Assembly: GCA_021800255.1 (NCBI GenBank)
Contig: JAJYZC010000025.1
Coordinates: 1-43,800, forward strand
DNA length: 43,800 nucleotides
Direction: 5' to 3'
DNA from: Acidobacteriota bacterium
GTDB lineage: Bacteria > Acidobacteriota > Terriglobia > Terriglobales > Acidobacteriaceae
The translations under genes and the position numbers were made by a program. The number at the start of each line of letters is the position of its first letter. Within the stretch, counting starts at the first letter, position 1. Shown in pieces: positions 1 through 43,800 of this stretch. Under the pieces are notes generated by a model. It made no database searches. It was not told where the DNA came from and saw only the letters and a program-made list of their open reading frames with translations.

Positions 1-930
1 ATCAGCGGCTTTCTGGCTACGCGCGGAGTAGGCGGCTTTTTGGCGACCACGGTGACCGCGCCTCTGGAGGCGACGCTGCGCGCTGTGGATGGACTGGCAA
101 AGCTGATGGCGCATCCGCCGGCCGGCGGGCAGGCACGGATTCTGGGCCTTCATCTGGAAGGGCCGTTTCTTTCCCATACTAAGCCCGGCGTGCAGCCGGT
201 CGAGCATCTGCTCGCACCCGACATCGGGATCTTCGACAGGATATTTGAGGCTGCCGGAGGCCAAGTGCGGCTGATGACGCTGGCGCCGGAGCTCGAGGGC
301 GCGGCGGAGCTGACGGCGCACGCCACGCAGCGCGGCGTGCGGGTTTCGCTGGGCCACTCGAACGCCACCGCGGCGGAGACGCGCGCCGCCATCGCTGCCG
401 GAGCCGTGAGCGCCACGCACACCTTCAACGCCATGCGCCCGCTCGACCACCGCGAGCCCGGCATTCTGGGTACGGTGCTCACCAGCGACGGGCTGTTTGC
501 CGAGCTGATCTGCGACGGCGTGCATACGGCGCCGGAGATGGCGCGGCTGTGGTGGCGGGCCAAGGGGCCGGAGCGGGCGATTTTGGTGACCGACGCCATC
601 AGCGCCGCGGGCATGCCGGACGGAGAGTACCAACTGGGCGGATTTGCGGTGCAGGTTGCCGGGGGACGCGCCATGGCTCGGGGCGTTCTGGCGGGAAGCG
701 TTCTCACGCTGGACCGCGCGCTGGCGAACTTTGTGGCCTTTACAGGGGCGTCTGTGGAGCAGGGATTGCGGCTGATGACGGCGAACCCAGCGGCCATGAC
801 GGGACTCGAAGAGCAAGCCGGTTCTCTGGCCGTGGGCGGCGAGGCGAATCTGGTGGCTGTGAGCGCGGAGGGCAGGCTGATGGCCGCGTTTCTGCGCGGG
901 CGGCAGGTGGCGGGCGGGGGCGCCGGCTGA
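1..930 (+). CDS. nagA: N-acetylglucosamine-6-phosphate deacetylase (5' end cut off by the window)
   Basis: Removes the acetyl group from GlcNAc-6-phosphate to give glucosamine-6-phosphate, a cytosolic step in amino-sugar and peptidoglycan recycling. The frame is open from base 1, so the true start lies upstream; the TTG at 40 is internal. Visible family motifs are HLEGPF (from about 151), GHSNAT (about 352) and THTFNAM (about 418), which carry metal and substrate ligands of this amidohydrolase TIM barrel, plus the C-terminal TANPAA...G segment and the small returning beta domain. About 310 residues are present of the usual 380. No other nag gene is in view downstream; cdd follows on the opposite strand. 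Confidence 0.9.
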   Translation: MSGFLATRGVGGFLATTVTAPLEATLRAVDGLAKLMAHPPAGGQARILGLHLEGPFLSHTKPGVQPVEHLLAPDIGIFDRIFEAAGGQVRLMTLAPELEGAAELTAHATQRGVRVSLGHSNATAAETRAAIAAGAVSATHTFNAMRPLDHREPGILGTVLTSDGLFAELICDGVHTAPEMARLWWRAKGPERAILVTDAISAAGMPDGEYQLGGFAVQVAGGRAMARGVLAGSVLTLDRALANFVAFTGASVEQGLRLMTANPAAMTGLEEQAGSLAVGGEANLVAVSAEGRLMAAFLRGRQVAGGGAG

Positions 931-993
931 GCTATGTCCGGCGCAGGGTTGCACCATGCACAGCTGCGCGCCGAGTGCGGCACCGGTACCGGA

Positions 994-1413
994 TTACTTC
1001 AGCTTCATTTCGAACGCGAGCGGGAATAGGGCCGAAAAGGGCATGGTGCGCAGGCCGCTGGCGGCAGGAAAGAGCACTGGCGCTTGGGGCAGAATGAACT
1101 CGGCCAGTACCTGGCGGCAGGCCCCGCAGGGAGGGCTGGCGGCTTCGTTGAGATTGGCTATCGCCAGGGCTTCAACGCGAATGTCCGGCCCGAATTGGGA
1201 AACGCCCCGGACCAGCGCGGAACGCTCCGCGCAGATGGTGAGCCCATAGCTTACGTTCTCGACGTTGGCGCCGGAGACGATCTCGCCGTTGGTGAGCTTG
1301 AGCGCCGCGCCCACGCGGAAGCCGGAGTAGGGCGCGTAGGCGTGGAGCGCAGCCTCCCGCGCGCAGGCAAGCAGCTTTTGGAGTTCGGGTGGTTGTGAAT
1401 CATGCCCATTCAT
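994..1413 (-). CDS. cdd: Cytidine deaminase
   Basis: Hydrolytic deamination of cytidine or deoxycytidine to uridine in pyrimidine salvage; a small cytosolic zinc enzyme. The 139-residue product has the two zinc signatures CAERSA (Cys ligand and catalytic Glu) and PCGACRQ (two Cys ligands), and the usual YAPYSGFRVGAAL start of the fold. The frame is open further upstream to 1527, but ATG at 1413 is preceded by a good AAGGA ribosome site and gives the normal length for the homotetrameric type, so I chose it. It faces nagA and diverges from lpxB. Confidence 0.93.
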   Translation of the reverse strand: MNGHDSQPPELQKLLACAREAALHAYAPYSGFRVGAALKLTNGEIVSGANVENVSYGLTICAERSALVRGVSQFGPDIRVEALAIANLNEAASPPCGACRQVLAEFILPQAPVLFPAASGLRTMPFSALFPLAFEMKLK

Positions 1414-1497
1414 TTCGGTTCCTTCTTCCCGGGGAGCGAGATTCCATGCTAAAACTTTCCGCCTCAGATGTATACCGGCAGACGGCGCGGATCTGTT

Positions 1498-1518
1498 GCC
1501 GGGGATTCCCCGGCTTTT
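1498..1518 (+). terminator. GC-rich hairpin with short T run
   Basis: A perfect 7-bp stem GCCGGGG/CCCCGGC with loop ATT (1498-1514) followed by TTTT. It reads as a weak intrinsic terminator on the plus strand, but no plus-strand gene ends just upstream. It lies in the cdd-lpxB divergent spacer and could equally be a leader or operator structure for either gene. Confidence 0.3.
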
Positions 1519-1656
1519 AAATCCCATCTATCAAGTTGATGTCCTTCCTCCCGATAGGACATTGGAGCGGCGCCACCATTCGCGTGCCCTTTTGCGAGGC
1601 GCGGCCAGTATGATGGTGGGCAGCAGCCTGTAGGTCGGCTGCGCGACCCTATCCTC

Positions 1657-2895
1657 ATGAATCCCAGCATTTTCATCTCGGCAGGCGAGGCGAGCGGCGA
1701 GCAGTATGGCGCTTTGCTGATCGACGCCCTCCAGCGCCGCCTGGCGGCGCAGGGCCGGCAGGCGAGCTTCTTCGGCATGGGCGGCGTGCGCATGGAAGCG
1801 GCCGGCCTGGAGCGCGTGGTGCGCGCCGAAGAGATGGCGGTGATGGGCATAACCGAGGTTGTGCGGCACCTGCCTAGGGTCTACGGCGGGTACCGCAGGC
1901 TACAGCAGGCCATCCGCAAGCGCAAGCCCGATCTGGCCGTGCTTATTGACTTTCCTGACCTCCACTTCAAGCTGGCTGAGGAGCTCAGCCGGCGCAAAGT
2001 TCCAGTGGTTTTCTTTGTCAGCCCTCAGTTGTGGGCCTGGAAACAGCACCGCGTCCGCTTGGTGCGCAGCTATGTGCGCCGCATGTTGGTCATCTTTCCC
2101 TTCGAGGAGACCTTTTACCGGGAGCGCGGGGTGGCGGCTGAGTTTGTGGGCCATCCCCTGGCCGAATTGCCGCTGCCCTCGATTAGCCGGGAGCAATTCG
2201 CCGCAGAAAACCGTCTCCATACCGGGCGCACGTGGATCGCGCTGCTGCCCGGCAGCCGCCCCAGGGAGATTCGCGATCACCTGCCGCAGATGCTTGAGGC
2301 GGCTTGGACGTTATCCCTCCCCGTGCCCGCCGCGGCCTACCCCTCAGAGAAGTACGAGTTTCTGATTCCTTTGGCGCCCACGTTAAGCGCCGAGCAACGG
2401 GCAGAGGCATTGCAGTTGGCGGAAGATTATGGGGGCGGATTGGCGGTGCGAATCGTGGAAGATGCCCGCGCGGCGCTCTTTCACTCCCGCGCCGCGGTGG
2501 TCGCCAGCGGCACAGCCACGGTTGAAGCTGCTCTCATCGGCAATCCCTTTGTTGTGGTCTACCGCGTCTCTCCGGTGACCTATGCCGTGGCCAAGATGAC
2601 GGTCAAGGTGCCGCATGTGGCCATGGCTAACCTGATTGCCGGCAAGCGCGTGGTTCCAGAGCTGATCCAGAATGACTTCAAGGCTGCAAATATCGTCAAA
2701 CAGCTTGAGCCCTTGCTACCGGATGGGCCTGCCCGCGAGTCCATGATGCAGGAGTTGACCGCCATCCGGGATGCGCTGAGCACTCATCCAGCCGGGGATC
2801 CATTTAAGGGCGTGGGAGCCATGGAGCGCGCGGCGGCGATCGCGCTCCAAGAGCTGGATGCAGCCGCCCATGCGGCGAAGGCGAAGAGCGCATAA
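1657..2895 (+). CDS. lpxB: Lipid-A-disaccharide synthase
   Basis: Condenses UDP-2,3-diacylglucosamine with lipid X to form the lipid A disaccharide at the inner face of the cytoplasmic membrane, showing that the host makes LPS. The 412-residue GT19 protein begins with the family N-terminus (SAGEASGEQYGALL), then FFGMGG, the MGITEVV segment, VDFPD-like LIDFPDLHFK, SPQLWAWK, the LPGSRPREI loop and the C-terminal ASGTATVEAAL/PFVVVYR donor-binding region. ATG at 1657 fits the family start although there is no clear ribosome site. No other lpx genes are adjacent. Confidence 0.95.
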   Translation: MNPSIFISAGEASGEQYGALLIDALQRRLAAQGRQASFFGMGGVRMEAAGLERVVRAEEMAVMGITEVVRHLPRVYGGYRRLQQAIRKRKPDLAVLIDFPDLHFKLAEELSRRKVPVVFFVSPQLWAWKQHRVRLVRSYVRRMLVIFPFEETFYRERGVAAEFVGHPLAELPLPSISREQFAAENRLHTGRTWIALLPGSRPREIRDHLPQMLEAAWTLSLPVPAAAYPSEKYEFLIPLAPTLSAEQRAEALQLAEDYGGGLAVRIVEDARAALFHSRAAVVASGTATVEAALIGNPFVVVYRVSPVTYAVAKMTVKVPHVAMANLIAGKRVVPELIQNDFKAANIVKQLEPLLPDGPARESMMQELTAIRDALSTHPAGDPFKGVGAMERAAAIALQELDAAAHAAKAKSA

Positions 2896-2981
2896 CCCTC
2901 AATGGCGTCCACGGCCCAAGCAGCAGCGGCCCGGCTGGCGGCTGTAGGATGAGGATAGGTATGCGGAGAGGAGAACGAAAT

Positions 2982-4988
2982 TTGCCCGCCGGCTCCGGAC
3001 AGCGCCAGTTGCGGCGCCGTTTAGTCGCGCTTGTAACCGTTTTGTTGGCCGCTTGCGCCGCGCTCCCTCTTCTGGCGCAGACCTATCAACAGCCGACTCC
3101 GAACATTACCGGCTATGTGATCAACGCGGAGTTGCTGCCTTCTACGCATCATCTCACGGCCACGGCGGTGGTGACCTTTACCGCGCCGCCCAACCTCGAT
3201 GTGATTACCTTCGGCTTTCATCCCGCGCTGAAGATCACGAAAATTACCGATCAGAACGGCAATCTGCTGAATGGCGAGCGGATGGCTGACGGCTCGGTGC
3301 GCGTCGTGCCCGCCGCGCCTTTCGTGCAGGGCCAGGCGCAGAGCTGGACCTTCCAGTATGGAGGCACGCTCACAGGCGCTGAGGACGGTCCGGTACCCGG
3401 CCTCCGGCTGGCCGCCATCGAAGAGCCCATCAGCTACCTGCTTTATCCCGCGCGCTGGTTTCCCATGACCGGCTACTTGACCGACAGGTTCACGATGGAG
3501 ATGCACGTCAGCGTGCCGGAGGGGATGCGGGTTTTCGCCAGCGGGGCCGTGGGCGAGCCGAAGTCCGTGACGCTGAGTAACGGCAAGCCCGGCTACGAGT
3601 ACGGCTTCAAGTGGGATAAGCCGGATTTTCCGGGAACCGTAATCGCCGGCCGCTACGTGGAGCCGCCTGCGGTCGGCTTTGGCAACATCAAGGTTTACCT
3701 CACGGTCAGCCATCAGGCCTCCGCCACACAGCTCGCTCAAACCGCAAACAATGAGTTCAACTACTTTACCGGAATCTTCGGGCCGGCAGAAACTCCTTAT
3801 TTGAACGTCGTCGAGCTGCCCGATAATACTCTGCCCTCGGCGTGGGCTCCGCAACTAGCCGCCATACCCGGCTCCTATGTGGATAACAGCGCCGGCGTGC
3901 GCCTGTTGGCCAACACCATGGTCCATCAGTGGTGGGGATGCAAGGTAAGCCCGCGCACCCTCAACGATGCCTGGATCACCAACGGCATGTCCCGCTACGG
4001 CGAGTTGATGTATCTGGAGAGCGTGAGCGGCCAGGGCGCATTGCTTGCCGCCCTTCAGGATGTTGAAGCCGGGGCGCTTGCCTATGACACCATCCCGCTT
4101 TCCAGCGCCGGCACCCTGGACCCCTTCTCGCCCGAGTTCCAGTCCATGACTCTGGAAAAGGGCGCTATGGTCTTCCATATGTTGCGCGGAGAGGTCGGCG
4201 AAGGCGCCTTTTTGGCCACGCTCAAAGGCGCGCTCAGCCAATACTCCGAGCAGCCGATCACCACCGGGGATTTTGAGCGGGTGGCTGAGGCCCATAGCCA
4301 GCAGGAGCTGGCCCCCTTCTTTTCCCAATGGGTTGACGGCACCGGCGCACCCCAGTTCACTGACAAGTACGCTGTCTACCGCCTCGGTAACAACAAAGGT
4401 TTCCGAACTATCGGTTCGATCGATCAGAATCTCGACCTGTTTAACATGCCAGTCCAACTGCGCATCGAGACCGAGGGCAAGACCGTAACCAAGAAGATTG
4501 ACGTGGTAGGGGATACCACCCAGTACGTCGTGGACACCTTTGGGCGCCCGCGCAACATCAGCATCGATCCCAACGATTGGGTGCTGAAATCCACTCCGAA
4601 CCTCAAGGTGCGCGTCTTCGTCCTCAAGGGGCAGCAGTTGGTTGCCCAGGGCGATCTCAACGGCGCGTTGGCTCAGTATAAGCAGGCGCTTAAGGTCAAT
4701 CCGGAGAGTTCTTTGGCCGAATTTCGCATCGGGGAGGTTTACTTTACCATGCGCGATTATCAGGCCAGCGTAGACGCCTTCCGGGCTGCTTTACGCGGCG
4801 ACGATGTTCCACCCTGGACCCAGGTTTGGAGCCACATCCAGATCGGCATGATCTTCGATCTCACCGGCCAGCGTGATCGCGCGGTGAACGAATACCGGCT
4901 CGCCATCCAGACCAATGACAACACGCAAGGGGCGATCAACCAAGCCCGCGCCTACCTGCAAAAACCCTATTCACAGCCAAAAAGCTAA
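2982..4988 (+). CDS. M1 aminopeptidase-like protein with lost zinc site, plus TPRs (predicted pseudo-enzyme)
   Basis: An exported protein of 668 residues: signal peptide (about 1-35, ending LLAQ), an M1-type beta N-domain, a degenerate M1 catalytic domain (about 230-460) and tetratricopeptide repeats (about 545-660). The M1 zinc site is HExxH-x18-E; here it reads N311-T312-M-V-H315 ... N334, so two of three zinc ligands and the catalytic Glu are gone, while the flanking HQWWG is kept. The GxMEN exopeptidase loop is also absent. I infer a binding or scaffold role in the periplasm or envelope. Start: ATG at 2949 or 2961 are possible, but TTG at 2982 follows a strong GGAGAGGAG site by 8 nt and gives a normal signal peptide. 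Confidence 0.82.
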   Translation: MPAGSGQRQLRRRLVALVTVLLAACAALPLLAQTYQQPTPNITGYVINAELLPSTHHLTATAVVTFTAPPNLDVITFGFHPALKITKITDQNGNLLNGERMADGSVRVVPAAPFVQGQAQSWTFQYGGTLTGAEDGPVPGLRLAAIEEPISYLLYPARWFPMTGYLTDRFTMEMHVSVPEGMRVFASGAVGEPKSVTLSNGKPGYEYGFKWDKPDFPGTVIAGRYVEPPAVGFGNIKVYLTVSHQASATQLAQTANNEFNYFTGIFGPAETPYLNVVELPDNTLPSAWAPQLAAIPGSYVDNSAGVRLLANTMVHQWWGCKVSPRTLNDAWITNGMSRYGELMYLESVSGQGALLAALQDVEAGALAYDTIPLSSAGTLDPFSPEFQSMTLEKGAMVFHMLRGEVGEGAFLATLKGALSQYSEQPITTGDFERVAEAHSQQELAPFFSQWVDGTGAPQFTDKYAVYRLGNNKGFRTIGSIDQNLDLFNMPVQLRIETEGKTVTKKIDVVGDTTQYVVDTFGRPRNISIDPNDWVLKSTPNLKVRVFVLKGQQLVAQGDLNGALAQYKQALKVNPESSLAEFRIGEVYFTMRDYQASVDAFRAALRGDDVPPWTQVWSHIQIGMIFDLTGQRDRAVNEYRLAIQTNDNTQGAINQARAYLQKPYSQPKS

Positions 4989-5042
4989 AGTAATTGAAAG
5001 CGGCGGCTTTTATGGCCGCACGATCCTGCGGTAAGCCCGGTG

Positions 5043-5064
5043 TTCGGCCGTTTTCGAGGCCGAA
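5043..5064. terminator. 7-bp hairpin after the M1-like gene
   Basis: Perfect inverted repeat TTCGGCC/GGCCGAA with an 8-nt loop, 55 bases past the stop codon. There is no T run, so it is at best a weak terminator; it may act together with the repeat element just downstream. Confidence 0.3.
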
Positions 5065-5147
5065 GTGTGGAACAGCCGGCCGCCCTTCCGTTGCGCCTCA
5101 GTCAACACGCAAAGCGCCTTTCCGCTCGGCGTCAATCGGGTTCCACG

Positions 5148-5257
5148 GCATCTTCGGAACAGGTGTAGTCCGGTTGAGATGGATGATTATGCTGCCGCTC
5201 TTTGAGGTCGCGGGAGCTTGAATGTGTGCTTTCGGTTTACAGGATTTCTGAAAATTC
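5148..5257. repeat. Copy A of a 110-bp element with terminal inverted repeats
   Basis: Aligns without gaps to 37095-37204, with 83 of 110 positions identical by hand count. The ends GCATCTTCGGA and TCTGAAAATTC pair at 8 of 11 positions plus one G-U. A central hairpin (arms 5187-5198 and 5210-5221, 11-nt loop) pairs at 9 of 12 positions plus one G-U. Its right end is one base from the stop codon of the minus-strand epimerase gene. It fills the space between two convergent genes. Confidence 0.75.
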
Positions 5258-5258
5258 T

Positions 5259-6287
5259 TTAGCTGTTCCTTGCCCGCCATCGCCGCGCCAAATCTTCAGC
5301 CGCTGCGGGCCACTCGGGAAACTGGAACTCGAAGCCCGCTGCCAGCAGACGCCCCGGCGTCACGCGCCGGCTCTTGAGCACCAGCTCTGGCTCGCTGCGC
5401 ATCAAGAACGACCCTAGCGCGATCAGCGGCGCGGGCGCGGGCAGGCCGTTGGGCCGGTTCCAGGCTTCGCGCAGCGCGGCCATGAACTCGCGGTTGGGCA
5501 CGGGATTGGGCGCCGCCATGTTCACTGGCCCCTCGATCTCTTCGTGCACGATGAGAAACTCCACGGCGCGCGCAAAATCGGCCTCGTGCATCCAGGAAAC
5601 GAATTGCCTCCCGTTGCCCTGCATCCCGCCCAGGCCGGCGCGCGCCAGGTACGAGAGCACGGCAAAGACGCTGCCCGGCGCCGGGCTCATCACCAGCGAG
5701 ATGCGCAGAGCAATCTTGCGCGTGCGCGGCGTCCCGGACAGCTCGCGGCCTGCGGGGCCGAACAACGCGCCCTCCCAATCCTTCACCATCCCCACGGTCC
5801 AGTTCCACTTCTCTGGCGCGCGCCGCCGCCAGATTCCCTCGCCGACCCACTCGTTGCCGCCGGTCTCGCCCGTGGCTTCGTCCATCTCCCGGTCGAGCGC
5901 ATGGCGGTAGATGGTGGCTGATGATGCATTCATCCACACCCGCGGCGGCTCTTCAAGTCCCGCAATCACTCGCTCCAGCAGCCGCGTCGGCCCGATGCGC
6001 GACTCGTAAAGAGACTGGCGGTTACGCTTCGTGTAGCGGCAGTTGATGCTGCGCCCCGCGAGGTTGATGCACACGTCTGCGCCTTCGAGCGCCTCTACCC
6101 ACAGTCCGGCGTGCGCACCGTCCCAGTGCATGGTCTGCCAAGGCGCGGCGTAAGGCCCGCGCGTCAGCACCGTCACATGGTGCCCGCGCTCCTGGAAGTA
6201 CGCGGCCAGCAACCGTCCCACCTGCCCGCTGCCGCCGGCCAGCACGATGCGCAATGGCTTGGCGACTGGCGCCGAAGATTGATTCAT
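5259..6287 (-). CDS. NAD(P)-dependent epimerase/dehydratase-like protein, TIGR01777 (YfcH/SDR39U1) family
   Basis: An extended short-chain dehydrogenase fold protein of 342 residues; the substrate of this family is not established. The N-terminal Rossmann signature AGGSGQVG (about 17-24), the family block ADVCINLAGRSI, the DGAHAG/WVEALEGAD region and the C-terminal DUF1731 segment (GRLLAAGFEFQFPEW) are all present, and length is normal. The second gene of a minus-strand pair behind gph (53-bp gap), yet it has its own TAGGCT exactly 6 nt before ATG and no Shine-Dalgarno, suggesting a separate leaderless transcript. Confidence 0.88.
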   Translation of the reverse strand: MNQSSAPVAKPLRIVLAGGSGQVGRLLAAYFQERGHHVTVLTRGPYAAPWQTMHWDGAHAGLWVEALEGADVCINLAGRSINCRYTKRNRQSLYESRIGPTRLLERVIAGLEEPPRVWMNASSATIYRHALDREMDEATGETGGNEWVGEGIWRRRAPEKWNWTVGMVKDWEGALFGPAGRELSGTPRTRKIALRISLVMSPAPGSVFAVLSYLARAGLGGMQGNGRQFVSWMHEADFARAVEFLIVHEEIEGPVNMAAPNPVPNREFMAALREAWNRPNGLPAPAPLIALGSFLMRSEPELVLKSRRVTPGRLLAAGFEFQFPEWPAAAEDLARRWRARNS

Positions 6288-6293
6288 GGACTC

Positions 6294-6299
6294 AGCCTA
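6294..6299 (-). promoter_or_regulatory. Candidate -10 for a leaderless transcript of the epimerase gene
   Basis: TAGGCT on the minus strand, 6 nt from ATG (6287). Transcription starting about 6-7 nt downstream would begin at the start codon. No convincing -35 is visible. Confidence 0.4.
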
Positions 6300-6340
6300 C
6301 CGCAGGGCTTTGCGCTAGGCTACTGGCGGCGGTCGCCAGG

Positions 6341-7099
6341 TCACGCTCTCGGAGCCGGAGAACACGTGCTGGCTGGCTTCGGACTAAGGGCTTTCGGCCA
6401 CTCCGCCGCTGCATCGACCACTACGTCCGGCGGGGTTTCCATCAGGTTCTGCGGCCCGAAGCCGAAGGCGCACCCTATAGACCACGCCCCGGCGTTGCGC
6501 GCCGTCTCCACGTCCACCTGGCTGTCTCCGATCATCACCGTATCCTCGGGCGCTGCTCCGGTCTCTTCCATCAGCGTGCGCAATCCCAGCGGGTCCGGCT
6601 TCTTCACGGGAAAGCTGTCACCGCCGTAAATGTGCGCGAAATAGTCCGCCAGTCCCAGCCCCTCGCAGATGCCCCGCGCCGGCCGGACGGGTTTGTTGGT
6701 CAGCACGGCCATGGTGCGCGTCTTCGCCTGCTGCCCCCCGTGCAGCTCGGCCAGCGCCTTCAGCGCCTCCAGCACGCCGTCATACGCATAGGTGAAGTCC
6801 AGCTTGTGCTCGCGGTAGTACTGCAGGAAGAACGCATAGGCGCGCTGGAATAGCTCCTCGTCTACCCCGTCCGAAGCCACGCCTGCGGCCAGCGCCAGCG
6901 AGCGCCGCACCAGCAGCGGCGCGCCATTGCCCACAAAGCCCGCAATCGTCCGGTCCTCAAGCGGCGCCAGTCCGTTTTCCTTCAGCGCCGCGTTCACGCT
7001 ATTGCATAAATCCTGCGCCGAGTCGATCAGCGTGCCGTCGAGGTCGAAGACCAGCAGCTTCAGCCTCTCCACGGGAATGGGGCGATAGACGCGAATCAT
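6341..7099 (-). CDS. gph: HAD-family phosphatase, probable phosphoglycolate phosphatase
   Basis: A cytosolic HAD subfamily IA hydrolase of 252 residues. Motif I is FDLDGTLIDS (nucleophile and acid Asp), the helical cap follows (about 35-110), motif II is VLTNKP, motif III lies in KKPDPLGL, and motif IV is MIGDSQVDVETA. The best fit is Gph/PGP, which dephosphorylates 2-phosphoglycolate, but the specificity of HAD-IA enzymes is hard to assign from sequence. The C-terminus has a short unusual Pro/Ser-rich tail. TAAACT sits 6 nt before ATG; a GGAG is present but only 2 nt from the start, too close to act normally. Confidence 0.82.
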   Translation of the reverse strand: MIRVYRPIPVERLKLLVFDLDGTLIDSAQDLCNSVNAALKENGLAPLEDRTIAGFVGNGAPLLVRRSLALAAGVASDGVDEELFQRAYAFFLQYYREHKLDFTYAYDGVLEALKALAELHGGQQAKTRTMAVLTNKPVRPARGICEGLGLADYFAHIYGGDSFPVKKPDPLGLRTLMEETGAAPEDTVMIGDSQVDVETARNAGAWSIGCAFGFGPQNLMETPPDVVVDAAAEWPKALSPKPASTCSPAPRA

Positions 7100-7105
7100 G
7101 TCTCC

Positions 7106-7111
7106 AGTTTA
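7106..7111 (-). promoter_or_regulatory. Candidate -10 for a leaderless gph transcript
   Basis: TAAACT on the minus strand with 6 nt (GGAGAC) before ATG at 7099. Same geometry as at 6294, 23683 and 31054. Confidence 0.4.
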
Positions 7112-7301
7112 ACGGGTACGGATTCTGCGTCCTCAGTCTCTCTGCAATCAGCCCCGTCTTGCTGCTCTAACGGCGTCTTGCAGCCGCAAGCCGGATGGGG
7201 AATCCCCCGCTTGGGAAACCGCGCCTCCGAGTGCGATGATGTTGGTGCGGGCGGGCCTGGTTGGCCCGCGCGTTTCCATTTTCGTGAAAGGAGATCCGCT
7301 G

Positions 7302-8033
7302 GTGAAAAAGCTACTTGCCTTCCAGGCCGCGGTTCTCGCCGCCGTCTTGACCCCCATGGTTGCGGCCGCGCAAACGCCGGCCGCGCAGCCGTCCCACCCC
7401 CTCTTCATCACCGACGCGGCCGCCGAACGCATTCCCAACCTCGACCTCCTCAAGGCCGAGCTGAGGAGTTATCACGACTGCACCTGCACCTGCGGCTGCT
7501 ACGCCCACGATCTCAACCTCCAGGCTGACCGCGCCATTGTCTATCTACGCGGCCGCGCAGCCCATCGCCGCCCTCACGAAAAACTGGCTATGATCCTTGA
7601 CATCGACGAAACTTCACTCTCCAACTACAAGGAGCTGCTGCAATCCGGCTTCACCTACCGCAAGCCGGAGTTCGATGCCTGGGTCAACTCCGCCCAGGCG
7701 CCCGCGATTCCCGGCACCTTGCGCCTTTACCGGGAAGCCCAGCGTCTCGGCGTCGCCGTCTTCTTTATCACTGGCCGTCCCACGTCGCAGCGCGCCGCCA
7801 CGGAGCGCAACCTTCGTGCCCAAGGCTATGAACACTGGCAGAATTTGATTTTGCGTCCGCCCTCGACCGGCTCCGAATCCGTTGACGCCTTCAAATCCGC
7901 CGCCCGCGCCCGCATCGCCGCCCAGGGGTACACGCTGATTCTCAACGTCGGCGACCAGTGGAGCGACCTGAAAGGCACGCCCGAAGCCGAGTACAACGTC
8001 AAGTATCCCGACCCCTTTTATTACCTCCCATAG
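7302..8033 (+). CDS. Secreted acid phosphatase, HAD subfamily IIIB (class B/C, e(P4)-like), with CxCxCxC cluster
   Basis: An exported 243-residue phosphomonoesterase of the HAD IIIB group, expected in the periplasm. GTG at 7302 follows AAAGGAGA at good spacing and starts a clear signal peptide (KK, then a hydrophobic core ending AAAQ); a longer open frame from 7236 is not needed. Motif I is ILDIDETSLSN (nucleophile D100, acid D102), motif II FFITGRP, and the late acidic motif NVGDQWSDLKG. Odd feature: where relatives have a Ser/Gly stretch after the conserved Tyr-His, this protein has C60, C62, C64 and C66 in a CxCxCxC run, which could form disulfides or bind metal. Confidence 0.85.
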   Translation: MKKLLAFQAAVLAAVLTPMVAAAQTPAAQPSHPLFITDAAAERIPNLDLLKAELRSYHDCTCTCGCYAHDLNLQADRAIVYLRGRAAHRRPHEKLAMILDIDETSLSNYKELLQSGFTYRKPEFDAWVNSAQAPAIPGTLRLYREAQRLGVAVFFITGRPTSQRAATERNLRAQGYEHWQNLILRPPSTGSESVDAFKSAARARIAAQGYTLILNVGDQWSDLKGTPEAEYNVKYPDPFYYLP

Positions 8034-8208
8034 CGCCGCGCCCCGTGCCCACAGCCCCTCAACTCGGCCGCGATGCGGATGAGCGGCGCGGCTCTTCGAT
8101 GCATCAACGTTCCTCCCGAGCCGGTCCTGATTCGCCCATCAGCCCGCCGCCGTCCCAAGCGGCGGCCTCTGCAAAGCTGCAAAGCGGCGACAAGCTGGAA
8201 CGGCTTTC

Positions 8209-9825
8209 GTGGGAATGCTATTCTCAGCGCAGATGCACGGCCTGCCGTTGCTCAAATCCGCCGCTGTGGCCATGCTCATCCTGGCCAACGCCTTCTTTGT
8301 GGCCACCGAGTTCGCGCTGGTTTCTGTCCGCGACGCGCGCATTGAGCAACTCCTCGCCGCCAAGGTTCCCGCGGCGCGCGCCGTCCGCCGCCTGCAGCGC
8401 GGCATCGACGATCTGCTGCCCGCCGTGCAGCTCGGCGTCACCCTTTGCTCGCTGGCTCTGGGCTGGATCGGCGAACCGCTGGCCGCCTCCATCCTTGCCG
8501 GCTGGCTGGGCGCGCTGCCCCATGCCCATATCTACGCTCATGTAGCCGCCATCACCCTCGGCCTGGCCCTCATCACCTACCTCACGGTCGTCATCGGCGA
8601 GCTGGTTCCCAAGGCCATCGCCTTGCGCCGCACGGAAGGGCTCGCCATGGCGGTTGCCCCGCCCATGCTGGCTTTTATCACCATGGTTCGTCCCGCCGTC
8701 CGCCTGCTGCGCGGCTCGGCTGCCGCGGTTTTGCGCGTCTTCAATGTGCCTCTGACGGAGCGCGCCGAGGTTCACTCCCCCGACGAACTCAAGTTCATCG
8801 CCACCGCCGCCCGGCGCATGGGCCTGCTGCCTCCTTTTCAGGAGACGCTCATCCACCGCGCCCTCGAACTGGACAGCGTTCCCGTGCGCGAGATCATGAC
8901 CCCGCGCCAGAAGATTTTTTCCCTGCCCTCCAACATGCTTGTCCAGGAGGCCGCTGCCCGCATCGCTGCCCACCATCACTCCCGCGTTCCCGTTTACGAC
9001 GAAACCCGCGGTCCCGAGCACATCGTCGGCCTCGTCTACGCTCGCGATCTCGCCCGCTTGCTCTTCTTCCGCGCCTCTGCGCCGCGGCGCAGCGCCGATT
9101 CCGTTTCTCAGCCCGCCTCGAATGAGCCCGCCGTTCTTCCCTTTCCGGATGCGTCCGCAGCTTCGCCAATCCGCGCCGCGCCGGAGTCTGCGCTCGCCCA
9201 GACAGCGCCCCGTCCGATCTCAACCAGCGCCGCAAGCGCGCCGGAAACCCCGGAAGCCGAGCTTCCCGCGCCAACCACCGCCGGCCTGAATCCTCCCTTT
9301 GTCGATCTGAAGCTCGTCCAGGTCATGCGCGATGTGCTCATCGTCCCTGAAACCAAGTCCGTCCTCGACCTGCTGCGCGACTTCCAGCGCCGCCGCCGCC
9401 ATCTCGCCATCGTGGTGGACGAGTACGGCTCCATCGCCGGCCTGGTCACCTCCGAGGACGCCATCGAGCAGCTTGCCGGCGAGTTCGAAGACGAGTTCGA
9501 CGCGCCTGTCCAGCCCATCCTCACCACCGCCGCCGGCGCTCTGATGATGGACGGCGGCGTCAACCTCCGCGACCTGGAGACCCAGATGCAGTGGAATCTG
9601 CCCCGCGACGGCGGCGTGGAAACCCTGGCCGGATTCCTGCTCTACCGTCTCGGCCACATCCCCAGGCCCGGCGAATCCGTGGTCCACGAGGACCGGCGCC
9701 TGACCGTAGCCGCCATGGATGGCCGCCGCATCGCCAAAATCCGCGTCGAACCCATCCACAAAGAGAGTTTGCCCAGCAAAGCCTGCGGGGGAGGCGAAAC
9801 ACCGGCTGGTAAAATCAAATTTTAG
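8209..9825 (+). CDS. CNNM/CorC (hemolysin-like) membrane protein with CBS domains and a long linker insert
   Basis: Family: CNNM transmembrane domain (DUF21, about residues 10-190, several hydrophobic segments, including the family EFALVS motif), CBS pair, and C-terminal CorC_HlyC domain (about 450-520). Members are linked to Mg2+ or Co2+ transport, but direction and ion are uncertain. CBS1 runs about 208-275 (PVREIMTPR...) and CBS2 about 365-430 (...VVDEYGSIAGLVTSEDAIE). Between them lies about 80 residues rich in Ala, Pro and Ser, which is not usual for the family. Length 538 residues versus about 430 typical. GTG at 8209 is chosen; ATG at 8215 is as possible, since neither has a good ribosome site. 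Confidence 0.85.
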   Translation: MGMLFSAQMHGLPLLKSAAVAMLILANAFFVATEFALVSVRDARIEQLLAAKVPAARAVRRLQRGIDDLLPAVQLGVTLCSLALGWIGEPLAASILAGWLGALPHAHIYAHVAAITLGLALITYLTVVIGELVPKAIALRRTEGLAMAVAPPMLAFITMVRPAVRLLRGSAAAVLRVFNVPLTERAEVHSPDELKFIATAARRMGLLPPFQETLIHRALELDSVPVREIMTPRQKIFSLPSNMLVQEAAARIAAHHHSRVPVYDETRGPEHIVGLVYARDLARLLFFRASAPRRSADSVSQPASNEPAVLPFPDASAASPIRAAPESALAQTAPRPISTSAASAPETPEAELPAPTTAGLNPPFVDLKLVQVMRDVLIVPETKSVLDLLRDFQRRRRHLAIVVDEYGSIAGLVTSEDAIEQLAGEFEDEFDAPVQPILTTAAGALMMDGGVNLRDLETQMQWNLPRDGGVETLAGFLLYRLGHIPRPGESVVHEDRRLTVAAMDGRRIAKIRVEPIHKESLPSKACGGGETPAGKIKF

Positions 9826-9849
9826 TCCCGCTGAGAGAGAGATTCGCCT

Positions 9850-10860
9850 GTGCCTTCCACCCAATCCGCGCGCTCTTTAAGTACTGCCCCGCTCACCTTT
9901 CAGGACCTGCTCTTCCGCTTGCAGGCCTTCTGGGCGGAGCGCGGCTGCGTCTTGCAGCAGCCCTACGATGTAGAGGTGGGCGCAGGCACCATGGCTCCGG
10001 AGACCTTTCTGCGCGTGCTGGGGCCGAAGCCCTACAAAGCCGGCTACGCGCAGCCCTCGCGGCGGCCGGCCGACGGCCGCTACGGCGAAAACCCCAACCG
10101 GCTCTTCAAGCACACCCAGTTCCAGCTCATCCTGAAGCCGCCGCCGGAGAACGTGCAGGAGATCTACCTGGAATCACTCGAAGCCATGGGGATCGACCTC
10201 GCGCGGCACGACCTTAAGTTCGAGGAGGACAACTGGGAGTGGCCCGCGGGCGGCGCCTGGGGCGTGGGCTGGCAGGTGATGCTCGACGGCCTGGAGATCA
10301 CTCAGTTTACCTACTTCCAGCAGTGCGGCGGCCTGGACCTCGATCCCATCTCGGCCGAGCTGACCTACGGCATGGAGCGCATCGCGGCGTTTTTGCAGGA
10401 CGTGGATTCGATCTACGACATCGTGTGGGCGCGCGACCCGGAGACCGGAGCCTCCAACGGCAGGTCTTCGCTGCTGGGGTGGAAGACCGGCGCGGCGGTC
10501 ACCTACGGCGACGTGAGGCTGGCCGAGGAGCTGCAATTCTCCGTTTACAACTTCGAGCTGGCCGAGATCGACAAGCTCTGGACGCACTTCAATCTGTACG
10601 AAGCCGAGGCGCAGGCTCTGCTCAACCAAGCCAACGCGCTGCTGGCAAACGAAACCGCCAGCCCCACGGAGAAGCGCCGCTTCCCGCTGCTGGCCACGTA
10701 TGAGCTGGCCCTCAAGTGCTCGCACCTGTTCAACCTGCTCGATGCGCGCGGCGCCGTCAGCGTTACCGAGCGCGTGGGCGTGATCGGCCGCATTCGCAAT
10801 TTGGCCGTCGGCGTGGCCAAGGCGTATGCGCAACAGCAAGCTGTGGGAACAAGCGGCTAG
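9850..10860 (+). CDS. glyQ: Glycine-tRNA ligase, alpha subunit
   Basis: Catalytic subunit of the bacterial alpha2beta2 glycyl-tRNA synthetase, charging tRNA-Gly with glycine in the cytosol. Family hallmarks include [27 protein letters not shown], the class II motif region [16 protein letters not shown] and [14 protein letters not shown]. The 336-residue length is slightly above the usual 290-305, mostly from C-terminal Ala-rich sequence. The GTG start follows GAGAGAGAG. glyS follows after a 148-bp spacer that holds heptamer repeats. Confidence 0.96.
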
Positions 10861-10973
10861 CCGTCAACTACGAGCTATCAGCTTTCAGCTTGCTGGTTGC
10901 AAATGGATACCGCTCCAGGCAGCACAAAAGAAGCTGATAGCTGATAGCTGAAAGCTGACGGCTGAAAGCTCAA
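10859..10973. repeat. Heptamer repeats forming a large hairpin between glyQ and glyS
   Basis: Six tandem copies of AGCTGAN (10932-10973: AGCTGAT, AGCTGAT, AGCTGAA, AGCTGAC, GGCTGAA, AGCTCAA) are preceded by the same unit in reverse orientation around 10874-10890. The arms 10859-10890 and 10932-10963 pair at 27 of 32 positions around a 41-nt loop. The left arm begins within the glyQ stop codon. Tandem 7-mers of this kind are scattered in many genomes; their role is unknown. Here the structure sits in the transcript joining the two subunits of one enzyme. Confidence 0.7.
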
Positions 10974-11008
10974 CCGCAATAGAAAAAGCTCAGGAAGTGC
11001 ATGAACTT

Positions 11009-13108
11009 ATGTCTGATTTCTTATTTGAACTCGGCCTCGAAGAAGTCCCCGCCCGCATGATCGCTGCGGCCGAGACCGAGATGGGCCGCCGCGTCAGCGA
11101 TCTGCTCAGGCGCGAACGGCTGCTCAGCGAGGACGCCAAGTTCACCACTTATTCCACGCCGCGCCGTTTGGCCGTTCTAGCCGAGGGAGTGCTGGCCAAA
11201 CAGACCGATACAGAAGAGCAGCTCACCGGCCCCTCGTGGAAGGCGGCCTTCAAGGACGGCGAGCCCGCGCCCGCAGCCCAAGCCTTCGCCAAAAAAGCCG
11301 GCGTCCCGGTCGCGGCCCTCAAAAAGATCTCCACGCCCAAGGGCGAATATGCGGGCGCGACGGTCAAGCGTCCGGGGCGCACCGCGCCGGAAATCCTGGC
11401 CGCAGAACTGCCCAAGGAGGCTCTCGCACTTTACTGGGCCAAGAACATGTACTGGCGCGCAGGAAAGCCGGAGCGATTCGTCCGCCCCATCCGCTGGGTA
11501 GTGGCGCTGCTCGACTCCAAAATCGTTCCCCTCGAGATCGCCGGCATCGCCGCCGGCCGCGAGAGCCGCGGTCATCGGGTGCTCCACGGAGCGGCGCCTG
11601 TCGCCATCGACGCAGCACGGAATTACTCCAAAACTTTGCTCGGCGCCGCCGTGGTTGCGGATGTGGCTGAGCGCCGGCAGATCATCCGCAAGGCCCTTGA
11701 CGCCTCTACCCGCACGATCCCCGGTGCGCGCTGGCGCGAGGACGAGCCGCTCATCGAAACCGTCGTTCACCTCACCGAATGTCCCACCGTCATCCTCGGC
11801 GGCTTCGATCCCGAGTACCTCGCCCTGCCCGAAGAGGTTCTGGTCACCGTGATGCGCGACCACCAGAAGTACTTTGCTGTGGAGGACGCCAACGGCAAGC
11901 TCGCCCCGCACTTCCTCGCCGTCCTCAACACGCGCGCCGATGACCAGGGCGCGGCCATCATCCGCCACGGCAACGCCCGCGTTCTGCGCGCCCGCTTCAA
12001 AGACGCGCGCTTCTTCTGGGACTTCGACCAGAAGACGCCTCTCGCCGCCCGCGTCGAGAGCCTCCAGCACGTCACCTTCCAGAAGGAGCTGGGCAGCTAC
12101 GCCTGGAAGACCGAGCAAAACCTGCGCGTGACGGAAAACCTCACCCGCAAGCTGCACAGCGACTACAGCGTCTCCTTCGATATGTACCGGCTGATGAACG
12201 CCGTGCGCCTGGCCAAAGCCGACCTGACCACCGAGCTGGTGAAGGAATTTACCGAGCTGCAAGGCGTCATCGGCGGCCTCTACGCGCGCGCACAGGGGCT
12301 GGGCGAGACTGTCGCCCGCGCCATCTACAGCCAGTACATGCCCGCCTCCACTGAGGACGCCATTCCGGCCACCATCGAAGGCCAGGTGCTGGGCCTGGCG
12401 GACCGCATCCAGACCATCACCGCGATGTTCGCCATCGGCCACGCGCCCACCGGCTCCAAAGACCCCTTCGCCCTGCGCCGCGCCGCCAACGGCGTGGTGA
12501 AGATTTTGGCGGAGTCGAACCTGCCCCTGACGCTGACTGAGGTGGTGGACGCAGCCGCCGCCGGCGAAACCGGCTCACAGGAGAACCGCGAGCAGGTCGC
12601 GGCCTTCCTGCGCGAGCGCCTGAACTTTTATTTGAAAGACGTGCGCGGCTTCGCCTATGACGTGGTGAACGCCGTGCTGGCCGCCGGCGCCGACGATGTG
12701 CGCGACACCATCGCCCGCGCCCAGGCCCTCACCGCGGTCCGCGGCTCGGCTGACTTTGCAGCCATCTCTGCCGCCTTCAAGCGCATCAAGAACATCCTGC
12801 GTCAGGCCGCGGAGAAGGGTTTTGCCGTGGGCTCGCCGGCGGGGATCAAGCTGGCGCCCGAGGCGCAGCGGCTGGCCGATGAGGCCGCCGCCCTCGCGCC
12901 TGAGGTAGCCAACCTGCGCCAACTGCGCACCTACGCCGAAGCGCTCGCCGTCATCGCCACGCTTCGCCCCGCCGTGGACACTTTCTTCGACAAAGTGATG
13001 GTCCTCGATCCCGATGAGAGGCTCCGCGGCGCGCACCTGGGGCTCATCAGCGCGATCCTCAGCAACTTCTCCACCATCGCCGACTTCAGCGAGATCGTGA
13101 CCGCGTGA
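11009..13108 (+). CDS. glyS: Glycine-tRNA ligase, beta subunit
   Basis: tRNA-recognition subunit of the tetrameric glycyl-tRNA synthetase. The 699-residue product shows the family start (FLFELGLEEVPARM), the TxxRRLAVL block, VTVMRDHQKYF, the ARFKDARFFWDFD helix and the HD-like region followed by the C-terminal anticodon-binding DALR-type domain (SGSADF-like AVRGSADF...FDKVMVLDPDERLR). ATG at 11009 is preferred: AGGAAG lies 11 nt upstream, while the alternative GTG at 10997 overlaps that site. Confidence 0.95.
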   Translation: MSDFLFELGLEEVPARMIAAAETEMGRRVSDLLRRERLLSEDAKFTTYSTPRRLAVLAEGVLAKQTDTEEQLTGPSWKAAFKDGEPAPAAQAFAKKAGVPVAALKKISTPKGEYAGATVKRPGRTAPEILAAELPKEALALYWAKNMYWRAGKPERFVRPIRWVVALLDSKIVPLEIAGIAAGRESRGHRVLHGAAPVAIDAARNYSKTLLGAAVVADVAERRQIIRKALDASTRTIPGARWREDEPLIETVVHLTECPTVILGGFDPEYLALPEEVLVTVMRDHQKYFAVEDANGKLAPHFLAVLNTRADDQGAAIIRHGNARVLRARFKDARFFWDFDQKTPLAARVESLQHVTFQKELGSYAWKTEQNLRVTENLTRKLHSDYSVSFDMYRLMNAVRLAKADLTTELVKEFTELQGVIGGLYARAQGLGETVARAIYSQYMPASTEDAIPATIEGQVLGLADRIQTITAMFAIGHAPTGSKDPFALRRAANGVVKILAESNLPLTLTEVVDAAAAGETGSQENREQVAAFLRERLNFYLKDVRGFAYDVVNAVLAAGADDVRDTIARAQALTAVRGSADFAAISAAFKRIKNILRQAAEKGFAVGSPAGIKLAPEAQRLADEAAALAPEVANLRQLRTYAEALAVIATLRPAVDTFFDKVMVLDPDERLRGAHLGLISAILSNFSTIADFSEIVTA

Positions 13109-13201
13109 GCGCGGCGTCATGGATGGCCTTCTCGTCGGCTTCCGCAGCCTCGTTGACCTGGCGCGAAGCCCCGAGCAGCGCACTGAAAGGCTGGAAGGGG
13201 G

Positions 13202-14260
13202 CTAGTTTCCGTCCAGGAACGCGCGCACCTGCGGGTCCAGCGTAGCCGCTTCGCAGCCCGTAGCCAAATGTCCGCAGTCGCCTCTGAGGACAAGCGTCTT
13301 GGCCCCAATCATCCGCGCAAAATGCAGCGGCGGCCCTGGGTTGACCATGTGATCCTGCGCCGAAGAGATAATCAGCACCCGCGCCTTCACCCGCTTGGCT
13401 GCGGCTTCGAGCGTGCCGCCGTGAGCGATGTCCTGATGCAAACATGCTTCGAGTTGTGCGATCCAATCGTTGGCGTCGAATGGCAGGATGCCGTGGGCTT
13501 CCCACTCCGCGTAGTCGCGGGTGAACACTGCCCGCGAATGCGTGCGCGCAAAATTCGCCGGAGTGGTCAGGTTCAACTGCCAGATAAGTTCTGCCTCTGG
13601 CGCCGGCGGCGCCTTGGTGTAGTTGCCGTGGTCGAATGCGGGATCAGTCTGAACGGCGTCAATGTCGGCAAGGCTGAGCAGCAGGTCGCGGCTGTTGGGC
13701 CGCGGCGTGCCGACGATTGGAATGGCTTCATCCATGAAATCCGGATAATCGACCATCCATTCGAAGGTCTGAAAACCGCCCATCGAAATGCCCATCACGG
13801 CATGTACATGCTTCAGGTGAAGTGTTTCGGTGGCTAGCCGGTGCTCGGCGTTGACCATGTCTTCGATGGTGATGGCCGGAAACGCGGGGCCATGCTGCGT
13901 GGCTGAGTTGGACGGCGACGAGGACACCCCGTCCGCCAGCGCATCGATCACGACCACGAAGTAACGGGCAGGATCGACGAGCCCGTTGGGGCCGATGGAT
14001 TTTATCCAGTCGGCGCTGGTGCCTGAGAACCAGGTGGGGATGAGCACAGCGTTGGAGCGCCGTGCGTTGAGCTTGCCCCACGTCCGGTAACCCAGGCGGC
14101 AATCCTCGATCTGTTGGCCACTGACCAGCTTGCAGACGCCCAGGTGGGCAAATTGCAGTTGGCCGGCGGCGGTGGAAGACTGAGCGGAGCAGAGCGCGGG
14201 AGCGGCAGCCCCCAGGCAGCAGAAGAGAGACAGAACGAGCTTCAGACCGGGATTTTGCAT
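13202..14260 (-). CDS. Secreted alpha/beta hydrolase of the MetX (homoserine O-acetyltransferase) fold
   Basis: A 352-residue protein with a signal peptide (about 1-26, ending CSAQ) and an alpha/beta hydrolase domain closest in layout to MetX: early LGYRTWGKLN block, nucleophile S159 in GISMGG, D303 in SSAQDHM and H331 in DCGHLA. True MetX acetylates homoserine in the cytosol; the export signal here argues against methionine synthesis and for an esterase or acyl-transfer role in the periplasm. No other methionine genes are near. TACACT lies 7 nt before ATG and no Shine-Dalgarno is seen. It is convergent with glyS (93-bp gap). Confidence 0.82.
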   Translation of the reverse strand: MQNPGLKLVLSLFCCLGAAAPALCSAQSSTAAGQLQFAHLGVCKLVSGQQIEDCRLGYRTWGKLNARRSNAVLIPTWFSGTSADWIKSIGPNGLVDPARYFVVVIDALADGVSSSPSNSATQHGPAFPAITIEDMVNAEHRLATETLHLKHVHAVMGISMGGFQTFEWMVDYPDFMDEAIPIVGTPRPNSRDLLLSLADIDAVQTDPAFDHGNYTKAPPAPEAELIWQLNLTTPANFARTHSRAVFTRDYAEWEAHGILPFDANDWIAQLEACLHQDIAHGGTLEAAAKRVKARVLIISSAQDHMVNPGPPLHFARMIGAKTLVLRGDCGHLATGCEAATLDPQVRAFLDGN

Positions 14261-14267
14261 AGCATGG

Positions 14268-14273
14268 AGTGTA
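14268..14273 (-). promoter_or_regulatory. Candidate -10 for a leaderless transcript of the MetX-like gene
   Basis: TACACT on the minus strand, 7 nt before ATG at 14260; no Shine-Dalgarno in between. Confidence 0.38.
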
Positions 14274-14328
14274 AACCGAGCGCCCGAAGCCGATCCACCT
14301 CTGTATCGGGTTGCGCCTGCACGGCGTC

Positions 14329-14334
14329 TAATAT
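14329..14334 (+). promoter_or_regulatory. Candidate -10 for the 14343 gene and the lpt cluster
   Basis: TAATAT, 8 nt before ATG at 14343, without a ribosome site. It would drive the hypothetical gene and probably the lptC/A-lptB genes behind it. Confidence 0.4.
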
Positions 14335-14342
14335 CGATAGAG

Positions 14343-15044
14343 ATGTCTGACGCGCTCTATCTGAGTCTCTGGTACCCCAACCTCCGTCTGGTGGAGCTTC
14401 CCGATAAGCTGACGGCGGTGCTCACCGCCTTTGCCGCGCATGGCGGCGAGCCGCTCGTCTATGCCGCCACCGTCTGGCCTGTGAGCTGGAGCGAGACGCC
14501 GGTCTTCGAGCGCGTCTGGGGCCGCTTGGCGAAACCGGCGAACGGCGATCCAGGCCGCGGCCCGGATATGGGTCCGAATATGGGCGCCGAGCCGCGCCAG
14601 GCCGTCGAGCAAGCTCTCGAACTGCTCCACGACGACTACGCCTACGAATTTCAAATCGGCTGGAATCTTTGGGAGATGGAATCCGCTCCCGGCTCTCCAC
14701 CCCACGAACAAGGACCCGTTCGTGGGGGCCCTGGCTTCGATCCCCGCTGGGTCCGTGCGCCCCGGCTGGTGCGTGTCACCGGCTTCGGGCCGCTCTTCGA
14801 CGACGGCGTGTATGAGCAGGAGGGCCACATCCGCATAGACTTCGGTTCCGACGCGCCCTTCCTGGAAGAGGATGCGGATCTGGACGCCGCCGCAGCCCGC
14901 CGCGTGGAGGAAAACGTCCGTCAGCTCGTCGATCTGACTCAGGACGCCGGGAAAAACTCCGGCGCCACGGCGCGCCTCTTGTGGAGCGAGCTGGGGGAGA
15001 GCCTTGCCCAGCGGCTGGCGGCGCGGCTGGGAATGAGGAACTAG
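14343..15044 (+). CDS. Conserved hypothetical protein, first gene of the lpt cluster
   Basis: A 233-residue, acidic, soluble-looking protein with no signal peptide or membrane segment. I do not recognise a named domain. It starts ALYLSLWYPNLRL, contains many Trp residues (YAATVWPVSW, FQIGWNLWEM), a FGPLFDDGVYEQ stretch and an acidic C-terminal helix. The stop is 3 nt before the next gene, so it is almost certainly co-transcribed with lptC/A-like and lptB, and a link to envelope or LPS transport is inferred from that only. An internal perfect palindrome at 14700-14727 encodes a loop (HEQGPVRGG) that looks like an insertion. Confidence 0.75.
   Translation: MSDALYLSLWYPNLRLVELPDKLTAVLTAFAAHGGEPLVYAATVWPVSWSETPVFERVWGRLAKPANGDPGRGPDMGPNMGAEPRQAVEQALELLHDDYAYEFQIGWNLWEMESAPGSPPHEQGPVRGGPGFDPRWVRAPRLVRVTGFGPLFDDGVYEQEGHIRIDFGSDAPFLEEDADLDAAAARRVEENVRQLVDLTQDAGKNSGATARLLWSELGESLAQRLAARLGMRN
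14700..14727. repeat. Perfect 10-bp inverted repeat inside a coding region
   Basis: CCCCACGAAC (14700-14709) and GTTCGTGGGG (14718-14727) with an 8-nt loop, inside the 14343 gene and in frame. This is stronger than codon use alone would normally give and may be a small inserted palindrome. Confidence 0.55.
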
Positions 15045-15047
15045 AGC

Positions 15048-17600
15048 GTGCAATTGACCATCGGGCGCGTTCGGAAGCTGTTGGTCGGGATTGGAATCCT
15101 GCTGGTGGCGGCTTTGGCTGTCTTTTTCACCTCCGCCAAGTGGAGAAACGGATTGATTCGCAGCGATCTCCCCCGGCGCTTGGGCATCAACATTCAGCAG
15201 GAATCCAACGGCGTCACCTACACCCAGGCGCACTCCGGCCACATCCTTTTTAAGATTCATGCTTCCAGGGTCATCCAGCTCCGGAACAACCATGCCCTGC
15301 TCCACAATGTGAGCATTGAGTTTTACGGACCGGACGGCAAGCACACGGATGAGATTCAAGGCAATCAATTCGAGTACGACCAGGCGACAGGACTGGCCAT
15401 AGCCGCCGGCCCGGTGTCGATTACCTTGGCGCACCTCGCCGCCCAGCTCGCGGCGCCTCAATCGCCGTCCACGGCAAAGGCGCAGAATCATCGGCCGCCC
15501 CCGGCTGCGCAGGGCGCGCCGTCCGGCGAGGTCCACATTCAAACCAGCGGACTGATTTTCAACCAAAAAACTGGCGTGGTCACGACCTCCAAGCTGGTGA
15601 ACTTTTCCCTCACCCAGGGCAGCGGCAGTGCGATGGGGGCAACCTATGACGCGCAACAGGGCTACCTGGTGCTCGACCGCGCCGCTGAACTGACCACGCG
15701 GCGCGGCGCCCAGCCGGTCGTCATCCACGCCCGCCACGCGGAGTTTGAGCGCAATGCGCGCCTGTGCACCTTGTTTGCGGCCACCGCCGATTCTTCCGGC
15801 TCGCAGGTGACGGCCGCCGAGGCGAAGATCGTCTTCCGCGCCGATGGTTCGGCCATGCGCCTGGATGCAGCAGGCGGGTTTACGCTGGCTAGCGGGAACG
15901 GAGGCCGCTTGGCCGCGCCTGCCGGGACCATGGACTTCACTCCGCACAACCAGCCCCGCAGCGCCTATCTTCAGGGCGGCGTCACCATGGAGGATGTCAG
16001 CCCCGGCCGCACGGCCCACGGAACTTCACCCACCGCGCAGCTTGCTTTTTCGCCTCAGGGCGAGCTGCGCTCCGCCCACCTGGAGCGGGGCGTGGTGCTT
16101 CACAGTGAAGAGCAGAGCCGGCCCGCGCACAGCGCCCCATCCGCGCCGCTCGAAGTCATGAGCCGCACCTGGCGTTCTCCGGTAGCCGACATCGAATTCC
16201 GCGCTGCAGGTCACGGACAGGTCGAGCCGGCCTCCATTCGCGGCTTTGGCGGTGTGACCGTCACCAATCTGACCCGCAGCGGCAATGCGCCTCCTGCCTC
16301 CTCAAGTCTCGCCGCCGATCAGGTCACCGGGACATTCGCCGCCAATTCCGTGCTCACCGCGCTCACCGGAGTGGGTCACGCCCGAATGGAGAGCGTGTCC
16401 ACTACTGGAATCCGGCAGACCGCGACCGCCAATCGGCTTGTGGCGCAGTTCGCGGCGCCTGCGGCCAACCGGGCTCCGGCTGCGGCGGCCGGGCTTGCGC
16501 AGGTCCAATCCGCCGTGCTGGAAGGCCATGTGGTTCTCGTTCAGCAGCCGGCGCCCCAATCCGCGACCTCCAGCGACCGCTTCCGGTCACCGGAACCGAA
16601 GGCAGGCGCGCAGCCTCAACCGCCCATCCGGGCTACAGCCGGCCGGGCAGACTATGACGGCAGGAGCGCGCGCCTGCATCTTACCCTCGCCCCGCGCGTC
16701 GAGGACGGAAACTTGCAGGTCTCCGCCGATGCCATCGACATAGCGCAGAATTCCGGAGACGCCTTTGCCCACGGGAATGTGAAGGCGACCTGGGCCGCAG
16801 CCTCGACCGGCGCCGGCGCAACGGGCGGCGGGCCTGCGGCAACGGACGGCACAGTGCTCGGCGGCCAGGGTCCCGCGCATGCCATCGCTGCCGAGGCGCA
16901 GCTCGATCACGCCACCAATGAAACTGTCTTCCGCGGCCATGTGCGCCTGTGGCAGCAGGACAACTCCGTCTCCGGGCCGTTGGTAGTACTCAATCGCACC
17001 AATCAGACCCTCGTCGCCACCAGCTCCGATCCCGCCGAGCCGGTCCGGCTGGTGCTGGTAAGCGCGGACGGCGCCCTCGGCCTGCCCTCCGGTGCGCGGC
17101 CGGAGCAGGGTCCCGGCCACGCATCGGACGCTAAGGACGCCCGTAAAACGGCCGCGCCGGCCGTGGTCCGCGTGCGCGGCGCCAACCTTTGGTACTCCGC
17201 CCTCGAACATAAGGCGATCATGCGCAGCGGCGCTTTGGGCAGAGTCGTCGCGCAAACGTCCACGGGGTCCTCCACCTCCGATGAAGTGGAGCTGCTGCTC
17301 ACCTCGCCTGCCAATCACTCCCGCAACGGCGCCGGCCAAACGCAGGTGGAGCGATTGACCGCCATCGGCCACGTCGTTCTCGCCTCTCAGGGCCGGCGCG
17401 CTACCGGGGAACGGCTCGTCTATACCGGCCAAACCGGCGACTACGTGCTTACCGGAACCTCGTCCGCTCCGCCGCAGATGACCGATCCCCAGCGCGGCAG
17501 CGTCACCGGCGAGGCTTTGATCTTCCATAGCCGCGATGATAGCGTCAGTATCGAAGGCGGCGGACACGAAACCACTACCAACACCACCGCGCCAAGGTAA
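15048..17600 (+). CDS. Large LptC-LptA-like (OstA domain) LPS transport protein
   Basis: An 850-residue protein with one N-terminal membrane anchor (about 9-28) and an LptC-like domain (about 30-130), then a long series of OstA/LptA-type beta segments separated by Ala/Pro/Gly-rich linkers. Segments reading like LptA strands are near 160-240, 555-595 (ADAIDI...AFAHGNV) and 610-670 (AEAQLDHATNETVFRGHV). LptC and LptA are normally two proteins of about 190 residues that build the periplasmic LPS bridge; here they appear joined and expanded. GTG start with GAGGAA upstream; 3 nt after the previous stop and 25 nt before lptB. Confidence 0.78.
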   Translation: MQLTIGRVRKLLVGIGILLVAALAVFFTSAKWRNGLIRSDLPRRLGINIQQESNGVTYTQAHSGHILFKIHASRVIQLRNNHALLHNVSIEFYGPDGKHTDEIQGNQFEYDQATGLAIAAGPVSITLAHLAAQLAAPQSPSTAKAQNHRPPPAAQGAPSGEVHIQTSGLIFNQKTGVVTTSKLVNFSLTQGSGSAMGATYDAQQGYLVLDRAAELTTRRGAQPVVIHARHAEFERNARLCTLFAATADSSGSQVTAAEAKIVFRADGSAMRLDAAGGFTLASGNGGRLAAPAGTMDFTPHNQPRSAYLQGGVTMEDVSPGRTAHGTSPTAQLAFSPQGELRSAHLERGVVLHSEEQSRPAHSAPSAPLEVMSRTWRSPVADIEFRAAGHGQVEPASIRGFGGVTVTNLTRSGNAPPASSSLAADQVTGTFAANSVLTALTGVGHARMESVSTTGIRQTATANRLVAQFAAPAANRAPAAAAGLAQVQSAVLEGHVVLVQQPAPQSATSSDRFRSPEPKAGAQPQPPIRATAGRADYDGRSARLHLTLAPRVEDGNLQVSADAIDIAQNSGDAFAHGNVKATWAAASTGAGATGGGPAATDGTVLGGQGPAHAIAAEAQLDHATNETVFRGHVRLWQQDNSVSGPLVVLNRTNQTLVATSSDPAEPVRLVLVSADGALGLPSGARPEQGPGHASDAKDARKTAAPAVVRVRGANLWYSALEHKAIMRSGALGRVVAQTSTGSSTSDEVELLLTSPANHSRNGAGQTQVERLTAIGHVVLASQGRRATGERLVYTGQTGDYVLTGTSSAPPQMTDPQRGSVTGEALIFHSRDDSVSIEGGGHETTTNTTAPR

Positions 17601-17625
17601 CCGCCGGCGCGCGCCTGTGAGCTAA

Positions 17626-18354
17626 ATGGAAACTCTGATCGCCGAGGAAATCAGTAAGGCATACAAGGGACGGCAGGTTCTGCGCGGGGTCGATCTCAAG
17701 ATCTCCCGCGGTGAGGTCGTGGGGCTGCTGGGACCGAACGGGGCCGGCAAAACCACCAGCTTTTACATTATCGTGGGCTTGGTGACGCCGGAGAGCGGCC
17801 GCGTGCTGGTGGACGAAACCGACATCACGCACATGCCTATGTATCTGCGCGCGCGCAGCTACGGCATCAGTTACCTGCCTCAGGAGCCTTCCGTCTTCCG
17901 CAAGCTCACCGTCGAGGAGAACATTCTGGCCGTTCTTGAGGCCCAGTCCCTTGATAGCCGGGAGCGCCGCACCCGCACCGAGCGTCTCATCGACCATCTC
18001 GACCTGAGCCACATCCGCACCACCCGCGGCTATGCGCTCTCCGGCGGCGAGCGCCGCCGCGTCGAGATTGCCCGCGCCCTCTGCATCCAGCCCAACTTCA
18101 TCCTCCTCGACGAGCCCTTCAGCGGCATCGACCCCATCGCCGTCCTGGAGCTGCAGAAGATCATCTTCGGCCTCAAGGCTGAGGGCATCGGCGTCCTGGT
18201 CACCGACCACAACGTGCGCGAGACCCTGAGCGTCACCGACCGCGCCTACATCATTGCCGAAGGGCGCATCTTCCGCGCCGGAACGCCCCACGAGCTGGGC
18301 AACGATGTGGAGGTCCGGCGCGTCTATTTGGGCGAAGGGTTTTCCCTGGGATGA
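17626..18354 (+). CDS. lptB: LPS export ABC transporter ATP-binding protein
   Basis: Cytoplasmic ATPase of the LptB2FG complex that extracts LPS from the inner membrane. The 242-residue protein has Walker [10 protein letters not shown] (36-44), the Q-loop near YLPQEPSVF, signature LSGGERRR, Walker [14 protein letters not shown] and switch His in TDHN. The YGISYLPQE and AYIIAEGRI segments are typical of LptB rather than of amino-acid importers. It sits directly behind the LptC/A-like gene; the LptF/G permease genes are not in this window. Confidence 0.95.
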
Positions 18355-18363
18355 GTGGCAATT

Positions 18364-18380
18364 GGCCGGGTTTTCCGGCC
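18364..18380 (+). terminator. Hairpin just after lptB
   Basis: Perfect 6-bp stem GGCCGG/CCGGCC with loop GTTTT, beginning 10 nt after the lptB stop. No T run follows, so it may only attenuate reading into rpoN, which lies 198 bp downstream. Confidence 0.35.
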
Positions 18381-18552
18381 CCGGTTGTCAATCCCTCGCG
18401 GCCGTTGCCGGGGCCCATGCGCCAGGCAAAGATCCCCGAATGGATCGTTGCCCAAAGCGGAACGGGTGTCTTAATACGCAACATTTTTCTCTTGAGGGCC
18501 TTCTTCTCACGATTAAACTTGCATTGAGTGCGAGCGGGAATGAGTCCCATTT

Positions 18553-20163
18553 ATGGCGCTGCTGCAACCCAAATTGAGCCTCAAAGTGGCGCAACGCCAG
18601 GTCCTCACTCCGGGCCTGATGCAGATGGTCAGCGTCCTGGCCTTGAACAAGCTGGAACTGAAGGAGATGATCGATGCCGAGATGGTGGAAAATCCCGTCC
18701 TGGAAGAGATTGACGAATCGGTTCCGATGCTGGATGAGGTCGCCGGCCGCGAGGAGCGCCTGGAGCGCAGCGCCGAGGACAACGCCCGCAGCGCCGAGGA
18801 GGCCGCGGCCGCGCCCAAGGACGTCTTCAGCGAGATCGATTTCGGTTCCTACTTCCAGGAGTATCTTGACCCCGGCTATCGCACCCTGCCTGAGTATGAG
18901 GAAACCGAAAGGCCCTCGTTCGAGAACTTCCTCTCCAATCCCACCACTCTTTCCGATCACCTGGCGTGGCAATTGGGGGCTCTGAGCCTCGATCCCGCCC
19001 TGCGTGAAGCCGCGGAGTTTGTGATCGGCAATCTCAATGAGGATGGCTACCTGGCCGCAACCGAAGAAGAGCTGGCTGCGGCCTTCAAGGGTTCTCCCGC
19101 GGACAGCACCGGAAACAACGGCCATCAGTCTGGCCAGGACTCTTTGGACGACCTCATGCGCCGCGCGATTGATCTCGTCCAGCACCTTGATCCGGCCGGC
19201 GTCGGGGCCCGGGATCTCCGCGAGTGCCTGCTTTTGCAAATCGCGGCTCAGCAGGATGAGTTCGCCCATCTCTACGCCCAGCGCCCGGCCGCGCCCTCTG
19301 AGGATCCCCATCGCGGCTTTCGCGCCCAGGCTGAGGAGCATCTGGAAGAACGGCGCCGCAGCATGGAAGTTGCAGCCCGCATTGTGGATCATCACTTGTC
19401 TCTATTGCAAAAGCGGGACCTGAAGGATCTGGCGCGTGCCGCCCAGGTGACTCCTGAAGAAGCGCACGCGGCGGCCGAGTTCATCCGCACCCTCGATCCA
19501 CGTCCTGGGCGCATGTACAACCGCGAGCAGACCCGTCTCATCGAGCCCGACGTCTTTTTCGTCAAGCGCGGCGACGAGTGGACTGTGACCATGAACGAGG
19601 AAGACCTGCCCAGCCTGCGTCTCAGCCAGCGCTACCGCCGCATGTTGGTCTCAGAAAACACCGACAAAGAGGTCAAGGATTACGTCAAGGAGCGCTTCCG
19701 CTCCGCTCTGCAGCTCATGCGCAACATCGCCCAGCGCAAAAGCACCATCCTGCGCACCTGCGAGGTCATTATCCGCCGCCAGCAGGAGTTCCTGGAGCGC
19801 GGCATCGAGGCCCTGCACCCTATGATGATCAAGGAAGTGGCCGAAGAGATCGGGGTTCATCCCTCCACCGTCAGCCGCGCCGTGGCCAACAAGTACGCCC
19901 ACACTCCCCAGGGCGTCCTCGAACTTCGCGCCTTCTTCTCTGAGGGCGCCAATGGCCCTGAAGGCGCCGACACGCCGCTTCTCGTCCTCAAGCGCAAGGT
20001 CCGCAAGCTCATCGAAAACGAAGACCCACACAAGCCCTTTACCGACGATCAGCTCGCCGCCATGCTTAAGAACCAAGGCATCCAAATCACCCGCCGCACC
20101 GTGGCCAAGTACCGCGAGGATATGAATATCCCCTCGACCCACCAGCGCCGGAAGAGAGATTAG
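18553..20163 (+). CDS. rpoN: RNA polymerase sigma-54 factor
   Basis: Alternative sigma factor that recognises -24/-12 promoters and needs AAA+ activators. The 536-residue protein has the N-terminal activator region (LQPKLSLKVAQRQVLTPGLMQ, with the usual helical Leu/Gln pattern), an acidic spacer (about 55-120), the core-binding domain (about 125-330), the HTH region (KEVAEEIGVHPSTVSRAVANKYAHTPQG) and the RpoN box, here TRRTVAKYR at 513-521 (the common form begins with Ala). The lptB-rpoN order is widely conserved. A ribosome hibernation factor gene often follows rpoN elsewhere but does not here. Confidence 0.96.
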   Translation: MALLQPKLSLKVAQRQVLTPGLMQMVSVLALNKLELKEMIDAEMVENPVLEEIDESVPMLDEVAGREERLERSAEDNARSAEEAAAAPKDVFSEIDFGSYFQEYLDPGYRTLPEYEETERPSFENFLSNPTTLSDHLAWQLGALSLDPALREAAEFVIGNLNEDGYLAATEEELAAAFKGSPADSTGNNGHQSGQDSLDDLMRRAIDLVQHLDPAGVGARDLRECLLLQIAAQQDEFAHLYAQRPAAPSEDPHRGFRAQAEEHLEERRRSMEVAARIVDHHLSLLQKRDLKDLARAAQVTPEEAHAAAEFIRTLDPRPGRMYNREQTRLIEPDVFFVKRGDEWTVTMNEEDLPSLRLSQRYRRMLVSENTDKEVKDYVKERFRSALQLMRNIAQRKSTILRTCEVIIRRQQEFLERGIEALHPMMIKEVAEEIGVHPSTVSRAVANKYAHTPQGVLELRAFFSEGANGPEGADTPLLVLKRKVRKLIENEDPHKPFTDDQLAAMLKNQGIQITRRTVAKYREDMNIPSTHQRRKRD

Positions 20164-20239
20164 GGCAGTTCCAGAATGTATGTATCGTTGCACTGGCGTC
20201 CGGCGATAAGTTGAAAATGCTGTCGCCGCCCGCACGGGT

Positions 20240-21472
20240 TCAACTCAGAAATTCTGCAACGGCCGTCACCACGGCCTGCTGCTCGTCCGCGCGCAGCTCG
20301 GGAAAGATGGGCAGGGCGAGCACCTCGCAGGCAGCCCGCTCCGCCTCGGGAAAATCGCCCTCGGCGTAGCCCAGCCCCCTGAGCGCCTTCTGCATGTGCA
20401 GCGGAATGGGGTAGTAAACCTCAGAGCCGATGCCGCGTGCGGTGAGGAACTCGCGCAAGGCGTCGCGGCGCGCGGTACGAATGACATATTGGTGCCAGAC
20501 GTGCCAACTGCCCGCGGCCTCGCGCGGCAACACCACTCCGTGCTGGGGATAGGGTCCGCTCTCGGCCAGCCCGGCGGCGGCAAACAGCGCATGATAGTGT
20601 CCGGCGGCGGCGCGGCGAGCCTGGTTCCATCTCGCAATGTACTTGAGCTTCACGCTCAAAATGGCGCCTTGAATGCCATCCATGCGGGCGTTCCATCCCA
20701 GCTCGTCGTGGAGGTAGCGGCGGCGCATGCCGTGCTGGCGTAGCATCCTCACTCGCTCGGCGACCCCTTCCGAGTTGGTGGTGACCATGCCGGCGTCGCC
20801 CGCGGCGCTCAGGTTTTTGGTGGGATAGAAGCTGAAGGCGGCCGCATCGCCCAATCCGCCGGCCTTCACGCCTTGCCATTCCGCGCCCCATGCCTGGGCG
20901 GCGTCCTCAATCACGATCAGCCCGCGCCCACGCCCAAAACCAGAAGAAAAATCAGCGCACTGGCCGAATAGGTGTACGGGCAGGATGGCGCGCACGGCCG
21001 CGCCTCGCGGGCCGTTCAGCACCGCCTCGACGGCGCCAGGCGAAAGGTTAAAAGTAACTGGATCGATGTCAGCTAGAAGCGGAGCTGCGCCGGCGCGAAG
21101 AATGGCGCTGACCGAAGCAAAAAAACTAAAGGGGGTGGTTACCACGGCCCCAACCGGACTCTGGTGGACGGGTCTTGATCTGGAGGGTGAAATTCCGGAG
21201 CCGATGCCCGCAGCCGCGAGCGCCAGCCACAGGGCGTCCGTGCCCGAGGAGCATCCCACGGCGTAAGCCACGCCCAGGTGCTCGGCCGCAGCCCGCTCCA
21301 GGCCATCCACCGCCTCGCCCAGAATAAACTGCTGCTTATCAATCACATGGGAGATCGCATCCAACAGCTCCGCCCGGAGGGGCTCATACTGGCGATTGAG
21401 ATCAAGCATGGGAACGAGCAGGGGGCGGGTTTTGGAAGCGGAGATGGGGGGCGAAATGGCCGGACCTGACAC
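20240..21472 (-). CDS. DegT/DnrJ/EryC1 family PLP aminotransferase
   Basis: Fold-type I, PLP-dependent enzyme of the sugar aminotransferase group, which makes 3- or 4-amino sugars for surface glycans; the substrate cannot be told. Motifs: [11 protein letters not shown] near the start, GCSSGTDAL (phosphate binding), [12 protein letters not shown] (PLP-ring Asp), and [11 protein letters not shown] with the Schiff-base Lys (K219). A 13-residue Ser/Arg/Pro insertion lies just after GIGSG. Start: the frame is open to 21655; GTG at 21472 has TAACAT 7 nt upstream and leaves the usual VPMLDL lead-in, whereas ATG at 21409 has no ribosome site. No glycan genes adjoin it. Convergent with rpoN, divergent from hfq. 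Confidence 0.85.
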
Positions 21473-21479
21473 CCCAATT

Positions 21480-21485
21480 ATGTTA
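21480..21485 (-). promoter_or_regulatory. Candidate -10 for the DegT gene
   Basis: TAACAT on the minus strand, 7 nt before GTG at 21472. It supports that GTG as a leaderless start. Confidence 0.35.
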
Positions 21486-21582
21486 GCAGCCGCCCAGGCA
21501 GTATGTTCCAGAAACGAAAGGCGGCAAAGAGGCGCTCCCAAGAAGAAATACCGCCCGCCTGTCGAAAAACCCTGCAAACCGC

Positions 21583-21588
21583 TATACT
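21583..21588 (+). promoter_or_regulatory. Candidate -10 for hfq
   Basis: TATACT (5 of 6 to the sigma-70 consensus), 118 nt upstream of the hfq start. The -35 region (about 21560-21566) is poor. It implies a leader of roughly 110 nt before hfq. Confidence 0.35.
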
Positions 21589-21706
21589 GGGTGAAATTAC
21601 GGGAGTGGCCGGCCCCGGGAATGCCGGAAGCCGGTTCTCGTTTCTGCATTTTCACGCACGCAGAGCTCTAACCCAACGTTCAAGGAATGAATCAGGAGAT
21701 CGGCAC

Positions 21707-22015
21707 ATGGAGAACAAGCCGGCACAAAACATTCAAGACACATATCTGAACACGGTTCGCAAGGACAAAACCCCGATTACGATCTATCTGGTCAGCGGCG
21801 TCAAGCTGACCGGGAGGATCCGGTCCTTCGACAAGTATTCCGTGCTCCTCGAAAACAACAGTCAGGAACAGTTGATCTTCAAACACGCCATTTCGACGGT
21901 GGTGAGCAACCGGGCGGTGATGCACACCGAGCACCGGGCCACGGGAGTGGCAGCCGGTATCGGTCCGGCTCCGGTGGCGATGCCCGCCTCACCGGTGGCC
22001 TCGGAACAGCGATAG
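21707..22015 (+). CDS. hfq: RNA chaperone Hfq
   Basis: Hexameric Sm-like protein that pairs small RNAs with mRNAs. The 102-residue product has an N-terminal helix ([17 protein letters not shown]), Sm1 ([25 protein letters not shown]) and Sm2 with FKHAIST, close to the classic YKHAIST. The C-terminal tail (about 75-102) is Ala/Pro-rich. ATG at 21707 follows CAGGAGAT; the frame is open further upstream but that part is not Hfq. hflX starts 20 nt after the stop, the classical hfq-hflX pairing. Presence of Hfq implies trans-acting sRNA control in this organism. Confidence 0.95.
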
Positions 22016-22035
22016 CACCCAGGGAGCGGCTGCGC

Positions 22036-23487
22036 ATGCCGGCGTTATCGGTGGCAAATATTTCGCCGCTGGATGGCAGGCCGGAGCGGGCGGTTCTGGT
22101 GGGAGTGGACTTCGAGGCCCGCTCCGCTGGCAGCCGTGGAGGTTTAGCGCGTACGCAAGCAGCGGCTGTGCGCACGCTCCCCGGCCTTGCGCAGGAAGCG
22201 GCGCTGGAAACTGCGGCGTCCTCCCGATCCTATCCTTCCAGGATTGGCGCCGGAGGAATGCCTGCGGCGGCCGCGGGACTTGACGTCCAAGCGTCTCTAG
22301 CCGAGTTTCGCGCGCTGGTTTCGAGCGCGGGCGGCACGGTGGTGGCCCAACTGCTCCAGCGCCGTCCGAAAGCCGATCCCGCAACGCTGGTCGGTTCTGG
22401 CAAAGTGGAGGAGATTGCGGGAGCCGCCGCCTCCACCGCAGCCGATCTGGTCCTATTCGACCATGATCTGACGCCCACCCAGTTGCGCAATCTTGAGGCT
22501 GCCCTGCCCTGCCGCGTGCTGGACCGGACGCAGTTGATCCTGGACATCTTCGCCCGTCACGCGCGCACTCGCGAGGGACAACTGCAAGTGGAGCTGGCGC
22601 AACTGGAGTACATGCTGCCGCGGCTCGCCGGGCGCGGCAAATCCATGTCCCAGCTCGGCGGCGGCATCGGCACCCGCGGTCCCGGCGAAACTCAACTGGA
22701 AACCGACCGCCGCCGCATCCAGCGCCGCATCGACCAGCTCAAGCTGGATCTAAACGCGGTGCGCCGCGTGCGCGCAGAGCAGCGCCGCCGGCGAGAGGCG
22801 GTTCCGGTACCCACCGTCGCGCTTGTCGGCTACACCAACGCCGGCAAAAGCACGCTCTTCAACTGCCTCACCGGCGCCGGGGTTCTGGCCTCATCGCGCA
22901 TGTTCGCCACTCTGGACCCCAAGCTCCGCGCCGTCGAGCTGCCCAGCCGGCGCAAAGTGCTGCTGTCCGACACGGTGGGTTTCATCCGCAATCTGCCCCA
23001 CACGCTGGTCACCAGCTTTCGCGCTACGCTCGAAGAGGTGGCGCAGGCTGAAGTCCTGCTCCACGTGCGCGACGCCGCAGCCGCTTACGGGGAGGAGCAG
23101 AAGCGGCAGGTGGAAAAGGTGCTGGGCGAGCTCGAAGTCCTGTCGAAGCCGCGCATCGAAGTGCTGAACAAAATCGATCTGGTTGCCGAAGAGGAGCGGC
23201 AGGCGCTCGTGGAGCGGGCGCGGGCGCGCGGCGAAGTAGCCGTCTCGGCGCTTACCGGCGACGGGATGGACGAGCTGCTGAAGGCGATCGACAAAGCCGT
23301 GCAGTCCGATCCGGTGATCGAGGCGGAGCTGTGGGTTCCGCAACAGGAGGGCGCGGTGCTGGCGGCCATCGGCGCGGGAATGATCGTGCAGGCCCGCGAG
23401 TACGAAGGCAACGTGGTCAGGCTCAGCGTGAGCGGACCGGCGTCTCTGGTAGGCCGACTGCGCCGCTTCCGGCGAAATCACCCATGA
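22036..23487 (+). CDS. hflX: Ribosome-associated GTPase HflX
   Basis: GTPase that binds and splits stalled 70S ribosomes. Of its 483 residues, the N-terminal subdomain spans about 15-200 ([46 protein letters not shown]), a coiled linker carries the [17 protein letters not shown] block, and the G domain starts at GYTNAGKST (about 264-272) with DTVGFI (G3) and NKID (G4). A roughly 50-residue Ala/Ser/Arg-rich stretch (about 30-80) is inserted before the usual N-domain. Co-transcribed with hfq. The start at 22036 follows AGGGAG by about 10 nt. Confidence 0.93.
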
Positions 23488-23544
23488 ACGCCAGAGCGTT
23501 TCTCCATCAGCGCGCGGAGAGCGTGGATCGCCGAAGCGGGATAC

Positions 23545-23563
23545 CGCCAGGTTGAGCCTGGCG
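23545..23563 (+). terminator. Hairpin after hflX
   Basis: Perfect 7-bp stem CGCCAGG/CCTGGCG with loop TTGAG, 58 nt past the hflX stop, followed by ATTTG. It is the best candidate end for the hfq-hflX transcript. Confidence 0.45.
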
Positions 23564-23682
23564 ATTTGCGGAGCTGCCGTCCGTATCATTGCGGCCTCAT
23601 TGCCATGCGGGTATCCATCATGCAAACAACGCGCAGGGAGGTTCTTTTGCGGCGGCGAGATTCTGAGAGGATGGCGGCGCGC

Positions 23683-23688
23683 TAGAAT
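23683..23688 (+). promoter_or_regulatory. Candidate -10 for a leaderless gatB transcript
   Basis: TAGAAT, exactly 6 nt (TTTCCC) before ATG at 23695; no Shine-Dalgarno is present. A similar arrangement, TACACT-TTTCTC-ATG, precedes rdgB. Confidence 0.5.
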
Positions 23689-23694
23689 TTTCCC

Positions 23695-25212
<1,518 letters not shown>

Positions 25213-25291
25213 AAGGCGGGACGCTTACCTTGAGCGAGCGGTGACGCGGAAGAGTCCGCCGCCGGGGTTTGCGGGAGTTGGGAGCAGGAGT

Positions 25292-25313
25292 GCGCCGGGA
25301 ATCGGCGCTCTTT
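25292..25313 (+). terminator. Probable gatB terminator
   Basis: Perfect 6-bp stem GCGCCG/CGGCGC with loop GGAAT, then TCTTT, 79 nt past gatB in the convergent gatB-murA spacer. The T run is weak. Confidence 0.4.
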
Positions 25314-25374
25314 GTGGCGCGGTTCGCGGCCGGCGTGTTGAAGCGGATGCCATCGTCCCCGCTCCGAAGAACCT

Positions 25375-26682
25375 TTAGACGGCGACCGGGTCGGCCTGCT
25401 CCCTCGCTGCGAAGACATTGCCCATGCGCTGAATCTGCGCGCCCACGGCGCTGAGCTTCTGCTCGATGCTCTCGTAGCCGCGGTCCATGTGATAGACGCG
25501 GTCGATTACCGATTCGCCTTCGGCCACCAGCGCGGCCAGCACCAGCGAGGCCGAGGCGCGCAGATCGGAGCACATGACGGCGGCGGCCGAGAGCCGCGCC
25601 GGGCCGCGCACCGTGGCCGTGCTTCCGTCCACCTTGATGTTGGCGCCCATGCGCACCAGCTCCTGCACGTGCATGAAGCGGTTCTCGAAGATGTTTTCGG
25701 TGACCAGGCTAACGCCCTCGGCCTGCGTGGCCAGAGCCATGTACTGGGCCTGCATGTCGGTGGGAAACCCCGGATACTCCTCGGTGGAGATGTCTGCCGC
25801 GCGCAGCCGTCCGGCGGCGCGCACGCGCACCGTGCCGGGACCGAGAACCTCCACGCGCACGCCGGCCTCTATCAGTTTCGAGATGACCGCGCCCAGGTGC
25901 TCCGTCTTGCAGTTGGCCACGATGAGGTCGCCGCCGGTGATGGCGCCGGCTATCAGAAACGTTCCCGCCTCGATGCGGTCGGGGTTGATGCGGTAGCGCG
26001 CGCCGTGCAGCCGGCTCACGCCCTGGACGCGGATAGTCGCCGTGCCCGCGCCCTCGATCTTCGCGCCCATAGCGGTGAGCAGCGCGGCCAGGTCGGCCAC
26101 TTCCGGCTCGCGCGCGCAGTTCTCCATCAGGGTTTCGCCCTCGGCCAGAACCGCGGCCATCAGCAGGTCCTCGGTGCCGGTGACGGTGATCTTGTCAAAG
26201 ACCAGGTGCGCGCCTTTAAGCCGGCGCGCGCGCGCTTTCAGGTAGCCGTGCTCCTGCGTGATCTCAGCGCCCATCCGTTCCAGACCCTTGATGTGCAGGT
26301 CGATGGGCCGGCCGCCGATGGCGCAGCCGCCGGGCACAGCCACATCCGCGCGGCCAAAGCGCGCCACCAGCGGTCCCAGCACCAGCGAGCTGGCGCGCAT
26401 GGTCTTCACGATCTCGTAGCGGGCTACGGGATCAGTGAGCGCGCGGCAATCGATGGTAATGCGGTCTTGGCGCTCACCTTCGTGCATCTCTACCGCAGCG
26501 CCCATGGACGCAAACAGACGGCGCTGGGTCTCGATGTCGTGCACCTGGGGAATGTTTTCGAGGGTGACCTCATCCGCGGTGAGAATGGCCGCGGCCATGC
26601 AGGGCAGTGCGGAGTTCTTAGCGCCCGAGACGCGAATCGTGCCCACCAGCGGATTGCCGCCGCGAATGACGAACTTATCCAT
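25375..26682 (-). CDS. murA: UDP-N-acetylglucosamine 1-carboxyvinyltransferase
   Basis: First committed step of peptidoglycan synthesis: transfers enolpyruvate from PEP to UDP-GlcNAc in the cytosol. The 435-residue, two-domain protein has the family N-terminus ([24 protein letters not shown]), the active-site loop Cys at C120 in [10 protein letters not shown] (the fosfomycin target residue, so the Cys form is expected to be sensitive), RPIDLH, and [16 protein letters not shown] at 26682 fits the family; no good ribosome site is seen. Confidence 0.96.
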
Positions 26683-26846
26683 AAAAATGCCAGGTAACTC
26701 TCAGGGAACGCAGAGGCTGGCCGCAGCTCTCGCGGCGGACTCCCAGGTTCTTAGTGTAAATGCGGAGCCGAAGCCTGGGACGCACCGTGAAAGCCGCGGT
26801 CCGCCTCCGCTCCAAGTATCTCGCCTCAAACACGCGCCGGAACTTG

Positions 26847-27851
26847 TTAGTCTCCCGAAGACCCAGCCGGAACCATATTCAGCGGATGAGTCAACGAAAA
26901 CACGAGCAACGTGCCGGCTCCCAGCGTGGGCTGCGGATGACTCAGCAGCAGATGCGCGGTAATGGCGCTGGCGCCAACCACGGCGCCCGCCAAGGCGCCG
27001 GCCGGTCCGCCCAGCAAAGCGCCAGTTACAGCCCCCCCGCCCGCCACAGCGCCGTATTCAATGCTGTCCTTCTTCGCCTGCGAGCCGGGCACGATCGTGC
27101 CCTCGCCGGTGACGCGCGTCCTGGATCCCGGCGTCTGAAATACCTGCGCGTAGAGCCGGTAGCGTGAGCCGTCAGGCAGGATCACCGTCTCCGGCCGCAG
27201 ATAAATGGAGCCGTGACCGCCAAAATGCCCGGTCGACACCTTCGCCACCGTGCCGTCAACCTCCGAACCGACGGGGATCAAGACCTGTCCATCCTGCATG
27301 ACATCTGAGACCACTTGGGTGCGAAAGCTGCCGCCCCGCCGGTCGTACGCAGTAGACAGGCTCTGGAGCAGGCGCACGCGAATGTTGGCGCCCTGGCCCA
27401 GTTCGCCGGGCGGCAGCGGCGCCGGATGCACGATGCCGGCATCAGGATTGTTGCAATAGGCGCTCTCATTCAGGGTGGGTTCAATGGGTTGGGCGGGTGC
27501 GCCAGACGCGCTGGACGCATAAGACGCGCCCGGTCCAACCAGCACCATGCCGTCGTCTGTGCCGTCACCCGGCTCCGGGCCGGGATAGTCGAGGGGAAGA
27601 TTGGCCGCTGCGGCTTCCGGCTCGGCCTGCGCGGCGACCGATGCCGGCGCAGGTTGAGCTGCGGCCAGCTCTGCAGGCGAAGGCTTGCGCGCCGGCGGAG
27701 GTGTGGGCGCAGAGGGCGTCATCTCGACAATCGTGTCGTTGGGCGGGGGATGCGAAACCCCTTCGTAAGGGTTCGACTGGTTTGCCTGCTGCGCTCCTAA
27801 AAATGCGGAGGTTGCAAGCATCAAAGCGCACACAAAAATGGAGCGGCTCAT
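26847..27851 (-). CDS. Secreted hypothetical protein with a VirB10/TrbI-like domain
   Basis: A 334-residue exported protein: signal peptide (1-20, ending LGAQQ), a Pro/Ala-rich low-complexity region (about 25-110), then a beta-rich domain (about 150-260) whose pattern (small pore-type IRVRLLQSLST, FRTQVVSDV, QVLIPVGSEVDGTVAK) recalls the TrbI/VirB10 C-terminal domain, and finally a Gly/Ala-rich hydrophobic stretch (about 270-300). No type IV secretion genes are near, so that similarity is structural inference only. ATG at 27851 is chosen because AAGGAG lies 6 nt upstream; two in-frame ATGs upstream are possible. Confidence 0.65.
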   Translation of the reverse strand: MSRSIFVCALMLATSAFLGAQQANQSNPYEGVSHPPPNDTIVEMTPSAPTPPPARKPSPAELAAAQPAPASVAAQAEPEAAAANLPLDYPGPEPGDGTDDGMVLVGPGASYASSASGAPAQPIEPTLNESAYCNNPDAGIVHPAPLPPGELGQGANIRVRLLQSLSTAYDRRGGSFRTQVVSDVMQDGQVLIPVGSEVDGTVAKVSTGHFGGHGSIYLRPETVILPDGSRYRLYAQVFQTPGSRTRVTGEGTIVPGSQAKKDSIEYGAVAGGGAVTGALLGGPAGALAGAVVGASAITAHLLLSHPQPTLGAGTLLVFSLTHPLNMVPAGSSGD

Positions 27852-28477
27852 CCTCATCTCCTTTTTCCGCGAGCCCATACCCCTCCCCCTAAGGCGTAGA
27901 CCTCTCCGAGGCAGGAAGGTTCTGTGCCGAACGCGCTCGCAAGGGCACGGCGCACCTACCTACCCAACGCTAGACTAGCCGAGCTGCGCGCTGCGCGACA
28001 CTGTGCGCAGCCGCGCAGGTTCCTTGGCTGGCACGAATCAATAGAGTTACCTCCGTGATTGGCGCGCGGCCATCTCCGCGGCGTGTGACCGCAGGGCCGG
28101 CGCATATAAACTTGGCGGTCATCAAAGTTGTCAGCATTCTGTTTGCGAAATGCCGCGGACGATATGCCGCGGAGTTGATCGGCATTTTCGATAGAGGGAT
28201 GGCGAGTTCTCTGAAGAATTTTGCCCGTCTGACCGATCCACGCATCGAGCGGAACTGGGAGCACTTGCTGGAAGAAATCCTGGGAAACGGGCTGCAGGAC
28301 GGCCCGCGGGCCTGCTGAGCTGGGCGGCCGCGCGATAAAGTATTGGTTGGAGCGAGTGCTCTGCCCGCGTCATCGTACAAGCAGGTGCGCGGACGAGGCT
28401 TTCGCCGCTGTTGCGCCGCCAGCCCCCGCAAAAGACCCAGAGGGCAACCTTCAAAAAAACCGCAGCCGGGATCCCCG
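27852..28477. other. 626-bp spacer holding only a transposase remnant
   Basis: Between the divergent secreted hypothetical and the MarR-type gene. Apart from the ISAs1-like fragment at 28199-28318 and a 9-bp direct repeat ATGCCGCGG (about 28149-28172), I see no gene, RNA or clear IS end. Confidence 0.5.
28199..28318 (+). pseudogene. 5' fragment of an ISAs1-family transposase
   Basis: ATG at 28199 opens a 39-residue frame in which SLKNFARLTDPRIERNWEHL closely resembles the N-terminal domain of ISAs1 (H-repeat) transposases, whose members begin with an F..l.DPRiER...H.L..IL pattern. Similarity stops after about residue 30 and the frame ends at 28318, so only the first 8-10% of a 370-residue transposase remains. 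No terminal repeats or target duplication were found. Could be chance in so short a frame, but the motif match is good. Confidence 0.5.
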
Positions 28478-28987
28478 ATGGCAAACCTGAAACTCGAAAT
28501 CGCGCAGCGGAAGCCCTTCGCCAGCCTCGGAGAAGAGGCATTCTTGAATCTCTTGCGCACCTCCGACCGCCTTCACCGGGCCTTCGAGCGCAAGGCTCGC
28601 GCCTGGGGCGTTACTTCTACGCAGTACAACGTCCTGCGCATTCTGCGCGGCGCGCACCCTGACGGACTCACCTGCGCGGCCATTGGCGAGCGCATGATCG
28701 CCGCCGTCCCCGACATCACGCGGCTGCTGGCCAGAATGAAGAAGCTCAATCTCATCCGCCAGCGGCGCGACCGGCGCGACCGGCGCACGGTCCGCACGCA
28801 CATTTCGCCGGCCGGCCTGGAGCTGTTGCAGGCGCTCGATCCGCTGATTCAAGGGCTTCCCGGCGACCTGCTGGGGCACATGAGCGCCGCGGAACTCGCG
28901 GAGTTGATTCGCCTGCTCGAATTGGCCCGCAGGCACAGCGAAGAAATCTCCGGCCGGCAACCAACCAGCGAAAGCCACGGACCGTAG
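28478..28987 (+). CDS. MarR-family transcriptional regulator
   Basis: A 169-residue winged-helix dimer-type repressor. The order fits MarR: an N-terminal helix (about 17-40), STQYNVLRILRGAHPDGLTCAAIGERM as the HTH entry, recognition helix near VPDITRLLARMKKLNLI, and wing RDRRDRRTVRTHIS, then C-terminal dimerisation helices. Signal and target are unknown; MarR genes often control a neighbour, but the nearest genes are a HAD hydrolase (same strand, 169 bp on) and the divergent secreted hypothetical. ATG at 28478 matches the family N-terminus; the longer open frame from 28343 is basic, low-quality sequence. Confidence 0.87.
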   Translation: MANLKLEIAQRKPFASLGEEAFLNLLRTSDRLHRAFERKARAWGVTSTQYNVLRILRGAHPDGLTCAAIGERMIAAVPDITRLLARMKKLNLIRQRRDRRDRRTVRTHISPAGLELLQALDPLIQGLPGDLLGHMSAAELAELIRLLELARRHSEEISGRQPTSESHGP

Positions 28988-29156
28988 AATTGCTTGCATC
29001 CATCCCCAGGCGCGATTTCCCTTACGCCGCGCTCCACCCGCAATCTTGCCGCGGCGGCGGATTACCGCCTGCCGCCGGCTGGATGCAGACTCCCCTGGCT
29101 CGCTATAAGTAAGAGAGACAGCGCCGCATCCATCGGCGGCGTCCAGCGGAGGAAGC

Positions 29157-29789
29157 GTGAGTTTGCGCGCGGTGATTTTCGACTACGGAATGGTGCTCAC
29201 CGGCCCGCCGGACCCGGAGGCTCGCGCCGCCATTCTGCGCATCACCGGGCTGAGCGAGGAGCGGCTCAAGGACTTGTATTGGGCCGGCCGCCGCGCTTAC
29301 GACCAAGGCAAGCTCACCGGACTCGGCTTTTGGCAAAAACTGGCGCGCGACGCGAAGCTGGACCTATCCCCGGCCGCCATCAAGGAGCTGAACGAGTGGG
29401 ATGCGCGCATGTGGACCACGGAGAACCCCGTCATGGTCGCCTGGCAGCTTGCACTCAAGCAGCGCGGCCTGCTCACCGCCATCCTCTCCAACATGGGCGA
29501 CAACGTGCACGCGCGCATGGAGCGTGAGTTCGGCTGGCTGGCGCGCTTCGACGTGCTGGTGTGGAGCTACGAGATGGGCATGGCCAAACCAGACCCGGCC
29601 ATCTACCGCTACGCCCTCAAACGGCTCGGCGTGCAACCTCACGAGGCTCTCTTCCTCGATGACCGCGCGGCGAATGTCGAGGCTGCCGCCGCTATGGGCA
29701 TGAAGGGACTGGTTTTTTCAACGGTGGAGCAACTGCGCCGTGACCTGCTGGCGCTAGGACTTGACGGCCAGCTCCCGCTGCCCGGCTGA
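29157..29789 (+). CDS. HAD-IA family hydrolase (YihX-like)
   Basis: A 210-residue cytosolic HAD protein. Motif I is FDYGMVLT: the nucleophile Asp is present but the usual second Asp (+2) is Gly, a form also found in the YihX/sugar-1-phosphatase and epoxide-hydrolase-N groups. Motif II is ILSNMG, motif III KPDPAIY, motif IV FLDDRAANVEAA. Substrate unknown. GTG at 29157 follows CGGAGGAAG with good spacing. Confidence 0.85.
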   Translation: MSLRAVIFDYGMVLTGPPDPEARAAILRITGLSEERLKDLYWAGRRAYDQGKLTGLGFWQKLARDAKLDLSPAAIKELNEWDARMWTTENPVMVAWQLALKQRGLLTAILSNMGDNVHARMEREFGWLARFDVLVWSYEMGMAKPDPAIYRYALKRLGVQPHEALFLDDRAANVEAAAAMGMKGLVFSTVEQLRRDLLALGLDGQLPLPG

Positions 29790-29792
29790 AGG

Positions 29793-29833
29793 GCCGGCGC
29801 GTTTATACGTGGGCAAGGAAACGGCGCGCCGGC
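29793..29833. terminator. 9-bp inverted repeat between convergent genes
   Basis: GCCGGCGCG (29793-29801) and CGCGCCGGC (29825-29833), 23-nt loop, in the 63-bp gap between the convergent HAD and RhaT-like genes. A candidate two-way terminator, without T runs. Confidence 0.4.
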
Positions 29834-29852
29834 TCCGGCGCAGCCGCGAGCT

Positions 29853-30884
29853 TCACGACGCCATCCCCAGCCCGACGAGATTGGCGGCCGCGATGATGAC
29901 CAGGATTCCGGCCCACAGCAGCCGCACCGGCCGCGAGCCCACGCCCTTCCACTCGCCGAGGGCTAAACCGACCAGGCCGCCCCACAGCACATAACCGCTC
30001 ATGTGCAGCATCCAGTTCACGTAGGAGAGCCGCGCGGGAATGTTGGCCGCGCCCCAGGCATAAAAGAAGAACTGCAAGTACCACATGATGCCGCCGGCGG
30101 CGGCCATGGAGCCGTTCTTCACCAGCGTGCCGCCGGGCTGGGCCAGATCGGCCCGCAGCGAAAGCTCCTTTTTGAAACCCAGGCGCGTGAAGCAATACGC
30201 AAAATTGACCAGCGCGCCGCCGCCCATGATGAGCACGTAGCTGGGCAGGGCCGCGTACATCGGGTTCACGTGCAGGCGCAGCGCAGCCGCCGCGATGGGA
30301 CGAGCGGCATCGATGGCGAACGACATGCCCGAGGAGAAGATGCCGCACAGGACGGCGAGCGCCAGCCCCAACCGGACGTTGAACTCCTCAACCGAGGCGC
30401 CCAGTTGCCGCTCCTTTTGGTGGCCGGCATAAGACACGATGGCCACGCCCATCAGCGCGACGACTATGCCGGCCATGGTCCACAGGCCGCTGCGGCTCTG
30501 GAACAACGCCGTAAACTGGCCGTGCATCATGGGCGGAACGAGCGTGCCCACCACCAGCGTGACGCCGATGGCCACGCCGATCCCCAGCGACATGCCCAGG
30601 TAACGCATGGTGAGTCCGTAGCTGACATTGCCCACCCCCCACATGGCGCCAAAGAGGGCCACCTTCCACATGAGGCTGGGGCTGAGCGCGGCGTAGAAAG
30701 CATGAAAGTGCGGGAGCAAACAGAGACTCATGCCGATGGGGAGCAGAATCCAGGAGAAGAAGCCTGCCACAGCCCAGGTGGTCTCCCACGACCATTTTCT
30801 GACCTTCTCAATGGGCGCGTAGAAGGACGCGGCACAAGCTGCTCCCACCATGTGCCAACCGATGCCCGCGAGTATGACCGGCAT
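29853..30884 (-). CDS. RhaT-like sugar/proton symporter (DMT superfamily)
   Basis: Inner-membrane transporter of 343 residues, the same size as E. coli RhaT (L-rhamnose:H+ symport), with about ten hydrophobic segments. Family-like blocks include GIGWHMVGAACAASFYAPIEKV at the start, WETTWAVAGFFSWILLP, GAMWGVGNVSYGL, GIGVAIG and IMWYLQFFFYAWG. Rhamnose is the family substrate but no rha catabolic genes are near, so specificity is open. ATG at 30884 is chosen over a longer frame (to 31067) because GGAGGT is just upstream and the length then fits RhaT. Confidence 0.88.
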   Translation of the reverse strand: MPVILAGIGWHMVGAACAASFYAPIEKVRKWSWETTWAVAGFFSWILLPIGMSLCLLPHFHAFYAALSPSLMWKVALFGAMWGVGNVSYGLTMRYLGMSLGIGVAIGVTLVVGTLVPPMMHGQFTALFQSRSGLWTMAGIVVALMGVAIVSYAGHQKERQLGASVEEFNVRLGLALAVLCGIFSSGMSFAIDAARPIAAAALRLHVNPMYAALPSYVLIMGGGALVNFAYCFTRLGFKKELSLRADLAQPGGTLVKNGSMAAAGGIMWYLQFFFYAWGAANIPARLSYVNWMLHMSGYVLWGGLVGLALGEWKGVGSRPVRLLWAGILVIIAAANLVGLGMAS

Positions 30885-31053
30885 TCGACCTCCGCGTTCT
30901 CCAAGCCGCTGCATCCCTTGCGCATAGCCCGCGGCCAAGTTGAAGACTATCGGTTTACTGAGCTTTCTGTATAGCCCGAAGGCCGTCAGCGGGGAGTGAT
31001 CACCGGCCATCCGCGCGGAGGGTAAAGAGTCAGGGAGCCGCGCTCGCGCCCGG

Positions 31054-31059
31054 TACACT
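31054..31059 (+). promoter_or_regulatory. Candidate -10 for a leaderless rdgB transcript
   Basis: TACACT, 6 nt (TTTCTC) before ATG at 31066, without a Shine-Dalgarno sequence. Confidence 0.5.
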
Positions 31060-31065
31060 TTTCTC

Positions 31066-31695
31066 ATGGCCCTTCGCCTCTACGCCGCCACCACCAACGC
31101 CGGCAAGCTGCGCGACTTCCGCACCGCCGCTCAAACCTACTCTCTGACCATCGAACCGCTGCCAGGGCTTGAGACCATCCCTGCGCCGGAGGAAGACGGC
31201 GCCACCTTCGCCGCCAACGCCATTCTCAAAGCCGTTTACTACTCGCGGCTCGCTCCCGGCGATCTGGTCATCGCCGACGACTCCGGCCTGGAGGTGGATG
31301 CGCTGGGCGGAGCGCCGGGCGTGCGTTCGGCGCGGTATGCCGCCGACGCCGGCCTGGTGGACTCGCCTGACGCCAACGACAACACCGACGTGTGGAACAA
31401 TATGCTCCTTTTGCAGCGCATGGCCGGCGTTCCCGCGGCGCAGCGCACCGCGCGCTACCACTGCGTGCTGGCCGCAGCACTCAGCGGCGTGGTCGAGCAC
31501 ACCGCTGACGGCTCCGTAGAAGGCGTCATCCTCGACGCTCCGCGCGGCACCGGAGGGTTCGGCTACGATCCCCTCTTCTATTTGCCCGATCTGGGCAAGA
31601 CCATGGCCGAGCTCGATCTCGAAACCAAGCTCTCGCTCAGCCATCGCGGGCGCGCCTTCGCGGCGCTAGTGCCCTCGCTGCTCGAGCGTCGCTGA
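31066..31695 (+). CDS. rdgB: dITP/XTP pyrophosphatase
   Basis: House-cleaning enzyme (Ham1/RdgB family) that hydrolyses dITP, ITP and XTP to monophosphates and so keeps deaminated purines out of DNA. The 209-residue protein has TTNAGKLRDF at the N-terminus (the family has T-x-N-x-x-K), the GATFAANAILKA helix, the catalytic VIADDSGLEVDALGGAPGVRSARYA block, and GFGYDPLFYLP with SHRGRAF near the end. Divergent from the RhaT-like gene. Confidence 0.95.
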   Translation: MALRLYAATTNAGKLRDFRTAAQTYSLTIEPLPGLETIPAPEEDGATFAANAILKAVYYSRLAPGDLVIADDSGLEVDALGGAPGVRSARYAADAGLVDSPDANDNTDVWNNMLLLQRMAGVPAAQRTARYHCVLAAALSGVVEHTADGSVEGVILDAPRGTGGFGYDPLFYLPDLGKTMAELDLETKLSLSHRGRAFAALVPSLLERR

Positions 31696-31728
31696 CCCGC
31701 GTGTCCGAAGCGCCAAGCAGCGTGCGGC

Positions 31729-31758
31729 TTGACGGGAGCAGTGCAAGGCTCCAATAAT
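31729..31758 (+). promoter_or_regulatory. Candidate promoter for sdhCAB
   Basis: TTGACG (31729-31734) and AATAAT (31753-31758), 18-bp spacing, about 115 nt upstream of sdhC. The fit to sigma-70 is moderate. Confidence 0.3.
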
Positions 31759-31871
31759 GCAGTTGCAATCAAGCACGTGAAATTCGTCTCTTAATTTGAT
31801 ACTGCCCATCGGCAGGCAGATCGTCGTTTGGGCGCCAGCAGCATCTGGATACTTCAGGAGCCCAGAACGTC

Positions 31872-32672
31872 ATGGCAACCGCTCAATCACCCATCGCGCC
31901 CACGGTCCGGCGCGGTGTCGAACCTCTGCGCGCCGGTCAAGGCAATTCCTATCTCTGGCACAAACTCCACTCTTTGCTCGGAATCATTCCCATCGGGGCG
32001 TTCCTTCTCGAGCACCTGATCTCCAACTACGAGGCGCTGAAAGGCCCTGCCGCCTATGGCGCACAGGTGAGATTCCTGAACAATCTGCCCCTGGTGCGGG
32101 TGCTGGAGTGGGTGTTCATCTTTCTGCCCCTCCTCTATCACGGCATCTACGGAATCTACATCTGGCTGCGCGGCAAGGCCAACGTTGTCTACTATCCCTG
32201 GGCCGGCAACTGGATGTACACGGCGCAGAGGTACACGGGGCTGCTGGCCTTCGCCTACATCATTCAGCATGTGATCCGCCAGCGGTTCATGGGCGTCGAT
32301 CTTCCCAACCATCCGGCCGCGGCGTTCTGGAAGGTGCAGCACGAGCTCTCCAACCCCTGGATGCTGGCCGTCTACGTCGTCGCCATGATCGTCGTCTGCT
32401 GGCACTTCGCCTACGGCATATGGCTGTTCGCCGCCAAGTGGGGCATCACGCCGGGCGAAAGGTCGCGGAAGCGTTTCGGCTATGTCTGCGTGGCCTTCGG
32501 CGTGCTGCTGGCGGCCATGGGGCTGGCCAGCATCTGGGCCTTCGTGGGCGGCAAGTACCCCAACGCTCCGGAAAATCCGCCTCTCACCGTATCCCGAATG
32601 GCTGCTCCGGCGGCCATCGACGGTCCGTCTTTCGCGGTGGTAGTGCGCGGCGCAGGAACGGCTTCGATCTAA
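31872..32672 (+). CDS. sdhC: Succinate dehydrogenase cytochrome b558 subunit
   Basis: Membrane anchor of respiratory complex II: about five transmembrane helices, two haems b and quinone site. At 266 residues it is longer than B. subtilis SdhC (about 202), with extra N- and C-terminal ends. By comparison with the Bacillus protein, H48, H90, H133 and H178 line up with the four haem-ligand His residues, and HKLHSLLGIIP matches its RRLHSLLGVIP start. One anchor gene instead of sdhC plus sdhD is typical of this type. ATG at 31872, with CAGGAG 11 nt upstream; first gene of sdhCAB. Confidence 0.95.
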   Translation: MATAQSPIAPTVRRGVEPLRAGQGNSYLWHKLHSLLGIIPIGAFLLEHLISNYEALKGPAAYGAQVRFLNNLPLVRVLEWVFIFLPLLYHGIYGIYIWLRGKANVVYYPWAGNWMYTAQRYTGLLAFAYIIQHVIRQRFMGVDLPNHPAAAFWKVQHELSNPWMLAVYVVAMIVVCWHFAYGIWLFAAKWGITPGERSRKRFGYVCVAFGVLLAAMGLASIWAFVGGKYPNAPENPPLTVSRMAAPAAIDGPSFAVVVRGAGTASI

Positions 32673-32711
32673 GCGCCTGGGCTACAGGCCGAAAGGAAGA
32701 AGGAAGACTCC

Positions 32712-34490
32712 ATGGCAGCACCTAGAATTATCGTGGTTGGCGGCGGGCTGGCCGGTTTGTCGGCGGTCATCAAGATCGCAGAGGCTGGAGGTACCGTCGA
32801 TTTATTTTCTATCGTTCCGGTCAAACGTTCGCACTCGGTGTGCGCCCAGGGCGGCATCAACGCCGCTAAGAATCTGAAAGGCGAGGGCGACACTACCTGG
32901 CAGCATTTCGACGACAGCGTCTACGGCGGCGACTTTCTGGCCAATCAGACCCTCGTGAAGGAGATGTGCGAGGCGGCGCCGGGCATCATCGATCTGCTCG
33001 ACCGCATGGGCGTGCCCTTCAATCGCACCCCGGAGGGCCTGCTCGATTTCCGGCGCTTCGGCGGCACGCTCTACAACCGCACCGCCTTTGCCGGGGCCAC
33101 CACCGGCCAGCAGTTGCTGTACGCGCTCGACGAGCAGGTGCGCCGCCACGAGTCCGAAGGTAAGGTCCGCAAGTTTGAAGGCTGGGAGTTCCTCTCCGCG
33201 GTCATCGATTCCAAGGGCCAGGCGCGCGGCATCGTGGCCATGAACCTGCGCACCATGGAGCTGAAGGCGTTTCCCGCCGGCGCCGTGATTCTGGCCACCG
33301 GCGGCATCGGCGCCATCTTCGGCAAGAGCACCAACTCCGTGGTCTGCACCGGCTCGGCGCAGTCGGCGGTCTTCCAGCAGGGCGTCTACTACGCCAACGG
33401 CGAGTTCATCCAGGTGCATCCCACGGCCATTCCCGGCGAGGACAAGCTGCGCCTGATGTCGGAGTCGGCGCGCGGCGAGGGTGGCCGCGTCTGGGTGCCG
33501 CGCAAACCCGATGATAAGCGCCCCGGCCGGCAGATTCCCGAGGCCGAGCGCTTCTACTTCCTCGAAGAGTGGTACCCCAAGTACGGCAATCTCGTCCCCC
33601 GCGACATCGCCACCCGCGCCATTCACAAGGTGGTCTACGAGGAGGGTTTGGGCATCAACGGCTCTCCCATGGTCTATCTCGACCTCACGCACATCGATCG
33701 CGCCACCCTGGACCGCAAGCTGGGCGGGATTCTCGAAATCTATGAGAAGTTCGTCGGCGAGGATCCGCGCGACGTGCCCATGAAGATCTTTCCCGGCATG
33801 CACTACACCATGGGCGGCCTGTGGGTGGATAACAACCAGATGACCAACATTCCCGGCGTCTATGCAATCGGCGAATGCGATTACCAGTACCACGGCGCCA
33901 ACCGGCTGGGCGCGAACTCGCTGCTCAGTTGCATCTTTGCCGGCTTCCGCGCCGGGCCTCACGCCCTGAAGTACACGCAGGACTTGACGGCGGCCGAGGG
34001 CGACGGCGGCCAGGCGGCGGAGCTGGCGCGCCAGGCGGAGCTAAATAAGAAGCTGATGGCCAACCCGGGCACAGAAAATCCCTTCAAGCTGTGGCGCGAG
34101 CTGGGCGAGGCTATGACCGAGCACGTGACCGTGATCCGGTACAACAAAAACCTGAAGAAGGCCGACGAGAAGATCGTGGAGCTGCTGGAACGCTACAAGA
34201 ATGTGAACCTGGCCGACCGCAGCCAGTGGGCCAACACCAGCTTCGCCTTCACGCGCCAGCTCTACAACATGCTGGAACTGGCGCGTGTGATCGTGCAAGG
34301 CGCCATTCTGCGCGACGAGTCGCGCGGCGCCCATTACAAACCCGATTTTCCGGAACGCAACGACGAAAAGTTCTTGAAAACCACGAAGGCCAGCTTCACC
34401 GGCGAGCCTGCGGGCCCGCGCTTTGAGTATGAGGAAGTGGATACGCAGTACATCAAACCGCGCTTACGCCGTTACGACGTGGCCCACTAG
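32712..34490 (+). CDS. sdhA: Succinate dehydrogenase flavoprotein subunit
   Basis: Oxidises succinate to fumarate with covalent FAD on the cytosolic side. The 592-residue protein has the dinucleotide motif VVGGGLAGLSA (about 8-18), the flavinylated His H41 in SHSVCAQGGINAA, QVHPTAIPG in the active-site region, the ESARGEGG capping loop, HYTMGGLWVD, and GANRLGANSLL near the FAD. A strong GGAAGAAGGAAG ribosome site precedes ATG. 39 nt after sdhC and 17 nt before sdhB. Confidence 0.97.
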   Translation: MAAPRIIVVGGGLAGLSAVIKIAEAGGTVDLFSIVPVKRSHSVCAQGGINAAKNLKGEGDTTWQHFDDSVYGGDFLANQTLVKEMCEAAPGIIDLLDRMGVPFNRTPEGLLDFRRFGGTLYNRTAFAGATTGQQLLYALDEQVRRHESEGKVRKFEGWEFLSAVIDSKGQARGIVAMNLRTMELKAFPAGAVILATGGIGAIFGKSTNSVVCTGSAQSAVFQQGVYYANGEFIQVHPTAIPGEDKLRLMSESARGEGGRVWVPRKPDDKRPGRQIPEAERFYFLEEWYPKYGNLVPRDIATRAIHKVVYEEGLGINGSPMVYLDLTHIDRATLDRKLGGILEIYEKFVGEDPRDVPMKIFPGMHYTMGGLWVDNNQMTNIPGVYAIGECDYQYHGANRLGANSLLSCIFAGFRAGPHALKYTQDLTAAEGDGGQAAELARQAELNKKLMANPGTENPFKLWRELGEAMTEHVTVIRYNKNLKKADEKIVELLERYKNVNLADRSQWANTSFAFTRQLYNMLELARVIVQGAILRDESRGAHYKPDFPERNDEKFLKTTKASFTGEPAGPRFEYEEVDTQYIKPRLRRYDVAH

Positions 34491-34507
34491 ACGAAAGAGA
34501 TCGAGCG

Positions 34508-35257
34508 ATGGCAACTAAGACCGTGCAATTTGAGATTAAGCGCCAGGCCAATCCCGATGCGCCCGCTGTGTGGGAGAGGTTCGAACTAGAATGGCGCCCG
34601 GGCATGAACGTAACCACGGCGCTTATGGAGATCGCGGCTAACCCGGTGACCGCCGACGGACGCCAGACTACTCCCGTTACCTACGAATCGAACTGCCTTG
34701 AAGAGGTCTGCGGCTCCTGCGCCATGCGCATCAATGGCAAGGCGCGCATGGCCTGCTCTTCGCTGATCGACGATTTGGAGCAGCCCATCCGCCTGGAACC
34801 GCTCTCCAAGTTTCCGCTGGTCCGTGACCTGCAAGTGGACCGCTCGGTTCTGTTCGAGAATCTGAAGGCCGTCAAGGCCTGGGTGCCCATCGACGGCACC
34901 TACGACCTGGGCTCGGGACCGCGCATGCTGCCGCAGGATCAGGAAGAAAGCTACCCGCTCTCGCGCTGCATCAGTTGCACCTGCTGCATGGAGGTTTGCC
35001 CGCAGTTCAACGAAGCGACGGGATTTGTGGGTGCGGCTACCATCGCCCAGGTGAAGCTGTTCAACAACCACCCCACCGGCAAGGTCCTCAAGGCGGAGCG
35101 GCTGCAGGCTCTCAGCGGCGATGGCGGCATCCAGGAGTGCGGCTACGCGCAGAACTGCGTGGAAGCCTGTCCCAAACAGCTCCCGCTCACCAACGCCATC
35201 AGCGATGTGGGCCGCGACGTGATCGTGCAGAAGGTCCGGGACTTGCTGCGCAAATAG
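34508..35257 (+). CDS. sdhB: Succinate dehydrogenase iron-sulfur subunit
   Basis: Carries electrons from FAD to quinone. The N-terminal ferredoxin domain has the [2Fe-2S] ligands C63, C68, C71 and, after the spacer, C83. The C-terminal domain has the CISCTCCMEVCP motif (C154, C157, C160, C164) and the later CVEACPK, together providing the [4Fe-4S] and [3Fe-4S] sites. 249 residues, normal length. Stop is 16 nt from the stop of the convergent receiver gene. Confidence 0.96.
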   Translation: MATKTVQFEIKRQANPDAPAVWERFELEWRPGMNVTTALMEIAANPVTADGRQTTPVTYESNCLEEVCGSCAMRINGKARMACSSLIDDLEQPIRLEPLSKFPLVRDLQVDRSVLFENLKAVKAWVPIDGTYDLGSGPRMLPQDQEESYPLSRCISCTCCMEVCPQFNEATGFVGAATIAQVKLFNNHPTGKVLKAERLQALSGDGGIQECGYAQNCVEACPKQLPLTNAISDVGRDVIVQKVRDLLRK

Positions 35258-35273
35258 CGGCGCCTCAGATGAT

Positions 35274-35693
35274 TCAGGACGCCGCCGCCAGTTCCTCGAC
35301 CCTGGCCAAGCGATGGCCCTTGCGCGGCCCGCGTTTGCGCGCGCTCATCACTTTGATGCGCTCCAGAAGCTCCTGAGGCGAGCAGCCCTTCTTGGCCAGC
35401 ATGGCGTCGGCCGCGTGAATCTCGCCGGACATCGCCGGCGGATCGCCCAGCAGGATCATGGGCACGTGGTTCGCTATGTGTTTCAACCGCTCCACCAGTT
35501 GCTTCCCATTCATCTGCGGCATGGTAAAGTCGGCCAGCACCAGGTCCACGGGCTCGCCGGAAAAGATACCGATCGCCTCCTGCCCGTTTGAGGCTGAAAC
35601 CACGCGGTAGCCGTTGGTTGTCAGCATGAACCGGAGGACCGAAAGCTCTTGTTCGTTGTCGTCTACACAGAGAATTACTTTTTTGGGCCGCAT
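35274..35693 (-). CDS. Stand-alone response-regulator receiver domain with altered switch residues
   Basis: A 139-residue CheY-like protein with no output domain. The acidic pocket (D11, D12) and the phospho-acceptor D55 in LADFTMP are present, and K101 takes the place of the conserved Lys. However the switch Thr/Ser after beta-4 is Gly (G83 in ILLGDPP), and the Pro after the Lys is Lys. It may signal in an unusual way or bind a partner by charge. The C-terminus is a basic tail (about 115-133). No sensor kinase is nearby. AAGGAG lies 13 nt before ATG. Confidence 0.83.
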   Translation of the reverse strand: MRPKKVILCVDDNEQELSVLRFMLTTNGYRVVSASNGQEAIGIFSGEPVDLVLADFTMPQMNGKQLVERLKHIANHVPMILLGDPPAMSGEIHAADAMLAKKGCSPQELLERIKVMSARKRGPRKGHRLARVEELAAAS

Positions 35694-35729
35694 GATGAGT
35701 GGTTCGCTCCTTCATTTGGATTTCTAGCA

Positions 35730-35744
35730 GATTGCAATGCAATC
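35730..35744. promoter_or_regulatory. Perfect palindrome upstream of the receiver gene
   Basis: GATTGCA-A-TGCAATC, a 7-bp inverted repeat around one base, 37 nt upstream of the receiver gene start. The size and position suit a dimeric regulator site, though no regulator can be named. Confidence 0.35.
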
Positions 35745-36237
35745 CAGACCCCCGCCGCATTCGCAGCGCGATCTTATGTAATGTTTTCGGGGACAGCCAG
35801 CCGGGAATGGGGCGGGCATTTCTCCTGTAGATTCCCATCTCCGGCTGCCTGGGCCCAGCACACGCACAACGGCAACCGGCGAGCGAATCACAGCAGACCA
35901 GCCTTCGTTCGCGGTCAATCAATCACAGCTTTTCCGCTTGGGTAGAAAATGCCTCGGCGGAGAATGATGTTGCAGTTACGAAGGGCAAGAGTACGAGCCT
36001 CGGCGGTTTATGGGAAGAGAGAAAAACAGGCGAAAGATGCGGTGAAAATTCATCGGAACAAGTGCAAAAACTCTACCGTGAACAAGCGGCTCCACTTGTC
36101 ATGTTGAAGGCGTGTTGAAAGCATGTGCATCGCGGCAGGAAAAGCGGTTTTGCTGCTGCAAGAACGGTGCAGGCTGCGGCGCGCAGATTCGCATCCTGGC
36201 CTAACCTCCACTCGGACGCGCCAGCGCCGGCGCGGAG

Positions 36238-36243
36238 TAGGCT
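36238..36243 (+). promoter_or_regulatory. Candidate -10 for the TIGR02206 gene
   Basis: TAGGCT, 8 nt before ATG at 36252, with no ribosome site. The same hexamer precedes the epimerase gene at 6294. Confidence 0.35.
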
Positions 36244-36251
36244 GAATCTGG

Positions 36252-37034
36252 ATGCTGCCTAAACGAGGGTCTATGCCGGCTGGCGCTCCAATTCGATCTT
36301 GCGGCAGCGTGGTTTTGGTCACGTCGGCCGATTTCAATCTGCTTGGAGCGGCGCACCTGCTCATCCTCGCCGCCATCCCTCTTCTTGCCGCCATTCTCAC
36401 AGCCATCCAGAGCCGCCTCCGGCGCGGATCAAGCGGCGTGCGCCTGGGCTTGGGATCTGTCCTTCTCCTGGACATGGTTCTGTGGTATGGGTACCTGGCC
36501 GCGATCCGGCAGCTTAGCTTTCCCGGCGCGCTGCCCCTCGATCTCTGCGATGTCACGCTTTTTTTGGTCACCCTTGTGCTGTTCAACCTCAACGCGGCCG
36601 TCTTCGATCTGGTCTATTACTTTGCCTTGGCTGGCACTTCCATGGCCCTGCTCACACCTGACCTATGGGAGGCTTTTCCATCCCTGTCCACGGTGCAGTT
36701 TTTCGCCTCTCACGGCCTGGCGGTCGCCGCCGTTCTTTATCTTGTCTGGTCGGGGCAGGCGCGGCCGCGGCCCGGCTCGGCGCCAAGAACACTGCTGGCT
36801 CTGAATCTCTTCGCCGCATTCGATTTCACGTTCGACGCCGTCTTCAAGACCAATTACATGTACCTGCGCGCCAAGCCTGAGAGTCTGTCGCTGCTCAATG
36901 TTCTGGGCCCGTGGCCGTGGTATATTTTGACCTCGGATGCCGTCGCCTGGGTCTTGTTTCTGTTGCTCTATCTTCCCTTTCGCGCCTCGAGCCGGAGCCG
37001 GATGGCGCAGCGAAAGAGGCCAGGCGGGCAGTAA
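36252..37034 (+). CDS. TIGR02206 (YwaF-like) integral membrane protein
   Basis: A 260-residue protein with about seven hydrophobic segments. Typical family marks are LPLDLCDVTLF (charged polar pair at a helix start), YYFALAGTSMALLTPDL and FFASHGLAV, with conserved Pro, Asp and His residues inside the membrane. The function of this family is unknown. It is not in an operon: it diverges from the receiver gene and its 3' end faces the efflux pair across repeat copy B. The N-terminal 20 residues before LVTSADFNLLG may be an over-extension; a GTG near 36309 is possible. Confidence 0.8.
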   Translation: MLPKRGSMPAGAPIRSCGSVVLVTSADFNLLGAAHLLILAAIPLLAAILTAIQSRLRRGSSGVRLGLGSVLLLDMVLWYGYLAAIRQLSFPGALPLDLCDVTLFLVTLVLFNLNAAVFDLVYYFALAGTSMALLTPDLWEAFPSLSTVQFFASHGLAVAAVLYLVWSGQARPRPGSAPRTLLALNLFAAFDFTFDAVFKTNYMYLRAKPESLSLLNVLGPWPWYILTSDAVAWVLFLLLYLPFRASSRSRMAQRKRPGGQ

Positions 37035-37094
37035 GGCAGACGTCTTGCGGCAGGAATCTGTTCCGGTGGGAATTTAGGAAGAACTTGAATTACA

Positions 37095-37204
37095 GCATTT
37101 TCGGAGATGGTGCAGTCCTGCTGAGATTGATTTTCAAGCCGCCGCTTCTTGAGGCCGCGGCGGCTTGAGTATGCGCCTTCGGTCTACAGAGTTTCCGAAA
37201 ATGC
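37095..37204. repeat. Copy B of the 110-bp element with terminal inverted repeats
   Basis: The better-preserved copy. Ends GCATTTTCGGA (37095-37105) and TCCGAAAATGC (37194-37204) are a perfect 11-bp inverted repeat. In the centre, TCAAGCCGCCGC (37134-37145) and GCGGCGGCTTGA (37157-37168) form a perfect 12-bp stem with an 11-nt loop. It lies between the 3' ends of the TIGR02206 gene (37034) and the efflux adaptor gene (37244), as copy A lies between two other convergent genes. Confidence 0.8.
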
Positions 37205-37243
37205 GATAAGGGCGCAGATCAACATACAGAATGCGCAATCGGC

Positions 37244-38473
37244 TTACTTCACCCACACCTTGGGCTCGACTGAAAATCCCGGTCGCAGCTTGAAGTTGGG
37301 GTCCTCCTTGGCCAGGTTGGTGAAGTCGATGCGCACCGGAACCCGCTGCACCACCTTCACGTAGTTGCCGGTCGCATTTTCCGGCGGAAACAGGCTCAGC
37401 ACCGATCCCGTGGCCCCGCCGATCTGCGTCACGCGGCCGCTGTAATCCTTGCCGGTGGCGTCCACATGGATGACAACCTTTTGCCCGGCCTTCATGTGCC
37501 GCAACTGCGTCTCCTTGAAGTTGGCCGTCACCCACAAATCTTCGAGTGAGACCAGCGTGAGCAGATTCTGCCCCGCGGAGACGTTCTCGTCCAGCTCCAC
37601 GCTCTTGCGCGTGATGATGCCCGCCACTGGAGTCACGATCATCGTATAACTCAGGTTCAATTTGGCTTGATCCAGGGCGGCCTGGGCCTGCTTCACCAGC
37701 GCCTCGGCCTGCTTGGCGCGGGCGCTTTGAGCAGCCACCTGCTGCGGAGCCGTCTGCGCGTAGCGCAGCATGGCTTGCGCCTGCGCCTCGCGCTCGCGGG
37801 CCGCGCGCACGGCGTCTTCAGCGGCCTTCTGGCTGGCGCGGGCGTCGGCCAGCGCGGCCTTGGCGGCGTCGGCCGCGGCCAAGGCTGTGTCGTACTGCTG
37901 CTTGCTGATCACATCTTTCTGAACCAGCGGCCTGTAGCGCATCAGGTCCGACTGCGCCTTGAAGTTGTTGGCCTGGGCCTGCGCTACGCGCGCGCGCGCC
38001 GCGTCCAGTTGCTGCCTGGCCTGCGCGACGGTGGCGTGCGTTCCTGTCACACTGGCATAGGCCGCCCGCAGATTGCTGCCTGTGTTCACGGTGGTAATGG
38101 GCACGTTTACCTTAGCCGCCGCTGCATTCGCCTTGGCGCTGGCCAGCGCGGCTTCGGCTTTTTCCACCGCGACCTCGTAGTCGCTGGGGTCCAATTCGAC
38201 GATGGGGTCGCCCTTCTTCACCATCTGGTTCTCTTCCACAAACACCTTGGCCACGTGGCCGTTGATGCGCGCACTGATCTGGATCAAGTGCCCGCTCACC
38301 TGCGCGTCATCGGTGTCTTCGCTGTAGGTCGAGCGCCACCAGATTCCCACTGCCGCCAGCACGGCAACCACGATCGCGGCTATGAGAAGACCTCTACGGC
38401 GCGACGGCGAACGCGCCATCTCTGTGGCCGTCTCAGGTTCGCCGCCTTCCGGTGTTGGATAGCTGTCCGCCAC
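37244..38473 (-). CDS. EmrA/HlyD-type periplasmic adaptor (membrane fusion protein)
   Basis: Links an inner-membrane exporter to a TolC channel. The 409-residue protein has one N-terminal membrane anchor (about 26-44), a biotinyl-lipoyl half (DDAQVSGHLIQISARINGHVAKVFVEENQ region), a long Ala/Gln-rich coiled coil (about 95-255), the second lipoyl half (LSYTMIVTPVAGIIT) and a C-terminal beta barrel. GTG at 38473 is chosen: it follows GGAGGT by 7 nt, and that site lies across the tolC-like stop, only one base away. A TTG at 38488 overlapping the upstream gene is less likely. No permease gene follows downstream. Confidence 0.9.
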   Translation of the reverse strand: MADSYPTPEGGEPETATEMARSPSRRRGLLIAAIVVAVLAAVGIWWRSTYSEDTDDAQVSGHLIQISARINGHVAKVFVEENQMVKKGDPIVELDPSDYEVAVEKAEAALASAKANAAAAKVNVPITTVNTGSNLRAAYASVTGTHATVAQARQQLDAARARVAQAQANNFKAQSDLMRYRPLVQKDVISKQQYDTALAAADAAKAALADARASQKAAEDAVRAAREREAQAQAMLRYAQTAPQQVAAQSARAKQAEALVKQAQAALDQAKLNLSYTMIVTPVAGIITRKSVELDENVSAGQNLLTLVSLEDLWVTANFKETQLRHMKAGQKVVIHVDATGKDYSGRVTQIGGATGSVLSLFPPENATGNYVKVVQRVPVRIDFTNLAKEDPNFKLRPGFSVEPKVWVK

Positions 38474-38474
38474 G

Positions 38475-39926
38475 TCACTTACCTCCAAGATACTGCTTGT
38501 AAGCCTGCCCCGCGCCTAGAGCCCGCGCCAGGCTCAACTTGGCTAAATTGTCCTGGTACAGGCTCACCACAAACCGCTCGTTGGCCTGCGCCACCGACTG
38601 CTGCGCCTGGCTCACCGCCAGGTTGCCGCTCACCCCGTTTGCATACCGCTCCTGTGCGTCCCGCAGGGCCTTGTTGGCCAGCGCCACGCTGGAACGCGCC
38701 ACGCCCACCTGCTTCTGCGCCGAAGCGATGTCGAGCAGCGCGTCGCGCACTTCGGCGTCGATCTGGGCCCGCTTATCGCTCAACTGCGCCCGCTGGGCGT
38801 CCAATTGCGCCTGCGCCTCCTGCGCTTCGCCGCGCAGAGCGAACTCCTTGAAGACCGGCACGCTCAGGTTCGCGTCGGCGTCCACGGTGCCGTGGGAGTG
38901 GCTAACGTTCACCCCGATGTCGCCGTAATCGGCCTCGGCCTTCAAAACCGGCAGCCGTTCCGCGGTTGCCGCTTTGCGCTCTTCCTCGGCGGCCTCGGTC
39001 TGCTCCACCAGCGCGGCCAGGTCCTTGCGGTTGGTTTCGGCTTCGTGAATCAGAGCCGCCACGTTCAGCTTGCCCAGCGCCGCGTAAGGCGTCTTGGTGG
39101 TCAACCTAAATTTTTGCGCCAGGGGCAGCCCGATGGCCCGCGCCAGCGCCAGTTTGTCCTTCTCCAGAGCGTCGCGCGCCACGATCAACTGCTGCTCCTG
39201 CGATTGGTAATCCACGCGCGCTCTTAACTCGTCCAGCAGCGGCGAAGTTCCCGCCTGGTGCCTGGCCACGGCCTGATCCAGCGAGATTTTGGCCGTGGCT
39301 ACTTGCGCTTCCACGCTGCTCACCCGCGTCTGGTCGGCCAGCACCAGCAGGTAGGCGTTGCCCACCGTCAGCACCACCAGGTTGCGCGCGTCTTCGGCGC
39401 TCAACTGCGCGGCCTTAAAATTGTCCTGCGCGGCCAGGTAATGGCGCAGCGAGGGCACGTCCACCAGCGACCAGTTCAGCGCAGCCCGCAGATCGGTATA
39501 CCCGAACGGCCCGATAATCACGGGAAAGCCGGGAATGCGCAAGCCCTCCGCCGGCAGATCCTCCTGCATTGCGACTTCATTGGCATTGAAGTTCACTGCG
39601 GGCAGCAGGGCCTGCAATTCGCTTAGCCGTTCTCCCCGCGCCGCCGCCGTTTGCGTCCCGCTCAGGATGATTCCCAGGTTGGTCTTCAAACCCCGCTCAA
39701 TGGCCTCGTCGAACGAAAGCCCGATGGTCTGGGCTGAAACCTGGCCCTTCGTTACGCTGCCTTGAAAGCTGAGCGGCGTGGGCGCCGCCGCATTGGGGGG
39801 CTGCGGCGTCTGCGCCGCGGCGCTTCCCGGCGCCAACCCATTCAAGGTCCAGGCCGTAAGCCCTAGAAGTATGACGCAAGCACACCGGCAGGCGCCGCTC
39901 TCTCTTGTATTCTTTGGTGCAATCAA
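38475..39926 (-). CDS. TolC-family outer-membrane efflux protein
   Basis: Outer-membrane channel of a tripartite efflux system, 483 residues. A signal peptide (ending AAAQ, about residue 38) is followed by two OEP repeats (about 65-270 and 275-475), with the typical GLSFDEAIERGLKTNLGI start and repeated Ala/Gln-rich helices. The ORF opens with TTG at 39926 without a ribosome site, so the start is uncertain. Directly upstream of the adaptor gene on the minus strand, clearly one transcript. Confidence 0.9.
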   Translation of the reverse strand: MIAPKNTRESGACRCACVILLGLTAWTLNGLAPGSAAAQTPQPPNAAAPTPLSFQGSVTKGQVSAQTIGLSFDEAIERGLKTNLGIILSGTQTAAARGERLSELQALLPAVNFNANEVAMQEDLPAEGLRIPGFPVIIGPFGYTDLRAALNWSLVDVPSLRHYLAAQDNFKAAQLSAEDARNLVVLTVGNAYLLVLADQTRVSSVEAQVATAKISLDQAVARHQAGTSPLLDELRARVDYQSQEQQLIVARDALEKDKLALARAIGLPLAQKFRLTTKTPYAALGKLNVAALIHEAETNRKDLAALVEQTEAAEEERKAATAERLPVLKAEADYGDIGVNVSHSHGTVDADANLSVPVFKEFALRGEAQEAQAQLDAQRAQLSDKRAQIDAEVRDALLDIASAQKQVGVARSSVALANKALRDAQERYANGVSGNLAVSQAQQSVAQANERFVVSLYQDNLAKLSLARALGAGQAYKQYLGGK

Positions 39927-40150
39927 AGTCGCTCGACTCGCTTGGAAGTGCTGCTGCCGGAAAGTGTCTGCACCTAATGGATGCAGGAAGGAGGCAGCAG
40001 GGTTCCTGAATCGATTGTATCGTTTCCACGCCCCGGCGACGCTTGGGATTGAACCCCAAACGGCGTACCGGCCTCATCGGGAGTGCGGGCTTGGGCCGCA
40101 CAGGCTCGCGCATCATTCCGCCCCGCCGCCGCCGCAGTTGAAATGTGCCG

Positions 40151-41374
40151 CTAAAAATGCAGGAGAGGGATCTTTCTTTTCCTTCGATTCTGGCCGTGTG
40201 CGTTCGAGCTGAGGCTGGGGAGAATAAACTCGCGGATCAGATTCGTGCTGGCGTTGGCCGCAAGATCGACCGCGCCGTTAACGAATACCAGAGAGACGCC
40301 GCGATCCGCAGCCGGATAGTAAAGATTCGAAATTCCTCCGGCGGCGAAGTCGCCTAAGACGCGCGAGTAGTCGAACTGCTCGCGGCCGTTGTCGCCCCGG
40401 CAGATCAGGGTCTGGCTGACGGCATACAGCGCGCGCGAACCGAAGCTACCCTTGCCCTTGTAAAAATAGCGCGGGTCCTGGTGGAACAGCGAAGGCAGCG
40501 CGGCATCGGCGATCATCGTTCCTATAAAGTCTGTTGCGTAGTCGGAGCCGAAACGCTTGAAGTAGCCTCCCGCCTCTTGCCCGTAGCTGGGATAGCGGTT
40601 GTAATACTGCTCGATGCCGGCCTCTGCGCCGATAATCGCGAAGGTTACAGGATCCACCTCCGAACGGTAGGCCAGCTCGAACTTCTGCTTCGGCCACAGG
40701 TGCACCGCATGCCAGTTGTAGACGCTGTAGTAGTTGGGCAGAAATCCGAGCACGCGCTGGTGCATCTCCAACTGGAGCTGCTGCTCAGCCAGCGTTTCGG
40801 GCTCGGCAAACACCTGCACGCTGGTGCTGGCCGCGGTAATAGCAAGAACGAGTGGGGGAAGAAATCGAATGCCTCCTGGCGGAAGCACGATGCTCCGTAT
40901 CATCACCGCTTTCATGCCGGGCGCGCTTACTCTAAGGCTGAAAGCCCCGGCCGGTAAGCCGGAAAACGTGAATTCTCCGTTAGCGTTCGTCAGCGCAGTC
41001 TGGTCAGTCTTTCCCGCCAACGTCACCTGCGCTCCCACAAGCTCAGCACCGGTGACGTCGATCACCGTGCCGGAGATCGTGCCGGAATCGCCTTGGGAGG
41101 GCTGATTCTGGCTGGCGGCGGCCACCGGCGTCCCCGGTGCATTGGGCAGCGATGGAGCGCCCGCCGCAGTGCCGGACGCGCTTTGGGCTCCGGCACCGGC
41201 CGCCATCCCTCCCGCTATGAGCGCCAGCATCAGGCAGACGAGCTTCTCCGTCCCGCGAGGTAGGATAGTCCGGCCTCCCGATCCTCGTGCTGAATTCATA
41301 CGCTGGGTCAAAACGAAAACGAGCGCGATGTTACAGCGCCACGGAATTGCTGCGGTGCGAACACCAAAGAACAT
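40151..41374 (-). CDS. Secreted protein with a carboxypeptidase-regulatory-like domain and an acidobacterial-type C-terminal domain
   Basis: 407 residues: a long N-region with a hydrophobic export segment (about 44-63, ending GAGAQ), a Pro/Ala linker, a CarboxypepD_reg-like beta sandwich (about 95-175: GTISGTVIDVTGAELVGAQVTL...TNANGEFTFSGLPAG) and a C-terminal domain (about 205-390) with VLGFLPNYYSVYNW, PKQKFELAYRS, DPRYFYKGKGS and GGISNLYYPAADRG. I know that C-terminal pattern chiefly from Acidobacteriota proteins of unknown role; it lacks a TonB plug and barrel. ATG at 41374 has an AGGAG site 5 nt upstream, so it is preferred to ATG at 41299. The end is basic. Confidence 0.8.
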   Translation of the reverse strand: MFFGVRTAAIPWRCNIALVFVLTQRMNSARGSGGRTILPRGTEKLVCLMLALIAGGMAAGAGAQSASGTAAGAPSLPNAPGTPVAAASQNQPSQGDSGTISGTVIDVTGAELVGAQVTLAGKTDQTALTNANGEFTFSGLPAGAFSLRVSAPGMKAVMIRSIVLPPGGIRFLPPLVLAITAASTSVQVFAEPETLAEQQLQLEMHQRVLGFLPNYYSVYNWHAVHLWPKQKFELAYRSEVDPVTFAIIGAEAGIEQYYNRYPSYGQEAGGYFKRFGSDYATDFIGTMIADAALPSLFHQDPRYFYKGKGSFGSRALYAVSQTLICRGDNGREQFDYSRVLGDFAAGGISNLYYPAADRGVSLVFVNGAVDLAANASTNLIREFILPSLSSNAHGQNRRKRKIPLLHF

Positions 41375-41856
41375 GCAATCTCCTGGAATACGGAAGCGAG
41401 AGGCCGGTCAAGGATGAGACTGAGGAAGCAACGGTAAGACTCCAAGTCCTTAGACGCACGCCGCCGCCCAAGGTAATCGGCGGACTGGACGAAGATCCTG
41501 TTTCCGGCCGCGAAAGCTGCCCTCCGAAAAGGATTGGTTGCCAAATGCCAAAATAACCGGAAAGCGAGGCGCTCCCTATTACCCGAGCCGGCTCCCTCCA
41601 CTGTCAAAAACAGCCCGCCATTCGCCGTCTTCCCGCAGGGAGGATACGAAAATAACCCATGATGGAGCGCAGCAGAACCGAGCATGGCGTCCCGAGGGAA
41701 TCTCCGCGGCCCGTAGGAGTGCGGCGAACACGCTGTTTGGGATGGATTCACGTTCCTGGGATGGTCGTGGCATCAAGCCTCAAGGGTCCGCAACACGGGT
41801 CCCCGTACCGTCTATACTCACTTTTGGTTGTTTTTTTAGACGAACGGGGTGTGTTG
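41375..41856. other. 482-bp divergent spacer with a candidate promoter
   Basis: Separates the minus-strand carboxypeptidase-regulatory-like gene from the dipeptidase. Near its right end TATACT (41813-41818) is a good -10, with ACGGG-TC-CCCGT (41795-41806), a perfect 5-bp palindrome, just upstream where a repressor could act. A longer frame for the dipeptidase starts at 41659 but its first 66 residues are not family-like. No other gene seen. Confidence 0.4.
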
Positions 41857-43227
41857 ATGTCTTCATCCGCCGTTGCTTTTGCCCGCCAGAATCAGCCTCG
41901 ATTTCTCGATGAATTGAAGGCATTGCTGCGTATCCCTTCGATTTCCACCTTGCCCGAACATAAGGGCGATTGCCGCAGAGCCGCGGAGTCTCTGCTGGCA
42001 GAGCTGAAGCGCATGGGCATGGAGCATGGGCGGCTGATTGAAGGCGCAGGTCATCCGCTGGTCTACGCCGACTGGCTGCACGCGGTGGGAAAGCCGACGG
42101 TGCTGTTGTACGGCCACTATGATGTGCAGCCGGCCGATCCGCTGGAGGAATGGGTCACGCCTCCCTTTGAGCCCACCGAACGCAATGGCAATCTTTACGC
42201 GCGAGGCGCGGCCGACGACAAGGGCCAGGTGATGGCGCAGGTAAAGGCTCTGGATTCACTGCTCGCCTCCGGCCGTGCGCTGCCGGTGAATGTGCGCGTT
42301 CTTTACGAGGGCGAGGAAGAAGTAGGAGGCGAGGCGATTGCGAGCTACATTGCTTCAAAGCCCGCCGATTTGAGAGCGGATTTTGCGCTGGTCTCCGACA
42401 CGGAGATGTTTGCGCCGGGATTGCCCACGCTGTGCGTGGGGCTGCGCGGCATGATCTACACGGAAATCGAGGTGCGCGGCGCGCGCACCGATCTGCATTC
42501 CGGCGTGTATGGCGGCGCGGCGCCCAACGCCTTCGTTTCCCTGGCGCAGATTCTGGCCAAGCTCAAGGACGAAGACGGCCACATCCTGATTCCGGGCTTT
42601 TACGATGGCATCATTCCTCCCAGCCCTGAAGAGTTGGCTGCCTGGCGCAGCCTGCCCTTCGACGAGGAGCAGTACCGTACTGCTGAAGTGGGAGCGAAAC
42701 AACTGGTGGGTGAGGCCAGCTATAGCGTGCTGGAGCGCACTTGGGCCCGGCCCACGCTGGATGTACACGGCATTCCCGGAGGGTTTACCGGCGCGGGGGC
42801 CAAAACCGTGATTCCCGCCAAGGCGGTCGCCAAAGTTTCCATGCGCCTGGTTCCGGGGATGGCTCCGGCCAAGACGTTTGCTCTGTACAAGGGCTACGTT
42901 GAGCAGATTGCCCCGGCGGGCGTGCAGGTCGAGGTGCGCCTGTTGCACACCGGCGACCCCTGCATTGTCCCTGTCGACAATCCATACATCCAGGCCGCCA
43001 CACGCGCTCTGCGCGAGGTCTGGGGCAAGGACACGGTCTTTATCCGCTCCGGGGGGTCCATTCCTGTGGTGGGCGATTTCTCCCGCCATCTGGGCCTGCC
43101 CAGCGTGATGATGGGCTTCGGCCTTCCTGACGACAACCTCCATGCGCCCAACGAGAAGTTCCATCTGAAGAATTATGCTCTTGGCATCGAATCGGTGATT
43201 CGCTTCCTGGAGGAGGCCAGCCGTTGA
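41857..43227 (+). CDS. M20-family dipeptidase (CNDP-like)
   Basis: Cytosolic di-zinc peptidase of 456 residues that splits dipeptides or similar amides. Metal-site motifs: LLYGHYDVQP (H87, with D89), GAADDKGQ (bridging D120), EGEEEVGG (catalytic E154 and ligand E155), SDTEMF, and the C-terminal HAPNEKF His. The lid/dimerisation domain (about 190-320) has RTDLHSGVYGG, typical of the carnosinase/DUG1 subgroup. ATG at 41857 matches the normal N-terminus; the ribosome site is weak. mobA starts 3 nt after the stop. Confidence 0.93.
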   Translation: MSSSAVAFARQNQPRFLDELKALLRIPSISTLPEHKGDCRRAAESLLAELKRMGMEHGRLIEGAGHPLVYADWLHAVGKPTVLLYGHYDVQPADPLEEWVTPPFEPTERNGNLYARGAADDKGQVMAQVKALDSLLASGRALPVNVRVLYEGEEEVGGEAIASYIASKPADLRADFALVSDTEMFAPGLPTLCVGLRGMIYTEIEVRGARTDLHSGVYGGAAPNAFVSLAQILAKLKDEDGHILIPGFYDGIIPPSPEELAAWRSLPFDEEQYRTAEVGAKQLVGEASYSVLERTWARPTLDVHGIPGGFTGAGAKTVIPAKAVAKVSMRLVPGMAPAKTFALYKGYVEQIAPAGVQVEVRLLHTGDPCIVPVDNPYIQAATRALREVWGKDTVFIRSGGSIPVVGDFSRHLGLPSVMMGFGLPDDNLHAPNEKFHLKNYALGIESVIRFLEEASR

Positions 43228-43230
43228 GTT

Positions 43231-43800
43231 ATGACCGGCCGCGACCTGCAACCGGACGCAGCGGGTTTTGTCCTGGCTGGCGGGCAGTCCAGCCGTATGG
43301 GCCGGGATAAGGCGCTGCTTCTGCTCGACGGAAGGCCGCTGCTTGAGAATGCAGTGTCCATTCTGCGCGAGGCTGGGCTGCCGGCGTTGATCGCCGGGGC
43401 CTCCGCCGGCGGGGCCAAGTCTGCGGGGTGGTTCGCCGGGGTGTCTGCTCCGTTGGCGTCTAACGCCCAGATTGTCCTGGACGCTGAACCCGGCCTTGGC
43501 CCGCTAGGAGGGATCGTTTCCGCGCTGGTCTCCACCTCCGCGTTCTACGCAGTTTTTCTGCCCGTTGACCTGCCGCTGCTGCCGGCCTCACTGCTGGTTT
43601 ACCTGCTCCGTCACGCCAGGATGACCGGCAGGACGGTTACCTTGCCTGCGGTTGGCGGTTTTGCGCAGACGTTCCCGGCGGTGCTGAAGCGAACCGCCTT
43701 ACCCGCGCTCAAAGCCGAGCTTGAGGCCGGACGCAGCGGTTGCTTTTCTGCGTTTCAGGCTGCCGCGGCTGGCACGGGCGAGCCACTGAGCGTAGCGGCG
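43231..43800 (+). CDS. mobA: Molybdenum cofactor guanylyltransferase (3' end cut off by the window)
   Basis: Transfers GMP to molybdopterin to form the guanine dinucleotide cofactor; nucleotidyltransferase fold. The frame is open from ATG at 43231 to the end of the window (190 codons, no stop). The N-terminal signature LAGGQSSRMGRDKALL (about 15-30) binds the nucleotide, and LPVDLPLLPASL (about 110-121) carries the conserved Asp for metal. The usual length is about 195-210 residues, so only a little is missing. Probably co-transcribed with the dipeptidase (3-nt gap). Other nucleotidyltransferases share the first motif, so specificity is likely but not certain. Confidence 0.82.
   Translation, partial: MTGRDLQPDAAGFVLAGGQSSRMGRDKALLLLDGRPLLENAVSILREAGLPALIAGASAGGAKSAGWFAGVSAPLASNAQIVLDAEPGLGPLGGIVSALVSTSAFYAVFLPVDLPLLPASLLVYLLRHARMTGRTVTLPAVGGFAQTFPAVLKRTALPALKAELEAGRSGCFSAFQAAAAGTGEPLSVAA

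Follow-up and report, generated by a model that had tools for sequence, protein, structure and literature searches.

A dispersed family of TA-bounded inverted-repeat elements in an Acidobacteriota genome, most likely IS630-type MITEs

Results

Two copies of a 118-bp repeat lie between convergent genes

The window analysed here comprises 43,800 nucleotides (positions 1 to 43,800 of contig JAJYZC010000025.1, Acidobacteriota bacterium assembly GCA_021800255.1). It holds two copies of a short repeat, A and B, and independent gene calls agree with the original prediction that each copy sits between the 3' ends of two convergent genes (Table 1). We found that positions 5148-5257 and 37095-37204 can be aligned gap-free over 110 bp, with 83 identical positions and with 18 of the 27 differences (about two-thirds) being transitions, exactly as had been counted by hand. 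The repeat and its terminal inverted repeats (TIRs) are real, but 110 bp proved too short an extent. When 30 loci from the same genome were aligned with copy A, conservation ran on to a TA on either side, and the actual element is 118 bp long and TA-bounded. The left TA of copy A now reads CA, its first T being gone. One base had also been thought to separate the end of copy A from a stop codon; instead, the final three bases of A are themselves the TAA stop of the gene to its right. The perfect 12-bp stem with an 11-nt loop described at the centre of B is present, its arms being fully complementary.

Table 1. Positions of the two repeat copies, their parts and the genes on either side.
Feature	Position	Strand	Remarks
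Copy A, alpha subfamily, 118 bp	5144..5261	+	E 5.2e-26 with covariance model R1
Copy B, alpha subfamily, 118 bp	37091..37208	+	E 1.5e-31 with covariance model R1
Left TIR of A, 17 bp	5144..5160	+	includes the duplicated TA, here CA
Right TIR of A	5245..5261	-	TA at its end
Left TIR of B	37091..37107	+	
Right TIR of B	37192..37208	-	
Central hairpin of B	37134..37168	.	two perfect 12-nt arms (37134-37145 / 37157-37168), 11 nt between
Central hairpin of A, decayed	5187..5221	.	alignment columns shared with the hairpin of B
TAA stop of gene 5259-6287	5259..5261	-	final 3 bases of copy A
Left neighbour of A	2949..4988	+	Peptidase_M1 + TPR protein, 3' end facing A
Right neighbour of A	5259..6287	-	Epimerase + DUF1731 protein, 3' end facing A
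Left neighbour of B	36252..37034	+	TMEM164-family protein (PF14808, E 2.9e-44), 3' end facing B
Right neighbour of B	37244..38488	-	HlyD-type membrane-fusion protein, 3' end facing B

At 118 bp, both copies fall within the size range of MITEs (about 70-300 bp, with no capacity to encode a transposase). Their TIRs, which should measure 15-30 bp in a MITE, correspond to a 17-pair helix in which 89.7% of cells are paired across 36 elements and which has decayed in A.

One of the neighbours of B is a TMEM164-family protein, encoded here in a bacterium. In relatives, the genes flanking A, and also those flanking B, are found on different contigs or far apart. We considered that the copies might mark breakpoints but dropped the idea because many other neighbours in the window are scattered as well in five relatives. 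Gene order is much shuffled across the genus, and blocks of the window (1-20000 and 23801-43800) match different contigs in five relatives.

The repeat recurs at about 95 places in two subfamilies

The original prediction called for a covariance-model search of the genome, and such a search did uncover many more copies. With B as query, BLAST gave 46 matches in its own genome at E<=1. A covariance model, R1, was built from 26 copies; its RNAalifold structure missed the TIR stem, and R1 served purely as a profile. Searching the 3.36-Mb genome with R1 returned 131 rows at E<=1, which came to about 95 places once we had merged one split copy and 35 duplicates on the opposite strand. Allowing up to 3 mismatches, the TIR pattern TANNGCATTTTCGGAAAT matched 98 + 95 times in the same genome and its reversed control 2 + 4 times (193 against 6), so that the family shows the dispersed, multi-copy occurrence of a MITE. 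For gene context, we set aside seven weak or partial places (C59:41401, C97:16459, C66:15473, C61:16892, C54:59769, C59:66172 and C59:66310), leaving 88, and three of these lie at contig ends where context is absent, leaving 85. Four further copies, known by their TIR only, stand outside the 88 (C53:2673, C68:7454, C85:41055 and C18:29560).

The 88 places divide evenly, with 44, including A and B, closer to a consensus that we denote alpha and 44 closer to a second, beta, which is about 116 bp long and has a different core. Full-length beta copies are nearer their own consensus (94.4% identity, 43 copies) than are alpha copies (85.1%, 29 copies), and beta is therefore probably the younger subfamily. 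Lengths of 116-118 bp are typical of the family, and lengths of 153-197 bp are rarer. Five copies in this genome and several in relatives are lengthened by a further short palindromic repeat within the hairpin loop.

A 42-bp palindromic unit, GCGTTCCACCCCAGCGACGAAGACCTGTCGCTGGGGACCCCG, occurs elsewhere in this genome as 3.1 perfect tandem copies (contig 48, L281:1020-1150). Units resembling it occupy the loops of MITEs of 153-197 bp whose stem sequence varies, twice in one locus (L064:2896-3092), and another lies within the transposase frame of the IS630 element L198 (L198:1458-1495). A probe containing the unit matched many contigs of the genus. We also observed 24-bp palindromes consisting of two TIR halves with no core (C7:2287-2310, C19:9019-9042 and C90:31057-31080), which look as if an element had collapsed onto its ends.

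Beyond this genome, a scan for the TIR pattern with at most 1 mismatch picked out 29 of 58 further species of the genus, none of 14 from the sister family and one of 26 from elsewhere in the class; single matches are possibly due to chance, and the control pattern matched once. An exact two-TIR pattern was found on seven contigs of a GTDB collection, a search that may omit records close to the genome of the window; every one belongs to a MAG named Acidobacteria, Acidobacteriaceae or Acidobacteriota.

Insertions duplicate a TA, and IS630-type elements of the genus have matching ends

Several arrangements record insertion of the element into a TA. On contig 25, a beta copy is nested in a longer alpha copy with a TA on either side, and excising it together with one TA restores an alpha-like sequence. 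Similarly, when the sequences on either side of the C81:6317 alpha copy are joined via one TA, they match C85:35033-35155 without a gap (73% over 123 bp, E 1e-14), the joint carrying a single CTAG; both of these unoccupied-site comparisons rest on paralogous repeats, at 73% identity in the second, and not on close strains. A third repeat, gamma, is 114 bp long with ends TAGAGCGTGTTTCATAAA and occurs at C29:58238-58351 and C81:11297-11410; on contig 29 it sits in a TA within an alpha copy, and on contig 51 a gamma-like end is adjoined by a beta copy. Across the family, 49 of the 74 full-length copies retain a TA at both ends, and in the other 25 it is absent from one or both. The TA target duplication of a MITE is thus seen in the nested beta copy, in the paralogous empty site and in these 49 copies.

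The 49 TA-keeping copies also point to a preferred target. The TA is preceded by C in 26 copies and by T in 19, and followed by G in 39; the full CTAG context is found in 19 of the 49, whereas 248 of the 6037 TA sites in intergenic DNA have it (p 5e-14). A preference for CTAG is reportedly named in the title of Tenzen and Ohtsubo 1991, a reference cited in PMC2170065.

Duplication of TA at insertion is described in PMC2170065 as a hallmark of IS630/Tc1-mariner transposition. A DDE_3 protein of the IS630 kind is encoded in 22 of 80 genomes of the genus, and paired TIRs about 1 kb from each other were found in 15 of 30 fetched loci, in 13 of which at least one end starts TAGAGC. TIRs like those of the MITEs occur in DDE_3-bearing IS630-family elements of related genomes: L198, which is 1069 bp long and encodes HTH_33 and DDE_3 across two frames, matches the MITE ends at 22/28 and 24/28, and the right ends of L262 and L272 match at 23/28. 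Such agreement is rare, since only 6 of 4431 TA-starting 28-mers from 30 transposase loci match the MITE ends at 22/28 or better. These six are both ends of L198, the right ends of L187 and L197 (TAGAGCATTTTCTGTTTTACTGTAGACC), and 28-mers in L176 (26) and L189 (23). The last two lie near transposase loci, where we found no transposase-bearing pair with them as ends, and they may themselves be MITEs. MITE-sized TIR pairs also lie close to the DDE_3 loci L107 and L109. As a separate observation, L084:1071-2010 is an intact-looking IS630 element of 1024 bp whose transposase spans two overlapping frames, a split that resembles programmed frameshifting.

We found no matching IS630 element in the genome of the window itself: its draft assembly has four DDE_3 places, none flanked by the TIR of the 118-bp element, and inspection by eye of unpaired TIRs over 1.19 Mb recognised no autonomous transposon. 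A set of 29 DDE_3 loci scanned from other genomes likewise lacked the element's TIR around the transposase. Membership does not require a matching IS in the same genome, because the parent may have been lost. With no autonomous copy bearing these ends in the assembly, the moving enzyme is one that we infer, and since the best TIR match is just 24/28, the exact parent is not in hand.

A different enzyme was considered. TIR repeats can be spread by a tyrosine transposase of the TIRYT type (HUH, IS200/IS605-like) instead of a DDE enzyme, and such genes, with one TIR repeat family, are known in Koribacter versatilis, an acidobacterial TIRYT group being described in a passage of PMC3733652; the subterminal sequence of our element is palindromic too. 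We nevertheless judge this very improbable, because TA duplication with a CTAG preference is a mark of IS630/Tc1-mariner elements (PMC2170065, in its account of the group) and because it is DDE_3 elements of the genus that carry matching ends. The many copies, the TIRs, the TA duplication and the IS630 relatives with matching ends uphold the suggestion that the repeat is MITE-like. With a probability that we put at roughly 0.92, A and B belong to an approximately 95-member TIR/TA repeat family that most likely consists of non-autonomous MITEs mobilised in trans by an IS630-type transposase. Such a transposase would act on the ends of the element by cut-and-paste.

Copies are enriched near gene 3' ends

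None of the 88 places lies within a gene. Gene context is available for 85 of them: 28 copies lie between convergent, 42 between tandem and 15 between divergent genes, against 13.4% convergent and about 30% divergent expected from the non-coding bases or TA sites of 1.19 Mb that was chosen around the copies and annotated with a home-made gene caller (convergent excess, p about 3e-6; divergent depletion, p about 0.009). When regions are counted instead, the convergent excess holds (p 7e-5) and the divergent deficit vanishes (p 0.5). The expectation of non-random placement at gene ends is thus borne out by the convergent excess, but the arrangement seen at A and B is not general, given 42 tandem and 15 divergent copies. 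Nor is the excess accounted for by target choice, because CTAG sites are scarcer still between convergent genes (21/228). A gene 3' end lies within 60 bp of 37 of the 85 copies and a 5' end within that distance of 12; in tandem gaps, 27 copies are nearer the 3' end as against 15 (p 0.09 to 0.12), a tendency on which we rest no claim. Selection acting against copies that land in genes or promoters would account for the excess at gene 3' ends, and the copies probably persist chiefly where they are harmless.

Following the original prediction, the copies could instead serve the host where they stand, recruited as terminators acting in both directions or as stabilisers of mRNA 3' ends, with their fold under selection. 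The convergent excess and the proximity to 3' ends favour such a role, as does a statement in PMC3733652 that MITE hairpins have been reported to stabilise or destabilise mRNAs. However, the older alpha copies are no more often convergent than the younger beta copies (13/42 against 15/43), and the same convergent bias is interpreted as tolerance in the discussion of RUP in PMC3049150.

The hairpin covaries among elements but decays in individual copies

Copy B folds far better than shuffled RNA (z -4.67 and -5.15 for the two strands), in keeping with recruitment, whereas the fold of A is on a par with that of shuffles (z 0.09 and -0.82), and an inverted-repeat search at the settings that found the arms of B reported none for A. 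The named structure shows covariation across 36 elements from the two subfamilies and from relatives, a further point in favour of recruitment. It scores 0.236, against 0.126 for shuffles and at most 0.126 for slid versions, a lead over the slid versions that is partly built in, as the scored structure was chosen after viewing the same alignment; 9 of 13 central pairs are altered on both sides. This covariation indicates that source elements keep the hairpin.

The private changes of individual copies, counted in 72 of the 74 full-length copies, argue against recruitment. In alpha, they fall on the stem as often as elsewhere (16/577 against 57/1905), with rates per site of 2.8% in the stem, 3.3% in the TIR and 3.0% in the rest; in beta the corresponding rates are 0.8%, 1.6% and 1.5%, with no significant difference (beta stem lower, p 0.16). 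Of the 16 private stem changes in alpha, 13 break a pair, one is one-sided with the pair kept and two are compensated, and in beta four break a pair, two are one-sided with the pair kept and none is compensated. When shared changes are included, 13 alpha stem pairs are altered on both sides and 12 of them remain paired, which could be taken to favour recruitment but which we read as subfamily history. The same holds for the C-G pair of B that is T-A in A, previously offered as a compensatory change and a sign of a kept fold: T-A is present in 8 of the 26 copies of one alignment (T-G in three and C-A in two), so that the change marks a subfamily and did not arise at this site. The anticipated excess of paired substitutions is found across the 36 elements, but not in the private stem changes, which mostly break pairs.

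We also searched 4950-5350 and 36990-37300 on both strands for terminator-like sites (a G+C-rich hairpin followed by a T-run) and found none, and neither copy showed a promoter-like site. With no terminator-like site at either copy, a fold in A like that of shuffles and private mutations that mostly break pairs, recruitment as a terminator or stabiliser finds no support, and we consider it unlikely, although individual copies may have a functional role. The pattern is more consistent with a hairpin that would be kept in source elements for their own spread, and not site by site for adjoining genes.

A covarying fold could also suggest a small structured RNA family, such as an sRNA or riboregulator, that is multi-copy by happenstance. 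Against this, no Rfam 15 match above the gathering threshold lies within the window, elements are nested in elements with TA duplication, and the fold forms in the sense of both strands and has decayed in A; we regard this explanation as extremely improbable. An Rfam scan of six loci gave two matches, both under the gathering score: AsdA, an antisense RNA of dnaA (L077:5133-5213, minus strand, 41.2 bits against a gathering score of 52, E 4.2e-5), and Acido-Lenti-1 (L078:3023-3054, E 0.48), which spans one end of an element.

Some element ends coincide with stop codons

In 7 of the 88 places, copy A among them, the neighbouring gene terminates on the element itself, its stop codon (TAA six times, TGA once) being formed by the element's final three bases. 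The protein to the right of A was matched in 28 of 29 loci examined, with a readable stop in 27, and in none of these 27 is the element found in the 57 bases past the stop. Twenty-six of the 27 orthologues terminate at 328-348 residues (342 here), and one extends to 395. These positions make insertion of A at a native stop likely rather than demonstrated. A speculative extension, on which we would place only low odds, is that MITE ends double as stops: insertion in the TA of a stop would in one step supply a stop together with a long hairpin. If this is true, the family seeds two-way gene boundaries genome-wide, some of them serving the host as 3' ends.

Discussion

Our results likely describe a new repeat family of an already known kind, the IS630-type MITE, and not a purpose-built gene terminator. 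A genus known from MAGs thereby gains a set of insertion markers, with two subfamilies of differing age, nested cases and matching IS630 ends. The family also illustrates that a bias towards convergent genes and covariation between subfamilies can arise without any sign that single copies are kept, which cautions against taking such repeats for recruited terminators.

Literature searches combining MITE terms with Acidobacteria, or for palindromic intergenic repeats, turned up no publication describing MITEs of this type from Acidobacteria. In PMC8841776, MITEs appear solely in the reference list, and the MITE review PMC10969869 contains neither "acidobact" nor "IS630". The nearest published thing that we found is a section of PMC3733652 on Acidobacteria, Koribacter among them, in which TIR repeats occur together with tyrosine transposases.

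Among known repeats, REPs had been named as a possible parallel. GTAG/CGTC REPs, as characterised in parts of PMC3733652, are intergenic palindromes of 20-40 bp, often beside gene 3' ends and also between convergent genes. Our element does not fit their definition or that of BIMEs, as it is 118 bp long and has TIRs and a TA duplication. ISY100 and other IS630/Tc1-mariner elements duplicate TA on insertion, according to the relevant text of PMC2170065, just as the 118-bp element does; ISY100 encodes its own transposase, which the 118-bp element cannot.

The Correia element, a MITE of Neisseria, is likewise short, multi-copy, intergenic and foldable, with TIRs at which RNase III cuts; the portion of PMC10969869 devoted to it adds that it carries promoters and lies mostly upstream of genes. 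Our element differs in its lack of promoter-like sites, in A as in B, and in its excess at gene 3' ends.

The RUP element of pneumococcus, as set out in passages of PMC3049150, is 107 bp long, has TIRs like those of IS630-Spn1 (IS630-type) and occurs in about 110 copies with a convergent excess. Twenty-three copies are placed between convergent genes and 65 upstream of a gene (p 3.4e-7), which is interpreted there as tolerated parasitic DNA. The family described here resembles RUP in size, IS630-type TIRs, copy number and convergent excess, a likeness of kind that we draw from the description of RUP. It differs from RUP in belonging to another phylum, RUP moreover being AT-rich, and in the whereabouts of its relatives: the parent IS of RUP resides in the same genome, whereas the IS630 relatives of the 118-bp element were found only in other species of the genus.
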